Part shown: piece by piece, positions 1 through 64,000 of the stretch
How the letters are laid out: each line of letters starts with the position of its first letter
How positions within the stretch are numbered: the first letter of the stretch is position 1
DNA from: Alphaproteobacteria bacterium
GTDB taxonomy: Bacteria > Pseudomonadota > Alphaproteobacteria > Bin65
DNA length: 64,000 bases
Reading direction: 5' to 3'
Assembly: GCA_022819985.1 (NCBI GenBank)
Contig: JAJEGH010000015.1
Coordinates: 1 to 64,000, forward strand
The notes under the pieces: model-generated
Databases searched by the model: none
What the model was told of the DNA's origin: nothing
The model's input: the letters and a program-made list of their open reading frames with translations, nothing else
Position numbers and translations under genes: made by a program

Positions 1-439
1 CCCCGTCGCCCCGGCCGGTCGCGTCGCCCCGGCCGGCCGCGTCCGGCATGAACCGGGCGAGCCGTCCGGCGTCGAAGCCGGCCAGGCGCTCGGCCAGCCG
101 CGCCTCGTAGGCTCGGATGGCCGGCAGGCTGCTGCGATACACTTCGAGGCCCAGGTCCGACGCCATGACGATGACGGCCCGCTGGTCGCGCTCGCTCTGC
201 TGGCGCATGACGAGCGAGCGCACGACCATCCGGTCGACGAGCTTCGACAGGGCCGATATCTGGATCGCCGACCGCGCCGAGAGGTCGCTCACGGTCTGGC
301 CCCGGCCGTCGCTCAGACTGTCCAGCACCCGCCACTGCACGAGGGACAGATCGAGGGGCCTCAGCAGGCCGTCGAGATCCTGCGTGACGGACTGGCCGGT
401 CCGCATCAGGATGTCGGCAAGGCTACCGGGAAAGGCCAT
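1..439 (-). CDS. MarR-family transcriptional regulator, C-terminus cut by window edge
   Basis: Leftward gene with ATG at 439; 146 codons are visible before the window ends. The N-terminal helix region is followed by a winged helix-turn-helix: a segment reading LSLVQWRVLDSL, a recognition region around SAIQISALSKLVDRM, then the charged wing RQQSERDQRAV. This is the usual MarR layout (about 140-170 aa). The visible end is a duplicated 6-residue GRGDAT/GRGDG stretch encoded by an 18-bp tandem repeat. It diverges from the AmiC-like gene at 567 with about 127 bp between, so control of that gene and possibly of the amide operon beyond it is likely by position. The ligand is unknown. Confidence 0.85.
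   Translation of the reverse strand, partial: MAFPGSLADILMRTGQSVTQDLDGLLRPLDLSLVQWRVLDSLSDGRGQTVSDLSARSAIQISALSKLVDRMVVRSLVMRQQSERDQRAVIVMASDLGLEVYRSSLPAIRAYEARLAERLAGFDAGRLARFMPDAAGRGDATGRGDG
5..40. repeat. 18-bp tandem duplication in the MarR gene
   Basis: Two copies (5-22 and 23-40, one mismatch) of an 18-bp GC-rich unit, in frame, encode a repeated Gly-Arg-Gly-Asp-Ala-Thr type sequence at the C-terminal end of the regulator. More copies may lie outside the window. Confidence 0.8.
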
Positions 440-566
440 ACGCGCCTCCTCTGAGCGGCCGCCGGGAGAACGGCGCGCGGGCGAAACCGCGTGGCGCAAG
501 GGCGCCGGATTGGAGTAGGCTTCGCGTCGGCGCACATGCGGGTTCCGAATCGGCTCCGGACAAGAC

Positions 567-1580
567 ATGGCAAGAATGCACCGGATCGGCGTCTTCGTGC
601 CCACCAGCGGCCCGGCGGGCATCTGGGGCCCGTCCTGCCGCGCCAGCGCCGAACTGGCCTGCGACGAGATCAACGCCGCAGCAACCGACGGCACCGTGTT
701 CCGGCTCCGCTTCGTCGACGCCGGCTCGAATCCCGAGAGCATTGCCCGGCGCGCGGCGGACCTGATCGCCGCCCGCCGCATCGACTCGATCGTCGGTATG
801 CACACCAGCGACGTGCGCGATGCCCTGGCGGCGGCGGTCGGCCGGCGCGTGCCCTATATCTACACGCCGCTGCACGAGGGCAATGCGCCGGACAATGTCT
901 GCTGCCTCGGCGTGACGCCGGAGCGGCAGCTCTTGCCGGCGCTCAACTGGCTGAGCGCGCGCTACCGGCTGCGCCGATGGTATTTCGTCGGCAACGACTA
1001 TGTCTGGCCGCGGGTGTCCCATGCCCTGGCGGCGCGGGCGATGGCCCGCCAGGGCGGCGAGGTGGTCGGCAGCGCCTATGTCGATTTCGACGAGACCGCC
1101 ACCGACATCGGCCGCTTCGACGCCATCCTGGAGCGGATCGAAAAACGCCGGCCCGATGCTGTGCTGCTGTCCCTGATCGGCCAGGATTCGGTGCTGTTCA
1201 ACCGGGCCTTCCACGCCGCCGGACTGGCGCGCTCCGTCCTCCGCTTCTCCTGCGCCATCGAGGAGAACATGCTGCTTGCCATGGGCGCGGCGGCGACCGA
1301 CGGCGTCTTCGTCAGCGCCGGCTATTTCGCGGCGCTCGATACGCCGCGCAACGGCGCCTTCCGCGAGCGCTACCATTCCATGTTCGCCGACCGGGCCCCG
1401 GCGCTGAACGATCTCGGCCAGTCGATCTACGAGGGCATGGCGCGCCTCGCCGTCCAGGTCACCCGGAACCGCCGCATTGCCGCCGGCGTCCGGAGCGACG
1501 CCGGGTTCCGCGGTCTGCCCGTCTATCTGGCCGAAGCGCATGGGTTCGATTTCCGGATCGTCCGCCAACTGGCCCGCTGA
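567..1580 (+). CDS. AmiC/FmdD-like periplasmic-binding-fold protein, probably cytoplasmic
   Basis: A 337-residue type 1 periplasmic-binding-fold protein of the AmiC/UrtA group. It starts directly with MARMHRIGVFVPTSGPAG, the ligand-binding strand of the fold, and has no Sec or Tat signal. AmiC of Pseudomonas is likewise cytoplasmic and senses amides. Family features visible are the early VFVPTSGPAG segment, MHTSDVRDALAAAV, and a YVDFDETATDIGRFDAIL segment like the interdomain region of UrtA/AmiC. It is the first rightward gene, diverging from the MarR gene and lying upstream of the flotillin and amide transporter genes. A sensor role is inferred from the missing signal peptide and the context. 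An unexported transporter homologue is the alternative. Confidence 0.75.
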   Translation: MARMHRIGVFVPTSGPAGIWGPSCRASAELACDEINAAATDGTVFRLRFVDAGSNPESIARRAADLIAARRIDSIVGMHTSDVRDALAAAVGRRVPYIYTPLHEGNAPDNVCCLGVTPERQLLPALNWLSARYRLRRWYFVGNDYVWPRVSHALAARAMARQGGEVVGSAYVDFDETATDIGRFDAILERIEKRRPDAVLLSLIGQDSVLFNRAFHAAGLARSVLRFSCAIEENMLLAMGAAATDGVFVSAGYFAALDTPRNGAFRERYHSMFADRAPALNDLGQSIYEGMARLAVQVTRNRRIAAGVRSDAGFRGLPVYLAEAHGFDFRIVRQLAR

Positions 1581-1626
1581 CCCGCCGGCCGGGGGTTTTC
1601 CGCCTGCCTTTCTGCCGACAATTTAT

Positions 1627-1656
1627 TTGACATGGAAAATAAAGCAAGGATAACTT
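1627..1656 (+). promoter_or_regulatory. Candidate sigma70-type promoter for flotillin and amide operon
   Basis: An AT-rich patch in an otherwise GC-rich sequence holds a perfect TTGACA (1627-1632) followed after 17-18 bp by a weak ATAACT/TAACTT -10. It lies about 80 bp upstream of the flotillin start. The -10 match is poor, so this is tentative. Confidence 0.4.
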
Positions 1657-1737
1657 GATCCGTGCCGGGAGGCTGTCAGAATTGCGACCGGAATCGCGGC
1701 CGGAATTCCGGCGGCCCGAATTTGCGAGGCGATCCCC

Positions 1738-3357
1738 ATGGCAACATTCATCACGATTGTCGTCGTTGTCGTGGCGCTGGCGGTATTCATCGCCTTCCTG
1801 CAGCGCTTCTACCGCAAGGCCACCCGCGAAACCGCCCTGATCCGCACCGGTTTCGGCGGGCAGAGGGTGGCGATGGACGGCGGCTGCATCGCCCTGCCGT
1901 TCCTGCACCGGGTCGAGGAGATCAACATGCGCGCCATGCCGCTCGAAGTGGCGCGCACGGGCAACGCCTCCCTGATGACCGAGGACCGGCTGCGCCTGGA
2001 CGTCGAAATGGAGTTCAACCTGCGCGTCCTGCCGACGCCCCAGGGCGTGGCGACCGCGGCGCAGGCGATCGGCTCGCGCTCCCTCAGGACCGACGGTCTG
2101 CACGAGCTGCTGGACGGCCGGCTGGTCGGCGCCATGCAGGCGGTCGTCGCGACCAAGACCATGGACCAGCTGCACGAGAACCGCGGCGACTTCGTCAAGG
2201 AGGTCGAGGCCCTGCTGGTCGACAATCTGGAGCAGAACGGCCTGCGCCTCGAATCGGCGTCGCTCACCCGGTTCGACCAGGCCTCTCTGGCCTCGCTCGA
2301 CGAGAACAACGCCTTCAACGCCGTCGGGATGCGCCGGCTGGCCGAGATCGTCGCCGCCAACCGCAAGCAGCGGGCGGATATCGAGGCCGACGCCGATGTT
2401 TCGGTGCGCCAGACCCAGCTCGATTCGCTGAAACGCAAGCTGGAGATCGAGCGCGAGCAGCAGGAAGCGGAGATCGCCCAGCACCGGACGGTCGAGGAGG
2501 CCCGCGCGGCCAGCGACGCCGCCGAGGAAGCGGCGCGCCAGCACGCCCGGCAGGAGGCCGAGCGCGCCCGGATCGACGCCGAGCGCCAGACCCGCCTCGC
2601 CGAAATCCAGCGCGACCTCGCCCTGCGCCAGGAGGAATCCGAGGCCCTGTTGGCCGCCGAATCGACCAAGATCGACAGCCAGATCGCGCTCAGCCGCAAG
2701 CGCGGCGAGGAGTTCGAGGCCGAGGCCGAAACCGAACTGCGCCGCATCGGCGTCGTCGCGGCGCAGGAGCAGCTTCAGCGCGAGAAAGAGAAGCTCGCCG
2801 CCGAGCGCGATGCGGCAACCGCGCTGCTGCGCGCCAGACGCGACGCCGACGTGTCGGAAGAAGTCACAAAATCCGAGGTCAAGACCCTGCTCGACAAGGT
2901 GCAGGCCGAGGCCAAGGCGACTTCGGTCAAGGCCGAAGCCCGGCGCCACGAGCTGAAGGCCGAGGCCGAAGGCAAGGCGGCGCTCGCCGAGGCCGAGAAT
3001 GCGGTGAGCGGCGAAGTGCTGCGCAACCGGCTCGAACAGCACCGGATCGACCGGATGCCGGCGATTATCGAACAGATGGTCAAACCGGCCGAGAAGATCG
3101 AATCGATCCGCATCAACCAGGTGAGCGGCCTCGGGACCGGCGGCGGCAATGCGGCCGGCGGGGACGGCGGCGGCGCAACCTCGCCGTTCAACCAGGCCGT
3201 CGAGGGCGTCCTGAACATGGCGGTGCAGTTGCCGGCGATGCAGAAGCTGGGCCGGCAGCTCGGCGTCAATCTCGACGTCGGCGGCGACGGCCCGGCCGAC
3301 CGAAAATCGGCCGACGGGGAACCGGCCGACGGCAAATCGGCTGGCGACGACACATAA
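1738..3357 (+). CDS. Flotillin-like SPFH/band-7 membrane protein (YqiK type)
   Basis: 539 residues. One N-terminal membrane segment (about residues 4-22, ITIVVVVVALAVFIAFL) is followed by an SPFH domain (about 30-190, with RTGFGGQRVAMDGG and LTRFDQASLASLDENNAFNAVG, typical of flotillin/YqiK). A long Ala/Glu-rich coiled coil (about 210-420) and a Gly/Ala-rich tail follow. Flotillins scaffold membrane microdomains. The gene sits 38 bp upstream of the amide-type binding protein gene, so it is probably co-transcribed with the transporter. The tail carries short Ala-Asp-Gly-Lys type repeats. The family call is firm; its role with the transporter is inferred from position only. Confidence 0.88.
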   Translation: MATFITIVVVVVALAVFIAFLQRFYRKATRETALIRTGFGGQRVAMDGGCIALPFLHRVEEINMRAMPLEVARTGNASLMTEDRLRLDVEMEFNLRVLPTPQGVATAAQAIGSRSLRTDGLHELLDGRLVGAMQAVVATKTMDQLHENRGDFVKEVEALLVDNLEQNGLRLESASLTRFDQASLASLDENNAFNAVGMRRLAEIVAANRKQRADIEADADVSVRQTQLDSLKRKLEIEREQQEAEIAQHRTVEEARAASDAAEEAARQHARQEAERARIDAERQTRLAEIQRDLALRQEESEALLAAESTKIDSQIALSRKRGEEFEAEAETELRRIGVVAAQEQLQREKEKLAAERDAATALLRARRDADVSEEVTKSEVKTLLDKVQAEAKATSVKAEARRHELKAEAEGKAALAEAENAVSGEVLRNRLEQHRIDRMPAIIEQMVKPAEKIESIRINQVSGLGTGGGNAAGGDGGGATSPFNQAVEGVLNMAVQLPAMQKLGRQLGVNLDVGGDGPADRKSADGEPADGKSAGDDT

Positions 3358-3395
3358 CCGATCGAAGCTCAAATTAAAGGAGAGGGAGCACAAAC

Positions 3396-4616
3396 ATGAC
3401 ACTCAACCGCAGACAATTCGTGCAGGGGGCGTCCGCAGCCGGCGCCCTGGCGACGGTGCCGTCGGTCGCGATGGGCGCCGATTCCATCAAGTTCGGCAGC
3501 ATCCTGGACACGTCCGGCATCTTCGAGGCCTACGGCAAGCCGATGGAAAAGGCGCACATTCTCGCGCTCGAAGAGATCAACGCCGCTGGGGGGCTGCTCG
3601 GCCGCAAAGTCGAGATGATCCCCTACGACACCCAGTCGAACATGGCGCTCTACACCCAGTATGCCCGCCGCATGACCCGCCGGGACAAGGTGGACGTGGT
3701 GCATGGCGGCATCCTGTCGGCCTCGCGCGAAGCCATCCGGCCGAGCCTGCGCAAGGCGAAGACGCTGTATTTCTACAACACGACCTACGAAGGCGGCGTC
3801 TGCGACCGCAACGTCTTCTGCGTTGGCACGACTCCGGCCCAGCAGTCGGCGATCCTGGTGCCCGAGGCGATCAAGCGCTGGGGCAAGAAAATCTATGTGC
3901 TGGCGGCCGACTATAATTATGGCCAGATCACCACAAACTGGATCAAGTTCTACGCGAAACAGGCGGGCGGGGAGGTCATCCAGGCCGACTATTTCCCGCT
4001 CAACGTATCGGATTTCGGCTCGACCATCGCCAAGATCCAGAAGGCCAAGCCGGACATGATCTGCGCTGTGCTGGTCGGCGCGGCGCATCTCTCCTTCTAC
4101 CGCCAGTGGGCGGCGGCCGGCATGAAGAAGAAGATCCCGATCGCGACGACCACCATGTCGTCGGGCAACGAGCACAAGATCCTGACGCCCAGCGAAGGCG
4201 ACGGCATCATCGTGTGCCAGAGCTTCTCGCCCCAGGCCGATTTCCCGTCGAACAAGGCCTTCCTGGCGGCGTGGAAGAAGCGGTTCGGCCACACCAACGA
4301 CATCCACGAGATCGCGGCGTCGAGCTATGACGGCGTCCGCCTGTGGGCCGAGGGCGTCAAGAAGGCCGGGACGCTCGACCGGATGAAGGTGATCGAGGCG
4401 CTGGAGAGCGGCATCGGCTACACCGGGCCGACCGGCAAGGTGACGATCGACGGCAAGACGCATCATGTCACCCACGACATGCATCTGATCGAGGTCAAGA
4501 ACCAGACGCTGACGATCGCCAAGAGCTACAGCCAGATTCCGCCGTCGGACACGCAGCGGGTCTGCAACCTGGAGAAGAACCCGAACGACACCAAGCAGTA
4601 CGAGATCAAGATCTGA
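3396..4616 (+). CDS. Amide/urea-type ABC transporter substrate-binding protein, Tat-exported
   Basis: 406 residues with a strong SD (AAAGGAGAG) before the ATG. The N-terminus MTLNRRQFVQGASAAGAL is a Tat signal (RRQF core), giving export to the periplasm as a folded protein. The mature part is a type 1 periplasmic-binding fold of the UrtA/FmdD group: KFGSILDTSGIFEAYGK, the AADYNYGQITTNWIKF segment, and an AHLSFYRQWAAAGMKKK region. The C-terminal segment THHVTHDMHLIEVKN is typical of urea/short-amide binding proteins. It begins the transporter genes and is followed by two permeases and two ATPases. The substrate is probably a small amide or urea analogue, judged from the family and from the amidase fused downstream. 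Confidence 0.88.
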   Translation: MTLNRRQFVQGASAAGALATVPSVAMGADSIKFGSILDTSGIFEAYGKPMEKAHILALEEINAAGGLLGRKVEMIPYDTQSNMALYTQYARRMTRRDKVDVVHGGILSASREAIRPSLRKAKTLYFYNTTYEGGVCDRNVFCVGTTPAQQSAILVPEAIKRWGKKIYVLAADYNYGQITTNWIKFYAKQAGGEVIQADYFPLNVSDFGSTIAKIQKAKPDMICAVLVGAAHLSFYRQWAAAGMKKKIPIATTTMSSGNEHKILTPSEGDGIIVCQSFSPQADFPSNKAFLAAWKKRFGHTNDIHEIAASSYDGVRLWAEGVKKAGTLDRMKVIEALESGIGYTGPTGKVTIDGKTHHVTHDMHLIEVKNQTLTIAKSYSQIPPSDTQRVCNLEKNPNDTKQYEIKI

Positions 4617-4670
4617 TCGCGGCTGTTCCGGCCTCTCGTTCGACTGACTGAAACGGACGGCGGCGCTTCG

Positions 4671-5540
4671 ATGGATCTGGCGGCGGTTGTCGTCTACGAG
4701 ATCCTGTACACGATCGCGTTTCTGGCGCTGATAAGCGCCGGACTCGCGGTCGTGTTCGGGATGATGCGCGTGGTGAACCTCGCCCACGGCGAGTTCGTCC
4801 TGCTCGGCGGCTACGCGGCGATCGTGTCCCACAACACGCTGGGCATAAACATTTTCGTGTCCATGCTGGTGGTCGCGCCCCTGGCGGTCGCGGTCTTCGG
4901 CGTGGTCGCCGAGCGGCTGATCATCCGCTTCCTCTACGGCCGGTTGATCAACACCATGCTGGCGACCTGGGGCCTGAGCCTCGCCATGATCGGCGCCTTC
5001 ACGCTGATCTTCGGGCCGACCACGACGAGCATCAAGGCGCCGATCGGCGGCTTCGCGGTCGGCGACTATTCGCTGAGCGGCTACACGATCTTCATCATCG
5101 CCAGCGCGGTCGGCGTCGTGCTGCTGATCTTCGGCGTGCTGAAATACACCCGCGCCGGCCTGATCGCTCGCGGCGCGATGCAAAGCGCCGATATGGCGAG
5201 CGCCTTCGGCTACGACACATCGAAGGTCTACATGGTGACCTTCGCGGCCGGCTCGGCACTGTCCGGGCTCGCCGGCGGCGTGCTCGCGCCGCTGGTCGGC
5301 ATCGGCCCGACCGCCGGGCTGCTCTATATCGCCAAGGCCTTCATCACGGTGATCTCCGGCGGCGCCTCGGTCGTCTCCGGCCTGATCGCCAGTTCGGGCT
5401 TCTTCGGCATCGTCTCGCAGGCCGTCACCTTCGCGACCAATTCGGTGATCGGCGAGATCGGCCTGCTGGTCGCCGCCGTGATCCTGCTGCGGCTGCTGCC
5501 GACCGGCATCTCCGGCCGCTTCTTCCGCGACCGGCTGTAA
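4671..5540 (+). CDS. Branched-chain-type ABC permease (LivH/UrtB-like)
   Basis: 289-residue polytopic inner-membrane protein with about eight hydrophobic segments and the LivH/UrtB hallmark MRVVNLAHGEFVLLGGYAA near residue 35. The C-terminus LLRLLPTGISGRFF resembles UrtB more than LivH. It forms the translocation pore with the next gene. It is 54 bp downstream of the binding protein and 12 bp upstream of the second permease, so all are one operon. Confidence 0.9.
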   Translation: MDLAAVVVYEILYTIAFLALISAGLAVVFGMMRVVNLAHGEFVLLGGYAAIVSHNTLGINIFVSMLVVAPLAVAVFGVVAERLIIRFLYGRLINTMLATWGLSLAMIGAFTLIFGPTTTSIKAPIGGFAVGDYSLSGYTIFIIASAVGVVLLIFGVLKYTRAGLIARGAMQSADMASAFGYDTSKVYMVTFAAGSALSGLAGGVLAPLVGIGPTAGLLYIAKAFITVISGGASVVSGLIASSGFFGIVSQAVTFATNSVIGEIGLLVAAVILLRLLPTGISGRFFRDRL

Positions 5541-5552
5541 GGGCGCGCCGCC

Positions 5553-6614
5553 ATGACCGCCCGGCAGGTGCTCTCCTCTGTCGCCGTCGCCGCGATCGTC
5601 ATGTTCGTGCTGCCGGTCTTCTTCGACGTCCTGAACCTGACGACCTTCGCCGCCTACGCCCTGCTGGCGCTCAGCCTCGGATTCGTCTGGGGTTACGGCG
5701 GCATCCTGTGTTTCGGCCAGACCGCCTTCTACGGCCTCGGCGCCTATGTCTATGCGCTCACCGCGATCAACACCGGCGAGGCCTGGAGCGGCTTTTTCCT
5801 CGCCATCCTCCTGCCCGCCCTGTTCGCCGCGGTCCTCGGCGCCATGATGTTCTACGGCCGGCTGAGCGACGTCTATCTCGCGGTCGTAACCCTGGTGGTG
5901 AGCCTGATCCTGTTCCGTTTCATGAACCATACGGCCGGCGAGCAATGGGTGATCGGCGAGGCCCGGCTTGGCGGCTTCAACGGCATCCCCGGCTTTCCGA
6001 CGCTGCACATTCCCGGCGATCCGGAAGCCTACATCTACGACGAGAACCTGTATTACTTCACCTTCGTCGTCCTGGTGCTGTGCTATCTGCTGACGCGCTG
6101 GCTGCTCGGCAGCCCGTTCGGCCGCATCCTGGTCGGCCTGCGCGAGAACGAGCAGCGCATCGAGTTGCTGGGCTACGACGTGCGCGCCCGCAAGACCGCG
6201 GCCTTCGCGTTCGGCGGCGCGCTCGCCGGCCTGGCCGGCTGCCTCTATGCCAACGCGGCGGAAATCATCACGCCGGAGCTGTTCGGCCTCGGCCTCGCCG
6301 CCGAGATCATCATCTGGGTGATCGTCGGCGGCGCCGGCACCCTGATCGGGCCGATGATCGGCGCGGCCGTGCTCGGCTATCTCAAATTCGTCCTCGGCCT
6401 GCGCGCGGTGAAGGAGGTCTTCGGCAGGGAGAACCCGCTGGAGGCCACGCTGGTTTTCGGGGTTATCCTGATCCTGTTCATCCTGTTCCTGCCGCGCGGG
6501 GTGGTGCCGTCGATCCAGGGCTGGCTCGGCCGGGCTCGGCCGGGCCGCGCCGGGGCGTTCGGCGCCGGCCGGCGCCGGCGCACCAGGGCGGAAAGGGCGC
6601 GCAGCAATGCGTAG
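5553..6614 (+). CDS. Branched-chain-type ABC permease (LivM/UrtC-like)
   Basis: 353-residue polytopic permease of the LivM/UrtC family. Motifs visible are LLALSLGFVWGYGGILCFGQ near the N-terminus and GLRENEQRIELLGYDVRARK in the cytoplasmic loop that contacts the ATPases. Hydrophobic segments continue to about residue 320, then a short basic tail. The stop codon overlaps the start of the next ATPase gene by 8 bp, indicating translational coupling. It is the partner of the permease ending at 5540. Confidence 0.9.
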   Translation: MTARQVLSSVAVAAIVMFVLPVFFDVLNLTTFAAYALLALSLGFVWGYGGILCFGQTAFYGLGAYVYALTAINTGEAWSGFFLAILLPALFAAVLGAMMFYGRLSDVYLAVVTLVVSLILFRFMNHTAGEQWVIGEARLGGFNGIPGFPTLHIPGDPEAYIYDENLYYFTFVVLVLCYLLTRWLLGSPFGRILVGLRENEQRIELLGYDVRARKTAAFAFGGALAGLAGCLYANAAEIITPELFGLGLAAEIIIWVIVGGAGTLIGPMIGAAVLGYLKFVLGLRAVKEVFGRENPLEATLVFGVILILFILFLPRGVVPSIQGWLGRARPGRAGAFGAGRRRRTRAERARSNA

Positions 6615-7335
6615 GGGCGCGCGCGACGGGGTTGTGGAGGCGCGCGGCGTCAGCGTCCGCTTCGGCGGCGTGACGGCGCTCGACTCGGTCGATTTCACCC
6701 TCGCCGACAAGGAACTGCGCTGCCTGATCGGCCCGAACGGCGCCGGCAAGAGCACCTTCTTCAAATGCCTGACCGGCGTCCTGCGGCCGAGCGAGGGCGA
6801 CATCCGGATCCGCGGCATCGACTGCGTCGGCGCCCATCCGCACCGGATCGCCGGCCTCGGCGTCGGCATCAAGACTCAGGTGCCGAGCGTGATGAACGGC
6901 CTGAGCGTGCGCGAGAATGTCTGGATCGCCGCGCGCAAGCGCAATTCCACCCGCGAGGCCGACCGCATCGTCGCCGAGACGCTGGAGCGCATCGGCATCG
7001 CCGACAGCGCCGGCGAACCGGTCGGCAACCTGGCCCACGGCCGGCGCCAGCTGGTCGAGTTCGGCACCGTGCTCGCCGGCGATCCCTGGCTGATCCTGCT
7101 CGATGAGCCGGCCGCCGGCCTGACCGCCGAGGAGGCGGAACGCGCGGTCGAGATCATTATCGAGATGAACGCGCGCGCCGCGATTATCGTGGTCGAGCAC
7201 GACATGCATTTCATCCGCCAGCTGGCGAAGACCGTCACGGTGCTGCACCAGGGCCGCATCCTCACCGAAGGCCATGTCGATACGGTTCTGGGCGACCCGC
7301 TGGTGCGCGACGTCTATCTGGGCAAATCGCAATGA
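6607..7335 (+). CDS. ABC transporter ATPase (LivG/UrtD-like)
   Basis: 242-residue cytoplasmic ATPase. Walker A is GPNGAGKST (about residues 41-49), the signature region reads [11 protein letters not shown], and Walker B is [11 protein letters not shown]. The switch histidine is in VVEHDMHF. The LAHGRRQ signature in place of LSGGQQ, and the [17 protein letters not shown] context, match the UrtD side of the family. The 3' end overlaps the fused ATPase-amidase gene by 4 bp (ATGA). Confidence 0.9.
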
Positions 7336-9809
7336 GCGCCGCCCCGAAAGTGAACGAGCAAGCAAACGGCGACGGTGGTCCGGTAAACGGTCCCGCGGCT
7401 CGGGGCGACGCGATCCTGTCGGTCCAGGGGCTGCGCGCCGGCTATGGCGACATTCCCGTGCTGCGCGGAGTCTCCATGGACCTCGCCGAGAACGAGGTGC
7501 TCGGCCTGCTCGGCCACAACGGGATGGGCAAATCGACCCTGCTCAAGACCCTGATGGGCCTGCTGCCGGCGACCGGCGGCCAGATCGCCTTCGAGGGCAC
7601 GCCGATCACGCGGCTGCCGACCTGGCGGCGCAGCCGACTCGGTTTCGGCTACGTCCCCCAGGGCCGGGGCATCTTCCCGAACCTCACGGTGCGCGAGAAC
7701 CTGCACTTCGCCTGGAGCGAGGAAACCGGCGACGTCGGCGCCGAAGCCGGGATCGACCGGATCGTCGCCGATTTCCCGCGCCTGGCCCCGCTGCTCGACC
7801 GCCAGGGCGGCGTGCTGAGCGGCGGCGAGCAGCAGATCCTCGCGGTCGCGCGCTGCCTGATCGCCGATCCGGTGCTGTTCCTGCTCGACGAGCCGACCGA
7901 AGGCATCCAGCCCTCGATCATCGAGGAGATGGCCGAAACGCTGGCCGCGATCCGGGCCGGCCGCGGCCTGACGCTGCTGCTGGTCGAGCAGAACCTGGAA
8001 TTCCTGACCCAATTGTCGGACCGCATCCTGGTCCTCGAACGCGGCGCGGTGAAAGCGGAGATCGCCCGGGACCAGTTCGGCGCCACCGGCCTGATCGAGG
8101 AATTCGCCGGGCTCGGCGGCGGAGGTGCCCGGACCTCCGCCGCGCCGGCTCCGCCACCCCCTGCGTCGCCATCCCGCGAGGCCGTGCGCCCGCGACCCCT
8201 GCCGCAATCGCAGGCGCCGGCCCCGACAGCGACGAAACCGCCGGACCGGACCGCCACTCCGGAACCTCCACCGGCCCAGCCGATCGGAAACGCCATGACC
8301 GTCAGACGCCCCACCCTGGACCAGATGCGCGACATCGTCCGTTCCTTCGGCATGAGCATGAGCGACGGCGAGATCCAGTCTTTCCTTGACCTGATGGAGC
8401 CGACGCTGGCGGCCTACGACCGGGTCGATGCGCTGCTCGACGCGCCGCCGGCGGTGAAATACCCGCGCACGCCCGGCCACCGGCCCAGCGCCGGCGAAAA
8501 CCCGATGAACGCCTGGTACTACAAGTGCGAGATCCGCGGCGCGCCGGGCGGCCGGCTCAGCGGCAAGACGGTCGCGCTCAAGGACAATGTCTGCCTCGCC
8601 GGCGTGCCGATGATGAACGGCGCCTCGACCCTGGAGGGCTACACCCCGGACCTCGACGCCACCATCGTCACCCGGATGCTGGACGAAGGCGCGACCATCG
8701 CCGGCAAGGCCCATTGCGAATATTTCTGCCTCTCCGGCGGCAGCCACACCAACGCCACCGGGCCGGTGCACAATCCATGGAAGATCGGCCACACGGCGGG
8801 CGGCTCCTCCTCCGGCTCCGGCGCGCTGGTCGGCGCCGGCGAGGTCGATATGGCGATCGGCGGCGACCAGGGCGGCTCGATCCGCATTCCGGCCTCGTTC
8901 AGCGGCTGCTGCGGCATGAAACCGACCCACGGCCTGGTGCCCTACACCGGCGTCATGCCGATCGAGCCGACCATCGACCATACCGGCCCGATGACCGGCA
9001 CCGTCTCGGACAACGCCCTGCTGCTCGAGGTTATCGCCGGGGCGGACGGGCTGGACCCGCGCCAGTACAAGCCGCGGGTGGACGAATACACAAAGGCGCT
9101 CGGCCGCGGCGCCGGCGGCATGCGCATCGGCGTGGTGCAGGAGGGCTTCGGCCTGGACAACAGCGAGCCGGGGGTCGACGCCAGGGTCCGCGCGGCGGCC
9201 GAGCGGTTCCGGGCCATGGGCGCGACGGTCGAGGACATCTCGATCCCGATGCACAGCGACGGCCTGGCGATCTGGACGCCGGTGGCGCTCGAGGGCGCGA
9301 CCAATACGATGATGAAGGGCAACGGCTTCGGCACGAGCTGGAAGGGGCTCTACGTCACCAGCCTGCTCGACGCCCACGCCAACTGGCGCTCGCGGGCCGA
9401 CGAACTGTCCCACAGCCTCAAGATTACGATGATGATCGGCGAATACATGCTGAAGCACCATCGCGGGCACTATTTCGCCAAGTCGCAGAACCTGGCGCGC
9501 CAGCTGACCGCGGCCTACGACGACGCGCTGGGGCGCTACGACCTGTTGCTGATGCCGACCCTGCCGATGGTCGCGCCGCCGATTCCCGGCCCCGACGCGC
9601 CGCTGGACCTGTATATTCAGCGCGCGTTCGAGATGATCCCGAACACCGCGCCGTTCGACATCACCGGGCACCCGTCGATGAGCATTCCCTGCGGCCTGAG
9701 CGACGGCCTTCCCGTCGGCCTGATGCTGACCGGGAAGCACTACGACGAATCGACGATCTACCGGGCCGCGCACGCCTTCGAACAGGACGAAGACTGGCGG
9801 ACCCTGTAG
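7332..9809 (+). CDS. Fused ABC ATPase (LivF/UrtE-like) and amidase-signature hydrolase
   Basis: A single uninterrupted 825-codon frame. Residues about 27-265 are a LivF/UrtE-type ATPase: Walker [10 protein letters not shown] (61-69), LSGGEQQ (about 162), Walker [10 protein letters not shown]. Residues about 266-321 are a Pro/Ala-rich linker. Residues 322-825 are a complete amidase-signature enzyme starting [13 protein letters not shown], the natural N-terminus of stand-alone homologues. It has the catalytic Lys in ALKDN (about 417), the cis-Ser in GGSSSGSG (about 493) and the nucleophile Ser in [13 protein letters not shown] (about 516). The amidase resembles the nitrile-hydratase-associated amidases of actinobacteria. 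The expected product hydrolyses amides as they enter the cell. The internal Met at 8295 is in frame and has no good SD, so fusion is favoured, but separate internal initiation is not excluded. Confidence 0.85.
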
Positions 9810-9862
9810 CCAACGGGGTAGGCGCCGGGCCGGCCGCCGCCGCCCGGCAGCAGGCCGGCCGT

Positions 9863-10369
9863 TCAGTCGTTGCGGAGGCTCAGCACCCGCGCCCGCAACG
9901 CCTCGGAGGCCTTGCGATATGCCGGCTCGACCCAATCGGAATCCCAGAACCAGAGCCAGAGACCGCGATCGACCTCGTGCTGCGTCACCTTCGTGCCGCC
10001 GTCCACCGGTTCGAGCAGCCAGCGGTGATCGAAGGTGATGAAGCCGAATATTCCGCCGACCTGGTTCAGTTCCCTTTCCGGAACCAGCCTTCTCACCTCC
10101 GAAGCCATCACCACCGGCGGCTTCCCGGGCTCCTTCACGGTCGATTTCACCGCTGCGCCCGCACGGTATTCCCCGTCCACGCGAACGAAGACCGGGTTCC
10201 AGTCGGCATATCTCCCGGTGTCGGTCAGCACGGCCCACACCGCTGCCGGCGGCGCGGGGATCGCGATTTCGACACGAAAGGTCTTCTTGCCGGTGAAGGC
10301 CAGAACGGCGAGAACGGCGAGAACGGCAGCCGCCAGCCCGAGGCCCCATTTGATCGACGTTCGAAACAT
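9863..10369 (-). CDS. SRPBCC-family protein with N-terminal membrane anchor
   Basis: 168 residues. An N-terminal hydrophobic segment (about 8-25, containing VLAVLAVLA) is followed by a START-like/SRPBCC fold. Visible are AIPAPPAAVWAVLTDTGRYADWNPV, characteristic of polyketide-cyclase-like SRPBCC proteins, and a C-terminal helix ending in KASEALRARVL. It probably binds a hydrophobic ligand at the membrane; the ligand cannot be told. It is convergent with the amidase gene and diverges from the acyl-CoA synthetase gene. Confidence 0.75.
   Translation of the reverse strand: MFRTSIKWGLGLAAAVLAVLAVLAFTGKKTFRVEIAIPAPPAAVWAVLTDTGRYADWNPVFVRVDGEYRAGAAVKSTVKEPGKPPVVMASEVRRLVPERELNQVGGIFGFITFDHRWLLEPVDGGTKVTQHEVDRGLWLWFWDSDWVEPAYRKASEALRARVLSLRND
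10302..10328. repeat. Three 9-bp tandem copies inside the SRPBCC membrane segment
   Basis: AGAACGGCG is repeated three times (the last ending in A). On the coding strand this gives Val-Leu-Ala repeated three times in the transmembrane segment. It looks like slippage-type length variation in a hydrophobic helix. Confidence 0.7.
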
Positions 10370-10621
10370 GGATCGGACGGCTCCTCCGCCGGATGGGTGT
10401 CAGTCCCGCCTGCGCGGCCCCGCACGACGCGGCCGGAATGACCGCGCCTTCCCGGACACGGCCCGAAACGGCCCGAAACAGTGGGGACCGGGATTCTTGA
10501 TATATTGCTTTCGGCGTCAATCGATTCCAACCTCGAACTGCGGGCCGGCCGCACCCGCCGGCTGCTGGAACGCGGCTTGCCGACGCCGCCAGGGTAAACC
10601 CGATACCGAGGCTGTCCGGAC

Positions 10622-12406
<1,785 letters not shown>

Positions 12407-12435
12407 GGCGCCGCAACGCTTCCGCTTCGCGCCCG

Positions 12436-12580
12436 CCCTTCGATACGCCCCGGCCCTTCGATACGCCCCGGCCCCCGGGGGCCGGGGCTACTCAGGACGA
12501 GGAAGAGGGGTGCGTTGAGGCATTCGGACCGCCAACACCCTCCTCATCCCGAGTAGGCGCGCCAGCGCCGTATCGAGGGG
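12436..12580. repeat. Inverted repeat pair and 18-bp tandem duplication between convergent genes
   Basis: CCCTTCGATACGCCCCGG occurs twice in direct tandem (12436-12453, 12454-12471). A unit of the form CTTCGATACG...CTACTCAGGACGAGG is then mirrored by CCTCATCCCGAGTAG...CGTATCGAGG (12542-12580). The whole can fold into a long imperfect hairpin. This is the dispersed palindromic class (REP-like) seen between convergent genes in alphaproteobacteria, and it may terminate both transcripts. The rest of 12407-12656 carries no gene. Confidence 0.7.
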
Positions 12581-12635
12581 GCCGTGTCGAGAGCCGTCCT
12601 GAGCGAAGCCGAAGTGGATGCCTCGCCGCTGCGGT

Positions 12636-12650
12636 TCTGTCTAAGACAGA
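12636..12650. repeat. Perfect 15-bp palindrome at the 3' end of the PotD-like gene
   Basis: TCTGTCT-A-AGACAGA, 7-bp perfect arms, lies 7 bp beyond the stop codon of the leftward PotD-like gene. There is no T-run, so it is not a classical terminator. Its half-site resembles the AGACAGAC half of the palindromes at 15245 and 57962. Confidence 0.55.
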
Positions 12651-12656
12651 TACGCC

Positions 12657-13826
12657 CTAGGCGGCCTTGAATTCGTTGAAAATATCGATCCAGACTTTCG
12701 CCTCCTGCCGCACGGGGAGGTCGCGGGCGATGCTGCGGTCGATCAGCGTCTCCACCCGCATCCGGCCGCGGTTGTCGGGAGCGGGGTCGTAGCCCATGAG
12801 CCGGTTCTGCTCCGCGGTCAGGTGGCCGGCGATCTTGAGGTTCGGGCCGCGCGCCTTGAACGCCTTGGCAAAGCCGAGCTTTGCCTGAACGTGAGCCTGG
12901 CTGACATACCTGATCCATTCGAGAGCGAGCTCCCTGTTCCGGCTTTGCCTGCACAGGGTGGCCACCTCCTGCCAGCGGATGCCGCCCTGTTTCGGAATCG
13001 TCGCTTCGAAATTGGGGTAGCCGGCGAGCTTGAGGTCGATATCCAGGTCGCCGACCATGGCGGCGACGATATCGCCCTCGATCATCGCCTGCACGATGGG
13101 CCGGCTGCTGGCGCCCAGCATCCCGACCTGGGGCCTGAGCCGGAGCAGCCACGCCCTGACCGCGCTCAACTGCTCGTCGCTCAGGTCGTAGGGGTTTTTC
13201 GTGTTGGGGTGAACCGCGAGGCTCGCGATGCCCATGTTCGGCAGATACCAGTCCAGAACGCCGATCCTGCCGGCAAGTTCGGGCAGGAACATCGAATTCC
13301 AGTCTCCGCTCGCCTCCCGGCTCATACGCTCGGCGTTGTAGGTGACGGCATAGAAACCGAAGCGCGTGGCCGCGCCCCAAATCCGGCCGCCCCCCGCCTC
13401 GATCTGACGCATGTTCCTGAACCGGGGATGGTAGTTGGCGAGTTCCGGCACTTCATCCGGGCTGTACGGCTGGATCGCGTCGATGGCGGCGAGCCGGCGA
13501 ATATACTCTGCATCGGCCAGCACGATGTCGTAGGTTCCGCGCGGCGCCAGGCTGAAGAGCCGGAGCATCTGTTCGCCGCCGATATAGACCTTGAAGTCTA
13601 TCCTGACGCCGTGCGTCTGTTCGAATTCCTCGGCAACGCCCTTTTCTTCGTAGCCCGGCCACGTCAGCACGCGCAGCCGGTCTGCGGCCCGCGCGCTGCG
13701 CGAAAAGACGGCGAGCGGGCCTGCCGCGGCCGCGCCGGCCGCCGCGGCGCCGGCCTTCAGCACGGTTCGCCGGTCGACCGCAGGAGCAAAGCGGCCGGCG
13801 CCGTTTCCCTTGCCGGAGTCTCTCAT
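12657..13826 (-). CDS. PotD/PotF-like ABC transporter substrate-binding protein, Tat-exported
   Basis: 389-residue extracellular solute-binding protein family 1/PotD type. A Tat signal is visible: DRRTVLKAGAAAAGAAAAG followed by AVFSRSARA and cleavage near residue 47. The mature N-terminus RLRVLTWPGYEEKGVAEEFE is typical of spermidine/putrescine binding proteins. No permease or ATPase gene is adjacent, so it is an orphan component in this window. It diverges from the cysteine hydrolase gene at 13892. The substrate is unknown; polyamine-like amines are the family norm. Confidence 0.85.
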   Translation of the reverse strand: MRDSGKGNGAGRFAPAVDRRTVLKAGAAAAGAAAAGPLAVFSRSARAADRLRVLTWPGYEEKGVAEEFEQTHGVRIDFKVYIGGEQMLRLFSLAPRGTYDIVLADAEYIRRLAAIDAIQPYSPDEVPELANYHPRFRNMRQIEAGGGRIWGAATRFGFYAVTYNAERMSREASGDWNSMFLPELAGRIGVLDWYLPNMGIASLAVHPNTKNPYDLSDEQLSAVRAWLLRLRPQVGMLGASSRPIVQAMIEGDIVAAMVGDLDIDLKLAGYPNFEATIPKQGGIRWQEVATLCRQSRNRELALEWIRYVSQAHVQAKLGFAKAFKARGPNLKIAGHLTAEQNRLMGYDPAPDNRGRMRVETLIDRSIARDLPVRQEAKVWIDIFNEFKAA

Positions 13827-13891
13827 CGGCGCCTCCTTCTCCTTGTCGACGCACGGCGCTATTGTAGACCGATCCCGCTCGCGAGGTCACG

Positions 13892-14530
13892 ATGGACAGC
13901 TTCTCCTCCCACCGGCACGGCGACGACAGCATGACCCTGTCGCCGCCGCACACGGCGGTTCTCGTCGTGGACATGATGAACGATTTCTGCGTCGAGGGCG
14001 GCGCGATGGTCCTGCCGGGCTCGGAGCGGCTGGTGCCGCCGCAGAACGCCGTGATCCGGGCGGTGCGCGACACCGGCGGAACCGTCGCCTTCATCAAGGA
14101 CACCCACCGGCCGCAGGCGAGGCGCGAGCGCGAATTCCTCAAGCGCACGCCCCACTGCATCGAGGGCAGCTGGGGCGCCGGGGTCATCGACGCCCTGGAC
14201 AAGCAGCCCGGCGACATCGAGATCGTCAAGCGGCGCTATTCCGGCTTCTTCAACACCGACCTCGACCTCAGCCTGAAGGACATGGAGGCCGATACGCTGA
14301 TCGTGGTCGGCGTCGTCACCAACATCTGCGTCCGCTCGACCGTCCACGACGCCTTCTTCCACGGCTACCGGGTGATCGTGCCGGAAGACTGCGTCGCCGC
14401 CACCGGCCCGCGCGAGCAGGAGTCGAGCCTCTACGACATCGGCACCCATTTCGGCCTGGTCTCGACCTCGGAGGCCGTCGTCCGCGCCCTGCGCGACGGC
14501 GCGGCGGTGGAAAACCGGGTTGTGGCCTGA
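13892..14530 (+). CDS. Isochorismatase-like cysteine hydrolase
   Basis: 212 residues with the catalytic Asp in LVVDMMNDF (D27), Lys in IVKRRYSGFF (K113) and Cys in GVVTNICVRSTVHDAF (C146). These are the triad of the isochorismatase-like amidohydrolases (nicotinamidase, N-carbamoylsarcosine amidase, maleamate amidohydrolase). The first 13 residues are unconserved, so the Met at 13931 is an alternative start. It diverges from the PotD-like gene and may act on the same nitrogen compound. The substrate is not determinable from sequence. Confidence 0.85.
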   Translation: MDSFSSHRHGDDSMTLSPPHTAVLVVDMMNDFCVEGGAMVLPGSERLVPPQNAVIRAVRDTGGTVAFIKDTHRPQARREREFLKRTPHCIEGSWGAGVIDALDKQPGDIEIVKRRYSGFFNTDLDLSLKDMEADTLIVVGVVTNICVRSTVHDAFFHGYRVIVPEDCVAATGPREQESSLYDIGTHFGLVSTSEAVVRALRDGAAVENRVVA

Positions 14531-14567
14531 TCCCGAGACGCGGACAGGGCGTCTTTACCTCGCCCTC

Positions 14568-14714
14568 TTCAGGGGGCTTCTCTGCGAAACCGGCAAACCG
14601 CCAGGAATTGTTCTTCCCCCGATGAAGCGGGGGAAGTCCCGGAGCGCAGCGGAGGGGATGGGGGTGTCCATCCGCTTGGCGCATCGGCCGGGTTTCGCAG
14701 AGAAATCCGCTGAA
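14568..14714. mobile_element. MITE-like element with imperfect terminal inverted repeats
   Basis: A 147-bp unit. The left arm (14568-14593) and right arm (14688-14714) are inverted copies of about 26 bp sharing TTCAG...CTTCTCTGCGAAACCGG with a few mismatches. The interior contains the GAAGCGGGGGAAGTCCCGG type sequence found in dispersed palindromic repeats. It has no coding capacity. The call rests on structure only. Confidence 0.5.
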
Positions 14715-14804
14715 ACGGGGGAAGGAAATTCCGGCCTGCAACCTCCATGCGGCGGGGTCCGCCGGACAGTCTTCAAAAAATTTCCCTTTTTTCGATAATA
14801 GTCC

Positions 14805-14833
14805 TTGACACTACGAATTTCGTTCCCTATATA
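14805..14833 (+). promoter_or_regulatory. Strong sigma70-type promoter with operator-like spacer
   Basis: TTGACA (14805-14810), 17-bp spacer, TATATA (14828-14833). The spacer contains the perfect 5-1-5 palindrome ACGAA-T-TTCGT (14813-14823), and a TTGTCAA follows the -10. This is the best promoter match in the window, yet no gene follows for about 670 bp. Confidence 0.6.
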
Positions 14834-14945
14834 TACTTTTGTCAACGCCCGAAGTGCGCCCGCAGCGGCCAGCCGACGCCCCCGAAAGAAGCGAACGAAG
14901 AAACGGGCGGGAACCTTTCCGCTTTCCGGCCCGCCGCCGCCGATC

Positions 14946-15019
14946 GGCCACCCAATGGCCACCCAATGGCCATCCAATGCGCCGGCCCGTGCGCCGGCCC
15001 GTGCGCCGGCCTGCGCGCC
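14946..15019. repeat. Two adjacent short tandem arrays
   Basis: Three copies of GGCCACCCAAT (third with one change; 14946-14978) pass directly into three copies of GCGCCGGCCCGT (14979-15014, third diverged). They lie about 110 bp downstream of the strong promoter at 14805, in non-coding DNA. Confidence 0.75.
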
Positions 15020-15244
15020 GCCGGGGCTTGACGGCCGGACTCCGTCCGGTTCGACCCTCCGCTTCCGCCGGGCCATGCTGCCCAGAGATGCCGCCCGGCG
15101 ATGCCGCCCCCGCTGTCGAGCGGCGTTCCCGCTCGGCCGGGAGGCTGGAAAATTTCCTAGCGGGATTGCTTTTGCGCACTCCCGAAGGGCGTCTTTCCAG
15201 CGATTCCAAAGGGTTAGCGCCGCGCAGTGCAAAAAAAAAGCAAT

Positions 15245-15264
15245 AGAAAGACCGGTCTGTCTAA
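15245..15264. promoter_or_regulatory. TetR-type operator-like palindrome
   Basis: Read on the minus strand this is TTAGACAGACCGGTCTTTCT, an imperfect 18-bp dyad around AGACCGGTCT. A near-identical sequence (TAGACAGACTGGTCTATCT) occurs at 57962. The shape and length suit a TetR-family repressor site, but no TetR gene is present in the window. Confidence 0.5.
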
Positions 15265-15437
15265 TTCGATATCGAGCGCGGGAAATGGCGGAAAACTGCG
15301 GAAAAACGGTGCCTGCGGAGAGAAAATACTGGAACGGTTGCTCCAAAAAAGAAGGCAAGCCTGCGGCCGGCGCCCCTTTTTGCAGGGCCATCCTCTTCAA
15401 AGCAGGCGGTATGCGGTCGTTCCGGTTTGCGCGGCAT

Positions 15438-15451
15438 TTGATTCAGATCAA
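15438..15451 (+). promoter_or_regulatory. FNR/FixK box for the universal stress protein gene
   Basis: Perfect TTGATTCAGATCAA (TTGAT-N4-ATCAA). Its centre is 41.5 bp upstream of a start point about 7 bp past the -10-like TAATCT at 15474-15479. That is the class II activator geometry and implies induction at low oxygen. Confidence 0.75.
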
Positions 15452-15512
15452 CGCTGCGGGCCGGGCGGCAGGGTAATCTGGTTTCCGCACCGGTTCTCAC
15501 CAGGAGGCGACC

Positions 15513-16352
15513 ATGGCGTTCCATCGGGTGGCAGTAAATGTCGACGGCGACCGGAACTGCGCGAAACGGGTGGCCTTCGCCGCCGGGATCGCCGGGCGGT
15601 ACGGCGCCGCTCTGGTCGGCGTCTATGCCCGGCTGCCCAATCCCGCCTCGGCGGCGGCGGTCTGGCCGTCCCTGCCCAACGACGAAACGATGGGCAGGCT
15701 GCGCGAAATCCACAACGAGGAGGTCGCCGCGCAAATCGGCGCGCTGCGTCCGCGGTTCGAGGAGGCGGCCGGCGCCGTGCCGACCGACTGGCTGGAAGCC
15801 GAGGGCGACCGCGCCGCCGCAATGGTCCGCGCCGCGCAGGCCGCCGGCCTCCTGATCGTCGCCCAGCCGGACGGGCAGGACCCCCTGAACTACCTGACGC
15901 GCGAGAGTGTGTCGGACATCGTGATGCGCAGCGGCCGGCCCGTCCTGTTCCATCCCTATGTCGATGCCCGCCCCGACTTCGACCGGATCCTGGTTGCCTG
16001 GGACGGCAGCCGCGAGGCGGTGCGCGCCCTCAACGATGCCGCGCCCTTCATGGCGGGGGCCGATGTGCTGTTCCTGACGGTCGCGCCGGACAGCGAGCGG
16101 AACGCCGCGCCCGGCGACACCGAGCGGCTGATCGGCTTCGCCGGCCGCATGGGGGCGAACGCGACCTTCGCCGAGCATGTCGAACGGGAAATCCGGGTCA
16201 GCGACGTCGTCATGTCGCGCGCCGCCGACCACAGCGCCGACCTGGTCGTGATGGGCGGCTACAGCCATTCGCGCTTCCGCGAAGTCGTCCTCGGCGGCGC
16301 GACCCGGGACATTCTCGACCAGATGCCCGTCCCGGTCCTGATGAGTCACTGA
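15513..16352 (+). CDS. Universal stress protein, tandem UspA domains
   Basis: 279 residues with two Usp folds (about 1-140 and 150-279). The second keeps the nucleotide-binding signature VVMGGYSHSRFREVVLGGAT and ends PVPVLMSH. The first has lost most of it (LLIVAQPDG...SVSDIVMRSGRPVLF), as is common in tandem Usp proteins. SD AGGAGG precedes the ATG. An FNR/FixK site lies 60 bp upstream. It is convergent with ccoS, and pairing of such a protein with a cbb3 oxidase cluster fits a response to oxygen limitation. Confidence 0.92.
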   Translation: MAFHRVAVNVDGDRNCAKRVAFAAGIAGRYGAALVGVYARLPNPASAAAVWPSLPNDETMGRLREIHNEEVAAQIGALRPRFEEAAGAVPTDWLEAEGDRAAAMVRAAQAAGLLIVAQPDGQDPLNYLTRESVSDIVMRSGRPVLFHPYVDARPDFDRILVAWDGSREAVRALNDAAPFMAGADVLFLTVAPDSERNAAPGDTERLIGFAGRMGANATFAEHVEREIRVSDVVMSRAADHSADLVVMGGYSHSRFREVVLGGATRDILDQMPVPVLMSH

Positions 16353-16363
16353 AGGGGGCGGGG

Positions 16364-16513
16364 CTACTCCGGCTCGTCGTCGTCGAGCAGGATGCGTTCG
16401 GCGGCGCCTTCGGGGTCGTCGAACTGGCCGGAGCGGGTCGCCCACAGGAAACCGGCGAGGCCGAGCCCGCCGAGCAGCAGGGCGATCGGGATCAGGTAGA
16501 CGAGCACGCTCAT
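16364..16513 (-). CDS. ccoS: cbb3 oxidase maturation protein CcoS
   Basis: A 49-residue single-span protein: the N-terminal helix VYLIPIALLLGGLGLAGFLW is followed by ATRSGQFDDPEGAAERIL. The SGQFDDPEGAAERIL motif is diagnostic of CcoS/FixS. The start codon overlaps the end of ccoI by 4 bp. It is the last gene of ccoGHIS and is required for cofactor insertion into the catalytic subunit in characterised species. Confidence 0.95.
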   Translation of the reverse strand: MSVLVYLIPIALLLGGLGLAGFLWATRSGQFDDPEGAAERILLDDDEPE

Positions 16514-18822
16514 GCGCCCGCCTCCGCCGCCTCCGCCATCGGCGCGCGGCGGGCGCGCCGCGTCCGGCCGGCGAGGCGGACCGCGTTCAGCACCACGACG
16601 ATGGACGAGCCGGACATGCACAGCGCGGCGACCATCGGCGTGACCAGCCCGGCGACCGCCAGCGGCACGGCGAACAGGTTGTAGCCGACGGCGAGGCCGA
16701 TATTCTGCCGGACCAGCGCCTGGGCCCGGCGCGCGACCGCGAGCGCCTCTGCGACCGGCCGCAGCGACCGGCTCTGGAACACGATGTCGGCGGCGACCTG
16801 GGCGATGTCCGCGGCGCTCGACGGCGATACCGAGACATCGGCGGCGGCAAGCGCCGGCGCATCGTTGAGCCCGTCGCCGACCATGAGGACTTTCGCGCCC
16901 TCCGCGCGCAGGGAGTCCAGCGCCGCCAGCTTGTCCCGGGGCGTGCAGCCGGCGCGCCAGACTTCGATGCCGACCGCAGCGGCGACGGCGGCCACCGCCT
17001 CCGGCCGGTCGCCGGACAGCAGCAGCGGGCGCAGGCCGGCGCGGCGCAAGGCTTCCACGGTCTGCGCCGCCTCCGGGCGCAGGCCGTCTTCGAAGCGGAA
17101 GCGGACCGGCGCCGCACCGGGCCGGGAGAGCCAGATTTCGCTGCCGGGCGCATCGCCGCCGCTCTCGGCCGTCTCCGCCCCGACGCCGCACCAGTCCGCC
17201 CGGCCGAGCCGGATATCGCCCTGCGCGGTCGTCAGGCTCAGGCCGCAGCCCGGTATCTCGGCCACGTCGTCCGCCGGCGCGGTCTCCGGCGCCGCCGCGG
17301 CAAGGGCGCGCGACAGCGGATGGCGGCTTGCCGCGGCCAGCGAAGCAGCGAGCGCCAGGGCATCCTCGGGAACCGCCTCGCGGTCGATCAGTTCCGGCGC
17401 GCCGAGGGTGAGGGTTCCGGTCTTGTCGAAGACGACGGTATCCGCCGCGGCAAGGCGTTCGAGCGCGTCGCCGGACTTGACCAGTACGCCCCGGCGCAGC
17501 AGCCGGCCGGTCGCCACGACCTGGACCACCGGCACGGCCAGGCCGAGCGCGCAGGGGCAGGTGACGATCAGCACCGCAATCGCGATCAGCAGCGCCGGCT
17601 GCCAGGCGAGGCCGCCGGCCAGGACCCAGCCGAGGAAGGCCAGCAGGGCCAGCGTATGGACCGCCGGCGCGTAGAGGCGGGACACCCGGTCGGCGAGCAC
17701 GACATAGGTCGACTTGCGCTGCTCGGCGGCTTCGGTGAGGCGGACGATGTCGGCCAGCACCGTTTCGTTGCCCGCCGCCGTGACTTCGATCTCGACCGGC
17801 GCGGCGAGGTTGACGACGCCGGCATGGACCGCGTCGCCCGGTCCGACGGAACGGGGCGCGGCCTCGCCGGTCATCAAACTGGCGTCGATCTCCGACCGGC
17901 CGCGGCGGACGATGCCGTCGGCGGCCAGCCGCTCGCCCGCCGCCGCCGCCAGGCGCATGCCGGCTTCGAGATCGGCCGCCGGAATCCGGCGGGGCCGCCC
18001 GTCATCGCCGATCGCCGTCACCGCCGTATCCTGCAGCGCGATCAGCCGGGCCGCCGCCGACCGGGCTTGGCGCCGGGCGCGCCGGTCGAGGAAGCGCCCG
18101 ATCAGCAGGAAGAACAGCAGGGCGATCGCCGAATCGAAATAGGCGTGCGGCCCGCCGCGGATCGTCTCCCACAGGCTGACGCCGGCGGCCAGCGCGACCG
18201 CGAGCGCGATCGGCACGTCCATGTTGGTCCGGCCATTGCGCAGCGCCTTCACCGCCGAGCGGAAGAAGGGCCGCCCGGCCCAGGCCAGCGCCGGCAGGGC
18301 GATCAGGGCCGAGAACCAGTGGAACAGGCTGCGGGTTTCGGCCGCCATACCCTCGGCGTGGCCGGCCCAGATCGACAGCGACAGCAGCATGACATTGGCC
18401 GCGGCGAAGCCGGCGACCGCCATGCAACGGACCATGTCGCGCTCTTCGGCGGCGGCTTCGACCGGCAGGCTCTCCGGCACGAGGACCGAGGCGTCGTAGC
18501 CGGCGGCGCGCAGGGCGGCGATGAAGGGCGCGCCGGCCGTTTCGGATTCCCGCGCGCCGCGCGCCGCATTTCCGGCCGCCGCCTCGCGCCAGCGGACGCG
18601 CAGCCGGCCCAGGGTCAGGTTCGCCCGCGCAAGTTCGACGCCGGGCAGCGCGGCCACCGCGCCTTCGACCCTGCCGATACAGGCCGCGCAATGCATGCCG
18701 TCGACATGCAGGTCGATCTCGCGGACGGCCATGTTCTGCCCGGCAGTGCCCTGCCCGGCGACGTCCTGCCCGGGAGGCGCCCGCCGCACCGCCACTCCCG
18801 CCATGTTCGGCGAACCGGCCAT
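16510..18822 (-). CDS. ccoI: Copper-translocating P1B-type ATPase CcoI
   Basis: 770 residues from the ATG at 18822, which overlaps the ccoH stop (TGATG). The Pro/Gly-rich N-terminus is followed by one heavy-metal-binding domain (VDGMHCAACIGRV, residues about 43-55), eight membrane spans, the ion-binding TCPCALGLAVP, the phosphorylation site DKTGTLT, the HP motif in SRHPLSRAL and the hinge MVGDGLNDAPAL. It delivers copper for CuB of the cbb3 oxidase. An upstream in-frame ATG at 18894 would lie inside ccoH and is not preferred. Confidence 0.93.
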   Translation of the reverse strand: MAGSPNMAGVAVRRAPPGQDVAGQGTAGQNMAVREIDLHVDGMHCAACIGRVEGAVAALPGVELARANLTLGRLRVRWREAAAGNAARGARESETAGAPFIAALRAAGYDASVLVPESLPVEAAAEERDMVRCMAVAGFAAANVMLLSLSIWAGHAEGMAAETRSLFHWFSALIALPALAWAGRPFFRSAVKALRNGRTNMDVPIALAVALAAGVSLWETIRGGPHAYFDSAIALLFFLLIGRFLDRRARRQARSAAARLIALQDTAVTAIGDDGRPRRIPAADLEAGMRLAAAAGERLAADGIVRRGRSEIDASLMTGEAAPRSVGPGDAVHAGVVNLAAPVEIEVTAAGNETVLADIVRLTEAAEQRKSTYVVLADRVSRLYAPAVHTLALLAFLGWVLAGGLAWQPALLIAIAVLIVTCPCALGLAVPVVQVVATGRLLRRGVLVKSGDALERLAAADTVVFDKTGTLTLGAPELIDREAVPEDALALAASLAAASRHPLSRALAAAAPETAPADDVAEIPGCGLSLTTAQGDIRLGRADWCGVGAETAESGGDAPGSEIWLSRPGAAPVRFRFEDGLRPEAAQTVEALRRAGLRPLLLSGDRPEAVAAVAAAVGIEVWRAGCTPRDKLAALDSLRAEGAKVLMVGDGLNDAPALAAADVSVSPSSAADIAQVAADIVFQSRSLRPVAEALAVARRAQALVRQNIGLAVGYNLFAVPLAVAGLVTPMVAALCMSGSSIVVVLNAVRLAGRTRRARRAPMAEAAEAGA

Positions 18823-19322
18823 CAGTCCATAACGAAGCGGCGCTCGGCCACGATGCGCTCGCCGCCCGTCGCGATATGGAACCGGACCCGCCATTGGCCG
18901 CGCCGCGGTGGCGCAAACGGCGCCCCGTAGCGGCCGTCGCCCAGCGGCTTGAGGGCGACGGTGAAATCGAGTCCGCGCTCGATCGGCCGGCGGAATTCCG
19001 CGCGCACGTCCGCCGACGAGAGCGGCCGGCCGGCCCTGTCGTGCAGCGCCAGGGTCAGCCGCCGCCCCGCCGCCGTCCCGTCGACCCGGGCGGCGACCTG
19101 CCAGCCCAGCGCCGCGGCCTTCCGTTTCGCCACGAGCTGCTCGTTGAAGCCGAGGCCGCGCCGGTAGGCGTCATCGGACGAGACGCCGGTGAAGCTGTCG
19201 AAGGCGAAGAAGACCATGATGCCGTTGGCCGCCAGGATCACGACGAAGCCCCAGACGAAGGTCCAGGGGATCCAGCGGCTGCGCCGTTCCTGCGCACCGT
19301 TCCGGTTCGTTCCCGCCGTCAC
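18822..19322 (-). CDS. ccoH: cbb3 oxidase assembly protein CcoH (FixH)
   Basis: 166 residues starting with GTG at 19322, which overlaps the ccoG stop by GTGA. One N-terminal span (WTFVWGFVVILAANGIMVFFAF) carries a periplasmic FixH domain: DDAYRRGLGFNEQLVAKRKAAALGW, the family hallmark, then the RLTLALHDRAGRPL beta region and GQWRVRF near the end. CcoH is a stable assembly partner of the oxidase. It sits between ccoG and ccoI as usual. Confidence 0.92.
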   Translation of the reverse strand: MTAGTNRNGAQERRSRWIPWTFVWGFVVILAANGIMVFFAFDSFTGVSSDDAYRRGLGFNEQLVAKRKAAALGWQVAARVDGTAAGRRLTLALHDRAGRPLSSADVRAEFRRPIERGLDFTVALKPLGDGRYGAPFAPPRRGQWRVRFHIATGGERIVAERRFVMD

Positions 19323-20854
19323 CGGCTTTGCGCCTTCGGGCCGCGGAAGGTGGTTTCGCGCACGGCCGTTCCGCCGTCCTCGCCGGTGACGACGAAGCGG
19401 ATTTTGGTCTCTTCCCCGGTGACGCCGGCGGCAGGCGCCCTGACATGAAGGCGGTATTCGCCCAGCCCGTCGGGCGGCGCGCTGACGACGACCCGGGCCG
19501 CCGGCTCGGTGGAGCGCCCGACCAGCACGATCTTCGCGCCCGGCAGGCCCTCGACGGTCAGGTCGAAGCGCCGCGCGGTCCGCGCCTTGTTCAGCACCTT
19601 GACGTCGTAGCTGTTCTGGATCGCGCCGCTCGACAGGCGGACGAACAGGGTCCGGTCGTGCAGCACGTTGACGCTCCGGTCGTCGCGGGTGGCGAGCGCG
19701 AAGACCATGAGGCCGGCGACGCCGAGCATCAGGAAGAAATAGAGCACCGTGCGGGGCCGGATCAGCCGGTAGGTCAGCGGCTGCTTCGCCGCCTGCTGCG
19801 CCATGCGCCGCTCGGTATCGAAAGCGATCAGGTTGGGCGGCAGGCCGACCTTCGCCATGATCTCGTTGCAGGAATCGACGCACAGGCCGCAGCCGATGCA
19901 TTCGAGCTGAAGGCCGTCGCGGATGTCGATGCCGGTCGGGCAGACCGCGACGCACTGCTTGCAGTCGATGCAGTGGCCGGCGTCGCCCCCTGTCCTGTTT
20001 CGTGTTTCGCCCTTGCGGATCGGGCCGCGCGGCTCGCCGCGGTACCGGTTGTAGGTGACGACGAGGGAGTCCTCGTCCAGCATCGCCGCCTGGAAGCGCG
20101 GCCAGGGGCACATGTAGGTGCAGACCTGTTCGCGCGCCATGCCGGCCAGCAGATAGGTTGTGGCGGTGAACAGGCCGACGAAGAAATACGTCGTTTCCGA
20201 CGCCGCACCGGTGAAGAAATCGCCGACCACCGTCGGCGCATCGACGAAATACATGATCCAGGCGCCGCCGGTGAGGAAGGCGATAGCCAGCCAGGCGGCG
20301 TGCTTGGCGGTTTTGCGGCCGACCTTGCCGGCCGACAGGGGCTGTTTGTCGAGGCGGATGCGGGCGCTGCGGTCGCCCTCGATCTGCCGCTCGACCCACA
20401 TGAACAGGTCGGTCCACACGGTCTGCGGGCAGGCATAGCCGCACCAGACGCGGCCGGCGAGGCTGGTCGCCAGGAACAGGCCGACCGCGGCGAGCACCAG
20501 GATGCCGGTGAGGTAATAGACCTCCTGGGGCCAGATCTCGATGAAGAAGAAATAGCCGCGCTCGTGGTTCAGATCGACCAGCACGGCCTGGTCCGGCGCG
20601 CCGGGGCCGCGGTCCCACCGCACCCAGGGCAGGATGTAATACAGGCCGAGCAGGCCGAGCAGCGCCGCCCATTTGAGGCTGCGGAACCGGCCGCGGACCT
20701 TGCGCGGATAGACCTGCACCCGGCGGGCATAGAGATTGAGCGGCCGGGCCGGTGCGGCGGCGCCGGCGCGCGCGTCCGCCTTCTGCTCTCGGACCGAGCG
20801 GACATCGGCGTCGTCGCCGTAATCGTGGACCGTAGCGCTACCGTCCGGGGACAC
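19319..20854 (-). CDS. ccoG: cbb3 oxidase accessory protein CcoG (FixG/RdxA)
   Basis: 511 residues. Five or so membrane spans with GRVWCGYACPQTVWTD between them are followed by two [4Fe-4S] motifs (CIDCKQCVAVCPTG and CIGCGLCVDSC). The C-terminal periplasmic Ig-like FixG domain contains NSYDVKVLNK. It is implicated in copper reduction during cbb3 assembly. There are 81 bp between ccoP and ccoG, so ccoGHIS may have its own promoter or be read through. Confidence 0.95.
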   Translation of the reverse strand: MSPDGSATVHDYGDDADVRSVREQKADARAGAAAPARPLNLYARRVQVYPRKVRGRFRSLKWAALLGLLGLYYILPWVRWDRGPGAPDQAVLVDLNHERGYFFFIEIWPQEVYYLTGILVLAAVGLFLATSLAGRVWCGYACPQTVWTDLFMWVERQIEGDRSARIRLDKQPLSAGKVGRKTAKHAAWLAIAFLTGGAWIMYFVDAPTVVGDFFTGAASETTYFFVGLFTATTYLLAGMAREQVCTYMCPWPRFQAAMLDEDSLVVTYNRYRGEPRGPIRKGETRNRTGGDAGHCIDCKQCVAVCPTGIDIRDGLQLECIGCGLCVDSCNEIMAKVGLPPNLIAFDTERRMAQQAAKQPLTYRLIRPRTVLYFFLMLGVAGLMVFALATRDDRSVNVLHDRTLFVRLSSGAIQNSYDVKVLNKARTARRFDLTVEGLPGAKIVLVGRSTEPAARVVVSAPPDGLGEYRLHVRAPAAGVTGEETKIRFVVTGEDGGTAVRETTFRGPKAQSR

Positions 20855-20935
20855 GATGGCTCTCCCTCAGCGGTCTCTCCTGCCGGTATCCGTTGCCAGC
20901 GTCCGTTGCCGGACAGTCGGGGCCGCGCAGCGCGT

Positions 20936-21814
20936 CTACTCGCCGCCGCCCAGGGCATGGACGTAGACGGCGAGCATCTTGATGGTTTCGGCGTCCAGTC
21001 TGGTGCGCCAGGCCGGCATCGCGCCCATGTTCGGCCTGGTAATCTGCGCGACGATTCCGGCTTTCGAGCCGTCCCTGAGCCAGATGGCGTCGCTCAGCCG
21101 GGGGGCGCCCTGCTCCCGGTCGCCCTGGCCGGTTTCGCCGTGACAGGAGGCGCAATGCTCCTTGTAGAGCGGCGCGCCGCGCGCCGCCGCGGCGCCGTCG
21201 GTCGCACGTTTGCCGAGGGACAGGACGAATTCGGCGACATCGCCGATCTGCTCCGGCGTGAGTTGTGCATCCTCCTCGCCGCCGAAGGCCGGCATCTCCG
21301 AAACCCGGGCGTCGTCGTCCTCGGTGCGGACGCCGTGCCGGATCGTTGCGTGGATCTCCGCCAGCCCGCCGCCCCACAGCCAGTCGTCGTCGGCGAGGGA
21401 CGGATAGCCGCCCGGATTGCCCGTGCCGCCGACGCCGTGGCAGGGCGCGCAATTGTCGGCGAAGGCCGCCTTGCCGCCGGCCAGCGCAAAGCGCAGCAAC
21501 CGGTCGTCCGTGCGGATTTCGGAGAGGGAGGAGTCGCGGATGCCGTCGCGGAATTTGCCCTGGGCGGCCCGGGCCGCGGCGATCTTCTCTTCGATCTCGA
21601 CCCGCGAGGAATAGCCGAGCACACCCTTTGTATAGCCGCTCCAGCCCGGGATCGCCGGATAGAGAATGAAATAGACGACGGACCAGGCGATCGTGGCGTA
21701 GAGCACCCACAGCCACCAGCGCGGCAGCGGCGTGTTCAGCTCCTCGATGCCGTCCCATTCGTGGCCGGTGGTGGCCTGGCCGGTGTAGAGGTCCTTTTCG
21801 CTCTTGCTCGGCAT
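20936..21814 (-). CDS. ccoP: cbb3 oxidase subunit III, dihaem cytochrome c CcoP
   Basis: 292 residues. One N-terminal span (about 33-53, WWLWVLYATIAWSVVYFILY) and two cytochrome c domains with CAPCH (122-126) and CASCH (221-225), plus distal Met ligands in SEMPAF and GAMPAW. It receives electrons from the bc1 complex and passes them to CcoO. EEYNTPLPRWW-type wording (here EELNTPLPRWW) is a CcoP hallmark. It is 3 bp downstream of ccoQ. Confidence 0.95.
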   Translation of the reverse strand: MPSKSEKDLYTGQATTGHEWDGIEELNTPLPRWWLWVLYATIAWSVVYFILYPAIPGWSGYTKGVLGYSSRVEIEEKIAAARAAQGKFRDGIRDSSLSEIRTDDRLLRFALAGGKAAFADNCAPCHGVGGTGNPGGYPSLADDDWLWGGGLAEIHATIRHGVRTEDDDARVSEMPAFGGEEDAQLTPEQIGDVAEFVLSLGKRATDGAAAARGAPLYKEHCASCHGETGQGDREQGAPRLSDAIWLRDGSKAGIVAQITRPNMGAMPAWRTRLDAETIKMLAVYVHALGGGE

Positions 21815-21817
21815 CGC

Positions 21818-22030
21818 CTAGGCCCCGTCTTTCGCCGCGGCGGCGGGTTCGGTGCGCGCGCCGCTATCGGCGGGTTCGGACGGCCGCTCGTCTTCGGACA
21901 GCGGGATGCGCGCTGCGCGGCGGAACCGCTCCCGGTTCGACGGCCAGAGCACCCAGACGACGATGCCGACGAACAGCGCCATCATCCAGACGACCCAGGC
22001 GGAGCGGAAAAAGGCAGTGAAGTCCTCCAT
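21818..22030 (-). CDS. ccoQ: cbb3 oxidase subunit IV CcoQ
   Basis: 70 residues: one membrane helix (VVWMMALFVGIVVWVLW) followed by a short hydrophilic tail with the RFRRAARIPLSED motif typical of FixQ/CcoQ and an Ala/Pro-rich end. It stabilises the complex. It sits between ccoO and ccoP as in all FixNOQP operons. Confidence 0.93.
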   Translation of the reverse strand: MEDFTAFFRSAWVVWMMALFVGIVVWVLWPSNRERFRRAARIPLSEDERPSEPADSGARTEPAAAAKDGA

Positions 22031-22039
22031 CGCCGGCGC

Positions 22040-22774
22040 CTATTGCTGGAGGTCCTTGACGGTGTATTTGCTGAAATCCACCATCCGGCCGAGAATCTGG
22101 AGATAGGCGACCAGCGCGTCCATTTCGGTCAGCGCTTCGGGCCTGCCGTCGAAATCCGCGACCGCCGCCTTGGGATAGCGCTCCAGCAGCGCATCGTGGT
22201 CGTGGTCGCCCTCGGGATCGGCCTGGGCGACCATGTCGGCGTGGGCCGCGGCGATCATCTCCTCGGTGTAGGGCACGCCGACGGCCCTGTTGGCCTGCAG
22301 GTGCCGGGCGATGTCCTCCCGGCCCAGCCGGCGCCGCAGCAGGAAGCTGTAGGGCGGCATGACGCTGCCCGGCTCGACGCTGCGCGGGTCGACGAGATGC
22401 TGGACATGCCAGGCGTTGGAATACTTGCCGCCGACCCGGGCGAGGTCCGGCCCGGTGCGCTTCGAGCCCCACTGGAAGGGATGGTCGTACATGCTCTCGG
22501 CGGCGAGGCTGTAGGGGCCGTAGCGCTCGACCTCGTCGCGGAACGGCCGGACCATCTGGCTGTGGCAGTTGTAGCAGCCTTCGCGGATGTAGATGTTCCG
22601 GCCGGCGAGCTCGAGCGGCGAATAGGGCCGGACGCCCTGCACCGGCTCGATGGTCGACTTGATCGTATAGAGCGGGACGATTTCCACCAGCCCGCCGATC
22701 GACACGGTGATCAGCGTCGCAATCGCCAGCAGAACGACGTTCTTTTCCAGGATCGCGTGGGAGAATTTCGCCAT
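22040..22774 (-). CDS. ccoO: cbb3 oxidase subunit II, monohaem cytochrome c CcoO
   Basis: 244 residues from the ATG at 22774 ([12 protein letters not shown], the conserved start; a longer frame to 22852 would run back into ccoN). One N-terminal span is followed by a haem c site CYNCH (67-71) in the family segment [20 protein letters not shown], and the Met ligand in GSVMPPYSF. It is 13 bp downstream of ccoN. Confidence 0.96.
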
Positions 22775-22787
22775 GCTGTGCCCCTCC

Positions 22788-24305
22788 CTACGCGGCGGCC
22801 GGCGCCGCGGCGCCGGCGGGCTGTGGGGCTTCGGCGACCCGGTCGTCGGCATAGTCGCCCCGGATCGTGCGGTACAGGTTGTAGATCATGATCAGCGCGC
22901 CGATCAGGAACAGGATGCCGCCGAGCGCCCGGATCACATAGTAGGGATGCATCGCCTCCACGGTCTCGACGAAGCGGTATTGCAGGAAGCCGAGATCGTT
23001 GTAGGCCCGCCACATCAGCCCCTGCATGATGCCGGAGATCCACATCGACGTGACGTAGAGCACGATGCCGAGGGTCGCGATCCAGAAATGGTAGCTGACC
23101 AGCTTGAGGCTGAAGAGTTCGCGCCGGCCCCACAGTTTCGGCACGAGGAAATAGAGCGCGCCGAAGCTGATGAAGGCGACCCAGCCGAGCGCGCCGGAAT
23201 GGACGTGGCCGACCGTCCAGTCGGTGTAGTGGCTGAGCGCGTTGACCGGTTTGATCGACATGACCGGCCCCTCGAAGGTGCTCATGCCGTAGAAGCCGAC
23301 CGACGCCACGAGGAAGCGCAAGACCGGATCGGTCCGCAGCTTGTCCCAGGCGCCGGAGAGCGTCATCAGGCCGTTGATCATGCCGCCCCAGCTCGGCATC
23401 CACAGCATCACCGAGAACATCATGCCGAGGCTCTGCGCCCAGTCCGGCAGGGCGGTGTAGTGCAGATGGTGCGGGCCGGCCCAGATGTAGAGGAAGATCA
23501 GCGACCAGAAATGGATGACCGACAGCCGGTAGGAATAGACCGGCCGCTCCGCCCGCTTCGGGACGAAGTAGTACATGATCCCGAGGAAGCCGGCGGTCAG
23601 GAAGAAACCGACGGCATTATGGCCGTACCACCACTGGGTGAGCGCATCCTGAACGCCGGACCACAGGATGTAGCTCTTCGCGCCGACCCACGACACCGGC
23701 ACCGCCAGGTTGTTGACGATGTGCAGCATCGCCACGGTGATGATGAAGGCGAGAAAGAACCAGTTGGCGACGTAGATATGCGGTTCTTTCCGGCGCAGGA
23801 TCGTGCCGCCGTAGACCAGCAGGTAGATCACCCAGACGATGGTGAGCCAGATATCGACATACCATTCCGGCTCGGCATATTCCTTGCTCTGGGTGACGCC
23901 CATGACATAGCCGGTGCCGGCCAGCACGATGAATATCTGGTAGCCCCAGAACAGGAAGGCGGCGAGCGACGGACCGCCCCAAAGCGGCGCCCGGCAGGTC
24001 CGCTGGACGACATAGAGCGACGTTGCGAACAGCGCGTTGCCGCCGAAGGCGAAGATCGCCGCCGAGGTGTGGAGCGGCCGCAGCCGGCCGAAGCTCGTCC
24101 AGGGCAGGTCCAGATTGAGAACCGGGAAGGCGAGTTGCAGGGCGATGACGACGCCGACCAGGAAGGCGGCGATGCCCCAGAAGGCCGTCGCCAGCGTGAA
24201 CTGGCGGACCACCGTCATGTTGTAGGCCGGCAAATCGGCGCTTCGGGCCGTTTCGCTGGCGGCGCCGCTGCCGCCCGGCCCCGCTTCCGCCGTCGCTGCT
24301 ACCAT
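22788..24305 (-). CDS. ccoN: cbb3-type cytochrome c oxidase catalytic subunit I CcoN
   Basis: 505 residues from the ATG at 24305. This start gives the family length; longer frames reach 24410 and would run back to the FNR site. Twelve spans. Haem and CuB ligand histidines lie in [32 protein letters not shown] and [16 protein letters not shown], and the haem helix carries [16 protein letters not shown]. It reduces oxygen to water with high affinity and pumps protons. It is first of the leftward ccoNOQP operon, with a perfect FNR/FixK box 105 bp upstream. Confidence 0.95.
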
Positions 24306-24409
24306 CGCGATCCGTGCCCTCGACCAGCCAGTTCCAGGCGTCACCGGACCGTGCCGAACCGCACGCCGATGACACGATGCATAGGGCGCAGTTGATGTTC
24401 GCACAGGCA

Positions 24410-24423
24410 TTGATTTATATCAA
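24410..24423. promoter_or_regulatory. FNR/FixK box upstream of ccoN
   Basis: Perfect TTGATTTATATCAA (TTGAT-N4-ATCAA). It lies between ccoN and the divergent DUF2189 gene, about 105 bp from ccoN and 70 bp from the other start, so it could act in both directions. It is the expected low-oxygen activator site for a cbb3 operon. Confidence 0.85.
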
Positions 24424-24491
24424 ACGATTGCGACTTGTGTCGGCGTACCGTGCTGCCGGTTGACCGGTAACCTGTTCGGCGGGGCTGAAGC

Positions 24492-25304
24492 GTGGCGGTG
24501 GCAGAAGACTCGGCGGAGAAAGGGGCGGCGGCGCAGGCCGGTTCCGTTTCCGTCGGCGCGCCGTGGGGCTGGCTCGCCGCCGGCTGGGAGGATCTTCGCC
24601 GGTCGCGCGGCACCAGCCTGGTCTGGGGCGCCCTGTTCGCCGCTGTCGGCCTCGCCATCCTGCTCATCCTGCACCGCTACCGGATGTACAATCTGGCGCT
24701 GCCGCTGGTGGCGGGTTTCATGCTGGTCGCGCCGCTGCTCGCCGTCGGCCTGTATCACGTCAGCCGGGAACTGGAGCAGGGCCGATCCGTCGGCATCGGC
24801 ACCGCGCTGGGCGCCTGGCGTCGCAATGCCGGTCAGGTGGCCCTGCTCGGCTTCATCCTCGGGCTGTTCTTCCTGTTCTGGATTCGGGCGGCGACGCTGC
24901 TTTTTGCCGTATTCTTCGGCAATGAGCCGCCGGTCGCTTTCGGCTCGGCCCCGCCGGACCTGCTCGGCTTTATCGAAACGGTCATCCTGACCGGCCGGAA
25001 TCTCGGTTTCCTGATTGTCGGCTGCCTGGTCGGCGCGGCACTGGCGGCGGTCGTCTTTGCCATCTCCGCCGTGTCGGCGCCCATGCTGGTCGACCGGGAC
25101 GTCACTGTGTTCGAGGCCGTTCTGGTCAGTTTCCGTACGGTGCAGCGGAACAAGGCCGCCATGCTGCTCTGGGCTTTCCTGATCGTTCTCTTCACCGGAG
25201 CCGGAATCGTCGTCGGGTTCGTCGGACTGGCGGTGACTCTGCCGCTCGTCGCCCACGCGACCTGGCACGCCTACCGCGATCTGGTGCCGCCGCCGGCCAG
25301 CTAG
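24492..25304 (+). CDS. DUF2189-family integral membrane protein
   Basis: 270 residues with a GTG start and a GGGGC-type SD. Six hydrophobic segments follow a short hydrophilic N-terminus. The family segments PWGWLAAGWEDLRRSRGTSL and LVAPLLAVGLYHVSRELEQG, then APMLVDRDVTVFEAVLVSF, identify DUF2189. The function is unknown. Divergence from ccoN across the FNR box suggests an aerobic/microaerobic link, as members are often found near cytochrome oxidase genes. Confidence 0.8.
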   Translation: MAVAEDSAEKGAAAQAGSVSVGAPWGWLAAGWEDLRRSRGTSLVWGALFAAVGLAILLILHRYRMYNLALPLVAGFMLVAPLLAVGLYHVSRELEQGRSVGIGTALGAWRRNAGQVALLGFILGLFFLFWIRAATLLFAVFFGNEPPVAFGSAPPDLLGFIETVILTGRNLGFLIVGCLVGAALAAVVFAISAVSAPMLVDRDVTVFEAVLVSFRTVQRNKAAMLLWAFLIVLFTGAGIVVGFVGLAVTLPLVAHATWHAYRDLVPPPAS

Positions 25305-25318
25305 CAGGTCATCCGCCC

Positions 25319-25480
25319 ATGTCCAACATCGTCATGCTGTTTGCCGGAATCCTGGTTGCGCTCGCCGGCCTGTTCATGGTGGCGCGCGCGACCGACGACA
25401 TGTTCGGATTCGCCGGCGCGGTGTTTACCGCCTTCGGTGTGCTGTTCGCCTTCGGCGTGGTCCGCCGCATGACGGGATAA
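25319..25480 (+). CDS. Small two-span membrane protein
   Basis: A 53-residue protein beginning MSNIVMLFAGILVALAGL, with two hydrophobic helices (about 4-22 and 29-48) and a basic end VVRRMTG. It is 14 bp downstream of the DUF2189 gene, so the two are likely co-transcribed. I do not recognise a family; such proteins occur beside cbb3 clusters, but no function is claimed. It is followed by a terminator hairpin at 25566. Confidence 0.7.
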   Translation: MSNIVMLFAGILVALAGLFMVARATDDMFGFAGAVFTAFGVLFAFGVVRRMTG

Positions 25481-25565
25481 AGCCGGGCGAACGCGCCGCG
25501 CCTCGCCGCCGGCCGGGCGCTGGCCGGGCAGGGGGCGGAGGGCAGAAGCGAAACCCTGAAATGCA

Positions 25566-25591
25566 AAACGGCGGACCGGAGCCCGCCGTTT
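25566..25591. terminator. Bidirectional terminator between small membrane gene and rpmJ
   Basis: Perfect 9-bp stem AAACGGCGG / CCGCCGTTT with an 8-base loop. It is flanked by an A-run on the left (T-run for leftward rpmJ transcripts) and T residues on the right. It lies between convergent genes ending at 25480 and 25659. Confidence 0.75.
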
Positions 25592-25658
25592 CAGTCCTGT
25601 CCGGGCAGATGCCCGCGCCGTTTCGGCTACCGGTTCGGCCGCCGTTTCAGCCGCCCTC

Positions 25659-25784
25659 TCAGCCTTGGCGTGCCTTGAACTTGCGCACCGTCTTGCTGAT
25701 GACGTAGATGCGCCCGCGCCGGCGCACGACGCGGCAGTCCTTGTGGCGCTTCTTCAGCGATTTGACGGAGCTTGCGACTTTCAT
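25659..25784 (-). CDS. rpmJ: 50S ribosomal protein L36 (zinc-free type)
   Basis: 41 residues, [17 protein letters not shown] at the start and [19 protein letters not shown] at the end. The zinc ligands of the C+ form (CxxC, C, H) are missing apart from one Cys, so this is the C- paralogue. It is the usual and often sole form in alphaproteobacteria. It is monocistronic, with its own promoter-like sequence and the terminator at 25566. Confidence 0.95.
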
Positions 25785-25826
25785 GAGTCCGGCGCTGGAT
25801 TGGGGGAAGTCGACAGTGAAGGCCGG

Positions 25827-25855
25827 CAGATAGGGCGGCGGCTTTTAGGAGTCAA
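25827..25855 (-). promoter_or_regulatory. Candidate promoter of rpmJ
   Basis: On the minus strand TTGACT (25855-25850) and TATCTG (25832-25827) are separated by 17 bp, with 42 bp to the rpmJ start. The -35 is good and the -10 is moderate. Confidence 0.45.
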
Positions 25856-25906
25856 CCGCGCGTTCCGGCGCATTTCCGGCCCTGCTCCGGGCCCGTTCCG
25901 GAAGAG

Positions 25907-26731
25907 TCAGGCCGCCGCCGCGTCCCGCTGCCACACGACCGGATAGAGGTCGCAGTCCATCGGATCGCCGTCGCGCAGGGTTTCGGTCCACAGCGGCTTC
26001 GCCGTGCCCGGCCTGGTGTCGTAGCGCGCGTCGTCGCCGGTATAGCGCACCGTGTAGCCGCGCCGGCGCACGTCGTCGCGCCGGTTGCCGCCGGCGCCGT
26101 GGACCGCCATCGCGTGGAAGGCGATGACGTCGCCGGGCGCCATGTCCCAGGCGACGATATCGTAATCGCCGCGCGCCGCCTCGATATCCGGCATCTTCTC
26201 GTAATCCGGGTTGTCGTCGTAGCTGCGGGTCACCGTCCGGCCGAACGGTTCGGGCTGGAACCAGCGGTCCCACCGGTGCGAGCCGCGGACGAATTCGAGG
26301 CGCCCGTTCGCCGCCGTGGTCGGGTCGAGCGCGAGCCAGAAGGACATGACCTGCCAGCCGCGCACCGGCCAGTAGGGCTGGTCGTTGTGCCAGCGGGTCC
26401 GGTTCGTCGTGCCGGGCTCTTTCACGAAGAGCTGGTCGTAGAGCAGGTTGACCTTCGCCGCGCCGAAGAACTGCGCCGCCAGTTCCGGCAGGCCGCTTTC
26501 GAAACAATAGGCGCGGAAGTCCGGATCGTTCTGCCAGACCCGCAGGTTGCCGTGAAACCGGCCTTCGCCCTCGGCTTCGTAGCTGTGGCAGAACGGGCCG
26601 GGGTTATCGATATCCCGCTCGATCGCCGCGGCGACCCGCTCCAGCCATTCCGGGCCGATGACGCCCCTAAGCAGGACGGCGCCGTCGGCCGCGAAGGCCT
26701 CGATCTCCTGCGGCGTGGCCCAGTACTGCAT
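25907..26731 (-). CDS. Phytanoyl-CoA dioxygenase family Fe(II)/2-oxoglutarate oxygenase
   Basis: 274 residues with a double-stranded beta-helix fold. The Fe(II) ligands are H and D in TRWHNDQPYW (about 115-117), and a distal H in AFHAMAVHGAGGN (about 210). LEFVRGSHRWDRWF is the conserved PhyH segment. A substrate cannot be assigned; the family hydroxylates many small molecules. The DUF1330 gene lies 3 bp upstream on the same strand, so the two probably form one leftward operon. Confidence 0.88.
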   Translation of the reverse strand: MQYWATPQEIEAFAADGAVLLRGVIGPEWLERVAAAIERDIDNPGPFCHSYEAEGEGRFHGNLRVWQNDPDFRAYCFESGLPELAAQFFGAAKVNLLYDQLFVKEPGTTNRTRWHNDQPYWPVRGWQVMSFWLALDPTTAANGRLEFVRGSHRWDRWFQPEPFGRTVTRSYDDNPDYEKMPDIEAARGDYDIVAWDMAPGDVIAFHAMAVHGAGGNRRDDVRRRGYTVRYTGDDARYDTRPGTAKPLWTETLRDGDPMDCDLYPVVWQRDAAAA

Positions 26732-26734
26732 GGG

Positions 26735-27022
26735 TCAGACGCCCTCGGCGAGGATGGCGTGCATCTCGGCCGCGCCGGCGCGCTCGATCTTCGCCGCCCG
26801 GTATTCCTGCGACGTCCAGAATTCCCTGGCCCGCTCGACCGAGGGGAAGCGGATCACGACGACCCGGCGGGCCTCTTCCGGCCCTTCCATGGTCTCTGTC
26901 GCGCCGCCGCGGACCAACCATTCGCCGTCGTACGCCGCAACGGCCGCCGGCGTGAGCGCGGTATAATTCTTGTATTTCTCCGGGTCGGTCACGTTCACGA
27001 ACGCGACGAAAATTCCTGCCAC
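26735..27022 (-). CDS. DUF1330-family small protein
   Basis: 95 residues from a GTG at 27022 with SD AGGGGG 8 bp upstream. A longer frame exists, but its N-terminus is not family-like. A ferredoxin-like dimeric barrel is indicated by VTDPEKYKNYTALTP and VVVIRFPSVERAREFWTSQEY, diagnostic of DUF1330. These barrels often bind or transform small organic molecules. It is the first gene of the two-gene operon with the phytanoyl-CoA-type oxygenase and diverges from the SDR gene at 27206. Confidence 0.85.
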   Translation of the reverse strand: MAGIFVAFVNVTDPEKYKNYTALTPAAVAAYDGEWLVRGGATETMEGPEEARRVVVIRFPSVERAREFWTSQEYRAAKIERAGAAEMHAILAEGV

Positions 27023-27205
27023 GGCGGCCCCCTGCACTCGTGCTGCGTTTCTTGCAAGTCGCCCTTCCATACACAACCCGCACGCAGATGAGGAGTCGCC
27101 CGTCTGCAAGGCCGCATCCCGCGCCTCACGCCCTGTTGCCAGTGCCGGCCCGGTAGGGCAGTTTCCCGCCGCATAATTTACCCCGGACCAGCGGAGAAGA
27201 CGGAT

Positions 27206-27937
27206 ATGAAACTCCAGGACAAGGTCGCCGTCGTCACCGGTGCGGCCTCCGGCTTCGGCGAGGCCATCGCCCGGCGCTATGCCGCCGAAGGCGCGCAGGT
27301 CGTCTGCGCCGACCTGAACGACCAGCTCGGCAAAAAGGTCGCCGACGAGATCGGCGGGGCCTACGTCCATGCCGACGTCGCCGACCGGGACGATGTCCGC
27401 ACGATGGTCCGCACGGCGGTCGACCGCTACGGGGGTCTCGATGCGATGGTCAACAATGCCGGCATCACCCACGTCAACCGGCCGATGCTGGATGTCGGGG
27501 AAGAGGAATTCGACCGGATCTTCGCGGTCAACGTGAAGTCGATCTATCTGGCGGCGATGGAGGTCGTGCCGGTGATGCGCGAACGGGGCGGCGGCTGCAT
27601 CATCAACACCGCGTCGACCGCCGGCCTGCGCCCGAGGCCGGGCCTGACCTGGTACAACGCGTCCAAGGGCGCGGTCATCACCATGACCAAGTCGATGGCG
27701 GCCGAACTGGGGCCCGACAATATCCGGGTGAATGCGCTCTGCCCGGTGGCCGGCGATACGCCGCTGCTGCCCTCCTTCCTCGGCGCCAACACCCGCGAGG
27801 CCTTCGAGGCGACGGTGCCGCTCGGCCGGCTCTGCACCTCCGAGGACGTCGCGAAAGCCGCCCTGTGGCTGGCGAGCGACGAGGCCGGCTTCATCACCGG
27901 CGTCGCCCTGCCGGTGGACGGCGGACGCGCGGTGTAG
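27206..27937 (+). CDS. Short-chain dehydrogenase/reductase
   Basis: 243-residue classical SDR. The cofactor motif TGAASGFG (about 11-18), the NNAG motif (about 85), catalytic Ser in NTASTAGLRP and YNASK (Tyr-x3-Lys, about 151) are present, with VDGGRAV at the C-terminus. Asp after strand 2 (VVCADLND) predicts NAD preference. The substrate is unknown. It diverges from the DUF1330/PhyH pair and is convergent with the spermidine-synthase-like gene. Confidence 0.9.
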   Translation: MKLQDKVAVVTGAASGFGEAIARRYAAEGAQVVCADLNDQLGKKVADEIGGAYVHADVADRDDVRTMVRTAVDRYGGLDAMVNNAGITHVNRPMLDVGEEEFDRIFAVNVKSIYLAAMEVVPVMRERGGGCIINTASTAGLRPRPGLTWYNASKGAVITMTKSMAAELGPDNIRVNALCPVAGDTPLLPSFLGANTREAFEATVPLGRLCTSEDVAKAALWLASDEAGFITGVALPVDGGRAV

Positions 27938-27940
27938 CCG

Positions 27941-30505
27941 TCAGGCCGCGGCGTCGGCGTCCGGCGGCGGTTTGAGCAGGCTGAAGAAGGCGGGCAGGGC
28001 GAGCAGGTAGAGCGCGGCGGCGGCAAGCAGCAGGGCCTGCTGGCCGAACAGCACGTTGACGATCGGCACCGCGACGGCGCCGACGACCGAGAAGGTGCCG
28101 TTGATGCCCCAGGCCCACAGGAAGAAGCGCTCCTTGCCGAGGCGGGAAAGCATCGTCATGCCGGTCGGGAAGGGGAAGCCCATCAGGAAAGCCGCGGGCG
28201 CGATCAGCAGGATGCAGGTCGCGATGCGCAGCGGGTAGGGCCACTGGCCGATCGCGCCGAGCGCCGCGTCGAACGTCAGGGCGCCCAGCGCCACCAGCGC
28301 CGCGATGCCGAGGAAGATGCGCGGCATGATGCGCCGACAGTCGGCGACGTAACGCGCGCTGGCAAGCGAGCCCAGGCCGGAGAAGAACAGCATGCTGGTG
28401 ATCAGCACTGTCGCCGAGATGGTCGGGTTCGACAGGGCGACCAGGAACTTGCCGATCAGGCCGACCTCGATGGTGATGTAGCCGGCGCCCAGGCAGAAGA
28501 AATAGACGAAGATGCCGGTCTTGCCCGGCTGGCGCGAGAAGATGGTGCGCCAGCCTGCAACGACGGGGATCGTCATCAGGAAGACGCCGAAAATCGTTGC
28601 GATGACGAGCGTCGCCCAGAGCAGCAGGTAGCCCCATTCGTCGGACACCGCCTCGAGCTGATCGAGGAAGTGCGGAATTTCCAGCGCCTTGATGTAGGCG
28701 GCGAAATAGGGCCGGTTGTCGGTCAGCGGGCGGGTGTCGAAGACGTAGTTGCGCTGCACTGCGTCGAACTCGCCGGCCAGCATGTGACCCAGCATCAGCC
28801 GATAGAGCGCCTGCCAGGTCGGCGCCGGCGGATCGCCGCCGGCTTCGGAGCCTTCTTTGTCCGAGCGTTCCGTTTCGGGTTCCGGGGCCTCGCCGACGAC
28901 GAAATGGGAAGCCCGGTAGGTCCGCCAGATCCGCGCCGCGCCGCGCCGGTCGGTGCGCGCGCCGGGTGTGTGCAGCAGCTCCCACGACATGTCCTCCGAC
29001 CACGTCTTCAGGGCTGTGGTCTCGGCGGGCGCGAAGCCGTTCTTCTTGTAGAGGACCGTGACGGTCGAGAGATAGGTGTGGAAAATGAAGAGCTTGCTGC
29101 GCGCCGCGTCACCGTCCAGGCCGCGGGCCGCGGCGGCCACGGTGGCGAACAGCTTGGGCACCGATTTCGGCAGATCCTCCTTGTTCCACAGGGTGATCGC
29201 GAGCACGCCGTCCGGCTTCAGGGCGCGCATGTAATCCTGCAGGGTCTCCACGGTGTAGTTGTATTTCTCGACGATGGCGAAGCCGCCGGCGTGGCTGAGG
29301 CCCGTCGAGTCGGCGAGGCTCAGGTCGACGATGTCGTAGCGGTTCCGGACGCCGCCGAGATAGAGCCGCCCGTCGTAGGGCACGATCCGGACCTTGGCGT
29401 CCTTCAGCGGATTGCCGGTCAGCTGCGCGACCGGGCCGTCGCCGGTCAGTGCGTCCAGCAGCGCCGGGTTGCTCTCGGCAACGGTGAGCGACCTGGCGCC
29501 GGCGGCGAGCGCGACATTCGACGAAATGCCGCCGCCGAGCTGCACTACGAAAACGTCCGGCCGCTTCTTGAGGACGTAGGGCGCAAACATCGGCAGGAAT
29601 TCGAAATAAGCCTGCTGCGCGCGCGGGATCCGTTTCATCACCCCGACGGGGCCGTCCGAATCGATGTAGAGCGCGAGATAGGCGTTCTTCGGCATCGACT
29701 CGAGATTGACCGCGGCGTTGTCGCTCAGCCCCGGCGCGAAATGGAGGTAGGAGCTGGCATAGCCCTCGAGCAGGCCGAACGGCGAATAATTCCGGTAGAT
29801 GCGCTTCGAATCCGGGAATTTGCGGGCATAGCTGACGCCCTTGAACTGGTTGACCTCGATCCGCGTATGGCTGGCCGAGACGGTAAGGGCGCCGGCGCCG
29901 AGCACGGCGGCGACGGCGAGCGGAATCCAGGCCCGCGTGGCGCCGAACCACACCGCCGCGGCGACTGCCCACAGGCCGAAGGGAATGAGCAGGATCCAGT
30001 CCGGCGGCACGGCATACAAGCCGGCGAGGAAGACCAGCCCGCACAGGCCGGAGCCGGCGAGGTCGGCGAAATAGACCTTTCCGAACACCGCCTGGCCGCG
30101 CATGAAAACGAGGCCGAGGAACAGGGCGCCGGGCAGGAAGGGGATGAAATAAACGAGGAAAAGATAAAAGAGCCTGAACTTCTGCTCCGGGTTCGCGACC
30201 AGCTCGATCGGGTTGAAGCCGAGCGACTGGGCGACGGCGTTCGACAGCAGCATCAGCGGCCCGAAAACGACCAGGGCGCCGGTGATCAGCGGCTGCCAGT
30301 ATTTCCGGAAGGTCGGCGTGCTCACGCACATCGCGGCGCTCATCACGCCGAAGCCGAGCATGGCGATGGAGATCACGAAAGAGCCGAAATGCGACCAGGT
30401 CCCGACCGCGAAGACCCGCATGATGCCGATCTGCAGCGCGATGATCGCGCCCGCGATCAGTCCGACCGCAATATAGAAGGACAGGTCGAGCGCCCGGCGC
30501 TCCAT
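27941..30505 (-). CDS. Membrane-embedded spermidine-synthase-like protein
   Basis: 854 residues from the ATG at 30505. The N-terminal part has six or so spans (about 1-215). A Rossmann-like class I SAM/aminopropyltransferase domain (about 310-560) contains VVQLGGGISSNVALAAGA and VAESNPALLDAL. A hydrophilic Glu/Asp-rich insert follows, then a second membrane half of six or so spans ending in an LFGQQALLLAAAALYLL helix. This is the large fused family usually annotated as spermidine synthase. The glycine-rich loop lacks the GGGDG of true aminopropyltransferases, so a polyamine role is doubtful. It is monocistronic. Confidence 0.75.
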   Translation of the reverse strand: MERRALDLSFYIAVGLIAGAIIALQIGIMRVFAVGTWSHFGSFVISIAMLGFGVMSAAMCVSTPTFRKYWQPLITGALVVFGPLMLLSNAVAQSLGFNPIELVANPEQKFRLFYLFLVYFIPFLPGALFLGLVFMRGQAVFGKVYFADLAGSGLCGLVFLAGLYAVPPDWILLIPFGLWAVAAAVWFGATRAWIPLAVAAVLGAGALTVSASHTRIEVNQFKGVSYARKFPDSKRIYRNYSPFGLLEGYASSYLHFAPGLSDNAAVNLESMPKNAYLALYIDSDGPVGVMKRIPRAQQAYFEFLPMFAPYVLKKRPDVFVVQLGGGISSNVALAAGARSLTVAESNPALLDALTGDGPVAQLTGNPLKDAKVRIVPYDGRLYLGGVRNRYDIVDLSLADSTGLSHAGGFAIVEKYNYTVETLQDYMRALKPDGVLAITLWNKEDLPKSVPKLFATVAAAARGLDGDAARSKLFIFHTYLSTVTVLYKKNGFAPAETTALKTWSEDMSWELLHTPGARTDRRGAARIWRTYRASHFVVGEAPEPETERSDKEGSEAGGDPPAPTWQALYRLMLGHMLAGEFDAVQRNYVFDTRPLTDNRPYFAAYIKALEIPHFLDQLEAVSDEWGYLLLWATLVIATIFGVFLMTIPVVAGWRTIFSRQPGKTGIFVYFFCLGAGYITIEVGLIGKFLVALSNPTISATVLITSMLFFSGLGSLASARYVADCRRIMPRIFLGIAALVALGALTFDAALGAIGQWPYPLRIATCILLIAPAAFLMGFPFPTGMTMLSRLGKERFFLWAWGINGTFSVVGAVAVPIVNVLFGQQALLLAAAALYLLALPAFFSLLKPPPDADAAA

Positions 30506-30682
30506 GCCGCCTGCACCGCCGGAAACCCGTGAGGTCAACGATCGGATCCTTGCATCGCCCCGGAGCCTTGCATGGCACGGGGCGCCGACAAAGTCTTCCG
30601 CCGAATCGCGGAACTTGCCGCAATTCGTAAATCGGCCCGGACAAAATAAAATCCGGTGAATACTTTGCCGGTTCGGGTAGTG

Positions 30683-30718
30683 TTCGAATTGTTGGCCAAC
30701 ATGCCAAGACAATACGAA
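30683..30718. promoter_or_regulatory. Dyad upstream of SDR gene
   Basis: TTCGAATTGT (30683-30692) and ACAATACGAA (30709-30718) are inverted arms (9 of 10). Within them TTGGC and GCCAA form a further stem around the perfect palindrome TGTTGGCCAACA. The dyad ends just before the SD of the SDR at 30730, so it may be an operator or a leader hairpin affecting translation. Confidence 0.4.
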
Positions 30719-30729
30719 AGGAAACGCCG

Positions 30730-31494
30730 ATGGACGATTCCCTGCAAGGCCGCACCGCACTCGTCACGGGGGCGGGCTCGGGCATGGGCCGGGCGCATGC
30801 GGAGGTGCTGGCCGGGCGCGGCGCCCACGTTGTCGTGCAGGACGTTGTCGCGGAGCGGACGGAAACGGTCGCCGGGGCGATCCGCGGTAACGGCGGTTCC
30901 GCCGAGCCGCTGCCGGGCAACGCTGCCGATGTCCGCGCCATGCGGGCAGCGGTGGAGCGGATCGCCGCCCGGCGCGGCGCGGTCGATATACTGGTCAACA
31001 ATGCCGGCATCTCCGGCCGGCAACTGCCCTTCGAGGAGATCGACGAGGCCGGCTACGACGTCATGCTGGCCGTTCACGTCAAATCGGCCTTCTTTCTCAG
31101 CCAGGCCGTCGTGCCGGGCATGAAGGCGCAGCGCTGGGGCCGGATCGTCAACGTGTCCTCGATGTTTGCGATGATCGGCAGCCCGAACGCGGCGCATTAC
31201 ACGGCGGCCAAGGGCGCCATGCTCGGCCTGACCAAGGCGCTGGCCCGGGAACTCGGCCCGTGGAACATCACCGTCAATGCGCTGGCTCCCGGCCTGGTGA
31301 AGACCGAGATGACGCAGATGAGCCTGGACGACGACGCGGAATTCGAGCGCCGGGCTGCGGCGGTGCCGATGCGGCGGCTCGCCGAGCCGCGCGATCTCGC
31401 CTGCGCCGTCGCTTTCTTGGCCTCGGACGAAGCCGCACTGATGACCGGCCAGACGATCAGCCCGAACGGCGGCAACGCGATCGTCGGAATCTGA
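30730..31494 (+). CDS. Short-chain dehydrogenase/reductase
   Basis: 254-residue classical SDR with TGAGSGMG (about 13-20), NNAG (about 95), Ser in VNVSSMFAMIG and YTAAK (about 158), and NGGNAIVGI at the end. SD GAAAGGA. The VVQDVV sequence after strand 2 (Asp) suggests NAD. It is similar in layout to the SDR at 27206 but clearly a separate paralogue. It ends before the bidirectional terminator at 31520. Confidence 0.9.
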   Translation: MDDSLQGRTALVTGAGSGMGRAHAEVLAGRGAHVVVQDVVAERTETVAGAIRGNGGSAEPLPGNAADVRAMRAAVERIAARRGAVDILVNNAGISGRQLPFEEIDEAGYDVMLAVHVKSAFFLSQAVVPGMKAQRWGRIVNVSSMFAMIGSPNAAHYTAAKGAMLGLTKALARELGPWNITVNALAPGLVKTEMTQMSLDDDAEFERRAAAVPMRRLAEPRDLACAVAFLASDEAALMTGQTISPNGGNAIVGI

Positions 31495-31519
31495 GAAGTC
31501 GGCCTGCGGGATCGAACGA

Positions 31520-31547
31520 AAACGGCGGGCCGGGCGGCCCGCCGTTT
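31520..31547. terminator. Bidirectional intrinsic terminator
   Basis: Perfect 12-bp stem AAACGGCGGGCC / GGCCCGCCGTTT with a 4-base loop, followed by CCTT. It lies between the convergent SDR gene (ending 31494) and the ABC binding-protein gene (ending 31570). Confidence 0.8.
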
Positions 31548-31569
31548 CCTTACGCAACCGGGTGCAGTT

Positions 31570-32763
31570 CTATTTCTTGCAGGGGAGCGACTTGTGCTCG
31601 CCGAGCAGGACCCACTCGCTGTTCTTCATGGTCATGACGTAGCCCGGAAGCTGGGCGTCGCCGGTTTTCTCGAAGCAGATCTGCCCGATCACGCCGTTGA
31701 AGACCACGGTGTTGAGGCCGTCGCGGATCCGGGTGCGCTCCTCGGCCACCTTGTCGGGGTCGCCGGTCACCTTCTGCTCCTCCATCACCTGCTTCAGCAG
31801 GTAGACGGCATCGTAGGCCGACGCATCGACATGATGCGGGAACGGCTTGTCGATACCGCGTTTCTTGTTGCCCTCGACGAACTTGCGGGTGAATTCGCGG
31901 CTGCGTTCGTCTTTCTTGTACCAGAACCAGGCGGAGAAAACGGCGCCTTCGCCATCCTTCGCCATCTGCCGGGTGATTTCCGGATCGGCCCAGATCTGGG
32001 CGCCGATGATCGGCGTCATGACGCCCTGCCGGCGCATTTCCTTGAGCACGCGCACGGCCACCGGGGTGATGCCGGCGAGGCCGACATAGTCGATTTTCTG
32101 GCCCTTGAGTTGCGTGACCTGGGCGGACACGTCGACCGCCTTGGTCTCGAAGCCGATCGGCGCCTTGGCCAGCTTCACGCCGTTCTTTTCGAAGATCGGC
32201 TTCATGATGAACAGGCCGACCGCCTTCGAGACGACATCGTCGGTGCCGTACATGATCGCCGCCGACTTGATCGACATGCCGCGATTCTTGAGCGTTGAAA
32301 TCACCCTCTGGAACTGCAGGCCCTCATTCTCGGTCATGCGGAAAGCGTAGGAGAACTTGTCCGCCAGCTTCGGCGCCGAAGAGGCGTTCGGGATCTGGAC
32401 GATCTTCGCCCGCTCGCCGGCGGCGAAGGCGACCCGCGCCTCGGACGAGGAGAACGGGCCGACCACGGCCAGCGCCCCGTCGTCGCGCGCGAATTTCCGC
32501 ACCGCCACCACGGCCTGTTTCGGATCGCCCGCCGTGTCGAACTTGGCGACCCGGACTTTCCTGCCGTTGATGCCGCCGGCCGCATTGATCTCGGCAACCG
32601 CGATGTCGATCGCCACTTCCGTGGTCTTCGCGATGGTCGAATAGATGCCGGTCAGGCCCAGGCTCGCGCCGATGACGATTTCGTTCTTCGCCGCCGCCGG
32701 CGTTCCCGCCGCAGCGCCCGCCGCCACCAGGCCGGCGGCCAGAAGGGTTTTCCTCATGCTCAT
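31570..32763 (-). CDS. Branched-chain-amino-acid-type ABC transporter substrate-binding protein
   Basis: 397 residues from the ATG at 32763, chosen for its AAAGGAG SD. A Sec signal (MSMRKTLLAAGLVAAG, cleavage near AAA-KNE) is followed by a LivK-type fold: EIVIGASLGLTGIYSTIAK, INAAGGINGRKV and AVVGPFSSSEARVAFAAGE. It delivers a substrate (amino acid, aromatic acid or other carboxylate) to the transporter encoded by the next genes upstream on the strand. It is the distal gene of a leftward liv-type set (permease, permease, ATPase, ATPase, binding protein). Confidence 0.9.
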   Translation of the reverse strand: MSMRKTLLAAGLVAAGAAAGTPAAAKNEIVIGASLGLTGIYSTIAKTTEVAIDIAVAEINAAGGINGRKVRVAKFDTAGDPKQAVVAVRKFARDDGALAVVGPFSSSEARVAFAAGERAKIVQIPNASSAPKLADKFSYAFRMTENEGLQFQRVISTLKNRGMSIKSAAIMYGTDDVVSKAVGLFIMKPIFEKNGVKLAKAPIGFETKAVDVSAQVTQLKGQKIDYVGLAGITPVAVRVLKEMRRQGVMTPIIGAQIWADPEITRQMAKDGEGAVFSAWFWYKKDERSREFTRKFVEGNKKRGIDKPFPHHVDASAYDAVYLLKQVMEEQKVTGDPDKVAEERTRIRDGLNTVVFNGVIGQICFEKTGDAQLPGYVMTMKNSEWVLLGEHKSLPCKK

Positions 32764-32849
32764 GTCAGTCTTCTCCTTTGCGGGCCTTCGCCCGCGCTCC
32801 CTCATTGCCGGCGCCCCCGTTCCAGCCGTCGGGCCGGGACCGGCGGCGC

Positions 32850-33554
32850 TTAGTTCCCGCCGAGATACGCCTCTTCCAGGCGATCATCGGCGAGAAGTTC
32901 CTCGGCCGTCCCCGACAGGACGGTCGCTCCGAGTTCAAGAACATAGCCGCGATGCGCGGTCTGTAATGCCATGTGGGTGTTCTGCTCGACCAGCAGGATG
33001 GTCAGGCCGTCCCGGTTAAGGTCCCCGATCAGGTCGAACAGGCTCTGGACCAGGATCGGCGACAGGCCGAGCGACGGCTCGTCCAGCATCATGATCCTGG
33101 GTCGCGCCAGCAGCGCCCGCGAGATCGCCAGCATCTGCTGTTCGCCGCCGGAGAGGACGGAGGCCAGCATGTCCCGCCGCGCCGCAAGGTTGGGGAAGCG
33201 CTGGTAGATATCGTCGATTTCCCGCTCGACGTTATCGCTGCGCGAATAGGCGCCCATCTGCAGGTTTTCGTGCACCGTCAGGCTGACGAATATCTGCCGG
33301 CCTTCCGGGACCAGCGTCAGGCCGGCGCGCACCCGCTTCGGGCTGCTCCAGCCGGTCACCGTCTCGCCGTTCAGTCGCACGGCGCCGGCCGCCGGCTTGA
33401 CCGTACCCTGCACCGCTTTGAGCAGCGAACTCTTGCCGGCGCCGTTCGCGCCCAGAACGGTCACGATCTCGCCTTCTGCGAGTTCGAGATCCAGCGCCCT
33501 GATCGCATGATTGCGGCCGTAGCGGACATCCAGGCCTTCGACTTCAAGGAGCAT
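32850..33554 (-). CDS. Branched-chain-type ABC ATPase (LivF)
   Basis: 234 residues from MLLEVEGLDVRYG. Walker A GANGAGKSS, LSGGEQQMLAISRALL and Walker B IMMLDEPSLGLSP are the LivF arrangement. The 5' end overlaps the LivG gene by 11 bp. It powers the transporter fed by the binding protein ending at 31570. Confidence 0.92.
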   Translation of the reverse strand: MLLEVEGLDVRYGRNHAIRALDLELAEGEIVTVLGANGAGKSSLLKAVQGTVKPAAGAVRLNGETVTGWSSPKRVRAGLTLVPEGRQIFVSLTVHENLQMGAYSRSDNVEREIDDIYQRFPNLAARRDMLASVLSGGEQQMLAISRALLARPRIMMLDEPSLGLSPILVQSLFDLIGDLNRDGLTILLVEQNTHMALQTAHRGYVLELGATVLSGTAEELLADDRLEEAYLGGN

Positions 33555-34356
33555 CGGCCGCTCCCGCCGCCGGCGCGGCATTCTGTTGCCCGGCCATGCT
33601 GGTGTCGCTGCCGAGATAGGCTTCGCGGACCAGTGGGTCGTCGTTGACCTGGGCCGGAGTGCCTTCGAAGATCTTCTTGCCGAAATTCAGCACGGCGACA
33701 TGGTCGCAAAGATTGTGCACGAAATGCATGTCGTGCTCGACGACCAGCAGGGTGACACCGCTGGCCGACACCTTTTCCAGCAACGCCAGAAGCTGCTGTG
33801 CCTCGACCTGGTTGAGGCCGGCCGCCGGTTCGTCGAGCAACAGCAGCTTCGGCTGCGAGATCATGGCGCGCACGACCTCGATCCGCTTTTGCACGCCATA
33901 GGGCAGGTTGGCGACGACCTGGCCGGGGTAGGTCTCGAGCCCGGCATCTTCCAGCGCCTCTTTGGCGGCGCGGGCCCAGCGGTTGCCGGGCATCAGCCCC
34001 AGCGGATACAACAGGTCGCCGAGCCGCCGCGCGCGCGCATGCTGGCCGAGCATGACATTCTCGACCGTCGAAAGGTGCGGCATCAGCCGGATGTTCTGGA
34101 ACGAACGCGACATACCGAAGATCACCCGGTCCTTGGCCGGCACCCGGGTGATGTCGCGGCCGTCCAGCACCATCGTCCCTTCGTCGACCGGGTAGACGCC
34201 GGTCAGCAGGTTGAACACGGTCGTCTTGCCGGCGCCGTTCGGCCCGATCAGGGCGGTGCGGCTGCCGCGCTTCACGGCGAAGCCGACATCGTCGATCACC
34301 TTGAGGCCGCCGAAGCTTTTGTGCAGGCCTTCGATGCTGAGGACGTTATCCGCCAT
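33544..34356 (-). CDS. Branched-chain-type ABC ATPase (LivG)
   Basis: 270 residues starting MADNVLSIEGLHKSFGGLK. Walker A GPNGAGKTT, the LivG-typical FGMSRSFQNIRLMPHLSTVENV, the signature region NLPYGVQKRIEVVRAM and Walker [11 protein letters not shown] are visible. An Ala/Pro-rich 20-residue tail follows LGSDTS. It is 11 bp downstream of the LivM gene. Confidence 0.93.
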   Translation of the reverse strand: MADNVLSIEGLHKSFGGLKVIDDVGFAVKRGSRTALIGPNGAGKTTVFNLLTGVYPVDEGTMVLDGRDITRVPAKDRVIFGMSRSFQNIRLMPHLSTVENVMLGQHARARRLGDLLYPLGLMPGNRWARAAKEALEDAGLETYPGQVVANLPYGVQKRIEVVRAMISQPKLLLLDEPAAGLNQVEAQQLLALLEKVSASGVTLLVVEHDMHFVHNLCDHVAVLNFGKKIFEGTPAQVNDDPLVREAYLGSDTSMAGQQNAAPAAGAADAP

Positions 34357-34367
34357 CGCGGCCCCGG

Positions 34368-35261
34368 CTATGCTGTCCGCGCCGCCGGCGCCGCACCGGA
34401 CCGGCCGCCGCCGAACGGCGTCGCCGCCCGGTCGACCATCGTCCGCGTGACCAGCCCTTCCGGGCGGAACACCATCATCAGTACGATGATCGCGCCGAAA
34501 AAGATGAAGCGGCTGTCGGCGATCCACGCATGGCCGCTGGCGGTCGCGATCTGGCGCAGGGCTTCGGGGACGACGGTGAAGAAGGCCGCCCCGACCAGCG
34601 GCCCCCAGGCGGTCTGGGTTCCGCCGAGCAGGACGTAGAGCAGGATGTAGATGCTCAGCAGAACGTTGAAGGTCTGGGTCTCGATGTAGTTGTAGTGATG
34701 GCCGTAGAGAGCGCCGCCCAGGCTCATCAGGGCGGCGCCGAGGGTAAAGGCGGCGACCTTGGCGAGGCGCACATCGACGCCGAACAGCGTCGCCACCGCC
34801 TCGTCGTCGTGGATCGACCGCATGGCGAGGCCGAGCCGGGTCGACATCAGGAAGAAGCACAGCAGGACGACCAGGATCGTGACCGGGACGACGACCAGAT
34901 AGTCGGCGTGGGACTCTACCGGATAGCCGGCCGCCGCGCCCAGGAACTCCAGATTGATGATCAGCCCGGCGACCACCTCGGCGAAGGCGAAGGTGGCGAG
35001 CACCATATAGACACCCCGGGTGCGCAGGATCGGAAAGGCGATCGTGAAGGCGATTGCGGCGCAGAACAGCATCGAGGCCGGGATCGCGATATACATCGGC
35101 GCGCCGGAGGCGTTGATCCAGGCGCTGGAATAGGCGCCGATGGTGATGAAGCCCGCCGCCCCCAGATTGAGTTGCCCCGACGCTGCCGGCAGGAAGATGC
35201 CGTAGGCGTAGATCACGTTCAGGCACAGGATGATCAGCTGGGATTCGAGATAGCCGCTCAT
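34368..35261 (-). CDS. Branched-chain-type ABC permease (LivM)
   Basis: 297-residue polytopic permease. NVIYAYGIFLPAASGQLNLGAAGF near the N-terminus is the LivM region that normally reads LSLNLLLGYAGQLSLGQAAF, and MRSIHDDEAVATLFGVDVRLAK is the ATPase-contact loop. A short soluble tail follows the last span. It lies between LivH and LivG genes with gaps of about 10 bp. Confidence 0.92.
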   Translation of the reverse strand: MSGYLESQLIILCLNVIYAYGIFLPAASGQLNLGAAGFITIGAYSSAWINASGAPMYIAIPASMLFCAAIAFTIAFPILRTRGVYMVLATFAFAEVVAGLIINLEFLGAAAGYPVESHADYLVVVPVTILVVLLCFFLMSTRLGLAMRSIHDDEAVATLFGVDVRLAKVAAFTLGAALMSLGGALYGHHYNYIETQTFNVLLSIYILLYVLLGGTQTAWGPLVGAAFFTVVPEALRQIATASGHAWIADSRFIFFGAIIVLMMVFRPEGLVTRTMVDRAATPFGGGRSGAAPAARTA

Positions 35262-35270
35262 GGCCGCCCG

Positions 35271-36386
35271 CTAGAACTTGCCCTTGCCGATGGCGGTGTG
35301 GCCGAACAGGCCGGTCGGGCGCACGATCAGGATCAGCAGCAGCAGCCCCCAGATCGGGATTTTCTTGAAGGTGGCGCCGACCATGTAGATCGACATGACC
35401 TCAACCATGCCGATCAGCATGGCGCCGACGATCGCGCCCCACACATTGCCCAGCCCGCCCAACACCATGCCGGCGATGGCGACCGTGGCGACCGTATCGC
35501 CGATATAGGCGTCGACGGTCGTGTAGTTGATGGTAAACAGGATGCCGGCGGTCGCGCACAACAGCCCGGCGATGACATAGACGACCGGCACGATGCGGCC
35601 GACCTCGACGCCCATGAGCGGCGCGGTGTCCGGCCGTTCGGCGATCGAGCGCAGCGCCCGGCCCAGCTTCGTCGTTTTCAGCATGACCGACAGGCCGAAG
35701 ACGATGGCGAGCGACAGGATCAGGCTGAGGAGCTGCGGCACGGAGAACAGCACCGGTCCGACCTCGAAACTGGCGTTGCCGAAGGGCGATTCCGTAGTCA
35801 GCGCATCCGACCCCCAGGTACTGATGACCGTGTGCTCGATGACGATCAGGAACCCGAGGGAGCTGACCAGCGGCAGGGCGTGTTCCGTGGCGTCGCCGTA
35901 TTTCGCCTTCATGTAGCGGTAGGTGAAGCGCTCGATCAGCAACGACAGCACCGCGACGGTGGCAAGGGCGACGACAATGCCGAGGAACCACCGCCCGCCC
36001 GCGCCGACCGCACCGTCCAGCCAGGCGAAGACGGCAGGGCCAGGCCTGAAGGACAGGGTCAGCCAGAGGAAAACACAGGCGCCGGCGACGAGGCCCAGGG
36101 CGCCGACGGTCTTGACCGGCGGCGGCAGTCTGGCCTGCTGCAGCCGGTCGGCGACCATCATGGCGAGCACGAGCAGCACGGCGATCGCGGTTAGGTCGAG
36201 GGCGATGCCGTGGCCTTCGAGGATCGCCCACATCAGCACGGCGGCGAGCATGAACAGCGCCGGCACGGTGAAGTTCAGGAAATTCAGCATGCCGATGATG
36301 AGGGTGAACGCGACCGCCACCATGACGTAGACGCCGCCTAGCATCAGGCCGTTGACGATTTGCTGGGGAAGCTGCGACAGGTCCAT
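35271..36386 (-). CDS. Branched-chain-type ABC permease (LivH), enlarged
   Basis: 371 residues from the ATG at 36386 (MDLSQLPQQIVNGLMLGGVY, the conserved LivH start). It is longer than the usual 290 because of an insert of about 80 residues carrying two extra hydrophobic segments (about 60-130) between the first spans. The rest is standard: SIAERPDTAPLMGVEVGRI loop and GGLGNVWGAIVGAMLIGMVE. It is the first transporter gene of the leftward set and lies 23 bp downstream of the deacetylase gene. Confidence 0.9.
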   Translation of the reverse strand: MDLSQLPQQIVNGLMLGGVYVMVAVAFTLIIGMLNFLNFTVPALFMLAAVLMWAILEGHGIALDLTAIAVLLVLAMMVADRLQQARLPPPVKTVGALGLVAGACVFLWLTLSFRPGPAVFAWLDGAVGAGGRWFLGIVVALATVAVLSLLIERFTYRYMKAKYGDATEHALPLVSSLGFLIVIEHTVISTWGSDALTTESPFGNASFEVGPVLFSVPQLLSLILSLAIVFGLSVMLKTTKLGRALRSIAERPDTAPLMGVEVGRIVPVVYVIAGLLCATAGILFTINYTTVDAYIGDTVATVAIAGMVLGGLGNVWGAIVGAMLIGMVEVMSIYMVGATFKKIPIWGLLLLILIVRPTGLFGHTAIGKGKF

Positions 36387-36409
36387 GGAGCGAGTTCGAA
36401 ACGCGCCGG

Positions 36410-37315
36410 TCAGGTCGGAATGTGGGAACTGTGGTTCTCCAGATACCACGCCGCGATGGCTTCGCGGGTCGCCCACCACACGCCCTCGAAGCCCCTGGCA
36501 TAGTCCAGGAACTCGCGCAGGGCCCGGATCCGGTAGGGATGGCCGGCGACATGCGGATGCAGGCCGACATTCATCAGCCGGCCGCTTTCCGCGCCTTCCA
36601 AATAAAGTTGGTCGAACTGTTCCTTCAGCAGGTCCAGCGCCATGTGGGTGGACATACCGCGTCGGTGGAAGAAGGTGAAATCGTTGATCTCCACCGAATA
36701 GGGCGTGGAGACGATCGGGCCCGACGGCGTGCGGATCAGGTAGGGCTGCTCGTCATTCATGTAGTCGCACAGGAAAATCAAGCCGTTTTCCGCCAGGATG
36801 TCGGCGGTCTGCGAGGTGCCGCGCAGGGAGGAGGACAGCCAGCCCCGGGCCGGCTTGCCGACGACCTGTTCGTAGACTTCGAGGGTGCGTCCGATCAGAT
36901 CGGCTTCGGCCGCCCGGTCGAACTGGTAGTTGGTCAGCAGGTCGCCCTGCTCGTAATTGTGCGCCACCAGCTCCCAGCCGCGTTCCCGGACCGCGTCGAT
37001 CACCGGTCGTCTCTCCAGTCCCATCTTGGCGTTCATGGTGCAGCCCGCGGGCACGCCGGCCTTGTCGAACGTGTCGATCATCCGCCACACGCCGACCCGC
37101 TGGCCGTATTCGCGCCAGGTGAAATTGTGATAGTCGGGTACGTTGCCGGGCAGGGGATCGGGCAGCACCGGCGGGCCGCCGGCATAGTAGGGCGCGGTGG
37201 TATCCTTCACCAGGTCCCAGAATTCCAGGTTGATCGTGAGGATCAGCGCCAAGCGCGCGCCGTTCGGCCATTTCAGCGGGTTGCGCGCCGGCAGGGGCAC
37301 ATAATCGTAATGCAT
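36410..37315 (-). CDS. Polysaccharide-deacetylase-fold (NodB/PuuE-like) hydrolase
   Basis: 301 residues from the ATG at 37315; upstream in-frame Mets at 37375 and 37474 give non-conserved N-termini. The NodB fold is recognisable from LALILTINLEFWD (motif 1 region), GVWRMIDTFDKAGVPAGCTMNAKMG, WELVAHNYEQGDLLT (motif 2 His) and LMNVGLHPHVAGHPYRIRALREFLDY. These match the PuuE/allantoinase-like and HpPgdA subgroup, which act on small C-N compounds as well as on glycans. It is 23 bp upstream of the liv-type transporter, so it may hydrolyse the transported compound. Confidence 0.82.
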   Translation of the reverse strand: MHYDYVPLPARNPLKWPNGARLALILTINLEFWDLVKDTTAPYYAGGPPVLPDPLPGNVPDYHNFTWREYGQRVGVWRMIDTFDKAGVPAGCTMNAKMGLERRPVIDAVRERGWELVAHNYEQGDLLTNYQFDRAAEADLIGRTLEVYEQVVGKPARGWLSSSLRGTSQTADILAENGLIFLCDYMNDEQPYLIRTPSGPIVSTPYSVEINDFTFFHRRGMSTHMALDLLKEQFDQLYLEGAESGRLMNVGLHPHVAGHPYRIRALREFLDYARGFEGVWWATREAIAAWYLENHSSHIPT

Positions 37316-37473
37316 GATATCGCAGGATGCTCCCGGCGCGCCTGCGCCCGCTGCATTTTGCGCAGTAAAGTGCATGTAGCGAATGGAGTATGTCAACGCA
37401 GCCGGGGGGCGGCTGGATTTGCCGAAGTGCCGCACGGAAGCGGCGGAAACCGGGGGGGTTGACCGGAACGACA

Positions 37474-38541
37474 ATGGGCGACGGCTATATCCGGAATGCC
37501 TGGTATGTGGCGGCGTGGCACCACGAGCTTTTGGGCGGCGCCGAAAGGCGGCCGCTCGCCCGCACGCTGCTCGGCGAGCCGGTCGTCCTGTTCCGGCGGG
37601 CCGACGGAACCCCGGCGGCCCTGGAAGACCGCTGCCCGCACCGGCGCCTGCCGCTTTCCATGGGCACGGTCGTCGGCGACGCCCTGCAATGCGGCTATCA
37701 CGGCTTTACGCTGGACGGCGCCGGGCGCTGTGTGCGCATTCCGGGGCAGGACAGCATCCCCGACGCCGCCCGGATACGCGCCTATCCGGCGGTCGAGAAA
37801 TGGCGCTGGATCTGGGTCTGGATGGGCGATCCGGCGCTGGCCGACGAGAGCACGATCCCGGACGTTGCCCTGAACGGCCATCCGGACTGGGCGGTCACGG
37901 AGGGCGAACCTCTGCATGTCGAGGGCCACTACCAGCTTGTCGTCGACAATCTGATGGACGGCTCGCACGTCTCCTTCGTGCACAAGTCGACGCTCGGCAC
38001 CGATGACGTCGCCGACATTCCGGTGCGCGCCGAACGCGACGGCGACCGGGTGCGCATGACTCGCTGGATCCTGGACCGACCGCCGGCGCCGATCTACGCC
38101 GCGCTCGGCGGGTTCGAGGGCAATGTCGACCGCTGGCAGATCATCACCTTCGCGCCGCCCTCCATGGTGGTGGTCGATATGGGCAGCGCAGCAGCCGGGA
38201 CGGGCGCGCCGAAAGGCGACCGCAGCCGGGGGGTGGAACTGCGGTCCTTCAATCTGATCACACCTGAAACCGATCAGAGCAGCTTCTATTTCTATACCCA
38301 TGTGCGCAACTTCTCGCTGATCGATGCGGACGTGGACAGGCGGGTCAGGGACCTGTTCCGCGAGGCGTTCCTGGAGGACAAGGTCGTCATCGAGGGCGTG
38401 CAGCGGGGAAACGAGCGGTTCCCCGGCAGCCCGCGCGTCGATGCCGTCTTCGACCGGGCGCCCACGATGGCGCGCCGCGTCGTCGAACGGCTCGCCCGGC
38501 GGGAAGCGATGCCGGATTCCCGTGTCGTTGCTGCCGGATAG
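37474..38541 (+). CDS. Rieske oxygenase, VanA-like
   Basis: 355 residues from MGDGYIRNAWYVAAW, the standard N-terminus of vanillate-demethylase-type oxygenases. The Rieske cluster is C54-x-H56 and C73-x2-H76 (CPHRRLPLSMG, CGYHGFTLDG). The mononuclear iron site is in VDNLMDGSHVSFVHKSTLG. It typically demethylates or hydroxylates an aromatic acid, using an external reductase that is not seen nearby. It is followed 43 bp later by a flavin monooxygenase and diverges from the deacetylase/Liv operon. A 12-bp unit with its stop codon is triplicated at its 3' end. Confidence 0.9.
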   Translation: MGDGYIRNAWYVAAWHHELLGGAERRPLARTLLGEPVVLFRRADGTPAALEDRCPHRRLPLSMGTVVGDALQCGYHGFTLDGAGRCVRIPGQDSIPDAARIRAYPAVEKWRWIWVWMGDPALADESTIPDVALNGHPDWAVTEGEPLHVEGHYQLVVDNLMDGSHVSFVHKSTLGTDDVADIPVRAERDGDRVRMTRWILDRPPAPIYAALGGFEGNVDRWQIITFAPPSMVVVDMGSAAAGTGAPKGDRSRGVELRSFNLITPETDQSSFYFYTHVRNFSLIDADVDRRVRDLFREAFLEDKVVIEGVQRGNERFPGSPRVDAVFDRAPTMARRVVERLARREAMPDSRVVAAG

Positions 38542-38568
38542 CAGGCCGGATAGCAGGCCGGATAGCAG
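38533..38568. repeat. Stop-codon-containing 12-bp unit in three perfect tandem copies
   Basis: GCCGGATAGCAG is repeated exactly three times. The TAG of the first copy is the stop of the Rieske oxygenase, so the two extra copies form the spacer before the SD of the flavin monooxygenase. Confidence 0.9.
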
Positions 38569-38584
38569 GAAGGTGAGGGCATAC

Positions 38585-39787
38585 ATGGCAGAAACAGACC
38601 GGGTAGTCGTCGCGGGTGCGGGGCCAGTCGGCATGACCGCCGCCGCGTATCTGGCGCTGCACGACATTCCGGTGCTGGTGCTGGAGGCAGGCGACGACCT
38701 GGCGACCGACCTGCGCGCCTCGACCTGGCATCCGCCGACCCTGGACATGCTGGATTTCTTCGACGGCATCGTCGGGGAACTCGCCGGCTGGGGCCTGATC
38801 GCGCCGACCTGGCAGTACCGCGACCGGGAAACCGGCCCCGTCGTCACCTGGGACATGAGCCTACTCAGGGACGATACCGGCCATCCCTACCGGATCCAGA
38901 CCGAGCAGTGGAAGCTGACCCGCCTGCTGCACCGGCGCATGGCGGACGTGCAGCATTTCGATCTGCGCTTCGGCCATGAGGTGACCGGGGCCGGCCAGGA
39001 CGGCGACCGGGCCTGGGTTACGGCGAACACCGCGGACGGCATCGGGAAATTCGAAGGCCGGTGGGTTATCGGCGGCGACGGCGCCAACAGTGCGGTGCGC
39101 CGGTCGCTCGACGTCGCCTATGACGGGCTGACCTTTCCGGAGCTGTTCCTGACGCTCTCGACGAGCTTCGAATTCCGCGGTCCGATGCCGGACCTCACTC
39201 CGGTCAATTATTTCGCCGACCCGGAGGAGTGGCTGGTGCTGCTTCGCGTCGTCGATGCCTGGCGGGTGCTGTTCCCGACCGGCCCGGACGAGGACATGGA
39301 ATTCGCGCTGACCGACGAGCGGGTGCAGGAACGCCTGGCGGGTGTCGCGCCGGGCTGCGGGCCGTTCGATGTCGTGCACAAGACCTACTACCGGGTCCAT
39401 CAGCGGGTCGCCGACCGGTACCGGATCGGCCGCATCCTGCTGGCCGGAGACGCCGCCCATATCAACAATCCGCTCGGCGGCATGGGCATGAACGGCGGCA
39501 TCCAGGACGCCTTCAGCCTGTGCGAGAAGCTGGTCGCCGTCTGGCGCGGCGAAGCGGAAGATTCGGTGCTCGACCGCTACGAGCGGCAGCGCCGGCAGAT
39601 GGCGCTGGATTTCGTGCAGCAGTCGACCATCCGGAACCGGGAGACCCTGATGGAGACCGACCCGGTGCAGCGGCAGAAGCGGCACGACGAGATGCGCCGC
39701 ATTGCCGACGACCCGGCGCGGGCGCGGGAATTTCTGCTGCGCAGTTCGATGATCGCCGGTCTGCGCGAAGCCGAGGCGATCCCTTGA
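38585..39787 (+). CDS. FAD-dependent aromatic monooxygenase
   Basis: 400 residues from MAETDRVVVAGAGPVGMTAA. The FAD-binding GxGxxG (about 10-15), the WVIGGDGANSAVRRSL segment (DG motif, about 160-175) and RILLAGDAAHINNPLGGMGMNGG (GD motif, about 280-302) define a class A flavoprotein hydroxylase such as the p-hydroxybenzoate, 3-hydroxybenzoate or MhpA types. It sits in a two-gene operon with the VanA-like oxygenase, consistent with demethylation then hydroxylation of one aromatic compound. The exact substrate is unknown. Confidence 0.9.
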   Translation: MAETDRVVVAGAGPVGMTAAAYLALHDIPVLVLEAGDDLATDLRASTWHPPTLDMLDFFDGIVGELAGWGLIAPTWQYRDRETGPVVTWDMSLLRDDTGHPYRIQTEQWKLTRLLHRRMADVQHFDLRFGHEVTGAGQDGDRAWVTANTADGIGKFEGRWVIGGDGANSAVRRSLDVAYDGLTFPELFLTLSTSFEFRGPMPDLTPVNYFADPEEWLVLLRVVDAWRVLFPTGPDEDMEFALTDERVQERLAGVAPGCGPFDVVHKTYYRVHQRVADRYRIGRILLAGDAAHINNPLGGMGMNGGIQDAFSLCEKLVAVWRGEAEDSVLDRYERQRRQMALDFVQQSTIRNRETLMETDPVQRQKRHDEMRRIADDPARAREFLLRSSMIAGLREAEAIP

Positions 39788-39824
39788 TCTATGGAAATAT
39801 ATTGCATAGTATGTAATATATTTC
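39784..39824 (+). promoter_or_regulatory. Promoter with overlapping 31-bp near-perfect palindrome
   Basis: TTGATC (39784-39789), 17 bp, TAGTAT (39807-39812). The -10 sits at the centre of an inverted repeat with 15-bp arms (39794-39808 and 39810-39824, one mismatch): GAAATATATTGCATA mirrored about a single G. A large AT-rich operator over the -10 suggests repression of the racemase-fold gene at 39860. It could also end the upstream transcript. Confidence 0.6.
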
Positions 39825-39859
39825 GTAATTAGCCCAGCTAGTTCCGGAAGGAGAACAAT

Positions 39860-40606
39860 ATGGTCGATTCGATCGGTCACCGCATGAAATTCGGCGTCAT
39901 CGCGCCGTCCACCAACACGGCCGTGCAGCCGGAGTTCGATTCCTTTCGGCCTTACGGCGTGACCAACCATTTCGCCCGCATCCACATCCCGGACAATCCG
40001 GTGCGCAACGACGACGATTTCAATCAACTGATGGTCGATATCCGGGCCGAGCTGATGGTGGCGATCGACCGGGTGGTCACCTGCTCGCCGGGCGCCGTGA
40101 TCATGGGCATGTCGGCCGAGACCTTCTGGGACGGGCTCGAAGGCTCGAAGATCTTCCACCGGAATTGCGAGGCGCGTGCCGGCGTGCCGGTCTCGATGGG
40201 CTCCGACGCCTGCCAGGCGGCGCTGCGCAAATACGGCGACATCAAGCGGATCGGCGTCATCACGCCCTACATGCCGGTCGGCGACGAGAATGTCCGCAAG
40301 TTCTTCGAGGATTGCGGCTTCGAAGTGGTCAATCTCAAGGGCCTGAAATGCGCCAGCCCGCAACTGATCGCCCATGTCTCCGAACGGGAACTGCGCGATT
40401 CGATCGTCGAGGTAAACGACAGCCAGGTCGAGGCGATCGTCCAGGTCGGCACCAACCTTGCCATGGCGCGGGTCGCGGCGATCGCCGAATTCTGGCTCGA
40501 CAAGCCGGTGATCGCGATCAACACGGCGACCTACTGGTGGTCCCTGCGCCAGCAGGGCATTGAGGATAAGGTCTACGGCTGGGGCAGCCTGATGCAGGAC
40601 TATTAA
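39860..40606 (+). CDS. Asp/Glu racemase-superfamily protein lacking both catalytic cysteines
   Basis: 248 residues with an SD of GGAAGGAG. The fold is that of maleate isomerase/arylmalonate decarboxylase: GVIAPSTNTAVQPEF (the TNT ligand-binding motif, 18-20) and IKRIGVITPYMPVGDENVRKFF. At the two catalytic positions it has IMGMSAETFW (Met84) and IVQVGTNLA (Gly197), where the isomerase at 42430 has YGCTAGS and LSCTDLA. Normal thiol-based racemisation or isomerisation is therefore not expected. A decarboxylase, lyase or binding function is open. Its promoter is covered by a 31-bp palindrome. Confidence 0.82.
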   Translation: MVDSIGHRMKFGVIAPSTNTAVQPEFDSFRPYGVTNHFARIHIPDNPVRNDDDFNQLMVDIRAELMVAIDRVVTCSPGAVIMGMSAETFWDGLEGSKIFHRNCEARAGVPVSMGSDACQAALRKYGDIKRIGVITPYMPVGDENVRKFFEDCGFEVVNLKGLKCASPQLIAHVSERELRDSIVEVNDSQVEAIVQVGTNLAMARVAAIAEFWLDKPVIAINTATYWWSLRQQGIEDKVYGWGSLMQDY

Positions 40607-40642
40607 GGGCGATTTTCCGGCCCGGACGCAAGCCTTCTCCCC

Positions 40643-41533
40643 TCACCCCCCGGTATCCAGGCGGAACGCCTCGCGGTGGCGGACGATGCGGCCGGCGACC
40701 GGGGTGGGGAAATGCCCGGCGAGCAGGATGGAATCGGTATCGGCCAACCGTTCGATCATAGCGGTGCGGCTTTGAGCCGACATCGCCGGGTCTTCGCAGA
40801 AGGCGCTCGACAAGCCGGGGTCGCAGAGCTGCAGGGGCGTGTGCATGGTGTCGCCGCACAGCAGGGCGTGGCGGCCGCCGTCCTTCACATTCACATTGAC
40901 GTTGCCCGGCGTATGGCCGAAGGCGGGCTCCAGCCAGATGCCATGGTCGAGCTCGTGGTCTGCCTCGACCAGCACCGCCCGCCCGGCCTCCACGACGGGC
41001 AGAACGCTGTCGTCGAAGCTGCCGTGGTTGGGCGGCTCCTGCGCGCCTTCGGCCTTTGCGCGGCGGGCTTCGGCCTCCCAGAACTCGTACTCCCGGCGCG
41101 CGAAGACATAGCGGGCGTTGGGGAAGGTCGGCACCCAGCGGCCGTCGACCAGCTGCGTGTTCCAGCCGACATGGTCGGCGTGCAGATGGGTGCACATCAC
41201 CACGTCGATGTCTTCCGGCGCGACGCCGGCCGCGCGCATGGTGTCGAGGAACGGGGTTCGCTGCCGGTGCCACATCGGCCGGTGCGGCCGGTCTTTGTCG
41301 TTGCCGACACAGCAATCGACCAGGATGGTGCGGCGCGGCGTGCGCAGGACGAGCGCGTGAAAGGCCATGATCAGCTTGCCGTCCGGCGCAACGAAGCGGG
41401 GCGTCAGCCAGTCGGCGTTGGCGTCGACCAGCTCCTGCGTCGCGCCCGGCAGGATGAAATCGAAGTCGGCGAAGGCGCCTTCGGCCTCCACGATCCGGTC
41501 GATGACGATGTCGCCGATAACCTGGGTTTTCAT
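40643..41533 (-). CDS. MBL-fold metallo-hydrolase
   Basis: 296 residues with the zinc motif THLHADH (115-121), further ligands His in EPPNHGSF/DHELDHG regions, and Asp in LLCGDTMHTPLQL. This is a metallo-beta-lactamase-fold hydrolase of the lactonase/glyoxalase-like class. It is the last gene of the leftward catabolic run. A lactone or thioester hydrolysis step fits the context but is not proven. It is convergent with the cysteine-less racemase-fold gene. Confidence 0.88.
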   Translation of the reverse strand: MKTQVIGDIVIDRIVEAEGAFADFDFILPGATQELVDANADWLTPRFVAPDGKLIMAFHALVLRTPRRTILVDCCVGNDKDRPHRPMWHRQRTPFLDTMRAAGVAPEDIDVVMCTHLHADHVGWNTQLVDGRWVPTFPNARYVFARREYEFWEAEARRAKAEGAQEPPNHGSFDDSVLPVVEAGRAVLVEADHELDHGIWLEPAFGHTPGNVNVNVKDGGRHALLCGDTMHTPLQLCDPGLSSAFCEDPAMSAQSRTAMIERLADTDSILLAGHFPTPVAGRIVRHREAFRLDTGG

Positions 41534-41581
41534 GATCGGGTCTCCGCGCCGCGCGCGCCTCGATCGGAGGCAGGTGCTCCG

Positions 41582-42430
41582 CTACAGGATTCCGGGCTTT
41601 TCGTGGTGCCGGTCCCGGGCACCGGCGGCGGCTTCGTCCGGCGGCAGCGAATCGTCCCACAGGCGCGCGATATAGCGCTCCGCGGTATGGCCGTTCGAGC
41701 GGTCCGAGCACAACCACAGGATCGGCGCGCGCATGATCTCCGGCCGCAGCAGTCCGCCGTCAGCGCCGCGCTTGTGTTTCATTTCCGGCAGGATGGCGGT
41801 GTCGGTCGCGCCGCCGGGCAGGAAGACGTTCACCGTCACGCCCGTGCCGTCCAGATCCTGCGCCCAGACCCGGCTCATCGCCTCCAGCATCGCCTTGCTC
41901 GGCCCGTAGGGCGAATAGCCGACGCGCACGATGGTCACGTCGCTGGTCGAGACGTTGACGATCTTGCCGAAGCCCTGCCCGATGAAACGGGGCGTGAAGG
42001 CGCGCGCCATGTTGAAGACGCCATTGATGTTAGTGTCGACGATCTCGCGCCAGCCGTCGAGCGGCGCCTCCCAGAATTTCGGCCGCTCCTCGACATAGTT
42101 CGGATGGACCAGCTTCATGCCGCGCCCGGCGTTGTTGACCAGGCAGTGCACGGCCCCGAAGGCGTCCAGCGTCCGTTCGAGGACGCGCAGGCAATCCTCG
42201 TAATTGCGCACATCCGCCTGCGCCGCGATCAGCCGGCCGGGCCCGGCCAGCGCCGCAGCCCGCGCCTCGACATCGGCCAGCTCGCCGGCCTCGCGGGCGC
42301 TGGTCACCGCCACCCGCGCGCCGGCGCCGACCAGGGCGAGCGCCATCTCGAGGCCGAGGCCCCTGCCGCCGCCGGTGACGACGGCGACACGATCCTTTAG
42401 CGACGGGTAGAGATCGGCCGCGGCTGTCAT
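41582..42430 (-). CDS. Short-chain dehydrogenase/reductase
   Basis: 282-residue SDR with TGGGRGLG (about 20-27), NNAG (about 96), Ser in VNVSTSDVTIV and YGPSK (about 161). The C-terminus carries about 25 residues beyond the usual core (SLPPDEAAAGARDRHHEKPG). The start overlaps the stop of the maleate isomerase gene (TGATG), so the two are translationally coupled. A role in the same pathway is inferred. Confidence 0.9.
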   Translation of the reverse strand: MTAAADLYPSLKDRVAVVTGGGRGLGLEMALALVGAGARVAVTSAREAGELADVEARAAALAGPGRLIAAQADVRNYEDCLRVLERTLDAFGAVHCLVNNAGRGMKLVHPNYVEERPKFWEAPLDGWREIVDTNINGVFNMARAFTPRFIGQGFGKIVNVSTSDVTIVRVGYSPYGPSKAMLEAMSRVWAQDLDGTGVTVNVFLPGGATDTAILPEMKHKRGADGGLLRPEIMRAPILWLCSDRSNGHTAERYIARLWDDSLPPDEAAAGARDRHHEKPGIL

Positions 42431-43185
42431 CAGTGTTCCCGGAGCAACCGTCCGAAGCCGTCGAGCCGGTCGTCGATCCCGGCGCGGCGCAGCGCGAACC
42501 AGAAGGTTGCCGTGTTGCTGCTGACGACAGGCTTGCCGGTTTCGGCTTCCAGCCTTTCGATCGCGTCCAGCGTCGCCAGATCGGTGCAGGACAGCAGGAT
42601 CGCCTGCGCCTCCGGCCGGTCGACGCGCTTCGCCAGGGCATAGACCTCCTCGGGCCGGATGCGCGCGATGTTGCGGTGCTCCTGCGGCCCGCCGGCGCCG
42701 TAACCGAAGCCTTCCTCATGGATGACCGCGACGCCGTGGTCGGCCAGGAAGCGGACCTCGTGGGCATTGAGCGCGCGGTCATAGGGCGTGCCGAGCGCCA
42801 CCTTCGTCGCGCCGAGGGCGCGCAGGGCTTCGACGATGGCCTGCGCCGTCGTCACTGCCGGCCGCCCCGTACGTTCGGCCATGAAGTCCGGCAGACCTTC
42901 GACCGGGCTGACCATGGACCCGGCGGTGCAGCCATAGGCGATCAGGTCGACGCTCGCCTGGGCCAGATCGCCGGCATAGCGCTCGACGTCGGCGTAGAGC
43001 GCCGTCTTGCCGGCTTCGCTCGCCGTATCGAGATGCAGCGGCATGCGCGCGGCATGGATCGTCACGCCGGGCGGCGTCATGCGCGCCCATTCGGCCTCGT
43101 TGGCGGTGTTGGTGGGCGGGACGATAACGCCGATCTTGGCTCGTGTGCCGTAAACGGTCGGATCGTCGATGCGGTCCAGCCGCAT
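42430..43185 (-). CDS. Maleate cis-trans isomerase
   Basis: 251 residues from the ATG at 43185. GVIVPPTNTANEAEWARM contains the TNT motif, and the two catalytic cysteines are C86 (IAYGCTAGSM) and C200 (LLSCTDLATL). Position and motif agree with NicE/maleate isomerase, which converts maleate to fumarate. It is 8 bp downstream of a cysteine hydrolase resembling maleamate amidohydrolase, the enzyme that makes maleate from maleamate. The pair is the end of several pyridine-ring degradation pathways. Arylmalonate decarboxylase is the nearest alternative but has only the second Cys. Confidence 0.85.
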   Translation of the reverse strand: MRLDRIDDPTVYGTRAKIGVIVPPTNTANEAEWARMTPPGVTIHAARMPLHLDTASEAGKTALYADVERYAGDLAQASVDLIAYGCTAGSMVSPVEGLPDFMAERTGRPAVTTAQAIVEALRALGATKVALGTPYDRALNAHEVRFLADHGVAVIHEEGFGYGAGGPQEHRNIARIRPEEVYALAKRVDRPEAQAILLSCTDLATLDAIERLEAETGKPVVSSNTATFWFALRRAGIDDRLDGFGRLLREH

Positions 43186-43193
43186 GGCGCCGG

Positions 43194-43898
43194 CTACTCG
43201 GCAGCCTGTGCCGGCGCGCCTGCGAGGGCGCCGATGACCTCGTCGGTCGTCATGACGTCGGCGAAGTTGATCGACATGCTGGTCAGGCTGGCGTTGTGGA
43301 TGGCGTCGGTATAGGTCGCGTTGCCGTCGGTCACCATGATGACATGGAAGTTGCGCATCATGGCGTCGCGCGCGGTCGCTTCGCAGCAGACGTTGGTGAG
43401 CGTGCCGGTTACCGCCAGGGTATCGATGCCCCGGGAGCGCAATTGCGCCTCGATGTCGGAAGATCCTTGGATGAAGGCGCTGAAGCGCCTCTTGACCGAC
43501 CGCATGTCGCCGTCTTCGGCCTCCATGTCCGGCCAGAGGGGATGGCCTTCGGCGCCTTCCATGAGCTGCCGCGCGATCCGCTTCGCCATCTCCGGGCTGA
43601 CGGTGCCGCCCAGGAAGGACGACCATTCGGTGAAGATGTTCTCGTCGAAGGTGGTGGTGACCCAGACGACCGATCCGCCGGTCGCCCGGAAAGCGGCCGC
43701 GAGGCGATTGATGTTGGGCACGATTTCGCGTGCCATCGGCACTTCCGAAGGCAGACCCGGCTTGAGAAATGCCGTCTGCATGTCGACCACGACCAGAGCG
43801 GTGCGCGCAGGATCGAGCGTGTCGTGGACATGGAGGCGGCCGCCGCGCCGCGCCTTGATAAACCGGACGGCATCCGGATGGATTTCGGTTTTGTGCAT
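43194..43898 (-). CDS. Isochorismatase-like cysteine hydrolase, probable maleamate amidohydrolase
   Basis: 234 residues with the triad D39 (VVVDMQTAF), K136 (SVKRRFSAF) and C171 (TLTNVCCEATARDAMM). The N-terminal extension of about 30 residues before the first strand resembles N-carbamoylsarcosine amidase-type members. With the maleate isomerase gene immediately downstream, the best assignment is maleamate to maleate plus ammonia (NicF-like). An N-carbamoyl or other amide substrate is the alternative. Confidence 0.8.
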   Translation of the reverse strand: MHKTEIHPDAVRFIKARRGGRLHVHDTLDPARTALVVVDMQTAFLKPGLPSEVPMAREIVPNINRLAAAFRATGGSVVWVTTTFDENIFTEWSSFLGGTVSPEMAKRIARQLMEGAEGHPLWPDMEAEDGDMRSVKRRFSAFIQGSSDIEAQLRSRGIDTLAVTGTLTNVCCEATARDAMMRNFHVIMVTDGNATYTDAIHNASLTSMSINFADVMTTDEVIGALAGAPAQAAE

Positions 43899-44045
43899 GA
43901 CGCTCTCCTCTCCCGGCCCGCCGGACTGGCGGCGCGTGACGACGGACGCGGACGATAAAAGGCGACAATCCGCGCCGTGTCCAGCGTTAGCCTGCCGCTT
44001 CGCGGTGAAATGCGCCCGCCACGGGCTGTCGGGCCGGCCTCTCCG

Positions 44046-44822
44046 CTATTGGCGGCGGAAGCGCGACAGCCAGGGAGTTTGCAGCGTAATCGCGTCATAG
44101 AGGAGCTGGCTGCCGGAGCCCAGGAGCCCCAATGAAATGATCCCGACAACCATCAGCGGCGTCTGGAGGTTGAGTCGCGAATCCATGATGAGGAAGCCGA
44201 TGCCCTTGTCGACGGCGATGAATTCGGCGGAGACCAGTGCGATGTAGGCAAAGCCGATGCCGTTGCGCATGCCCAGGAGAACGTAGGACGCGGTGGACGG
44301 CAGGATGATGCGATAGAAGACCTGAAGCTGCGACAATCCCAGGCAGCGCGCTGCGCGCAGCCGCACCTTTGGAACCTCGCGCACCCCCGTCATGGTGCTG
44401 ACCGTCACCACCACCCAGGTGATGTAGGCGATAATCAGCAGCTTGGGCAGTTCGCCGATCCCGAACCACAGGATCATGATCGGAACGAGGGAAATCGGCG
44501 CCACGCCCTTGAGGAATTCGAAGATCGGCCCGACAACCGCGTCGACGCCGCGCAATTCCCCCAGGAGGAGCCCCGTCGCGATTCCCGCGACGACCCCGAT
44601 CGCCCAGCCCCAGCCGACCCGCCACAGGCTGATCCGGATCGATTCCCACAACAGGCCGGACTCTGCCTTTGCAACGGCCTCCTGCCACACCGCGTGGGGA
44701 TGCGGCAGCTGGACCTCGGAGACCAGCGTGCCGCTGGCGACCGCCCAGACCGCAAGCCCCGTCAGGATCGACAGGGTGGCGACGACGGCGGTCCGCCGGA
44801 TTCCGTGGCCGGGCATCGCCAT
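44046..44822 (-). CDS. NitT/TauT-type ABC permease
   Basis: 258 residues with six spans and the BPD_transp_1 loop VREVPKVRLRAARCLGLSQLQVFYRIILPSTASYVL (the EAA loop, about 120-160). Typical of SsuC/TauC permeases. It lies 4 bp after the other permease gene, so the transporter has two different permease subunits where a homodimer is usual. It is separated from the cysteine hydrolase gene by about 150 bp. Confidence 0.9.
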   Translation of the reverse strand: MAMPGHGIRRTAVVATLSILTGLAVWAVASGTLVSEVQLPHPHAVWQEAVAKAESGLLWESIRISLWRVGWGWAIGVVAGIATGLLLGELRGVDAVVGPIFEFLKGVAPISLVPIMILWFGIGELPKLLIIAYITWVVVTVSTMTGVREVPKVRLRAARCLGLSQLQVFYRIILPSTASYVLLGMRNGIGFAYIALVSAEFIAVDKGIGFLIMDSRLNLQTPLMVVGIISLGLLGSGSQLLYDAITLQTPWLSRFRRQ

Positions 44823-44826
44823 GTCC

Positions 44827-45588
44827 TCAGACCCGCCGCCTCACCGACCAGCGCGGCATGAAGCGCTCGATGGCGAACGCGATGCCCCGGTCGAACAGGA
44901 TGCTAAGAATGCCGAGGCCGAAAATCCCGATGAAGATCAGCGTCGGGTCGTAATTCTGGCGCCCGCGGATGATGAGATAGCCGAGGCCGCTCGCGGCGCC
45001 GAGCATTTCGGCCGCGACGACGACCATGATGCACAATCCCGTCGCCGTCCGGACGCCCGCCAGTATGGCGGGAAACGACGACGGAACAACGACCCGAAAG
45101 AAGGCCGAGGCGCCGAGGACGCCCAGCGTGTTCGCCGCCTTGATGCGCAGGCGGGGAACCTGCGCCACGCCGCCCCGGGCGTTCAGGGCGACGACATACA
45201 CGCCAACGTAGAAGACGAGCGAGTAGCGGGCGAGTTCGGTCACCCCGAACCACAGAAGGGCGAACGGAATGAGCGCGATCGCCGGCGTGGAGTTCGCCAT
45301 GCGCATATACGGATCGAACCAGGCGTTGACGTCGCGCGACGCGCCCATCGCGCAGCCCAACACCGCGCCGAGCGGCATCCCCACGGCAAGCGGAACCAGG
45401 AGGCGCTGCAGGGTGGCGCCGAGATGCTCGAACAGCTCGCCGGTCTCCGTCATGTACGCAAGGCCGCGCATGACATCCATCGGCTCCGGGAAAAGCAGCG
45501 GCGTACCGACGAAGGCGGCGGCGACCTGCCAGAGGATGAAGAACAGGAGGATTCCGTAAAGCGGGCCGAATCTGCCGGGCCGGATCAA
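44827..45588 (-). CDS. NitT/TauT-type ABC permease, TTG start
   Basis: 253 residues. The start is taken as TTG at 45588, which overlaps the ATPase stop (TTGA) and has GGGGAG about 9 bp upstream. Any earlier start would lie deep in the ATPase gene. Six spans are seen, with the EAA loop VAQVPRLRIKAANTLGVLGASAFFRVVVPSSFPAIL. It pairs with the permease gene at 44046 and the ATPase at 45585. Confidence 0.88.
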   Translation of the reverse strand: MIRPGRFGPLYGILLFFILWQVAAAFVGTPLLFPEPMDVMRGLAYMTETGELFEHLGATLQRLLVPLAVGMPLGAVLGCAMGASRDVNAWFDPYMRMANSTPAIALIPFALLWFGVTELARYSLVFYVGVYVVALNARGGVAQVPRLRIKAANTLGVLGASAFFRVVVPSSFPAILAGVRTATGLCIMVVVAAEMLGAASGLGYLIIRGRQNYDPTLIFIGIFGLGILSILFDRGIAFAIERFMPRWSVRRRV

Positions 45589-46379
45589 CGGGCTTCTCCC
45601 CGCCCGGCGTCGCCCGCATCCTGGACGTGGCCGATCAGCGCTTCGACGCGCCGGTATGCGGCGATGAACGCCGGATCCGCCGGGTCCCGCTCGTCCGGCA
45701 GCCCGGGCCGGAACGTATCGAGGATCCGGGCGCCGGGACCCGATGACAGGACCGTCACGTCGGTCGCCAGGATCAGCGCTTCGGAAATGTCGTGGGTGAC
45801 GAAAATCACCGTCTTGTGCGTGCGCTGCCACAGGTCCTTGAGTTCGTACTGCATACGCCGCCGCGTGATCGCATCCAGCGCCGCAAACGGTTCGTCCATG
45901 ATCAGTACATGCGGGTCCATGACCAGACCTCGCGCGATCTGCACGCGCTGCTTCATGCCGCCCGACAGTTCAGAGGGAAACTTGTGGGTGTCCTTGTCCA
46001 GGCCGACCAATTCGAGGGCCTCGAGAGCCCGGGTGCGCCGCTCCCTACGGTTGCGGACGAAATTTCTGAGGCCGAACTCGGCGTTTTCCTGGACCGTGAG
46101 CCACGGAAACAGGGCGTTGCCGATATCCTGGAAGATGACGACCCGGTCCGGTCCCGGCCCGCGGACGGGAGAGTCGTCGAAGGCGATGGTTCCGCCGGTC
46201 GGCTGTTCGAAGCCGGCGATCAGGTCGACCAGCGTGCTCTTGCCCGAGCCGCTGGGGCCGAGGATGCACATGAACGCGCCCCGATCGACGGTGAGGTCGA
46301 TGTTCGAAAGGATAACGGAGCCGCGCGCGAATTGCTTGCACAGCCCCGAAACCCTCAGCCGTTTCCAGTCGTCATCCAT
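45585..46379 (-). CDS. NitT/TauT-type ABC ATPase
   Basis: 264 residues. Walker A GPSGSGKST, Q-loop VIFQDIGNALFPWLTVQENAEFGL, signature LSGGMKQRVQIARGL, Walker B LIMDEPFAALDAITR and the switch His in FVTHDISEAL match SsuB/TauB/NrtD. It couples to the permease genes just downstream. It is the second transporter gene after the binding protein in the leftward operon. Confidence 0.92.
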   Translation of the reverse strand: MDDDWKRLRVSGLCKQFARGSVILSNIDLTVDRGAFMCILGPSGSGKSTLVDLIAGFEQPTGGTIAFDDSPVRGPGPDRVVIFQDIGNALFPWLTVQENAEFGLRNFVRNRRERRTRALEALELVGLDKDTHKFPSELSGGMKQRVQIARGLVMDPHVLIMDEPFAALDAITRRRMQYELKDLWQRTHKTVIFVTHDISEALILATDVTVLSSGPGARILDTFRPGLPDERDPADPAFIAAYRRVEALIGHVQDAGDAGRGEAR

Positions 46380-46428
46380 CGGCGAAGCTCGACCCGCCGC
46401 CGGGCAGGGCGGCGGGCCGCCCGGCCGC

Positions 46429-47391
46429 CTACATGCCCTTTACGAGGTTCGGGTCCAGCTTCTTGATATACGACCAGTCGGCCGCCTTGTTCCAGTCGAC
46501 CGGGCTTTTCAGGATGCCGAGCCCCTGCAGAAACTGCTCGATGTTGCGCATTTGCGTGCGGAAGGCGTTGTCGCTGACCAAATCCCACTTCTGTCCGCCC
46601 GAGACGTGCTCGACCAGCTTCACCGGCAGTTTGGTGAACTTCGCCACCGCCTCGAAGGCTTCCTTCGGGTTATTGGTCAGGAAGTCGGAGCCCTTCTTGA
46701 TGGCCCGCATGAAGGCATCCATCTCGCCCTTGGGCGCCGATTCGAGATATTTCCGGGACGCCAGCAGGCCGCTGTAGAACGAGTAGCCCAGGTCGCCCGA
46801 AGTCGCCAGGATCTTGAACTTGTCGCTCAGCCCCATGATTTTCTGGTCGAACGGCTTCCACAGCGACACGGCGAAGACGTCGCCTTTGACCAGTGCGGGA
46901 ACCTGGTCGAACGGCGCGAGATGAACCATCTCGACGTCTTTGACAGTGAGCCCGCCCGATTTCAGATACTGTTGCAGCATGAACTCCGACGCCGACTTGC
47001 GGAACAGGCCGATCTTCTTGCCCTTGAGGTCCGCGGGGCCCTTGACGGTCTTGGGGCCCATCATGAAGACCATGTGATTGTTGTCGGAGAACTGGGTGAC
47101 GATCACCGCATCGCCGCCTGCTCCCATCATGATCATGGGCTGATCGCCGGTGACCAGGAACTGGGCGCCGCCCGAGCGGAAGGCCTCTGCCGCCGCAACG
47201 CCGGCCTGGAATGTGCGCACGGTGACGTCGAGGCCCTCCTCCTTGAAATAGCCCTTGACGAACGCCACGAACGGCGGCGCGAAGACGGGGCTGACGCCCG
47301 AGAAAACGTTGATCTTGGTGCCCGCCGATGACGGAACCGCGGCAAAGGCCACGCCGGCCGCCGCGACCAGTGCGAGTGCAATACGTCTCAT
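46429..47391 (-). CDS. NMT1/SsuA-like ABC transporter substrate-binding protein
   Basis: 320 residues from MRRIALALVAAAGVAFAA, a Sec signal cleaved near SAG-TKI. The SsuA/TauA/NMT1 fold is shown by PVFAPPFVAFVKGYFKEEGLDVTV, FLVTGDQPMI and the DLKGKKIGLFRKSASEFML segment. Such proteins bind sulfonates, nitrate, thiamine precursors or aromatic acids. Here the surrounding Rieske oxygenase and maleamate/maleate genes suggest an aromatic or N-heteroaromatic substrate. SD AAGGGAAGGGAA precedes the start. Confidence 0.9.
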   Translation of the reverse strand: MRRIALALVAAAGVAFAAVPSSAGTKINVFSGVSPVFAPPFVAFVKGYFKEEGLDVTVRTFQAGVAAAEAFRSGGAQFLVTGDQPMIMMGAGGDAVIVTQFSDNNHMVFMMGPKTVKGPADLKGKKIGLFRKSASEFMLQQYLKSGGLTVKDVEMVHLAPFDQVPALVKGDVFAVSLWKPFDQKIMGLSDKFKILATSGDLGYSFYSGLLASRKYLESAPKGEMDAFMRAIKKGSDFLTNNPKEAFEAVAKFTKLPVKLVEHVSGGQKWDLVSDNAFRTQMRNIEQFLQGLGILKSPVDWNKAADWSYIKKLDPNLVKGM

Positions 47392-47500
47392 GGTTCGTTC
47401 CCTTCCCTTGCTGAATGACCGAAACGCACGGCCCGAAACGGCCGCTTCGATCCATACACGTCTCTGATCGGCAGTTTGCGCTCCGCTCCCGCCGGCGCGC

Positions 47501-47845
47501 TCAGATTTGCGGTTTGCAGCTCGCGTCTCCGAAACCCATCCGTTCGGGCGGAAAGGCATCGTCGATGTCGGTGGCTTTCCAGTTGAGCTCGATGGGGTGC
47601 GCGCACTCGACGAAAGTGATCAGCAGGTCGAATAGCGTCCGCTCCTCGTCCGGCAGCGCCGCGAGGTCGAAAGTCTTCAGATAGTCGGCAATCTCCTCCG
47701 CCCGCGGCGCCATGGCGTCGTAGAACGCTCGCAGCGCCTCGATCGACGTCGCCATCTGATGTAAGAAACGGTCGCGTTCGTTGCTCAGCGCCCACTCGGC
47801 CACGAACGGCTCGAGGTCGGCGAACCGATCCGGCAGCTTTTTCAT
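47501..47845 (-). CDS. Small protein coupled to Rieske dioxygenase
   Basis: 114 residues, mostly helical and acidic, with no membrane segment: LPDRFADLEPFVAEWALSNE near the start and AYDAMAPRAEEIADYL-like helices (here FYDAMAPRAEEIADYLKTFD). Its start overlaps the Rieske alpha-subunit stop by 4 bp. Similar short genes commonly follow Rieske oxygenases of this kind, but no function is established to my knowledge. It is not a typical beta subunit (no nuclear-transport-factor-2-like fold is evident). Confidence 0.75.
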   Translation of the reverse strand: MKKLPDRFADLEPFVAEWALSNERDRFLHQMATSIEALRAFYDAMAPRAEEIADYLKTFDLAALPDEERTLFDLLITFVECAHPIELNWKATDIDDAFPPERMGFGDASCKPQI

Positions 47846-49047
47846 GGCTCGGCCACCATCCGGTCGACCGCCGAAAAGTGTTTCTGCAGCAGAAGCTCCT
47901 GCTGCGAGAGAACGATGTCCGTCATGGCGCCGGACTTGAACTGCCGGTGGACGTTCTCCATCACGCCGACATCCTCGCGGAACACCTCGCGTAGGATGGT
48001 CCGGAAATAGGCGTGCGCCATGTGGTCGTCGACCGATTTGGCCTCGTAGGCGTAGTAGTCGATCGTGACGTGGGTGCGGTTCTCGTCGATCGGCCAGAAC
48101 CACCCGACCGTGTGAAAATCCCCGGCGGCCACGATGTAGATATTCGGGAAGATTTCGATGATGTCGTGCAGCCAGTTCCTGATGCGCAGCGGGTTGACGC
48201 CGGGCGGCAGATCGCGGTCCGCCGTGATGTTGGGCGTAAAGGTCGGGTACATCGGCCGCCCGCGGCCGTAGGAAATTCCCTCGGCCAGGGTGGGCTTGTG
48301 ATCGATGCTGCCCTCGACCGAATAGAGGCCGTGGTATTTCGAGACCCCGATATAGGGGCGGTGGCGCTCGGGATTCTGCGGCCCGCCCTGATAATCCGGC
48401 ACCGTCGCCCGGTGGACGTAGAGCGCGTGATACCCTTCCGAGAACGCGTTCATGACCACGTTCCAGTTGCATTCCAGGTCGATGGTCTGGTTCGCGACCT
48501 TCTGCCGGCCGTGGAAATAGCCGCGGAAGCCATCGTACCAGGAGTCCATCCACTCCCGGAGCGTCATGCGCGGTTGCCTGTCGAAGTTGACGAAGACGAA
48601 GTCCTCCCAGACTTCGGTATGGAGCGGGATAAGGCCGAGTTCCGCTTCGTCGATGCCCTTGAACTGCGTGCGGTCCGTCACCGCGGCGAGGCGGCCGTCG
48701 TTGAAATAGGTCCAGCCGTGAAAACCGCAGGTGAATTTCCGGGCGTTGCCCTCCGCCTCGGTCACCACGCGGTTGCCCCGGTGGCGGCACATATTGTGGA
48801 AGGCCCTGACCTCGCCGTCCGAACCGCGGGCGACGATCAGGCAGGTGTTCAGGGGCGGCACCTCGCGTGCGACATAGTCATTCGGGTTCGGGATATCCGA
48901 GGCGCAGGCGACCATCAGCCACCCGCGGCGATACACCTTGTCGACCTCCTGCCGGTAGAACTCCGGCGTCAGGCGTTCGTAAAAGTTGATCCGGTTGCTC
49001 AGGCCGGTCAGGTCGCCGGCGAAGGTCGTGGTCGTCTTCTCGGTCAT
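47842..49047 (-). CDS. Aromatic-ring-hydroxylating dioxygenase, Rieske alpha subunit
   Basis: 401 residues. Rieske ligands C87-x-H89 and C107-x2-H110 (NMCRHRGNRV and TCGFHGWTYF). The mononuclear iron site is E204-x2-H207-x4-H212 (AFSEGYHALYVH), with Glu where many dioxygenases have Asp. This is the CntA/choline-monooxygenase and phthalate-type spacing. It begins the leftward run dioxygenase, small protein, NitT/TauT transporter, maleamate amidohydrolase-like, maleate isomerase. No ferredoxin or reductase gene is adjacent. It diverges from the IclR regulator gene at 49175. Confidence 0.92.
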   Translation of the reverse strand: MTEKTTTTFAGDLTGLSNRINFYERLTPEFYRQEVDKVYRRGWLMVACASDIPNPNDYVAREVPPLNTCLIVARGSDGEVRAFHNMCRHRGNRVVTEAEGNARKFTCGFHGWTYFNDGRLAAVTDRTQFKGIDEAELGLIPLHTEVWEDFVFVNFDRQPRMTLREWMDSWYDGFRGYFHGRQKVANQTIDLECNWNVVMNAFSEGYHALYVHRATVPDYQGGPQNPERHRPYIGVSKYHGLYSVEGSIDHKPTLAEGISYGRGRPMYPTFTPNITADRDLPPGVNPLRIRNWLHDIIEIFPNIYIVAAGDFHTVGWFWPIDENRTHVTIDYYAYEAKSVDDHMAHAYFRTILREVFREDVGVMENVHRQFKSGAMTDIVLSQQELLLQKHFSAVDRMVAEP

Positions 49048-49158
49048 GAGGCTTGCGCTGTCGATCTCCAGGACAGGCCGGTCCGGCGGCGTCTCGGATT
49101 TGCCTTTTGCGAATCAATACGTCGGAGCGATTGATCGAAGAGGCAAAAAGCGCCTAAA

Positions 49159-49173
49159 TTCCACCAGGTGGAA
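49159..49173. promoter_or_regulatory. IclR-type operator palindrome
   Basis: Perfect TTCCACC-A-GGTGGAA (7-1-7) ending one base before the iclR-family start codon and about 112 bp from the divergent dioxygenase start. TTCCA...TGGAA symmetry is typical for IclR-family sites, so autoregulation is likely. Confidence 0.65.
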
Positions 49174-49174
49174 C

Positions 49175-50080
49175 ATGGGGGCTGCTGTGGCGCTTCGATC
49201 CGCAAAGCCGGTCCGGGCCCTGAAGCGCGGGATCCTCGTCATGCGCGCCCTCGATACCCACGGCGCCATATCGCTGGAGGAGCTGAACCGGTGCACGGGA
49301 ATCGCGAAGGCAACCCTGAGCCGCATCCTGCTGACGCTCAAGTCGGAAAACCTCGCGACCCAGCGTATTGCCGACAAGAAATGGGTTGCCGGCCCGTCGA
49401 TCGGAACGCCATCTCCGGAGGGCATCGCCCGGAAGCTGTTGGTCCAGGTTGCGATTCCCGAACTGACGAAGCTCTGCCGTAAGGTTATCTGGCCTTCGGA
49501 CTTGGCCGTCCGTTCCGGGCTTTGCATGGTTCTGGTCGAGACGAGCCGCCCCGAAACGCCGCTGATGTTCAACAAGCTGTCGGTCGGGTTTCAGGCGGAC
49601 TTTCTGCTTTCGGCGACCGGCCGGGCCTATCTGGCTTACTGCCCGGAAGCGGAAAGGCGCGAAATCCTCGACGAACTCGGCAAACGGCCGCGATACGATT
49701 TCCTGTTCAAATCCGGCCAGATGACCGCGGTTCTCGAGAGTGTCCGCGAGCGGGGCTACGGTTATCGCGATTCCCGGTGGGGCGGCCGGATCGGCACATT
49801 CAGGACCGAGTATGACGATGGACTCGACGCGATCGCCGTTCCGATCGGGCATGACGACGGGATACTCGGCTGTCTGAACATCACCTGGATCAGGTCGCTG
49901 CTACCGCAGAAGGAGATCGTCCGGCGCAACCTGCGCGACCTGAAGGATGCGGCCGGCCGTATCTCAACGCTGTTCGACCACGAGACGGCGGCCCGAACCG
50001 CCGGTCCGGGCACGGCCGGAGAAAACTGGATCCGGGGCGCTTCTCCCGTTACCCCACCGCCCGGTCGAGCACAGCCTTGA
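49175..50080 (+). CDS. IclR-family transcriptional regulator
   Basis: 301 residues from MGAAVALRSAKPVRALKRG. The winged helix-turn-helix (about 12-75) has ISLEELNRCTGIAKATLSRILLTL. The effector domain (about 95-270) has LLSATGRAYLAYCPEAERREIL and AIAVPIGHDDGILGCLNITW. It is divergent from the Rieske dioxygenase operon, so it is the probable regulator of that pathway. Its 3' end overlaps the convergent amidohydrolase gene by 32 bp. Confidence 0.92.
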   Translation: MGAAVALRSAKPVRALKRGILVMRALDTHGAISLEELNRCTGIAKATLSRILLTLKSENLATQRIADKKWVAGPSIGTPSPEGIARKLLVQVAIPELTKLCRKVIWPSDLAVRSGLCMVLVETSRPETPLMFNKLSVGFQADFLLSATGRAYLAYCPEAERREILDELGKRPRYDFLFKSGQMTAVLESVRERGYGYRDSRWGGRIGTFRTEYDDGLDAIAVPIGHDDGILGCLNITWIRSLLPQKEIVRRNLRDLKDAAGRISTLFDHETAARTAGPGTAGENWIRGASPVTPPPGRAQP

Positions 50081-51284
50081 GCAGCACCTCGGCGCCGGCA
50101 GCGCAGTCTTCCGGGGTGGCGTTCTCGATCTCGTTGTGGCTGATGCCGTCCTCACAGGGGATGAAGATCATGCCGGTCGGCGCGATCCGCGCGATGTAGA
50201 CCGCGTCGTGGCCGGCGCCGGAGACGATGTCGCGCCAACTGTGGCCGCCCTGCTCGGCAGCTGTGCGCACGGCGGAAACGCAATCCTCGTCGAAAGGCTG
50301 CGCCGGAAACTCCCAGAAATCCACGATATCGACGGTGCAGCCGGCGGCCTCGGCGATCTCTTCGAATTCGGCGCGCAGCCGGTCGTTCATCGCCGCCAGC
50401 GTGTCGTCGTCCGGATGCCGCATGTCGACGGTGAAGAAGACTTTTCCGGGGATCGTGTTGCGCGAGTTCGGGCTGGCGTCGACGAAGCCGACGGTGGCGC
50501 AGGCGTAGGGCGGGAAGGCGTGGCCCAGCCGGTTGATCGCGTCGATCATCCGGGAGGCCGCGACCAGCGCGTCCCTGCGCAACGGCATCGGCGTGGGGCC
50601 GGCATGGGCCTCCTGCCCGGTCACGGTGATCTCGTACCAGTGCTGGCCCTGCGCCCCGGTGACGACGCCGATGGTCTTCTCCTCGTTCTCGAGGATCGGG
50701 CCCTGCTCGATATGGGCCTCGAAATAGGCGCCGACCTCGCGGCCGCCGACCTCGGCCGGCCCGTCGTAGCCGATGCGTTTCAGTTCGTCGCCCAGCAGGT
50801 CGCCGGTGACGTTGTCGGGCCGGGAGAGCATCTCTTCCTCGCTGAACACGCCGGCGAAGGCGCCGGAGCCCATCATGGGCGGCGAGAAGCGGCTGCCCTC
50901 CTCGTTGGTCCAGGCGACGACCTCGACTGGCGCGTCGGTCTCGATCTCCAGGTCGTTGAGGGTGCGGACGACCTCCAGCCCGGCAAGCACGCCGTAGGCG
51001 CCGTCGAACTTGCCGCCGGTCGGCTGGGAATCGAGATGGCTGCCGGTCATCACCGGCGGGCGCGACTCGTCCTTGCCGGGTCGGCGGGCGAAGATGTTGC
51101 CGACCCGGTCGACGCGCACCGTGCAGCCGGCGGCTTCGCACCAGCGGATGAACAGGTCGCGACCCTCCCGGTCGAGGTCTGTGAGCGCGAGCCGGCATAC
51201 GCCGCCCTTCTCTGTCGCGCCGATCTGCGCCAGTTCCATCAGGGAGTCCCACAGCCGGTCGCCGTTGATCGTCAAGTTCTGCAT
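50049..51284 (-). CDS. Zn-dependent M20-family amidohydrolase (N-carbamoyl-amino-acid hydrolase / allantoate amidohydrolase type)
   Basis: 411 residues from the ATG at 51284. The dinuclear metal site includes TGSHLDSQPTGGKFDGAYG (His and Asp), AWTNEEGSRF (Glu-Glu) and AYFEAHIEQGP (His). GQEAHAGPTPM belongs to the lid/dimer domain and SGAGHDAVYIA to the C-terminal catalytic part. This is the HyuC/beta-ureidopropionase/AllC family, which releases ammonia or carbamate from N-carbamoyl or ureido compounds. It is convergent with the IclR gene and divergent from the acyl-CoA ligase gene. Confidence 0.9.
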   Translation of the reverse strand: MQNLTINGDRLWDSLMELAQIGATEKGGVCRLALTDLDREGRDLFIRWCEAAGCTVRVDRVGNIFARRPGKDESRPPVMTGSHLDSQPTGGKFDGAYGVLAGLEVVRTLNDLEIETDAPVEVVAWTNEEGSRFSPPMMGSGAFAGVFSEEEMLSRPDNVTGDLLGDELKRIGYDGPAEVGGREVGAYFEAHIEQGPILENEEKTIGVVTGAQGQHWYEITVTGQEAHAGPTPMPLRRDALVAASRMIDAINRLGHAFPPYACATVGFVDASPNSRNTIPGKVFFTVDMRHPDDDTLAAMNDRLRAEFEEIAEAAGCTVDIVDFWEFPAQPFDEDCVSAVRTAAEQGGHSWRDIVSGAGHDAVYIARIAPTGMIFIPCEDGISHNEIENATPEDCAAGAEVLLKAVLDRAVG

Positions 51285-51408
51285 GGCCGAAATCCCCGCA
51301 ATGTCGCTGCATCCCGCCGTTGCAATAGCGCTGGGGGCCGCCCGGCCGCAACCGGCATCTTGCGCCCGTCTTGCCTTCGGCGGTGCGGGGCGGATAGTAA
51401 CGGGCGCC

Positions 51409-52953
51409 ATGAACCTCGCTGCCTTCCTGCACCGCACCGCCCTGCTGAACCCGGACGCCACCGCGCTCGGCCGCGGCCTTGCGCGAATTGCGACCTACCG
51501 AGAGTTCGCCCGGCAGGTCGCGGTGCTGGCCGGGCAGATGACCGGCCGGCTCGGCCTGCAAGAAGGCGACCGGGCGGCGATCGTCATGGCCAACGTGCCG
51601 GACTATATGACCGTCAAATATGCCTGCTGGCATGCCGGGGTCTGCGCTGTGCCGGTCAATGCCAAGCTGCACCGCAAGGAATTCGCCTTCATCCTGGAGA
51701 ACAGCGGGGCGCGGGTCTGCTTCACCAACGGCGAGAAAGAGGGTGCGATTGCCGGGCTCGACGGCGAGATCGCGACGCTGGAGCGCATCGTCTCCACCGA
51801 CGGCGCGGACTGGCCCGCCCTGACGGACGGCGAGCCGGTCCCGATGGCCGAGGTCGAGCCCGACGATCCGGCCTGGCTGTTCTACACCTCCGGCACCACC
51901 GGGCGGCCCAAGGGCGCGATCCTCAGCCACCGCAACCTGGTCAGCCAGACCATGAACTATTTCGCCGATGTCGGCGAAATCGCGCCCGGCGACTGCATTA
52001 TCCATTGCGCGCCGGCGTCCCACGGCTCGGGCTGCTACGGCATTCCCCATGTCGCGCGCGGCGCGGCCCAGGTGTTCCCGGAGTCCGGCGGCTTCGATCC
52101 GGCCGAGATGCTGGACCTGCTGCAAAGCTGGCCGGGCGCCACCTTCTTCTTCGCGCCGACCATGGTGGTGCGCCTGCTCAACCATCCGGGGCTCGCGGAG
52201 GCCGATACGTCCAACCTCAAGCTGATCGTCTATGGCGGCGGGCCAATGTATGTCGAGGATCTGCTGCGTGGGATCGATTTGCTCGGCCCGAAATTCGTCC
52301 AGATCTACGGCCAGGGCGAGGCGCCGATGACGATCACCGGCCTGACCCGCGCGATGCACGAGAACAGCGGCCATCCGCGCTACCGCGAACGGCTCGGCTC
52401 GGCTGGCGTGGCGCGCACCGACGTCGAGGTCCGGGTCGTGGATGCCGACGACAACCCCCTGCCGGCGGGCGGAATCGGCGAAGTCGTGTGCCGCGGCGAC
52501 GTCATCATGCGCGGTTACTGGAACAATCCGGAGGCCACCGCCGCGACGCTCAAGGGCGGCTGGCTCCACACCGGCGACATGGGCGCCTTCGACGAGGACG
52601 GCTTCCTGACCCTCAAGGACCGCTCGAAAGACATGATCATCTCCGGCGGCACCAACATCTATCCGCGCGAGATCGAGGAGGTGCTGCTGAAGCATCCCGG
52701 CGTGCGCGAGGCCTCGGTGGTCGGCCGCCCGCACGATGACTGGGGCGAGGAGGTCGTCGCCTTCGTCGTGGCCGACGACGGGGTGGGCGGCGGCGGCCCG
52801 ACGCCCGGGGCGCTCGACCGGCTATGCCTCGACAACATCGCCCGCTTCAAGCGCCCGAAGGACTACCGCTTCGTCGACAGCCTTCCGAAGAACAACTACG
52901 GCAAGGTGCTGAAGACCGAACTGCGCGCCCTGCTGGAGGCCGAGGCCGGCTGA
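51409..52953 (+). CDS. AMP-forming acyl-CoA ligase
   Basis: 514 residues from MNLAAFLHRTALLNPDAT. ATP-binding FYTSGTTGRPKGAILSHRN (about 162), IYGQGEAPMT (about 303) in place of the common YGxTE, the hinge DRSKDMIISGGTNIYPREIEE (about 405) and the catalytic Lys in NNYGKVLKTEL. It activates a carboxylate, possibly aromatic or short-chain, to a CoA thioester. The YGQGEAP variant is common in fatty-acid/cyclohexanecarboxylate-CoA ligase-like members. It diverges from the amidohydrolase gene. Confidence 0.9.
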   Translation: MNLAAFLHRTALLNPDATALGRGLARIATYREFARQVAVLAGQMTGRLGLQEGDRAAIVMANVPDYMTVKYACWHAGVCAVPVNAKLHRKEFAFILENSGARVCFTNGEKEGAIAGLDGEIATLERIVSTDGADWPALTDGEPVPMAEVEPDDPAWLFYTSGTTGRPKGAILSHRNLVSQTMNYFADVGEIAPGDCIIHCAPASHGSGCYGIPHVARGAAQVFPESGGFDPAEMLDLLQSWPGATFFFAPTMVVRLLNHPGLAEADTSNLKLIVYGGGPMYVEDLLRGIDLLGPKFVQIYGQGEAPMTITGLTRAMHENSGHPRYRERLGSAGVARTDVEVRVVDADDNPLPAGGIGEVVCRGDVIMRGYWNNPEATAATLKGGWLHTGDMGAFDEDGFLTLKDRSKDMIISGGTNIYPREIEEVLLKHPGVREASVVGRPHDDWGEEVVAFVVADDGVGGGGPTPGALDRLCLDNIARFKRPKDYRFVDSLPKNNYGKVLKTELRALLEAEAG

Positions 52954-53058
52954 ACGCCGGCCGCAACTGCCGTCGTTCGGGGGCGGCAAAATGGTCCTTG
53001 GCCCGGCGCTGCATCGCCCGCAAGCAACCGGCACCTACGCGCTTAGACGGGGAGCAGC

Positions 53059-54114
53059 ATGACGGAGACGATGCGCGCCGCCTTTCTGGAGGGGCATGAG
53101 GGGATCGGCAGCCTGACGGTCGGCAGGCGGCCCAGGCCGGAGCCGGGCCACGGCGAGGTGCTGATCCGGATTGCGGCGGCGGGCCTGAACCGGGTCGATC
53201 TCTACATGGCGAACGACGGCTCGGGTTTCCGCCACGAACTGCCGATCACGCTGGGCGTCGACGGCGCCGGAGTCATCGAAGCGCTCGGCCCCGGTTGCAC
53301 TGCCCGCCGCGTCGGTGAGCGGGTGGTGATCTACCCAGCGCGCTACGGACTCGACGAATTCACCCGGCGCGGCGATCAGATGCTGTCCTTTTCGCGCGCC
53401 ATCCCCGGCGAGAATATCGACGGCTGCTTTGCCGACTATATCGCGATGCCGGAGGTCTGCGCCTTCCCGATCGCCGACGATCTCGGCTTCGTCGAGGCGG
53501 CGATGCTGCCGACTGCCTATCTGACCGCTTGGCGCGCGGTGACCACGGCGGGCCGGGTCGGTTCGGCGGACTGGGTGTTGATCCACGGCGTCGGCGGCGG
53601 CGCCTCGACGGCGGCGTTGCAGTTCTGCGCCCTGCGCCGGGCCAAGACGATCGTCACCTCGTCCTCGGACGCCAAGCTGGCCGCGGCGCGGGAGCGCGGC
53701 GCGACCCACACGGTCAACTACCGCGAGCAGGACGTGCTGGCGGAGGTACGCCGGATCACGGAGAGGCGCGGTGTCGACGTGGTGATCGAGAATGTCGGCG
53801 CCGACACCTGGAGCACCTCGCTCAAGGCGTTGACCGGCGGCGGCCGCCTCGTCGTGTTCGGCGCGACCACCGGGCCGAACCCGCCGGCCGATCTGCAACG
53901 GGTGTTCATCCGCCAACTGCACATCGTCGGCGTGACCATCGGCAATTTCGAGGAATTCCGCACCTTGGTCGACGCCGCCGAGCGCAAGCTGTTCGTCCCG
54001 GTAGTCGACCGGGTGGTGCCGCTGGAGGACGTGCGGGAGGGCCTCGCCTATCTCGAATCCGGCCGGCAGACCGGCAAGATCGCCGTCGCCATCGATCCTG
54101 CGCTGTGCGGCTGA
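53059..54114 (+). CDS. MDR-superfamily zinc-binding dehydrogenase / quinone oxidoreductase
   Basis: 351 residues. GroES-like domain with GLNRVDLYMANDG and ITLGVDGAGVIEALG, then a Rossmann domain with HGVGGGASTAALQF and TIVTSSSDAKLAAA. Catalytic and structural zinc cysteines of true alcohol dehydrogenases are not apparent, so a zinc-free quinone or enoyl reductase of this superfamily is likely. It is about 105 bp downstream of the acyl-CoA ligase gene and may be co-transcribed. It is convergent with the PhyH-type gene. Confidence 0.88.
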   Translation: MTETMRAAFLEGHEGIGSLTVGRRPRPEPGHGEVLIRIAAAGLNRVDLYMANDGSGFRHELPITLGVDGAGVIEALGPGCTARRVGERVVIYPARYGLDEFTRRGDQMLSFSRAIPGENIDGCFADYIAMPEVCAFPIADDLGFVEAAMLPTAYLTAWRAVTTAGRVGSADWVLIHGVGGGASTAALQFCALRRAKTIVTSSSDAKLAAARERGATHTVNYREQDVLAEVRRITERRGVDVVIENVGADTWSTSLKALTGGGRLVVFGATTGPNPPADLQRVFIRQLHIVGVTIGNFEEFRTLVDAAERKLFVPVVDRVVPLEDVREGLAYLESGRQTGKIAVAIDPALCG

Positions 54115-54119
54115 CGGCC

Positions 54120-55016
54120 TCAGGCCGCTTTCTCCTCCTCCTGTTGCAGCGCGAAGATTGAGGTGTAGCCCTTCGACCAGTCCGGCGGGATCAGGCACGG
54201 CCGAGGGTCGAACTCCGCCCAGCGCGCGGCCTCGCCCCGGATCACGCTGTTGGACAGCGGGATATTGTCGACGATGCCGGGGAACAGGGTGACCGCGTCG
54301 GCCGCCGCATAGGTGTGCAGCAGGAGCGGTCGCGACCGGCTCGAATCGTTCGGCATCGAGCCGTGGACCATCCGGCAGTTGTGGACGGTGACCGACCCGC
54401 GCGGCCCCTTCAGCCAGACGACGTCGCCGAGCCGCACCTTCGGCAAATCGCGGTCGTGGATCGCGCCGGCCCACTGGCCGTCGTCGCCGTACAGGTCGAA
54501 CAGCTCCTCCTCATGGCTGCCGGGGATCACGCCCATCGGTCCCATCTCGTCATCCACATCCTCCATGTAGACGCCGATGGTGAGCGGCGAATAGTTGGAA
54601 TGGGGCCAGAACTGGATGTCCTGGTGCCACTTCACCTCCTCGCCGCCATCGGACCATTTGAAGTTCAGCTTGGAGTGGTGGAACTTGACGTTCGGGCCGA
54701 GCAGGTCTTCGGCGAGGTCGACGATCGGCCCGCGCAGGCCGAATTCCTCGAGCACCGGATCCTGCGTCACCGGATGGTTGAGCCGGCGCAGCCGCGGACT
54801 CTCCGCCGTGTGGGCCGGCTCCAGGTCGAAAACGTCGTTCGACGCCGTGCATTTCCGGCTGTCTTCGATAAAGCGGTGCGTCACGGCCCACAGCCGGTCC
54901 AGCCAGTCGCCGGAGACGAAGCCGTCGAGATGCAGATAGCCGTGCTCGAAATAGAAGCGGCGCTGGGCGTCGCTCAGCACCTTCGCCGGATGTTCGAGAA
55001 CCTTGTCGGGCGTCAT
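54120..55016 (-). CDS. Phytanoyl-CoA dioxygenase family oxygenase
   Basis: 298 residues from the ATG at 55016. Fe(II) ligands H and D in VKWHQDIQFWPHSNYS (about 144-146) and distal H in VHNCRMVHGSMPNDS, with the 2-oxoglutarate-binding Arg in SSRSRPLLLHTY. GVIPGSHEEELFDLY is the PhyH hallmark. It is closer to canonical PhyH than the protein encoded at 25907. It diverges from the CmcJ/NvfI-like gene. Confidence 0.9.
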   Translation of the reverse strand: MTPDKVLEHPAKVLSDAQRRFYFEHGYLHLDGFVSGDWLDRLWAVTHRFIEDSRKCTASNDVFDLEPAHTAESPRLRRLNHPVTQDPVLEEFGLRGPIVDLAEDLLGPNVKFHHSKLNFKWSDGGEEVKWHQDIQFWPHSNYSPLTIGVYMEDVDDEMGPMGVIPGSHEEELFDLYGDDGQWAGAIHDRDLPKVRLGDVVWLKGPRGSVTVHNCRMVHGSMPNDSSRSRPLLLHTYAAADAVTLFPGIVDNIPLSNSVIRGEAARWAEFDPRPCLIPPDWSKGYTSIFALQQEEEKAA

Positions 55017-55228
55017 GGCAAATCCTTCCCTGGGCGGCGTGTCCCGGTTCGGGAGGCGCGCACCTCGCATCCATTGCGGCGGCCGGCGGGCGAGTCCGGA
55101 ACCCACAGGCTGCCACGGCGGGCGCAAAAAGGGAACGCCCGTACCGCCCCTGTACCGATGGGCGCTCTTGATGTAGCCTGCATCCGGCGCGGCCGATTTC
55201 GGTTCGCTCTCTCGAACAGGCTTGCGAC

Positions 55229-56128
55229 ATGGGGCTGTCCAACACCGGTTCGCAACCGGCGCTTGCCGTGGCCGGCGACGGAACCGGCGACATCCGGGCG
55301 TCGCTCACCTTCATGGTGCGCCAGAACGGCGCGCCCTATTTCCTGAGTTCGGCGCTGACCGGCGGCCCGCCGGAATACCGCTTCCGCACCGAAGCGCGCA
55401 CGGTAACGATCCGCGACGTCCGGCCCGGGGCCGACCGCCTGTCGGTCGAGCGCGAGGGGTTCCAGCTGATCCGCCACCGGACCTCGGTCGGCGACCTGTA
55501 CGACGACGCGGCGGTCGCCGGCCCGTACAGCCGCGAGGTCGAGGCCCTGCTGTGCGAGACGACCGGGGCTTCGCGCGCCGTCGTCTTCGACCATACCCGC
55601 CGCTCGGACGCGGAGGACGGCGCCGCCAACCCGGACGGATCGCGCGGCCCGGCGCGCATCGTCCATGTCGATTACACCGAGGCATCGGGGCCGGTGCGTG
55701 CCGCCGACGTCCTGGGCGGGGAGACGGTCGAACGCATCCTCGGCGCCGGCGGGCGCCTTGCCGAAATCAACGTGTGGCGCCCGATCTCGGGACCCGTGCG
55801 CCGCTCGCCGCTCGCCGTGGCGGACGCGCGCAGCATCGACCGGGCCGACCTGATCGCCACCGAGCAGAGGTTTCCCGGCCGCACCGGCGAAATCTACATG
55901 CTCGTTCACGCACCGGCGCAACGCTGGTGCTGGGTCTCCGGCATGACCCGGGACGAAACGCTGCTCCTCAAGGGCTGGGACAGCCTCGACGACGGCCGGG
56001 CGCGCTTTACGCCCCACGGCGCCTTCCGTCTGCCGGACCGGGATCCGGACGCGCCGCCGCGCGAGAGCATCGAAACGCGCGCCTATCTCGTCTTCGACGA
56101 ACAAGGGCCGGGAGACGGACCCTTGTAA
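55229..56128 (+). CDS. CmcJ/NvfI-family (AsaB/GA4-desaturase-like) oxygenase
   Basis: 299 residues. Family segments are TVTIRDVRPGADRLSVEREGFQL near residue 60, a His/Asp-containing VVFDHTRRSD, RIVHVDYTEASGP (His-x-Asp, a plausible iron site, about 140), INVWRPISGPVRRSPLAVADARS and WCWVSGMTRDETLLLKGWDS. This is the CmcJ/NvfI family, related to fungal Fe(II)/2-oxoglutarate enzymes of secondary metabolism. The substrate is unknown. A cupin gene follows 36 bp later. It makes a second mononuclear-iron-enzyme candidate beside the divergent PhyH gene. Confidence 0.8.
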   Translation: MGLSNTGSQPALAVAGDGTGDIRASLTFMVRQNGAPYFLSSALTGGPPEYRFRTEARTVTIRDVRPGADRLSVEREGFQLIRHRTSVGDLYDDAAVAGPYSREVEALLCETTGASRAVVFDHTRRSDAEDGAANPDGSRGPARIVHVDYTEASGPVRAADVLGGETVERILGAGGRLAEINVWRPISGPVRRSPLAVADARSIDRADLIATEQRFPGRTGEIYMLVHAPAQRWCWVSGMTRDETLLLKGWDSLDDGRARFTPHGAFRLPDRDPDAPPRESIETRAYLVFDEQGPGDGPL

Positions 56129-56164
56129 TTCCGGGAATGCATCAAGAGGGAAGGAGTATCTGCC

Positions 56165-56698
56165 ATGGCCCGCCACAAGCATGTCATCAACGTCAACGAT
56201 GTCGAGCCCAAGGAAATCGCGGTCGCCGACAAGTTCCACCACATCGTCCGGGGGCTCGGCAGTTCGACCGGCAACGTCGAGCTGGGCTGCAGCCATTTCC
56301 GGGTCGCGCCCGGTATGTACGCCTTTCCCAGGCATTCGCACATCCGCAACGAGGAGGCGCTCTTCATCCTCGAAGGGAGCGGCACGCTCACCATCGGAGA
56401 GGACGAGATCGTGGTCTCGGCGGGCGACTACGCGGCCTTGCCGGTCGGCCGGCACCTGGCCCACAAGCTGGTCAACACGGGCGATTCCGACCTCGTCTAT
56501 CTGTGCCTGTCGACCAACCACATGCCCGAAATCACCGAATACCCGGATTCGGGCAAGGTCGGCGTGCTCGGCGGGGCGGACTGGAACCGGGGGCTCGCCG
56601 AGTTCTACGAGGGCAAGGACATCCACGACGAATATTTCTTCCGGTTCTACCAGGGCGACACCCACGTCAACTATTTCACCGGCGAGATCGACGAATAG
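56165..56698 (+). CDS. Cupin-domain protein
   Basis: 177 residues with SD AAGGGAAGGAG. A single cupin core (about 45-125) has metal ligands in AFPRHSHIRNEEALFILEG (His, His, Glu) and a His in GRHLAHKLVNTG. GKDIHDEYFFRFYQGDTHVNYFTGE forms the C-terminal part. This could be a small dioxygenase, isomerase or a sensor. It is 36 bp downstream of the CmcJ/NvfI-like gene and probably in its operon. Confidence 0.85.
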   Translation: MARHKHVINVNDVEPKEIAVADKFHHIVRGLGSSTGNVELGCSHFRVAPGMYAFPRHSHIRNEEALFILEGSGTLTIGEDEIVVSAGDYAALPVGRHLAHKLVNTGDSDLVYLCLSTNHMPEITEYPDSGKVGVLGGADWNRGLAEFYEGKDIHDEYFFRFYQGDTHVNYFTGEIDE

Positions 56699-56728
56699 GT
56701 TCAGCCCCGGCCCGAAGGCGGCCGGACT

Positions 56729-57733
56729 TCAGAACTCGATGACGATCTTGCCGAAGTGGCCGGCCGCCTCCATGCAGCGGTAGGCGGCCGGCGCGTCGGC
56801 GAAGGCGAAGCGCCGGTCGATGACCGGCTTCAGGCCGCCGGCCGCGATGGCGGCGTTCATGTCCAGGAACATCGCCCGGCTGCCGACATAGATGCCGTGC
56901 AGGCGGACCGACTTGCGCAGGACCGGGATAGGGTTGACGGCGCCCTGGGTCAGCACGCCGATCATGGCGATATGGCCGCCGACCCGCACCGCCTCGATCG
57001 ACTGCTCCAGGGTCCCGCCGCCGCCGACTTCCACGACATGGTCGACGCCGGCGCCGCCGGTCATCTCCCTGGCCGCCTCGGCCCAGTCCGGCGTGTCGGC
57101 GTAGTTGATCGTCTGCCACGCGCCCATGCGGCGCGCCCGCTCCAGCTTGTCGTCGCTCTTCGACGTGACGATCGCCCGCGCGCCCATGAGCGCGCAGAAC
57201 TGCAGCGCGAAGATCGAAACCCCGCCGGTGCCGAGCAGCAGCACCGTCTCCCCGGCCTTGAGGCCGCCGCTGACGACCAGCCCGTTCCACGCCGTCAGCG
57301 CGGCGCAGGGCAGGGTGGCCGCCTCGGCGTAGTCCAGATGTCCGGGGACGGGGACGACGCCGTGGGCATTGAGTACGACCTCTTCGGCCAGCATGCCGTC
57401 GATCGGCCCGCCCTGGGCGCTCGCCATGGCCGCCGCCGAGATCGCGCCCGCGGCCCAGTCCTGGAAGAAGCAGCCGGCGACCCGGTCGCCGACCGCGAGG
57501 CCGGTGACGCCCGCACCGAGCGCCGTCACGTCGCCCGCGCCGTCGGAATTCGGGATGCGCGGAAAGGCGATCCCGACCCGGCCCGGCGCCCGGACCGTGT
57601 TGAGGTCGCGATAGTTGATCGAATTGGCCCGCACCCGGACCCCGATCTGCCCCGGCCCCGGCACGGGCGCAGGCCGGTTGGCCTGTTCCAGGGCGTCGAT
57701 GCCGCCGTCGCCGACGATTTGCCAGACTTTCAT
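56729..57733 (-). CDS. MDR-superfamily NAD(P)-dependent dehydrogenase
   Basis: 334 residues from MKVWQIVGDGGIDAL with GAGGAACGGAA as SD region. GroES-like domain (SINYRDLNTVRAPG, IPNSDGAGDVTALG) and Rossmann domain (LLLGTGGVSIFALQFCALMGA, VTSKSDDKLERARRMGA). Zinc-ligand cysteines are not conserved, as in other zinc-free members annotated NAD(P)-dependent alcohol dehydrogenase. It is convergent with the cupin gene, and its promoter faces the gene-free island at 57.7-59.1 kb. Confidence 0.9.
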   Translation of the reverse strand: MKVWQIVGDGGIDALEQANRPAPVPGPGQIGVRVRANSINYRDLNTVRAPGRVGIAFPRIPNSDGAGDVTALGAGVTGLAVGDRVAGCFFQDWAAGAISAAAMASAQGGPIDGMLAEEVVLNAHGVVPVPGHLDYAEAATLPCAALTAWNGLVVSGGLKAGETVLLLGTGGVSIFALQFCALMGARAIVTSKSDDKLERARRMGAWQTINYADTPDWAEAAREMTGGAGVDHVVEVGGGGTLEQSIEAVRVGGHIAMIGVLTQGAVNPIPVLRKSVRLHGIYVGSRAMFLDMNAAIAAGGLKPVIDRRFAFADAPAAYRCMEAAGHFGKIVIEF

Positions 57734-57961
57734 TCTGTTCCGTTCCTCGATCTCTGCACGCCCTGCCGGCCGGGCGGGGGGAGATATATTCGCGAACCCC
57801 ATGGCTTGCCAAGCGGCGCGCGGCCGGACCCCTTCGGTCGAATTGACGGAAGGGGGACGTCCGGGCGGATAAGGGGTCGGACCGGCAAAACGGTTTTCAT
57901 TCCTGTGTTTTTGGCTTCCCGCTCAAATAGTGTTTCCTTGTTTTTCAACGCGTTACCCAAA

Positions 57962-57980
57962 TAGACAGACTGGTCTATCT
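57962..57980. promoter_or_regulatory. TetR-type operator-like palindrome, second copy
   Basis: TAGACAGACTGGTCTATCT, an imperfect dyad (AGA-x-AGAC-xx-GTCT-x-TCT) that matches 17 of 19 positions with the site at 15245-15264 read on the other strand. It is set in AT-rich DNA with no gene nearby. Confidence 0.5.
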
Positions 57981-58358
57981 TTCGAAAAAAACGCGAACCG
58001 GCTTTCCTGCCTTCCCCCTTTTTCGGCGGTCTCGCACCCGGCGACGACCCGCCGGAGCCGATAAATATTGTGCTTTTTCAAGCTGTTATCTCCTCGATTC
58101 CGTTCGTCTTTGCCCTTGCCGGTTCCGAAGGCAGCCCCTGGGCAAAGCCGACACTTTTGCGCTTGAAGGGAATGTAGTCCCACATTCCCGGTTCCGCACC
58201 TCCGAATCCCCGCCTCCGGGGCCGGTTTGGAACCTTCGCTCCCGGACGCGCGATCCCGCATCTCCGCGCCGGGCTGCCGCCCCGGCTTCCGAATCGGCCC
58301 CCGAAATCGGCCTGCGGCCGTCCGGCGCGGCGCGCGGGGGTGGGGAAGTGCCGCGATG

Positions 58359-58385
58359 TGTCATGGAATGTCATGATTCGTCATG
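58359..58385. repeat. Phased heptamer array A
   Basis: TGTCATG at 58359 and 58369, and CGTCATG at 58379, exactly 10 bp apart. Preceded by GCGATG. Confidence 0.75.
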
Positions 58386-58475
58386 GCGCTTCGGGCTCGC
58401 ACCGAGCGCAACGCCGTGCCGCCCCGGACCCCGATCCGGGGCAGGCGTCCGGGGTGACAAGGGGGGTATCGGGTG

Positions 58476-58522
58476 TGTCATGAAATGTCATGATGTGTCA
58501 GGTTTTGTCATGTCCGGACATG
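58476..58522. repeat. Phased heptamer array B ending in a perfect palindrome
   Basis: TGTCATG at 58476, 58486 and 58506 with TGTCAGG at 58496, all 10 bp apart. The last copy merges into the perfect 14-bp palindrome CATGTCCGGACATG (58509-58522). Confidence 0.75.
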
Positions 58523-58582
58523 GTCGGCCGATGGCGAGGCCGCGCTGCCCCGCCCGCGATTCCGGCCGAAGCGCACTTCCCA

Positions 58583-58802
58583 CCCGTCATTTCGATCGGA
58601 GCGGCGTCAGCCGCGAAGTGGAGAAATCCGGCTGGCGACGGGGGCCGGGCAGAGGCACAGCCCTGTGGCGTCGCCGCTGCTTTCCGGGGGAGCGCCGATC
58701 GGGTTTCTCCCCTTCGGCTCCGCTCAGGGCAGGCTGCTCCGCCCCGGCCGGGGGCCGGGGCTCCGGTCGAAATGGCCTGCCCTGAGCGGAGCCGAAGGGA
58801 CG
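58583..58802. mobile_element. MITE-like element, copy 1
   Basis: Starts CCCGTCATTTCGATCG and its right end (58764-58777) carries CGGTCGAAATGGCC, the diverged inverted end. The interior matches the element at 62630-62820 over nearly its whole length (GAAATCCGGCT, GACGGGGGCCGG, TTTCCGGGGGAGCGCC, CTCCCCTTCGGCT, CAGGGCAGGCTGCTCC). An extra inverted CCTGCCCTGAGCGGAGCCGAAGGG follows to 58802. No coding capacity. Confidence 0.75.
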
Positions 58803-58823
58803 GCAGGGGGAGGCGGTGCGATG

Positions 58824-58850
58824 TGTCATGGAATGTCATGAAATGTCATG
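58824..58850. repeat. Phased heptamer array C
   Basis: TGTCATG at 58824, 58834 and 58844, exactly 10 bp apart, again preceded by GCGATG as in array A. Confidence 0.75.
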
Positions 58851-58944
58851 TTCCGTTGCGATCCGCCGTCATGGCGCGCCGCGCTGCGGCTTTGACGGGC
58901 GCTGGCGCTCCGGCCGTCTTCCCGCTGCCGCCACTCGGCAGTTT

Positions 58945-58959
58945 GTTCATATAATGTTC
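58945..58959. promoter_or_regulatory. Alphaproteobacterial SOS (LexA) box
   Basis: GTTC-ATATAAT-GTTC, the GTTC-N7-GTTC LexA site of alphaproteobacteria. The spacer holds a perfect TATAAT for rightward reading and overlaps the -10 of the leftward promoter below. The FitA-like antitoxin starts 124 bp to the right. Confidence 0.6.
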
Positions 58960-58975
58960 GTGCTCCGGATGTCAA
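58948..58975 (-). promoter_or_regulatory. Leftward promoter overlapped by the SOS box
   Basis: On the minus strand TTGACA (58975-58970), 16 bp, TATATG (58953-58948). It points into gene-free repeat DNA, so its transcript is non-coding or its gene is lost. Confidence 0.5.
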
Positions 58976-59082
58976 GGCCCTTGCGCGGCGCGGCGCCCGC
59001 GCGGCCGGCCGGGAACGCAGGCTTGATTGCAACGCAACCATTGAATACGTTTAGTGCCGCAAGACGGGGAAGAGGCGGGGCC

Positions 59083-59328
59083 ATGGCCAGCATCACGATC
59101 CGCAATCTCGACGACGGGGTAAAGCGCGCCCTGCGCATCCGCGCGGCCGAACGCGGCCGGTCGAGGGCGGAGGAGGCGCGGACGATCCTGCGCGAGGCGG
59201 TCGCGGCCGGCGCCGGGCCGGAGCGCGGCCTCGGAACCGAACTCCGCGACCTGTTCGAGCCGTTCGGCGGCGTCGAACTCGACCTGCTGCGGCGCGAGCC
59301 GGTGCGCGAACCGCCCCGGTTCGATTGA
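59083..59328 (+). CDS. FitA-like ribbon-helix-helix antitoxin
   Basis: 81 residues starting MASITIRNLDDGVKRALRIRAAERGRS, the FitA/plasmid-stability RHH motif, then SRAEEARTILREAV. The C-terminus (LRDLFEPFGGVELDLL) is the toxin-binding region. It lies 39 bp upstream of the PIN-domain toxin gene. The complex normally represses its own promoter. The SOS box upstream would add DNA-damage control, which is unproven. Confidence 0.9.
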   Translation: MASITIRNLDDGVKRALRIRAAERGRSRAEEARTILREAVAAGAGPERGLGTELRDLFEPFGGVELDLLRREPVREPPRFD

Positions 59329-59361
59329 GGCGTTTCGATTGAGGCGCTCCGATTGAGGCGT
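59320..59361. repeat. Stop-codon-containing 14-bp unit in three tandem copies
   Basis: TTCGATTGAGGCGT at 59320, 59334 (last base C) and 59348 (second base C, T at end). The TGA of the first copy is the antitoxin stop. The repeats make up the spacer to the toxin start. Confidence 0.9.
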
Positions 59362-59367
59362 AGGGCG

Positions 59368-59790
59368 ATGTGGGTGCTGGACACAAACGTCATTTCGGAA
59401 ACGATGCGCGCCGGGCCGAGCTTTGACGTCATCGCCTGGCTGGATAGCCGCCCGGCCCGCGACCTGTTCGTAACGGCGGTGACGGAAGCGGAAATTTTCA
59501 CCGGCATCGCGATGCTGCCCGAAGGACGGCGGCGCCGGAACCTCGCTGCGGTCGCCGAGCGCGCCTTCGGCGACACGTTCGCCGGCCGCGTGCTGCCCTT
59601 CGACAGCGCCGCGGCCCGCGCCTGTGCGGACATCGTCGCCGCGCGCCGCCTTGCGGGGCGGCCGGTCTCCATGGCCGACGGCCAGATCGCGGCGATCGCC
59701 CGCGCTCGCGGCATGGCGGTGGCGACCCGCAACGTCCCCGATTTCGAGGAGATGGGGATCGACGTGATTAACCCTTGGGCGGGCGGGTGA
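59368..59790 (+). CDS. VapC/FitB-like PIN-domain toxin
   Basis: 140 residues from MWVLDTNVISETMR (a TTG five codons upstream is an alternative start). Acidic metal ligands are in VLDTNVISE (Asp4), VTEAEIFTGI (Glu), SMADGQIAAIA (Asp) and TRNVPDFEEMGI (Asp), the four-acid PIN site. It is an endoribonuclease toxin paired with the FitA-like antitoxin. The VLDTNVISE and NVPDF wording fits the FitB subgroup. Confidence 0.92.
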   Translation: MWVLDTNVISETMRAGPSFDVIAWLDSRPARDLFVTAVTEAEIFTGIAMLPEGRRRRNLAAVAERAFGDTFAGRVLPFDSAAARACADIVAARRLAGRPVSMADGQIAAIARARGMAVATRNVPDFEEMGIDVINPWAGG

Positions 59791-59921
59791 AGGGCCGCCC
59801 CGCAGATTTCCCGGCGCGGATTTCCCGGCGTGGCGCCGGCCGGGCCCGTCTGCTATGGTCCGGCGAGACACGCCAGCCCGACGGCCAGACTGCGGGCGGA
59901 CGGCGACAGGAGAGGCGGGTC

Positions 59922-60152
59922 ATGACCGGCTACGGCGACCGAATCACCATCGAACCCGGCAAGCGGGGCGGTCAGCCCTGCATCCGGGGAATGCGGATCA
60001 CCGTTTACGATATCCTGGACTATCTCGCTTCCGGCATGTCCATTCGGGAGATTCTCGACGATTTCCCGTATCTTGCCGAGGAGGATATCCGGGCCTGCCT
60101 CGCCTTTGCCGCCGACCGCGAACGCAGGCTGATGTCCCTCCCCGCCGAGTGA
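59922..60152 (+). CDS. DUF433-family antitoxin
   Basis: 76 residues with SD AGGAGAGG. ITIEPGKRGGQPCIRGMRITVYDIL and SIREILDDFPYLAEEDIRACLAFA are the DUF433 hallmarks, with a helix-turn-helix-like core. Its last codons overlap the next gene (GTGA), the classical arrangement with a DUF5615 toxin. Confidence 0.92.
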   Translation: MTGYGDRITIEPGKRGGQPCIRGMRITVYDILDYLASGMSIREILDDFPYLAEEDIRACLAFAADRERRLMSLPAE

Positions 60153-60481
60153 AGCTGCTCTTCGACCAGAACCTGTCGCCCAGGCTCGTGCAGTTGCTCG
60201 CCGGCGTTTACCCCGGCTCCGCGCATGTCATGGATATCGGGTTGAGTGCTGCGGACGATCGCGCCATCTGGGCGTTCGCCCGCGAACGCGGCTTCGCAAT
60301 CGTTTCCAAGGACGGGGATTTCCGGCAGCTGAGCTTTCTCGCCGGACCGCCGCCGAAGGTTATTTGGGTGCGTCTCGGCAACTGCACAACGGATGACATC
60401 GTTACGGCGCTGCGACAGCGCGCGGACGATCTCCGGGACTTCGCCTCGGCTCCGGAAGCCGCCTTTCTGGTCGTCGCCTGA
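60149..60481 (+). CDS. DUF5615 PIN-like toxin
   Basis: 110 residues from GTG at 60149. The start VKLLFDQNLSPRLVQLL (Asp6) and GFAIVSKDGDFRQLSFLAGPPPKVIWVRLGN (Asp-x-Asp) are the DUF5615/Mut7-C-like PIN-fold hallmarks. It is the toxin partner of the overlapping DUF433 gene. This is the second toxin-antitoxin pair within 1.4 kb. Confidence 0.92.
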   Translation: MKLLFDQNLSPRLVQLLAGVYPGSAHVMDIGLSAADDRAIWAFARERGFAIVSKDGDFRQLSFLAGPPPKVIWVRLGNCTTDDIVTALRQRADDLRDFASAPEAAFLVVA

Positions 60482-60541
60482 AGACAACTGCGGCGATGCA
60501 TCGAACCGGCCGCCGCCACTTTCGTCCTTCGCTCCCGACGC

Positions 60542-61879
60542 CTACCCCGTGAACTGCCGCTTCAGGCGCTGCCAGTCGGCCGGATAGTCCTTCTGGAGGG
60601 CGCCGCCGGTGAGCGCGTGGTCGGTGACCCGGTAGGGGTAGCGGCTTTCGAACATGAAGCTGATGCCGCCGTCGATATGCTGGGGCGACAGGTCGTGTTC
60701 GCTCGCCGCCTCGAAGCTCTCCGGCGACGGGCCGTGCGGGATCATGCAGTTGTGCAGGCTGGCGCCGCCGGGCAGGAAGCCCTTGGGCCTGGCGTCGTAG
60801 ACGCCGTAGAGCAGCCCCATGAACTCGCTCATCGTGTTGAGATGGTACCAGGGCGGCCGGAAGGTGTCCTGGCCGACCAGCCAGCGCGGCGCGAAGACGA
60901 CGAGGTCGGCGTTGGCGACGCCCGGCGTGTCGGAGCGCGAGGTCAGCACGGTGAAGATCGACGGGTCCGGATGGTCGAAGCTGATCGAGCCGAGGACGTT
61001 GAAGTCGCGCAGATCGTATTTGTACGGCGCGTGGTTGCCGTGCCAGGCGACGACGTCGAGCGGCGAATGGGCGAGCGCGCAGGCGTGGAAGGCGCCGCCG
61101 GCCTTCTGCACCAGCTCGAAATCGCCCCCGGCCTCCTCGTAGGCCGCCTGCGGATAGAGGAAATCCCGCGGGTTGGCGAGGCCGTTGGACCCGATCGGGC
61201 CGAGGTCCGGCAGGTCGAAGGGCGCGCCGTAATTTTCGCACAGATAGCCGCGCGACGGGCCGTCCGGCAGGTCGACGGCGATCTTGATGCCGCGCGGGAT
61301 CACGGCGAAGTCGCCGGGCGTCAACTCCAGCACGCCGCATTCGGTGCGCAGGCGGACGTTGCCGGTTTCCGGCAACAGCACCATTTCGGCGTCCGTGTTA
61401 CGGAAATAGCGCCGGTCCATCGAGGCGTTGGCGCGGTAGAGATGGACCGCCAGGCCGGCGCCGGCGGCCATGTCGCCGTTCCAGACATAGCTCGCCATGC
61501 CGTCGAGGAAGTCCGTGGGGGCCTCCGGCGCCGGCTGCGGCGACCAGCGGCACTGGGCATGCGGATACGTCCCGTCGGCCGACGGCGCGGTCAGCCAGAG
61601 CGGCAGGTCGATCCGCCGCCAGTCGCCCTGCGCCAGGACCGACGGCGCGATGCGGTAGAACCAGGTCCGCCGGTTCTGGGCGCGCGGGGCGGTGAAGGCG
61701 GTGCCGCTGATCTGCTCGGCATAGAGGCCGTAGGCCGGCCGCTGGGGCGAGTTGCGCCCGGCCGGCAGGGCGCCGGGCAGCGCCTCGGTAGCGTGTTCGT
61801 TGCCGAAGCCGGTCATCGTGCCGGTCGTTGTGCGGGCGGTCGTGCGGGCCGCTGGACGGGTGGGGGCGAGCTCGTTCAT
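60542..61879 (-). CDS. hmgA: Homogentisate 1,2-dioxygenase
   Basis: 445 residues, the family length. [17 protein letters not shown] near the N-terminus is the conserved start. Iron ligands are His and Glu in [16 protein letters not shown] (about 343 and 349) and His in [11 protein letters not shown] (about 380). It opens homogentisate to maleylacetoacetate in tyrosine/phenylalanine breakdown. The N-terminal 20 residues are Thr/Ala/Arg-rich and repetitive ([15 protein letters not shown]-like). Neither maleylacetoacetate isomerase nor fumarylacetoacetase is next to it here. Confidence 0.96.
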
Positions 61880-62055
61880 GGTGCCGATCCGAAGCAGGAA
61901 TTTCGCCGGAGCCTAGCCGATTCCGCGGCGACTTGGGAGTCGCGCATCGCCCCGACACGGGCCCGTGCCTCGGCGGAGCCGCGAACCCGGTTCCGCGATT
62001 CCCGTCCGGCGGCTATGCTTCGGCGCGGTGGAAATCGGGGAGGGAGCGGCGCGCG

Positions 62056-62571
62056 ATGGATTTGAAGGACCATATCCGCGGCATTCCCGATTTTCCCAAA
62101 CCGGGCATCCTGTTCTACGACATTTCCACCCTGCTGGCCCATCCGGCAGCCTGGCAAACGGCGGTCGAGCGGCTGGCCGCGGCGGTCGCGCCCTACCGGC
62201 CGGACGTGCTCGCCGGCATCGAATCCCGCGGTTTCCTGGTCGCCGCGCCGCTCGCGCTCAAGCTGGGCTGCGGCTTCGTCATGGTGCGCAAGCAGGGCAA
62301 GCTGCCGGGCGAGACGGTCGGCCACAGCTACGAGCTCGAATACGGGTCTGACCGGGTCGAAATCCAGGCCGATGCGGTGGCGCCGGGCCGGCGGGTTGTG
62401 CTGCTCGACGACCTGATCGCCACCGGCGGCACCCTGCGCGCCTCGATCGAACTGGTCCGCAAGGTCGGCGGCACCGTCGCCGCGGCGGCCTGCCTGATCG
62501 AGTTGACCTTCCTCAACGGCCGGGCCGGCCTCGACATCCCCCTCGAATCGCTGATCCGCTACGAGGAATAG
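62056..62571 (+). CDS. apt: Adenine phosphoribosyltransferase
   Basis: 171 residues with [32 protein letters not shown] is the conserved start, [22 protein letters not shown] the base-binding region and [14 protein letters not shown] the PRPP-binding motif. It salvages adenine to AMP in the cytoplasm. Monocistronic; it diverges from hmgA. Confidence 0.96.
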
Positions 62572-63007
62572 GGGATTCCGGTTTCCTCTGCGAAAAGGGG
62601 AGACCGCGCCGGGCGTGCCGCTTGCCCCGCCCGTCATTTCGACCGAAGCGTAGCGAGCGGAGCGAAATCCGGCTAGCGACGGGGGCCGGCCGAACGCCGG
62701 AGCCTTGGGCGTCGCCACTGTTTTCCGGGGGAGCGCCCGCCAGATTTCTCCCCTTCGGCTACGCTCAGGGCAGGCTGCTCCGCCCCGGCCGGGGGCCGGG
62801 GCTCCGGTCGAAATGACGGGAAGGGTGCAAGGGCCGGAATAGGCGCAAGTCCGGCAGGGAAGGCCGCGCCGGCGCCCGTTCCCGCCTCCAGGGACTTACG
62901 GCGCACCGGAGCGCCGCGCCGCGGGCGTTGACAGCGTTGCCGAAACCTGCGAGCGGAGCCCTGCTGCGGCCGGCCGGGGTGCGCCCGCCTGCGACGAAGG
63001 ACATTCG
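62572..63007. other. 436-bp intergenic region with MITE-like element
   Basis: No gene. It contains the better-preserved MITE-like element (62630-62820). The rest shows nothing I can identify apart from GC-rich sequence leading to the dehydrogenase start. Confidence 0.7.
62630..62820. mobile_element. MITE-like element, copy 2, with perfect 16-bp terminal inverted repeats
   Basis: 191 bp bounded by CCCGTCATTTCGACCG (62630-62645) and its perfect inverse CGGTCGAAATGACGGG (62805-62820). The interior matches copy 1 at 58583, including CGGGGGAGCGCC, CTCCCCTTCGGCT and the CCCCGGCCGGGGGCCGGGG block. Non-coding, so any movement would need a transposase in trans. It could alternatively be a REP/BIME-type palindrome. 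Confidence 0.78.
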
Positions 63008-64000
63008 ATGAACCGCTACCGTATCGCCGTCATTCCCGGCGACGGCATCGGCCGGGAGGTCGTGCCGGAAGGCATCCGGGTGCTGGAGGCCGCCGGCACC
63101 CGCTTCGGCATCGACTGGGACTGGACCGAGTTCGACTGGGGCTGCGAACGCTACGCCAAGACCGGCCGCCTGATGCCGGAGGACGGCCTCGACCGGCTGG
63201 CCGGTTTCGACGCCATCTTTCTCGGCGCGGTCGGTTTTCCCGGCGTGCCCGACCATGTCTCGCTCTGGGGCCTGCTGATCCCGATCCGCCGGCGCTTCGA
63301 GCAGTATGTCAACCTGCGTCCGGTGCGCCTGCTGGAGGGCCTGCCCTGTCCGCTCGCCGGGCGCCGGCCGGGCGACATCGATTATCTGATCGTGCGCGAG
63401 AACTGCGAGGGCGAATATTCCGAAATCGGCGGCCGGCTGCACCAGGGCACCGACGCCGAACTGGCGATGCAGGAGACCGTGTTCACCCGGCGCGGCACCG
63501 ACCGGATCATGCGCTTCGCCTTCGAACTGGCGCGCAGCCGGCCGCGCCGGCATCTGACCTCGGCGACCAAGTCCAACGGCATCATCCACACCATGCCCTA
63601 TTGGGACGAGCGTTTCGCCGCGATCGGCGCCGATTATCCCGACGTTACGACCGATCAATTCCATATCGACATCCTGGCCGCCCATTTCGTGCGCAACCCG
63701 GACTGGTTCGATGTCGTCGTCGGCTCCAACCTGTTCGGCGACATCCTCTCGGACCTCGGCCCGGCGACCACCGGTACGATCGCCATAGCGCCGAGCGGCA
63801 ACATCAATCCGGAACGCGAGCATCCGTCGATGTTCGAGCCGGTTCACGGCTCGGCGCCGGACATCGCCGGGCAGGGCATCGCCAACCCGGTCGGCCAGAT
63901 CTGGTCCGGCGCCATGATGCTCGACCATCTCGGCGAGCCGGATGCGGCGGCGGCGGTCGTGGCGGCGTTCGAGGCCGTTCTGGCCGAAGGCGCCGTGCTG
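63008..64000 (+). CDS. Tartrate/D-malate dehydrogenase-like enzyme, C-terminus cut by window edge
   Basis: 331 codons visible of an expected 350-360. It starts MNRYRIAVIPGDGIGREVVPEG. The beta-decarboxylating dehydrogenase family signature is present: VNLRPVRLLEG, YLIVRENCEGEYSEIGGR, the Lys in SATKSNGIIHTMPYW, FDVVVGSNLFGDILSDLG and EPVHGSAPDIAGQGIANP. The WTEFDWGCERYAKTGRLMPEDGL segment and REN(C)EGEYS mark the TtuC/DmlA group rather than isocitrate or isopropylmalate dehydrogenase. It oxidises tartrate or D-malate with NAD. Confidence 0.9.
   Translation, partial: MNRYRIAVIPGDGIGREVVPEGIRVLEAAGTRFGIDWDWTEFDWGCERYAKTGRLMPEDGLDRLAGFDAIFLGAVGFPGVPDHVSLWGLLIPIRRRFEQYVNLRPVRLLEGLPCPLAGRRPGDIDYLIVRENCEGEYSEIGGRLHQGTDAELAMQETVFTRRGTDRIMRFAFELARSRPRRHLTSATKSNGIIHTMPYWDERFAAIGADYPDVTTDQFHIDILAAHFVRNPDWFDVVVGSNLFGDILSDLGPATTGTIAIAPSGNINPEREHPSMFEPVHGSAPDIAGQGIANPVGQIWSGAMMLDHLGEPDAAAAVVAAFEAVLAEGAVL

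Follow-up and report, generated by a model that had tools for sequence, protein, structure and literature searches.

Gene neighbourhood of the cysteine-free gene

The window, a 64,000-nucleotide stretch of an alphaproteobacterial contig, carries a forward-strand gene for a 248-residue protein of the AMDase/maleate isomerase fold that lacks both catalytic cysteines. The sequence AAGGAG, resembling a ribosome-binding site, lies immediately 5′ of its ATG. The features of the locus are as follows:

36410–37321, reverse strand, PuuE-like (NodB-fold) amidohydrolase
37390–38541, forward strand, Rieske oxygenase with a VanA-type C-terminal domain, upstream of the FAD monooxygenase gene
38579–39787, forward strand, FAD monooxygenase (402 amino acids; Pfam and PDB matches), directly upstream of the cysteine-free gene
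39794–39824, no strand, AT-rich inverted repeat (31 bp, 15-nt arms, one mismatch) between the monooxygenase gene and the cysteine-free gene
39860–40606, forward strand, cysteine-free protein of the AMDase/maleate isomerase fold (248 amino acids; translation, Pfam, structural model)
40109–40111, forward strand, ATG codon of Met84 at the first catalytic cysteine position
40448–40450, forward strand, GGC codon of Gly197 at the second catalytic cysteine position
40643–41533, reverse strand, metallo-β-lactamase-fold hydrolase
41582–42430, reverse strand, short-chain dehydrogenase, conserved in the cluster
42430–43185, reverse strand, two-cysteine maleate-isomerase-like paralogue
43194–43898, reverse strand, isochorismatase-family (RutB/biuret-hydrolase-like) amidohydrolase

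The closest solved relatives of the FAD monooxygenase are PnpA (PDB code 6AIN; E = 1.8e-59) and HspB (PDB code 7DA9; E = 2.3e-51). The Rieske oxygenase cluster was found in only four sources, the window included. The inverted repeat, which may be an operator, recurs almost unaltered in the closest relative (L001), differs in L002 and is absent from L003 and L004. An antisense reading frame (38861–40375, reverse strand, 504 amino acids) overlaps the monooxygenase gene and the cysteine-free gene, and is most likely a by-product of the high GC content.

Family membership and fold

The protein belongs to the Pfam AMDase family (PF17645), with a score of 55.3 bits against a cut-off of 25.9. The Pfam Asp/Glu racemase profile (PF01177) did not match it at E ≤ 0.001, and matches the two-cysteine paralogue with 37.3 bits. 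Scores against two NCBIfam models fall well below their cut-offs: 47.4 bits versus 225 for arylmalonate decarboxylase (NF052327), and 64.1 bits versus 318 for the ectoine utilisation protein EutA (TIGR02990), the latter being a partial HMM match (residues 104–246).

An AlphaFold model (pLDDT = 93.7, pTM = 0.91) agrees with the initial annotation, which had stated that the fold is kept. Its best structural match, maleate isomerase 2XED (Z = 32.4, r.m.s.d. = 1.7, 234 residues aligned), places it in the two-domain pseudo-symmetric maleate isomerase fold. The next matches are the maleate isomerase 4FQ5 (Z = 31.2), AMDase (EC 4.1.1.76; PDB codes 3DG9 and 3IXL; Z = 29.9 for 3IXL) and OPAG_01669 of Rhodococcus opacus (PDB code 4IX1; Z = 27.9), and Foldseek yields the same set. 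The maleate isomerases of Nocardia farcinica (2XEC/2XED) and Pseudomonas putida S16 (Iso, 4FQ5/4FQ7) match over the whole chain (Z = 31–32) and share an N-terminal PS-N motif, a TPY motif and the Asn and Tyr columns of the pocket. They differ, however, in having both catalytic cysteines, and their identity to the 248-residue protein is only about 18–21%. In the alignment a proline takes the column of maleate isomerase Asn163, a residue whose number and role we assume here.

The two catalytic positions

In the translation, the motif IMGMSAETFW spans residues 81–90 and QVGTNL residues 195–200, so that the residue numbers first proposed for the two sites are right. When the solved maleate isomerases are aligned by profile, their two catalytic cysteines share columns with Met84 and Gly197. 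Both cysteines of the paralogue at 42430–43185 align with the same two residues, and also with residue 74 and the second cysteine of AMDase; residue 74 reads as Cys in this row because 3IXM is a Gly74Cys mutant, and the first-site letter is therefore not that of the wild type. In the model, strand 79–82 stops just before Gly83-Met84-Ser85 and strand 192–195 just before Val196-Gly197-Thr198, as expected for the two catalytic loops. A shift by one residue, equating Gly83 with AMDase Gly74 (LMGTS/IMGMS), was rejected, as it needs an insertion or deletion and even then supplies no cysteine.

The neighbouring paralogue retains both cysteines, as had been claimed, and so do all 42 rows of its two-cysteine group. 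The protein itself has neither the cysteine pair of maleate cis-trans isomerases nor a counterpart of AMDase Cys188, whose column holds Gly197. We conclude that the loss of both catalytic cysteines is real.

According to one study, the first and second sites of AMDase hold Gly and Cys, respectively, and Cys188 is its sole proton donor, given there as a criterion (PMC4996985). AMDase and our protein thus each have a site without Cys, but in the branch described below the arrangement is reversed, Gly occupying the second site while the first is variable and mostly apolar. The general statement that the chemistry of this family needs a cysteine holds for the characterised members: in addition to AMDase, a 2025 paper says that two cysteines are conserved across the superfamily (PMC12661438), and another reports that Cys mutants of NozR failed (PMC10156859). 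The uncharacterised 4IX1 has the same fold and was solved with neither cysteine (Gly/Gly by alignment), and the cysteine-free state is therefore not unique to our protein. The Sulfolobus tokodaii protein ST0656 (2DGD), named hypothetical arylmalonate decarboxylase, aligns with Arg in the first catalytic column and Cys in the second. A search of the open-licence literature returned no characterised or described cysteine-free member, branch or pathway and no paper on 4IX1, an absence that carries little weight.

Conservation in close relatives

The best 80 of 240 confirmed relatives, with 66–97% identity to the protein, were taken as the close set. Met84 is present in all 80 and Gly197 in 79, the remaining one having a gap. 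The homologues do share the IMGMSAETFW motif: with the protein itself counted, Gly83, Met84, Ser85, Glu87, Thr88, Phe89 and Trp90 are identical in at least 80 of these 81 rows, and Ser17, Thr18, Asn19, Ser85, Glu87 and Trp90 are near-invariant in the close set. Values of dN/dS against seven relatives range from 0.10 to 0.20, indicating purifying selection, and the gene was found in all seven genomes of the genus (that of the window included) and in all four further genomes of the family that were searched. Random loss and sequencing error were rejected on the constancy of Met84, the low dN/dS and the presence of the gene in every genus and family genome searched.

A deep cysteine-free branch

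Relatives down to about 28% identity were gathered from genomes and plasmids, and a tree of 74 rows was built with the two site columns blanked. It takes in 13 of the 80 close relatives and 8 of the 42 two-cysteine rows (seven and that of the window); L109 was dropped, being a fragment of 44 residues. One branch, with support of 100/99, separates 50 rows, none of which has Cys at either site, from 24 rows that include every cysteine-bearing sequence. Gly197 is present in all 50. Residue 84 is Met in 27, Ile in 8, Leu in 6, His, Val and Asn in two each, and Asp, Glu and Tyr in one each. Gln195 occurs in 45 of the 50 and is mostly Ile or Leu in the 12 rows of the two-cysteine group. Among the pocket residues, Asn19, Arg40 and Pro136 are found in all 50 rows, Asn221 in 49, Ser85 and Asn199 in 44 each and Tyr137 in 40. 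Judged by these alignments, the cysteine-free state is an old branch and not a decayed copy, because the 50 rows form a single clade and Gly197 is constant within it. The protein had been singled out for its missing cysteines; the absence stands, the oddity does not.

Outside this branch, cysteine-free sequences occur at two separate spots, L114/L159 and 4IX1. L114 and L159 make up a second cysteine-free lineage, whose first and second sites read Gln and Gly, respectively. 4IX1 lies on a long branch joined to AMDase, and the placement of the long branches (L086, 2DGD, 4IX1 and AMDase) is unsure. Within the 50 rows, L107 and L155 form a sub-branch in which residue 84 is acidic (Asp or Glu), possibly a change of catalytic residue; their genes adjoin one for a LeuC-like hydratase.

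Searched with a profile of the branch, 46 of 385 genomes of the class (a hand count) have a match of at least 200 bits; at phylum level, 4 of 398 genomes, that of the window among them, have one at E ≤ 1e-55. Only a minority of these matches were read at the two sites. One member (L088) is from Rhodococcus, in a different phylum. The protein also matches 262 of 72,556 plasmid records. Eight of these were read; members in plasmid records carry the annotation arylmalonate decarboxylase, and three of the eight (L083, L087 and L088) have no usable annotation. One genome of about 3.1 Mb (G039; loci L095, L101, L102, L105, L106, L107, L109, L111 and L113) has 11 matches to the 248-residue protein. 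Both sites were read in eight of them, of which six have neither cysteine and two have the full pair.

Gene context in relatives

Gene clusters were derived from our own selection of reading frames and blastp, not from curated annotation; neighbour frequencies are raw counts and omit L118–L142, whose flanks are only about 1.5 kb. In 44 of the 80 close loci, as in the window, the cysteine-free gene is immediately preceded by a co-directional FAD monooxygenase gene, and the gap is nearly always below 100 bp. In 7 of the 80 an HpaB-type monooxygenase gene stands divergently beside the cysteine-free gene in place of the FAD type. A NicF-like amidase gene lies directly upstream in 11 of the 80 loci; its product has 3OT4 as best PDB match, an entry that we take to be NicF. 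PuuE-like relatives are encoded directly downstream in 25 of 80. A flavin monooxygenase was not seen in 15 of the 80 close loci, several of which are stretches of only 3–5 kb.

Forty-five of the 80 loci extend over at least 20 kb. Of these, 43 have a flavin monooxygenase, which belongs to the FAD type in 42 and to the HpaB type in one. An amidase resembling NicF or PuuE is encoded in 40, and 39 combine monooxygenase and amidase. A two-cysteine maleate-isomerase-like gene is present in 35, and a gene for a lyase resembling petal death protein/2,3-dimethylmalate lyase in 32. Many Alphaproteobacteria have the cluster, a sponge-derived genome (L002) among them, and culturable carriers of the cysteine-free gene include Rhizobium straminoryzae (L018) and Hoeflea alexandrii (L020). 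Such clusters, with their flavin oxygenases and amide-cutting enzymes, look like pathways for the breakdown of ring compounds. They resemble the late nicotine/nicotinate pathway (HspB, NicF, NicE/Iso) in the HspB-like monooxygenase next door to the cysteine-free gene, the NicF-like amidase in many relatives and the maleate-isomerase-like protein; they differ from it in the additional cysteine-free protein, PuuE-like protein and, in relatives, dimethylmalate-lyase-like protein.

The distant set comprises 37 loci, 36 of them from the branch and one the unplaced L109. A flavin monooxygenase was seen in 7 of them, an amidase in 9, either in 11 and neither in 26. Three (L145, L149 and L150) have the order NicF, cysteine-free gene, monooxygenase, and L160 has monooxygenase, cysteine-free gene, PuuE. 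The link to monooxygenase and amidase is thus strong among close relatives of the window's protein and loosens with distance, since 26 of the 37 distant loci have neither partner.

Other neighbours were seen as well. The genes of L084 (10001–10747, Leisingera) and L085 (10001–10750, Bradyrhizobium elkanii) stand beside a gene for a TetR regulator and a large adenylation gene of the NRPS type, so that some of the branch may have a biosynthetic role as well. At L108 the cysteine-free gene lies between genes for a dimethylglycine-dehydrogenase-like protein (DAO and GcvT domains) and an MttB-like methyltransferase, a context that suggests breakdown of N-methyl compounds. With neither partner in 26 distant loci, and with unrelated neighbours of the NRPS and GcvT/MttB types, the reaction may differ between sub-branches. 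In L043 (9027–9773) and L069 (4079–4825) the cysteine-free gene directly follows a fumarylacetoacetase gene; no homogentisate dioxygenase was noticed among the reading frames listed for these two loci.

Proposed function

The initial annotation had offered either another mechanism or ligand binding without turnover. Operon context and purifying selection make us lean towards an enzyme, which falls short of proof. We infer that the protein is an enzyme and that it acts after the monooxygenase. The full reading, to which we give slightly less than even confidence, is a working thiol-independent enzyme of the cysteine-free AMDase/maleate isomerase branch that takes part in a catabolic cluster, with a carboxylate product of the monooxygenase as its substrate. 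The flavin monooxygenase would hydroxylate or open a ring, probably of a nitrogen heterocycle, to give this carboxylate. Once the cysteine-free protein has acted on it, the NicF- or PuuE-like amidases and the two-cysteine maleate-isomerase-like enzyme would finish the pathway.

In AMDase, as described in a mechanistic study, a dioxyanion hole binds the carboxylate that is retained, while a hydrophobic pocket expels the other. Hole and pocket drive the cleavage; with arylmalonates this step limits the rate (solvent isotope effect 1.05), and Cys188 serves only to protonate (PMC12576825). By alignment, the hole residues Thr75, Ser76, Tyr126 and Gly189 would correspond to Ser85, Ala86, Tyr137 and Thr198, so that the hole appears partly kept. 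The predicted site for one carboxylate would be retained, formed by Asn19, Ser85, Tyr137, Thr198 and neighbouring backbone amides. In place of the thiols flanking the reacting carbon there would be a bulky apolar Met on one side and, on the other, a Gly that leaves open space. Our guess at the reaction is a decarboxylation or tautomerisation, most likely by way of an enediolate or enol that the dioxyanion hole would hold and to which water or the substrate itself would donate the proton. If the intermediate were already stabilised, by an adjacent enol or the heterocycle, a thiol would not be needed. Against this reading, the AMDase hole appears only partly kept (Thr75 to Ser, Ser76 to Ala), and water is deemed an unlikely proton donor for AMDase in the same study (PMC12576825), which speaks against a simple transfer of the AMDase mechanism.

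Among the alternatives, it is possible, though unlikely, that the protein opens a ring or removes a formyl group without a cofactor, and in this way bridges the gap from the HspB-like monooxygenase to maleamate. Elsewhere this step is carried out by an iron-dependent 2,5-dihydroxypyridine dioxygenase and a deformylase. The dioxygenase (NicX) presumably belongs to the Peptidase_M29 family, which has no match in the window's genome (97.4% complete), so that the usual nicotinate route is not obviously complete. The HspB-like monooxygenase and maleate-isomerase-like protein of the cluster and the NicF-like amidase of many relatives fit such a role. However, hydrolysis could fall to the PuuE-like protein, and ring opening to the monooxygenase itself.

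A catalytically dead binding protein, serving as sensor or chaperone for a pathway intermediate, is rather improbable. Both catalytic residues of characterised relatives are missing and residue 84 varies widely in the branch, as such a role would allow, but Gly197 is invariant among the 50 rows, the gene sits inside enzyme operons, one genome has 11 family matches, and a domain search of the protein gave no attached DNA-binding or signalling domain.

We hold it very unlikely that the protein catalyses cis-trans isomerisation as maleate isomerase does, with glutathione or another small thiol in place of a cysteine of its own; Gly197 would leave room for such a thiol. Characterised maleylacetoacetate isomerases use glutathione, and at L043 and L069 the gene follows that of fumarylacetoacetase, where a maleylacetoacetate isomerase would be expected; yet these are only 2 of 80 loci, and the cluster already has a two-cysteine isomerase.

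The remaining cysteines of the protein are at positions 75, 103, 118, 152 and 164. In the 50-row branch Cys164 occurs in 33 rows, Cys75 in 32, Cys152 in 19 and Cys118 in 16. As none is universal, a misaligned catalytic cysteine was rejected for the branch as a whole. For the close group the possibility of cysteines at shifted positions does not fall entirely: among the protein and the best 80 of its 240 relatives Cys152 is present in all 81 rows and Cys164 in 77, and Cys164 is a candidate thiol peculiar to this group because its loop may border the pocket. Even there, that Cys164, or with less likelihood Cys152, is catalytic and the protein an ordinary cysteine enzyme is most improbable, given the partial occurrence of both residues in the branch and their location away from the two catalytic loops.

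Significance

Our preferred reading, a thiol-independent enzyme acting after the monooxygenase, could be extended to the branch as a whole, and here we only speculate. The branch would form a separate catalytic class within the Asp/Glu racemase fold, performing metal-free and thiol-free opening or decarboxylation of hydroxylated N-heterocycles after a flavin monooxygenase. This would provide an aerobic route to maleamate-type products that dispenses with an iron dioxygenase, with residue 84 (Met, Ile, Leu, Val, His, Tyr, Asn, Asp or Glu) setting the reaction in each sub-branch. We regard this extension as doubtful.

Within this known family, the cysteine-free branch itself appears to be new, judged by the open-licence literature. 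Cysteine-dependent chemistry is the rule in print, and 4IX1 is an earlier solved cysteine-free structure. What is added is a well-supported branch of many members that has neither cysteine, with a constant Gly at one site and a variable residue at the other, and for these members the annotation as arylmalonate decarboxylase in plasmid records is misleading. The branch also marks a catabolic cluster common to many Alphaproteobacteria, and if its members are active, they show to what extent the scaffold can dispense with a thiol.

Follow-up and report, generated by a model that had tools for sequence, protein, structure and literature searches.

The window analysed here, a 64,000-nucleotide stretch of an alphaproteobacterial contig, carries a run of minus-strand genes from position 49047 down to 40643 that a preliminary description took for one operon degrading an N-heteroaromatic compound through maleamate. 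The question raised by this locus is whether these genes belong to one pathway. Gene order alone pointed that way, but comparison with a sibling genome shows that a cassette has been newly inserted beside an older module, and the locus shows directly how clusters for degradation come together. The genes were found as intact open reading frames where the preliminary description had placed them, with most family scores in the locus falling far below equivalog cut-offs.

The inserted cassette

A block of 5979 bp (44036–50014) is absent from the corresponding locus (L040) of the sibling genome (G002, about 94% DNA identity). Both junctions could be located, with the flanks intact: positions 1400–1580 of L040 align to 50195–50015 of the window, and 1588–1800 align to 44035–43823. 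The insertion is clean and lies between the genes for an M20 hydrolase and an isochorismatase-fold hydrolase, which adjoined each other before the block entered. The GC content of the block is 0.638, versus 0.668 and 0.688 in the flanks. No Rieske match above 31% was found in the same-genus genomes searched (G001–G006), from which the block is absent. Its arrival beside the older cluster is recent. The sibling thus has the second half of the proposed operon without the first, and the two gene groups have two evolutionary histories rather than descending from one ancestral operon. A search for the same gene order in other genomes, which had been suggested as a check, covered 372–385 genomes of the class and found it in none of them, the two halves turning up separately. 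The leader of the isochorismatase gene (43899–44035, minus strand) is also common to the sibling without the block (a 135-nt match at 91% identity). No more than 147 bp separate the isochorismatase gene from the last permease gene, and no terminator signal there exceeds chance, which leaves room for transcriptional read-through; promoter and terminator scans of the locus gave chance-level signals only.

The cassette encodes a Rieske oxygenase (RieskeA) and a small partner, discussed below, and the NitT/TauT-type importer of the preliminary description. On the minus strand, the importer consists of an NMT1/SsuA-type substrate-binding protein (46429–47391; PF09084, 1.6e-28; TIGR01728 below cut-off), an ABC transporter ATPase (45585–46379; PF00005, 2e-32) and two BPD_transp_1 permeases (44827–45588 and 44046–44822; PF00528, 2e-18 and 6e-20). 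The divergent IclR regulator is likewise present (49175–50080, plus strand; PF01614 and PF09339). The breakpoint, at 50014/50015, falls inside its reading frame, the final 21 or so codons of which come from the pre-insertion flank; an IclR homologue at another locus (L039, 62%) ends in an unrelated tail.

The older module

The rest of the older module, at 36.4–40.6 kb, was missed by the preliminary description. It begins with a PuuE-like, allantoinase/imidase-type hydrolase (36410–37315, minus strand; PDB 3CL6 PuuE, 3e-33) scoring 153 bits to the PuuE allantoinase profile TIGR03212, well below its cut-off of 425. Three plus-strand genes follow: a VanA-type Rieske oxygenase (RieskeB, 37477–38541; PF19112, 1e-50) with no small partner adjoining, an FAD monooxygenase of the PnpA/HspB type (38585–39787; PF01494, 2e-54; PDB 6AIN PnpA, 2.5e-59, and 7DA9 HspB, 2.3e-51) and an AMDase-like protein without the two catalytic cysteines (39860–40606; PF17645, 9e-15; motif GMSAETFWDG), relatives of which occur in 51 of the 385 genomes of the class.

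The next three minus-strand genes agree with the preliminary description at the level of protein family. The MBL-fold hydrolase (40643–41533; PF00753, 3e-21; motif THLHADH) has AidB and 4-pyridoxolactonase as relatives, with an AidB score of 91 bits, below the cut-off of 360, and is followed by an SDR oxidoreductase (41582–42430; PF00106, 2e-40). The gene described as a maleate isomerase encodes a member of the AMDase/maleate-isomerase/EutA family (42433–43185; PF17645, 3e-33), with both catalytic cysteines (YGCTAGS and LLSCTDL, aligned with 2XEC and AMDase) and scores of 82 bits (5e-22) to the maleate isomerase 2XEC, 79 bits (4e-21) to AMDase and 131 bits to EutA (cut-off 318). Beyond the cassette lies the M20 hydrolase (50049–51284, minus strand; L040 311–1540), which passes the cut-off of the allantoate amidohydrolase subfamily (NF006769, 670 bits). 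Parts of the module recur in other genomes: they are kept in the same genus (L042, L043 and L092) and also found at L045, L046, L048, L060, L061 and L106, and the relatives' versions of these clusters hold a NicF-type amidase.

The older module might instead serve a ureide, imide or pyrimidine-like ring, by a hydantoin/allantoin logic in which the PuuE-like protein hydrolyses the ring, the M20 protein decarbamoylates and the RutB-like hydrolase cleaves the amide, the two-cysteine protein then being a racemase and not a maleate isomerase. The M20 score is in keeping with this, as are the RutB-type motif of the isochorismatase-fold hydrolase, the RidA or HyuA/HyuB genes near its paralogues, and a locus (L056) in which PuuE and M20 relatives flank a relative of the two-cysteine protein. 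It seems unlikely, however, given that the FAD monooxygenase is of the PnpA/HspB type, that the relatives' amidases are NicF-type rather than RutB-type and that the TIGR03212 score is so far below cut-off.

The isochorismatase-fold hydrolase and the maleamate route

The hydrolase encoded at 43194–43898 (minus strand; PF00857) was initially described as maleamate-amidohydrolase-like. It scores 35 bits to the NicF structures 3OT4 and 3UAO, as against 66–70 bits to RutB, YecD and 3IRV. Its motif is TNVCCEATARDA, with TNVCCE, and the NicF motifs TSGCVRA and PHEANLFDM are missing from it. Scores and motif together argue against a maleamate amidohydrolase; judged by its sequence, this cysteine hydrolase is RutB/YecD-like rather than NicF-like, although it does not pass the RutB profile either (TIGR03614, 81 bits; cut-off 378). 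Its two paralogues in the same genome (51% and 43%) have RidA or HyuA/HyuB genes nearby. The relative in the L043 cluster, by contrast, scores 220 bits to the NicF structure and carries both NicF motifs.

NicX and NicD are absent from the window, as was originally noted. A genome search with NicX from an Azospirillum plasmid as the query found two NicX-like proteins, both off-window (contigs C36 and C46). Both keep SHxGWG and HxDxP, that is, the two His and one Asp that bind the iron, corresponding to His265, His318 and Asp320 in NicX (PMC7910607). The NicF orthologue of the genome lies on another contig (C44). A maleamate route is possible genome-wide on the basis of these genes, though probably not through the hydrolase gene named for it in the window.

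In a single functional maleamate operon, the Rieske oxygenase would attack first, the isochorismatase-fold hydrolase would act on maleamate and the isomerase would convert maleate to fumarate, while genes at other places in the genome would provide the NicX and NicD steps. A parallel is found in Variovorax WDL1, in which a homologous pair of Rieske and small genes heads a run of ferredoxin, NicD-like, NicX and NicF genes; the NicX-like proteins with their iron ligands, the NicF orthologue and the two isomerase cysteines also fit. Such an operon nevertheless appears even less likely than a ureide or imide module, as the Rieske block is inserted, the hydrolase is RutB-like, and the NicX-like and NicF genes sit on other contigs. 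The original reading stands only in part: the HspB/PnpA-type monooxygenase and the relatives' NicF-type amidase also favour N-heteroaromatic degradation, whereas the two histories and the lack of a betaine-type cysteine pair in RieskeA add to the evidence against it, and the maleamate step assigned to the hydrolase becomes improbable.

RieskeA and its small partner

RieskeA (47842–49047, minus strand; motif NWNVVMNAFSEGYHALYVH) has the PF00355 and PF00848 domains, in line with the Rieske oxygenase of the preliminary description, and no reductase gene is present in the cassette. Its closest PDB entry is the carnitine oxygenase CntA (6Y9C, 1e-28), with similarity mainly over residues 28–214, and its bridging acid, in SEGYH, is a Glu, as is E205 of CntA. 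These likenesses might suggest a unit that demethylates quaternary amines (betaine or N-methylpyridinium), but this is very improbable, as RieskeA lacks the Cys206/Cys209 pair typical of betaine-type Group V enzymes (it has EGYHA where they have ECYHC, and no cysteine in SEGYHALYVH), which weakens a betaine-type identity, and as the Rieske and small genes at other loci lie near genes for Mo-hydroxylase, NicX and indole/styrene monooxygenase.

The start of the partner gene (47501–47845, minus strand) overlaps the Rieske stop, consistent with the coupling first described. The 114-residue protein is predicted to be all-helical, with four helices in an AlphaFold model (pLDDT 77). No Pfam or NCBIfam family matched in searches with 14 members, SnoaL/NTF2 included, no PDB entry matched either, and a PDB fold search gave no significant match. 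The gene adjoins a RieskeA homologue in all 13 loci retrieved by Rieske homology, and the small helical protein accompanies RieskeA-type oxygenases in nearly every genome examined. Run against 398 genomes of the phylum, a three-member profile picked up the window protein alone, which reflects a limit of sensitivity, because Rieske-led searches found many. Four loci (L100, L133, L149 and L153) carry the small protein in addition to an NTF2/SnoaL protein. Most members of the RieskeA clade have a bridging Glu rather than Asp. It can be proposed, tentatively and at somewhat less than even odds, that the protein is an unrecognized obligate subunit or assembly factor of this widespread clade, and that the pair initiates the breakdown of N-heteroaromatics in several lineages; some loci with the pair neighbour CaiB, SMP-30 and FAH genes, suggesting other chemistry. 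The constant partner is a testable candidate for a missing component of one group of Rieske oxygenases.

A probable composite locus

The best explanation, to which we assign a probability of about 0.6, is that the locus is a recent composite of an older module for the degradation of a nitrogen compound, which also includes a Liv-type importer, and the 5.98-kb cassette. The importer of the cassette would take up a small compound, aromatic or N-heteroaromatic, for RieskeA and its partner to hydroxylate under IclR control. The FAD monooxygenase of the older module would oxidize an N-heteroaromatic ring, the PuuE-like protein would hydrolytically open a cyclic amide or imide, the M20 and isochorismatase-type amidases would remove nitrogen, and the two-cysteine isomerase would turn a cis-diacid, such as maleate, into its trans form.

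Comparison with known systems

The nic maleamate pathway (NicC-NicX-NicD-NicF-NicE) resembles this locus in combining a NicC/HspB-like FAD monooxygenase with a maleate-isomerase-family protein in one cluster, and in the NicF-type amidase found in relatives and on another contig here. It differs in its NicX and NicD, in its amidase, and in lacking the PuuE-like, MBL, SDR, cysteine-less AMDase-like and M20 genes. RutB ureidoacrylate amidohydrolase and YecD are the nearest described relatives of the window hydrolase, which nevertheless has no rut gene set beside it. RieskeA shares its bridging Glu with CntA, a Group V Rieske enzyme, but comes with a small partner gene dedicated to it. Rieske dioxygenases with SnoaL/NTF2 beta subunits have the same alpha-subunit domain pair and a coupled small gene, whereas the partner described here is predicted to be helical. 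Literature searches on imidase/deacetylase and isomerase/isochorismatase/Rieske combinations returned nothing.

The hxn nicotinate pathway of the fungus Aspergillus combines a monooxygenase resembling NicC with an SDR and a cyclic imidase related to PuuE (PMC9304392). The same three kinds of protein are encoded here, by analogy rather than orthology, and the resemblance to a cyclic imide hydrolase of the HxnM type is a PuuE relation seen at the level of sequence; the bacterial cluster differs in its maleate-isomerase-family protein and its isochorismatase and M20 amidases. An alternative route would be for the PuuE-like protein to open the ring hydrolytically, as happens in this fungal pathway. 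The recurrent module of FAD monooxygenase, PuuE-like protein and NicF-type amidase has no ring-cleaving dioxygenase, which suggests that bacteria have their own version of the hydrolytic opening of pyridine rings that has to date been worked out in a fungus.

Gene content and insertion of the cassette

The preliminary description had grouped the genes at 40643-49047 into one candidate operon for N-heteroaromatic degradation through maleamate. The named genes are present with intact ORFs on the strands described, and this anatomy holds with two corrections. The proposal is partly supported: its chemical neighbourhood was right, but the unit was wrong, the genes not having been inherited together and a cassette having been inserted, and so was the identity of the hydrolase, which is not of the NicF type. 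Pfam/NCBIfam searches assign the cassette's Rieske protein (RieskeA, 47842-49047, minus strand) to PF00355 and PF00848, and match the NMT1-type binding protein, the isochorismatase fold, an AMDase-family protein, the SDR and the MBL fold; the family assignments of the ATPase, two permeases and IclR regulator of the cassette are confirmed, and the 114-aa small protein (47501-47845, minus strand) has no family in Pfam or NCBIfam. Both Cys positions of the isomerase-family protein (42433-43185) are occupied, as described, in an alignment to the Nocardia maleate isomerase 2XEC and AMDase. Genes for a zinc alcohol dehydrogenase and a PhyH-type Fe/2-oxoglutarate dioxygenase lie past the AMP-ligase gene (53059-55127).

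The composite structure of the locus is strongly supported (probability about 0.9). A sibling genome of the same genus (G002) carries, in the same order as the window, genes for M20, isochorismatase, two-Cys isomerase, SDR, MBL, Cys-less AMDase-like protein, FAD monooxygenase, VanA-type Rieske protein, PuuE-like protein and Liv importer; the proteins of this old module are 93-98% identical to those of the window, and the isochorismatase gene directly follows the M20 gene (50049-51284 in the window). Alignment to the sibling locus (L040) places the junctions at window positions 50015 and 44035 (L040 1400-1580 corresponds to 50195-50015, and 1588-1800 to 44035-43823, both at 93%), with 7 bases between them in the sibling versus 5979 in the window. 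The cassette (44036-50014) contains exactly the Rieske, small-protein, importer and IclR genes, and no Rieske relative above 31% identity was found in other same-genus genomes. Insertion is favoured over deletion, because the IclR frame crosses a junction and ends in old flank (its last ~21 residues, read antisense to the end of the M20 gene), and because the cassette is poorer in GC (0.638) than its flanks (0.668 and 0.688). The tail of an IclR relative on a Silicimonas MAG contig (L039) is unrelated to that of the window protein. The isochorismatase leader (43899-44035) is 91% identical to that of the sibling, and this gene therefore already had its present upstream region when the block arrived. 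Transcription from the importer genes may still read through into the isochorismatase gene: only 147 bp separate them, with no conspicuous terminator in between.

The same Silicimonas contig (L039 1-5579) is a second mosaic use of this Rieske gene: the RieskeA start is 96.7% identical over 153 nt, matching from one base before the ATG. Tm-1-like and TIM-barrel genes precede it there, and an IS66-type transposase lies upstream.

The Rieske and small-protein pair

Each of the 13 loci fetched by Rieske homology alone (L002-L007, L154-L160) has a relative of the small protein next to a RieskeA-type gene; in this set L003 and L007 share one small-protein gene, and L159 coincides with L100. The gene shared by L003 and L007 (G004, contig C29) is flanked by two divergent RieskeA-type genes. 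Relatives also adjoin Rieske genes in the plasmid-borne loci L133 and L149-L153. When the small protein itself was used to fetch loci, two exceptions appeared: L148, an IS6100 mosaic where the only Rieske sequence close by is a fragment, and the unannotated L161, which gave no Rieske match. The small protein was not found beside the Asp-type Rieske genes of L049-L051 and L132, nor beside the VanA-type RieskeB of the window (37477-38541, plus strand). The bridging residue is Glu in most of the associated Rieske proteins and Asp in the WDL1 member, and the CntA-type Cys pair is missing. An alignment of fourteen small proteins shows a common L-P/W/R/F pattern, and none of them has a family match in Pfam, NCBIfam or the PDB; the structural model has four helices (pLDDT 77) and a low-confidence C-terminus.

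In Variovorax WDL1, the pair is followed by genes for an ester cyclase, a ferredoxin, a NicD-like hydrolase, NicX and NicF; a Mo-hydroxylase lies near it in Paroceanicella, and an indole/styrene monooxygenase in Acinetobacter. Further neighbourhoods point to other chemistry. On balance, action on N-heteroaromatics is the favoured, putative reading for the pair. For the cassette as a whole, the chances of N-heteroaromatic oxidation are about even.

The hydrolase and the maleamate step

The isochorismatase-fold hydrolase (43194-43898) had been called maleamate-amidohydrolase-like. It scores 35 bits against 3OT4/3UAO, fits RutB, YecD and 3IRV better, and shares TNVCCE-type motifs with its own-genome paralogues, which lie near RidA or HyuA/HyuB genes (named by reading translations); that label is thus dropped, and the hydrolase is unlikely to perform the maleamate step. 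We take 3OT4/3UAO, labelled 'putative isochorismatase' in the database, to be NicF of Bordetella bronchiseptica. The NicF-type isochorismatase of a same-genus locus, L043, scores 220 bits against it, and in an alignment this type shows TSGCVRA and PHEANLFDM motifs.

The genome's NicF orthologue lies on another contig (C44:33306-33830) and is 87% identical to that of L043. It adjoins genes for a TPP enzyme, a PEP-mutase/isocitrate-lyase family protein and a BenE-like permease (C44:24000-43000); counterparts of these neighbours surround the old module in L043, so the module seems to be split over two contigs in the window genome. In NicX-like proteins on contigs C36 and C46 (41% and 38% identity to Azospirillum NicX), the His/His/Asp ligands of the iron, as reported for NicX (PMC7910607), are conserved, and the C46 gene lies near an apparent molybdenum hydroxylase. 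With these dispersed NicF and NicX homologues, a maleamate route scattered over the genome would be possible in this organism. The C46 region (110500-130000) is a candidate separate N-heterocycle cluster, with CoxL/CoxM-type molybdenum hydroxylase, alpha/beta hydrolase and hydantoinase A/B genes close to the NicX-like gene.

The old module and its relatives

In L043, isomerase, SDR and MBL genes face those for AMDase-like, NicF-type isochorismatase and FAD monooxygenase proteins; L092, of the same genus, has PuuE-like, VanA-type Rieske, FAD monooxygenase, AMDase-like and SDR genes. An Allorhizobium plasmid (L060) combines a Liv importer with FAD monooxygenase, AMDase-like, PuuE-like, SDR, MBL, isomerase, NicF-type and M20 genes, a Thioclava plasmid (L061) combines a TRAP-TAXI importer with FAD monooxygenase, AMDase-like, isomerase, MBL and NicF-type genes, and subsets occur in L045, L046, L048 and L106. 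The plasmid-borne relatives, in Allorhizobium, Thioclava and Azospirillum, point to a putative alphaproteobacterial host. No NicX or NicD genes were seen in these clusters of relatives. Some genomes of the class hold as many as seven members of the Cys-less AMDase/maleate-isomerase-like family (39860-40606 in the window, GMSAETFWDG), which often adjoin NicF-type, FAD monooxygenase or TRAP-TAXI genes. CaiB-type CoA-transferase and HMG-CoA-lyase-like genes adjoin old-module relatives in L048 (5179-7467) and L104 (11166-13261), which hints that the product in these lineages is a methylated diacid.

Matches of the FAD monooxygenase include PnpA (2.5e-59) and HspB (2.3e-51), both of which introduce a hydroxyl group para to one already on the ring; the PuuE-like protein, although a relative of PuuE, scores far below the PuuE cut-off. 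N-compound catabolism is the likely function of the old module. Hydrolytic ring opening by this module would make NicX and NicD unnecessary. The hxn pathway of fungi reaches ring opening between C and N by way of a NicC-like monooxygenase, an SDR and a PuuE-related cyclic imidase (PMC9304392), and the old module of the window may, by analogy, be likened to this hydrolytic ring opening.
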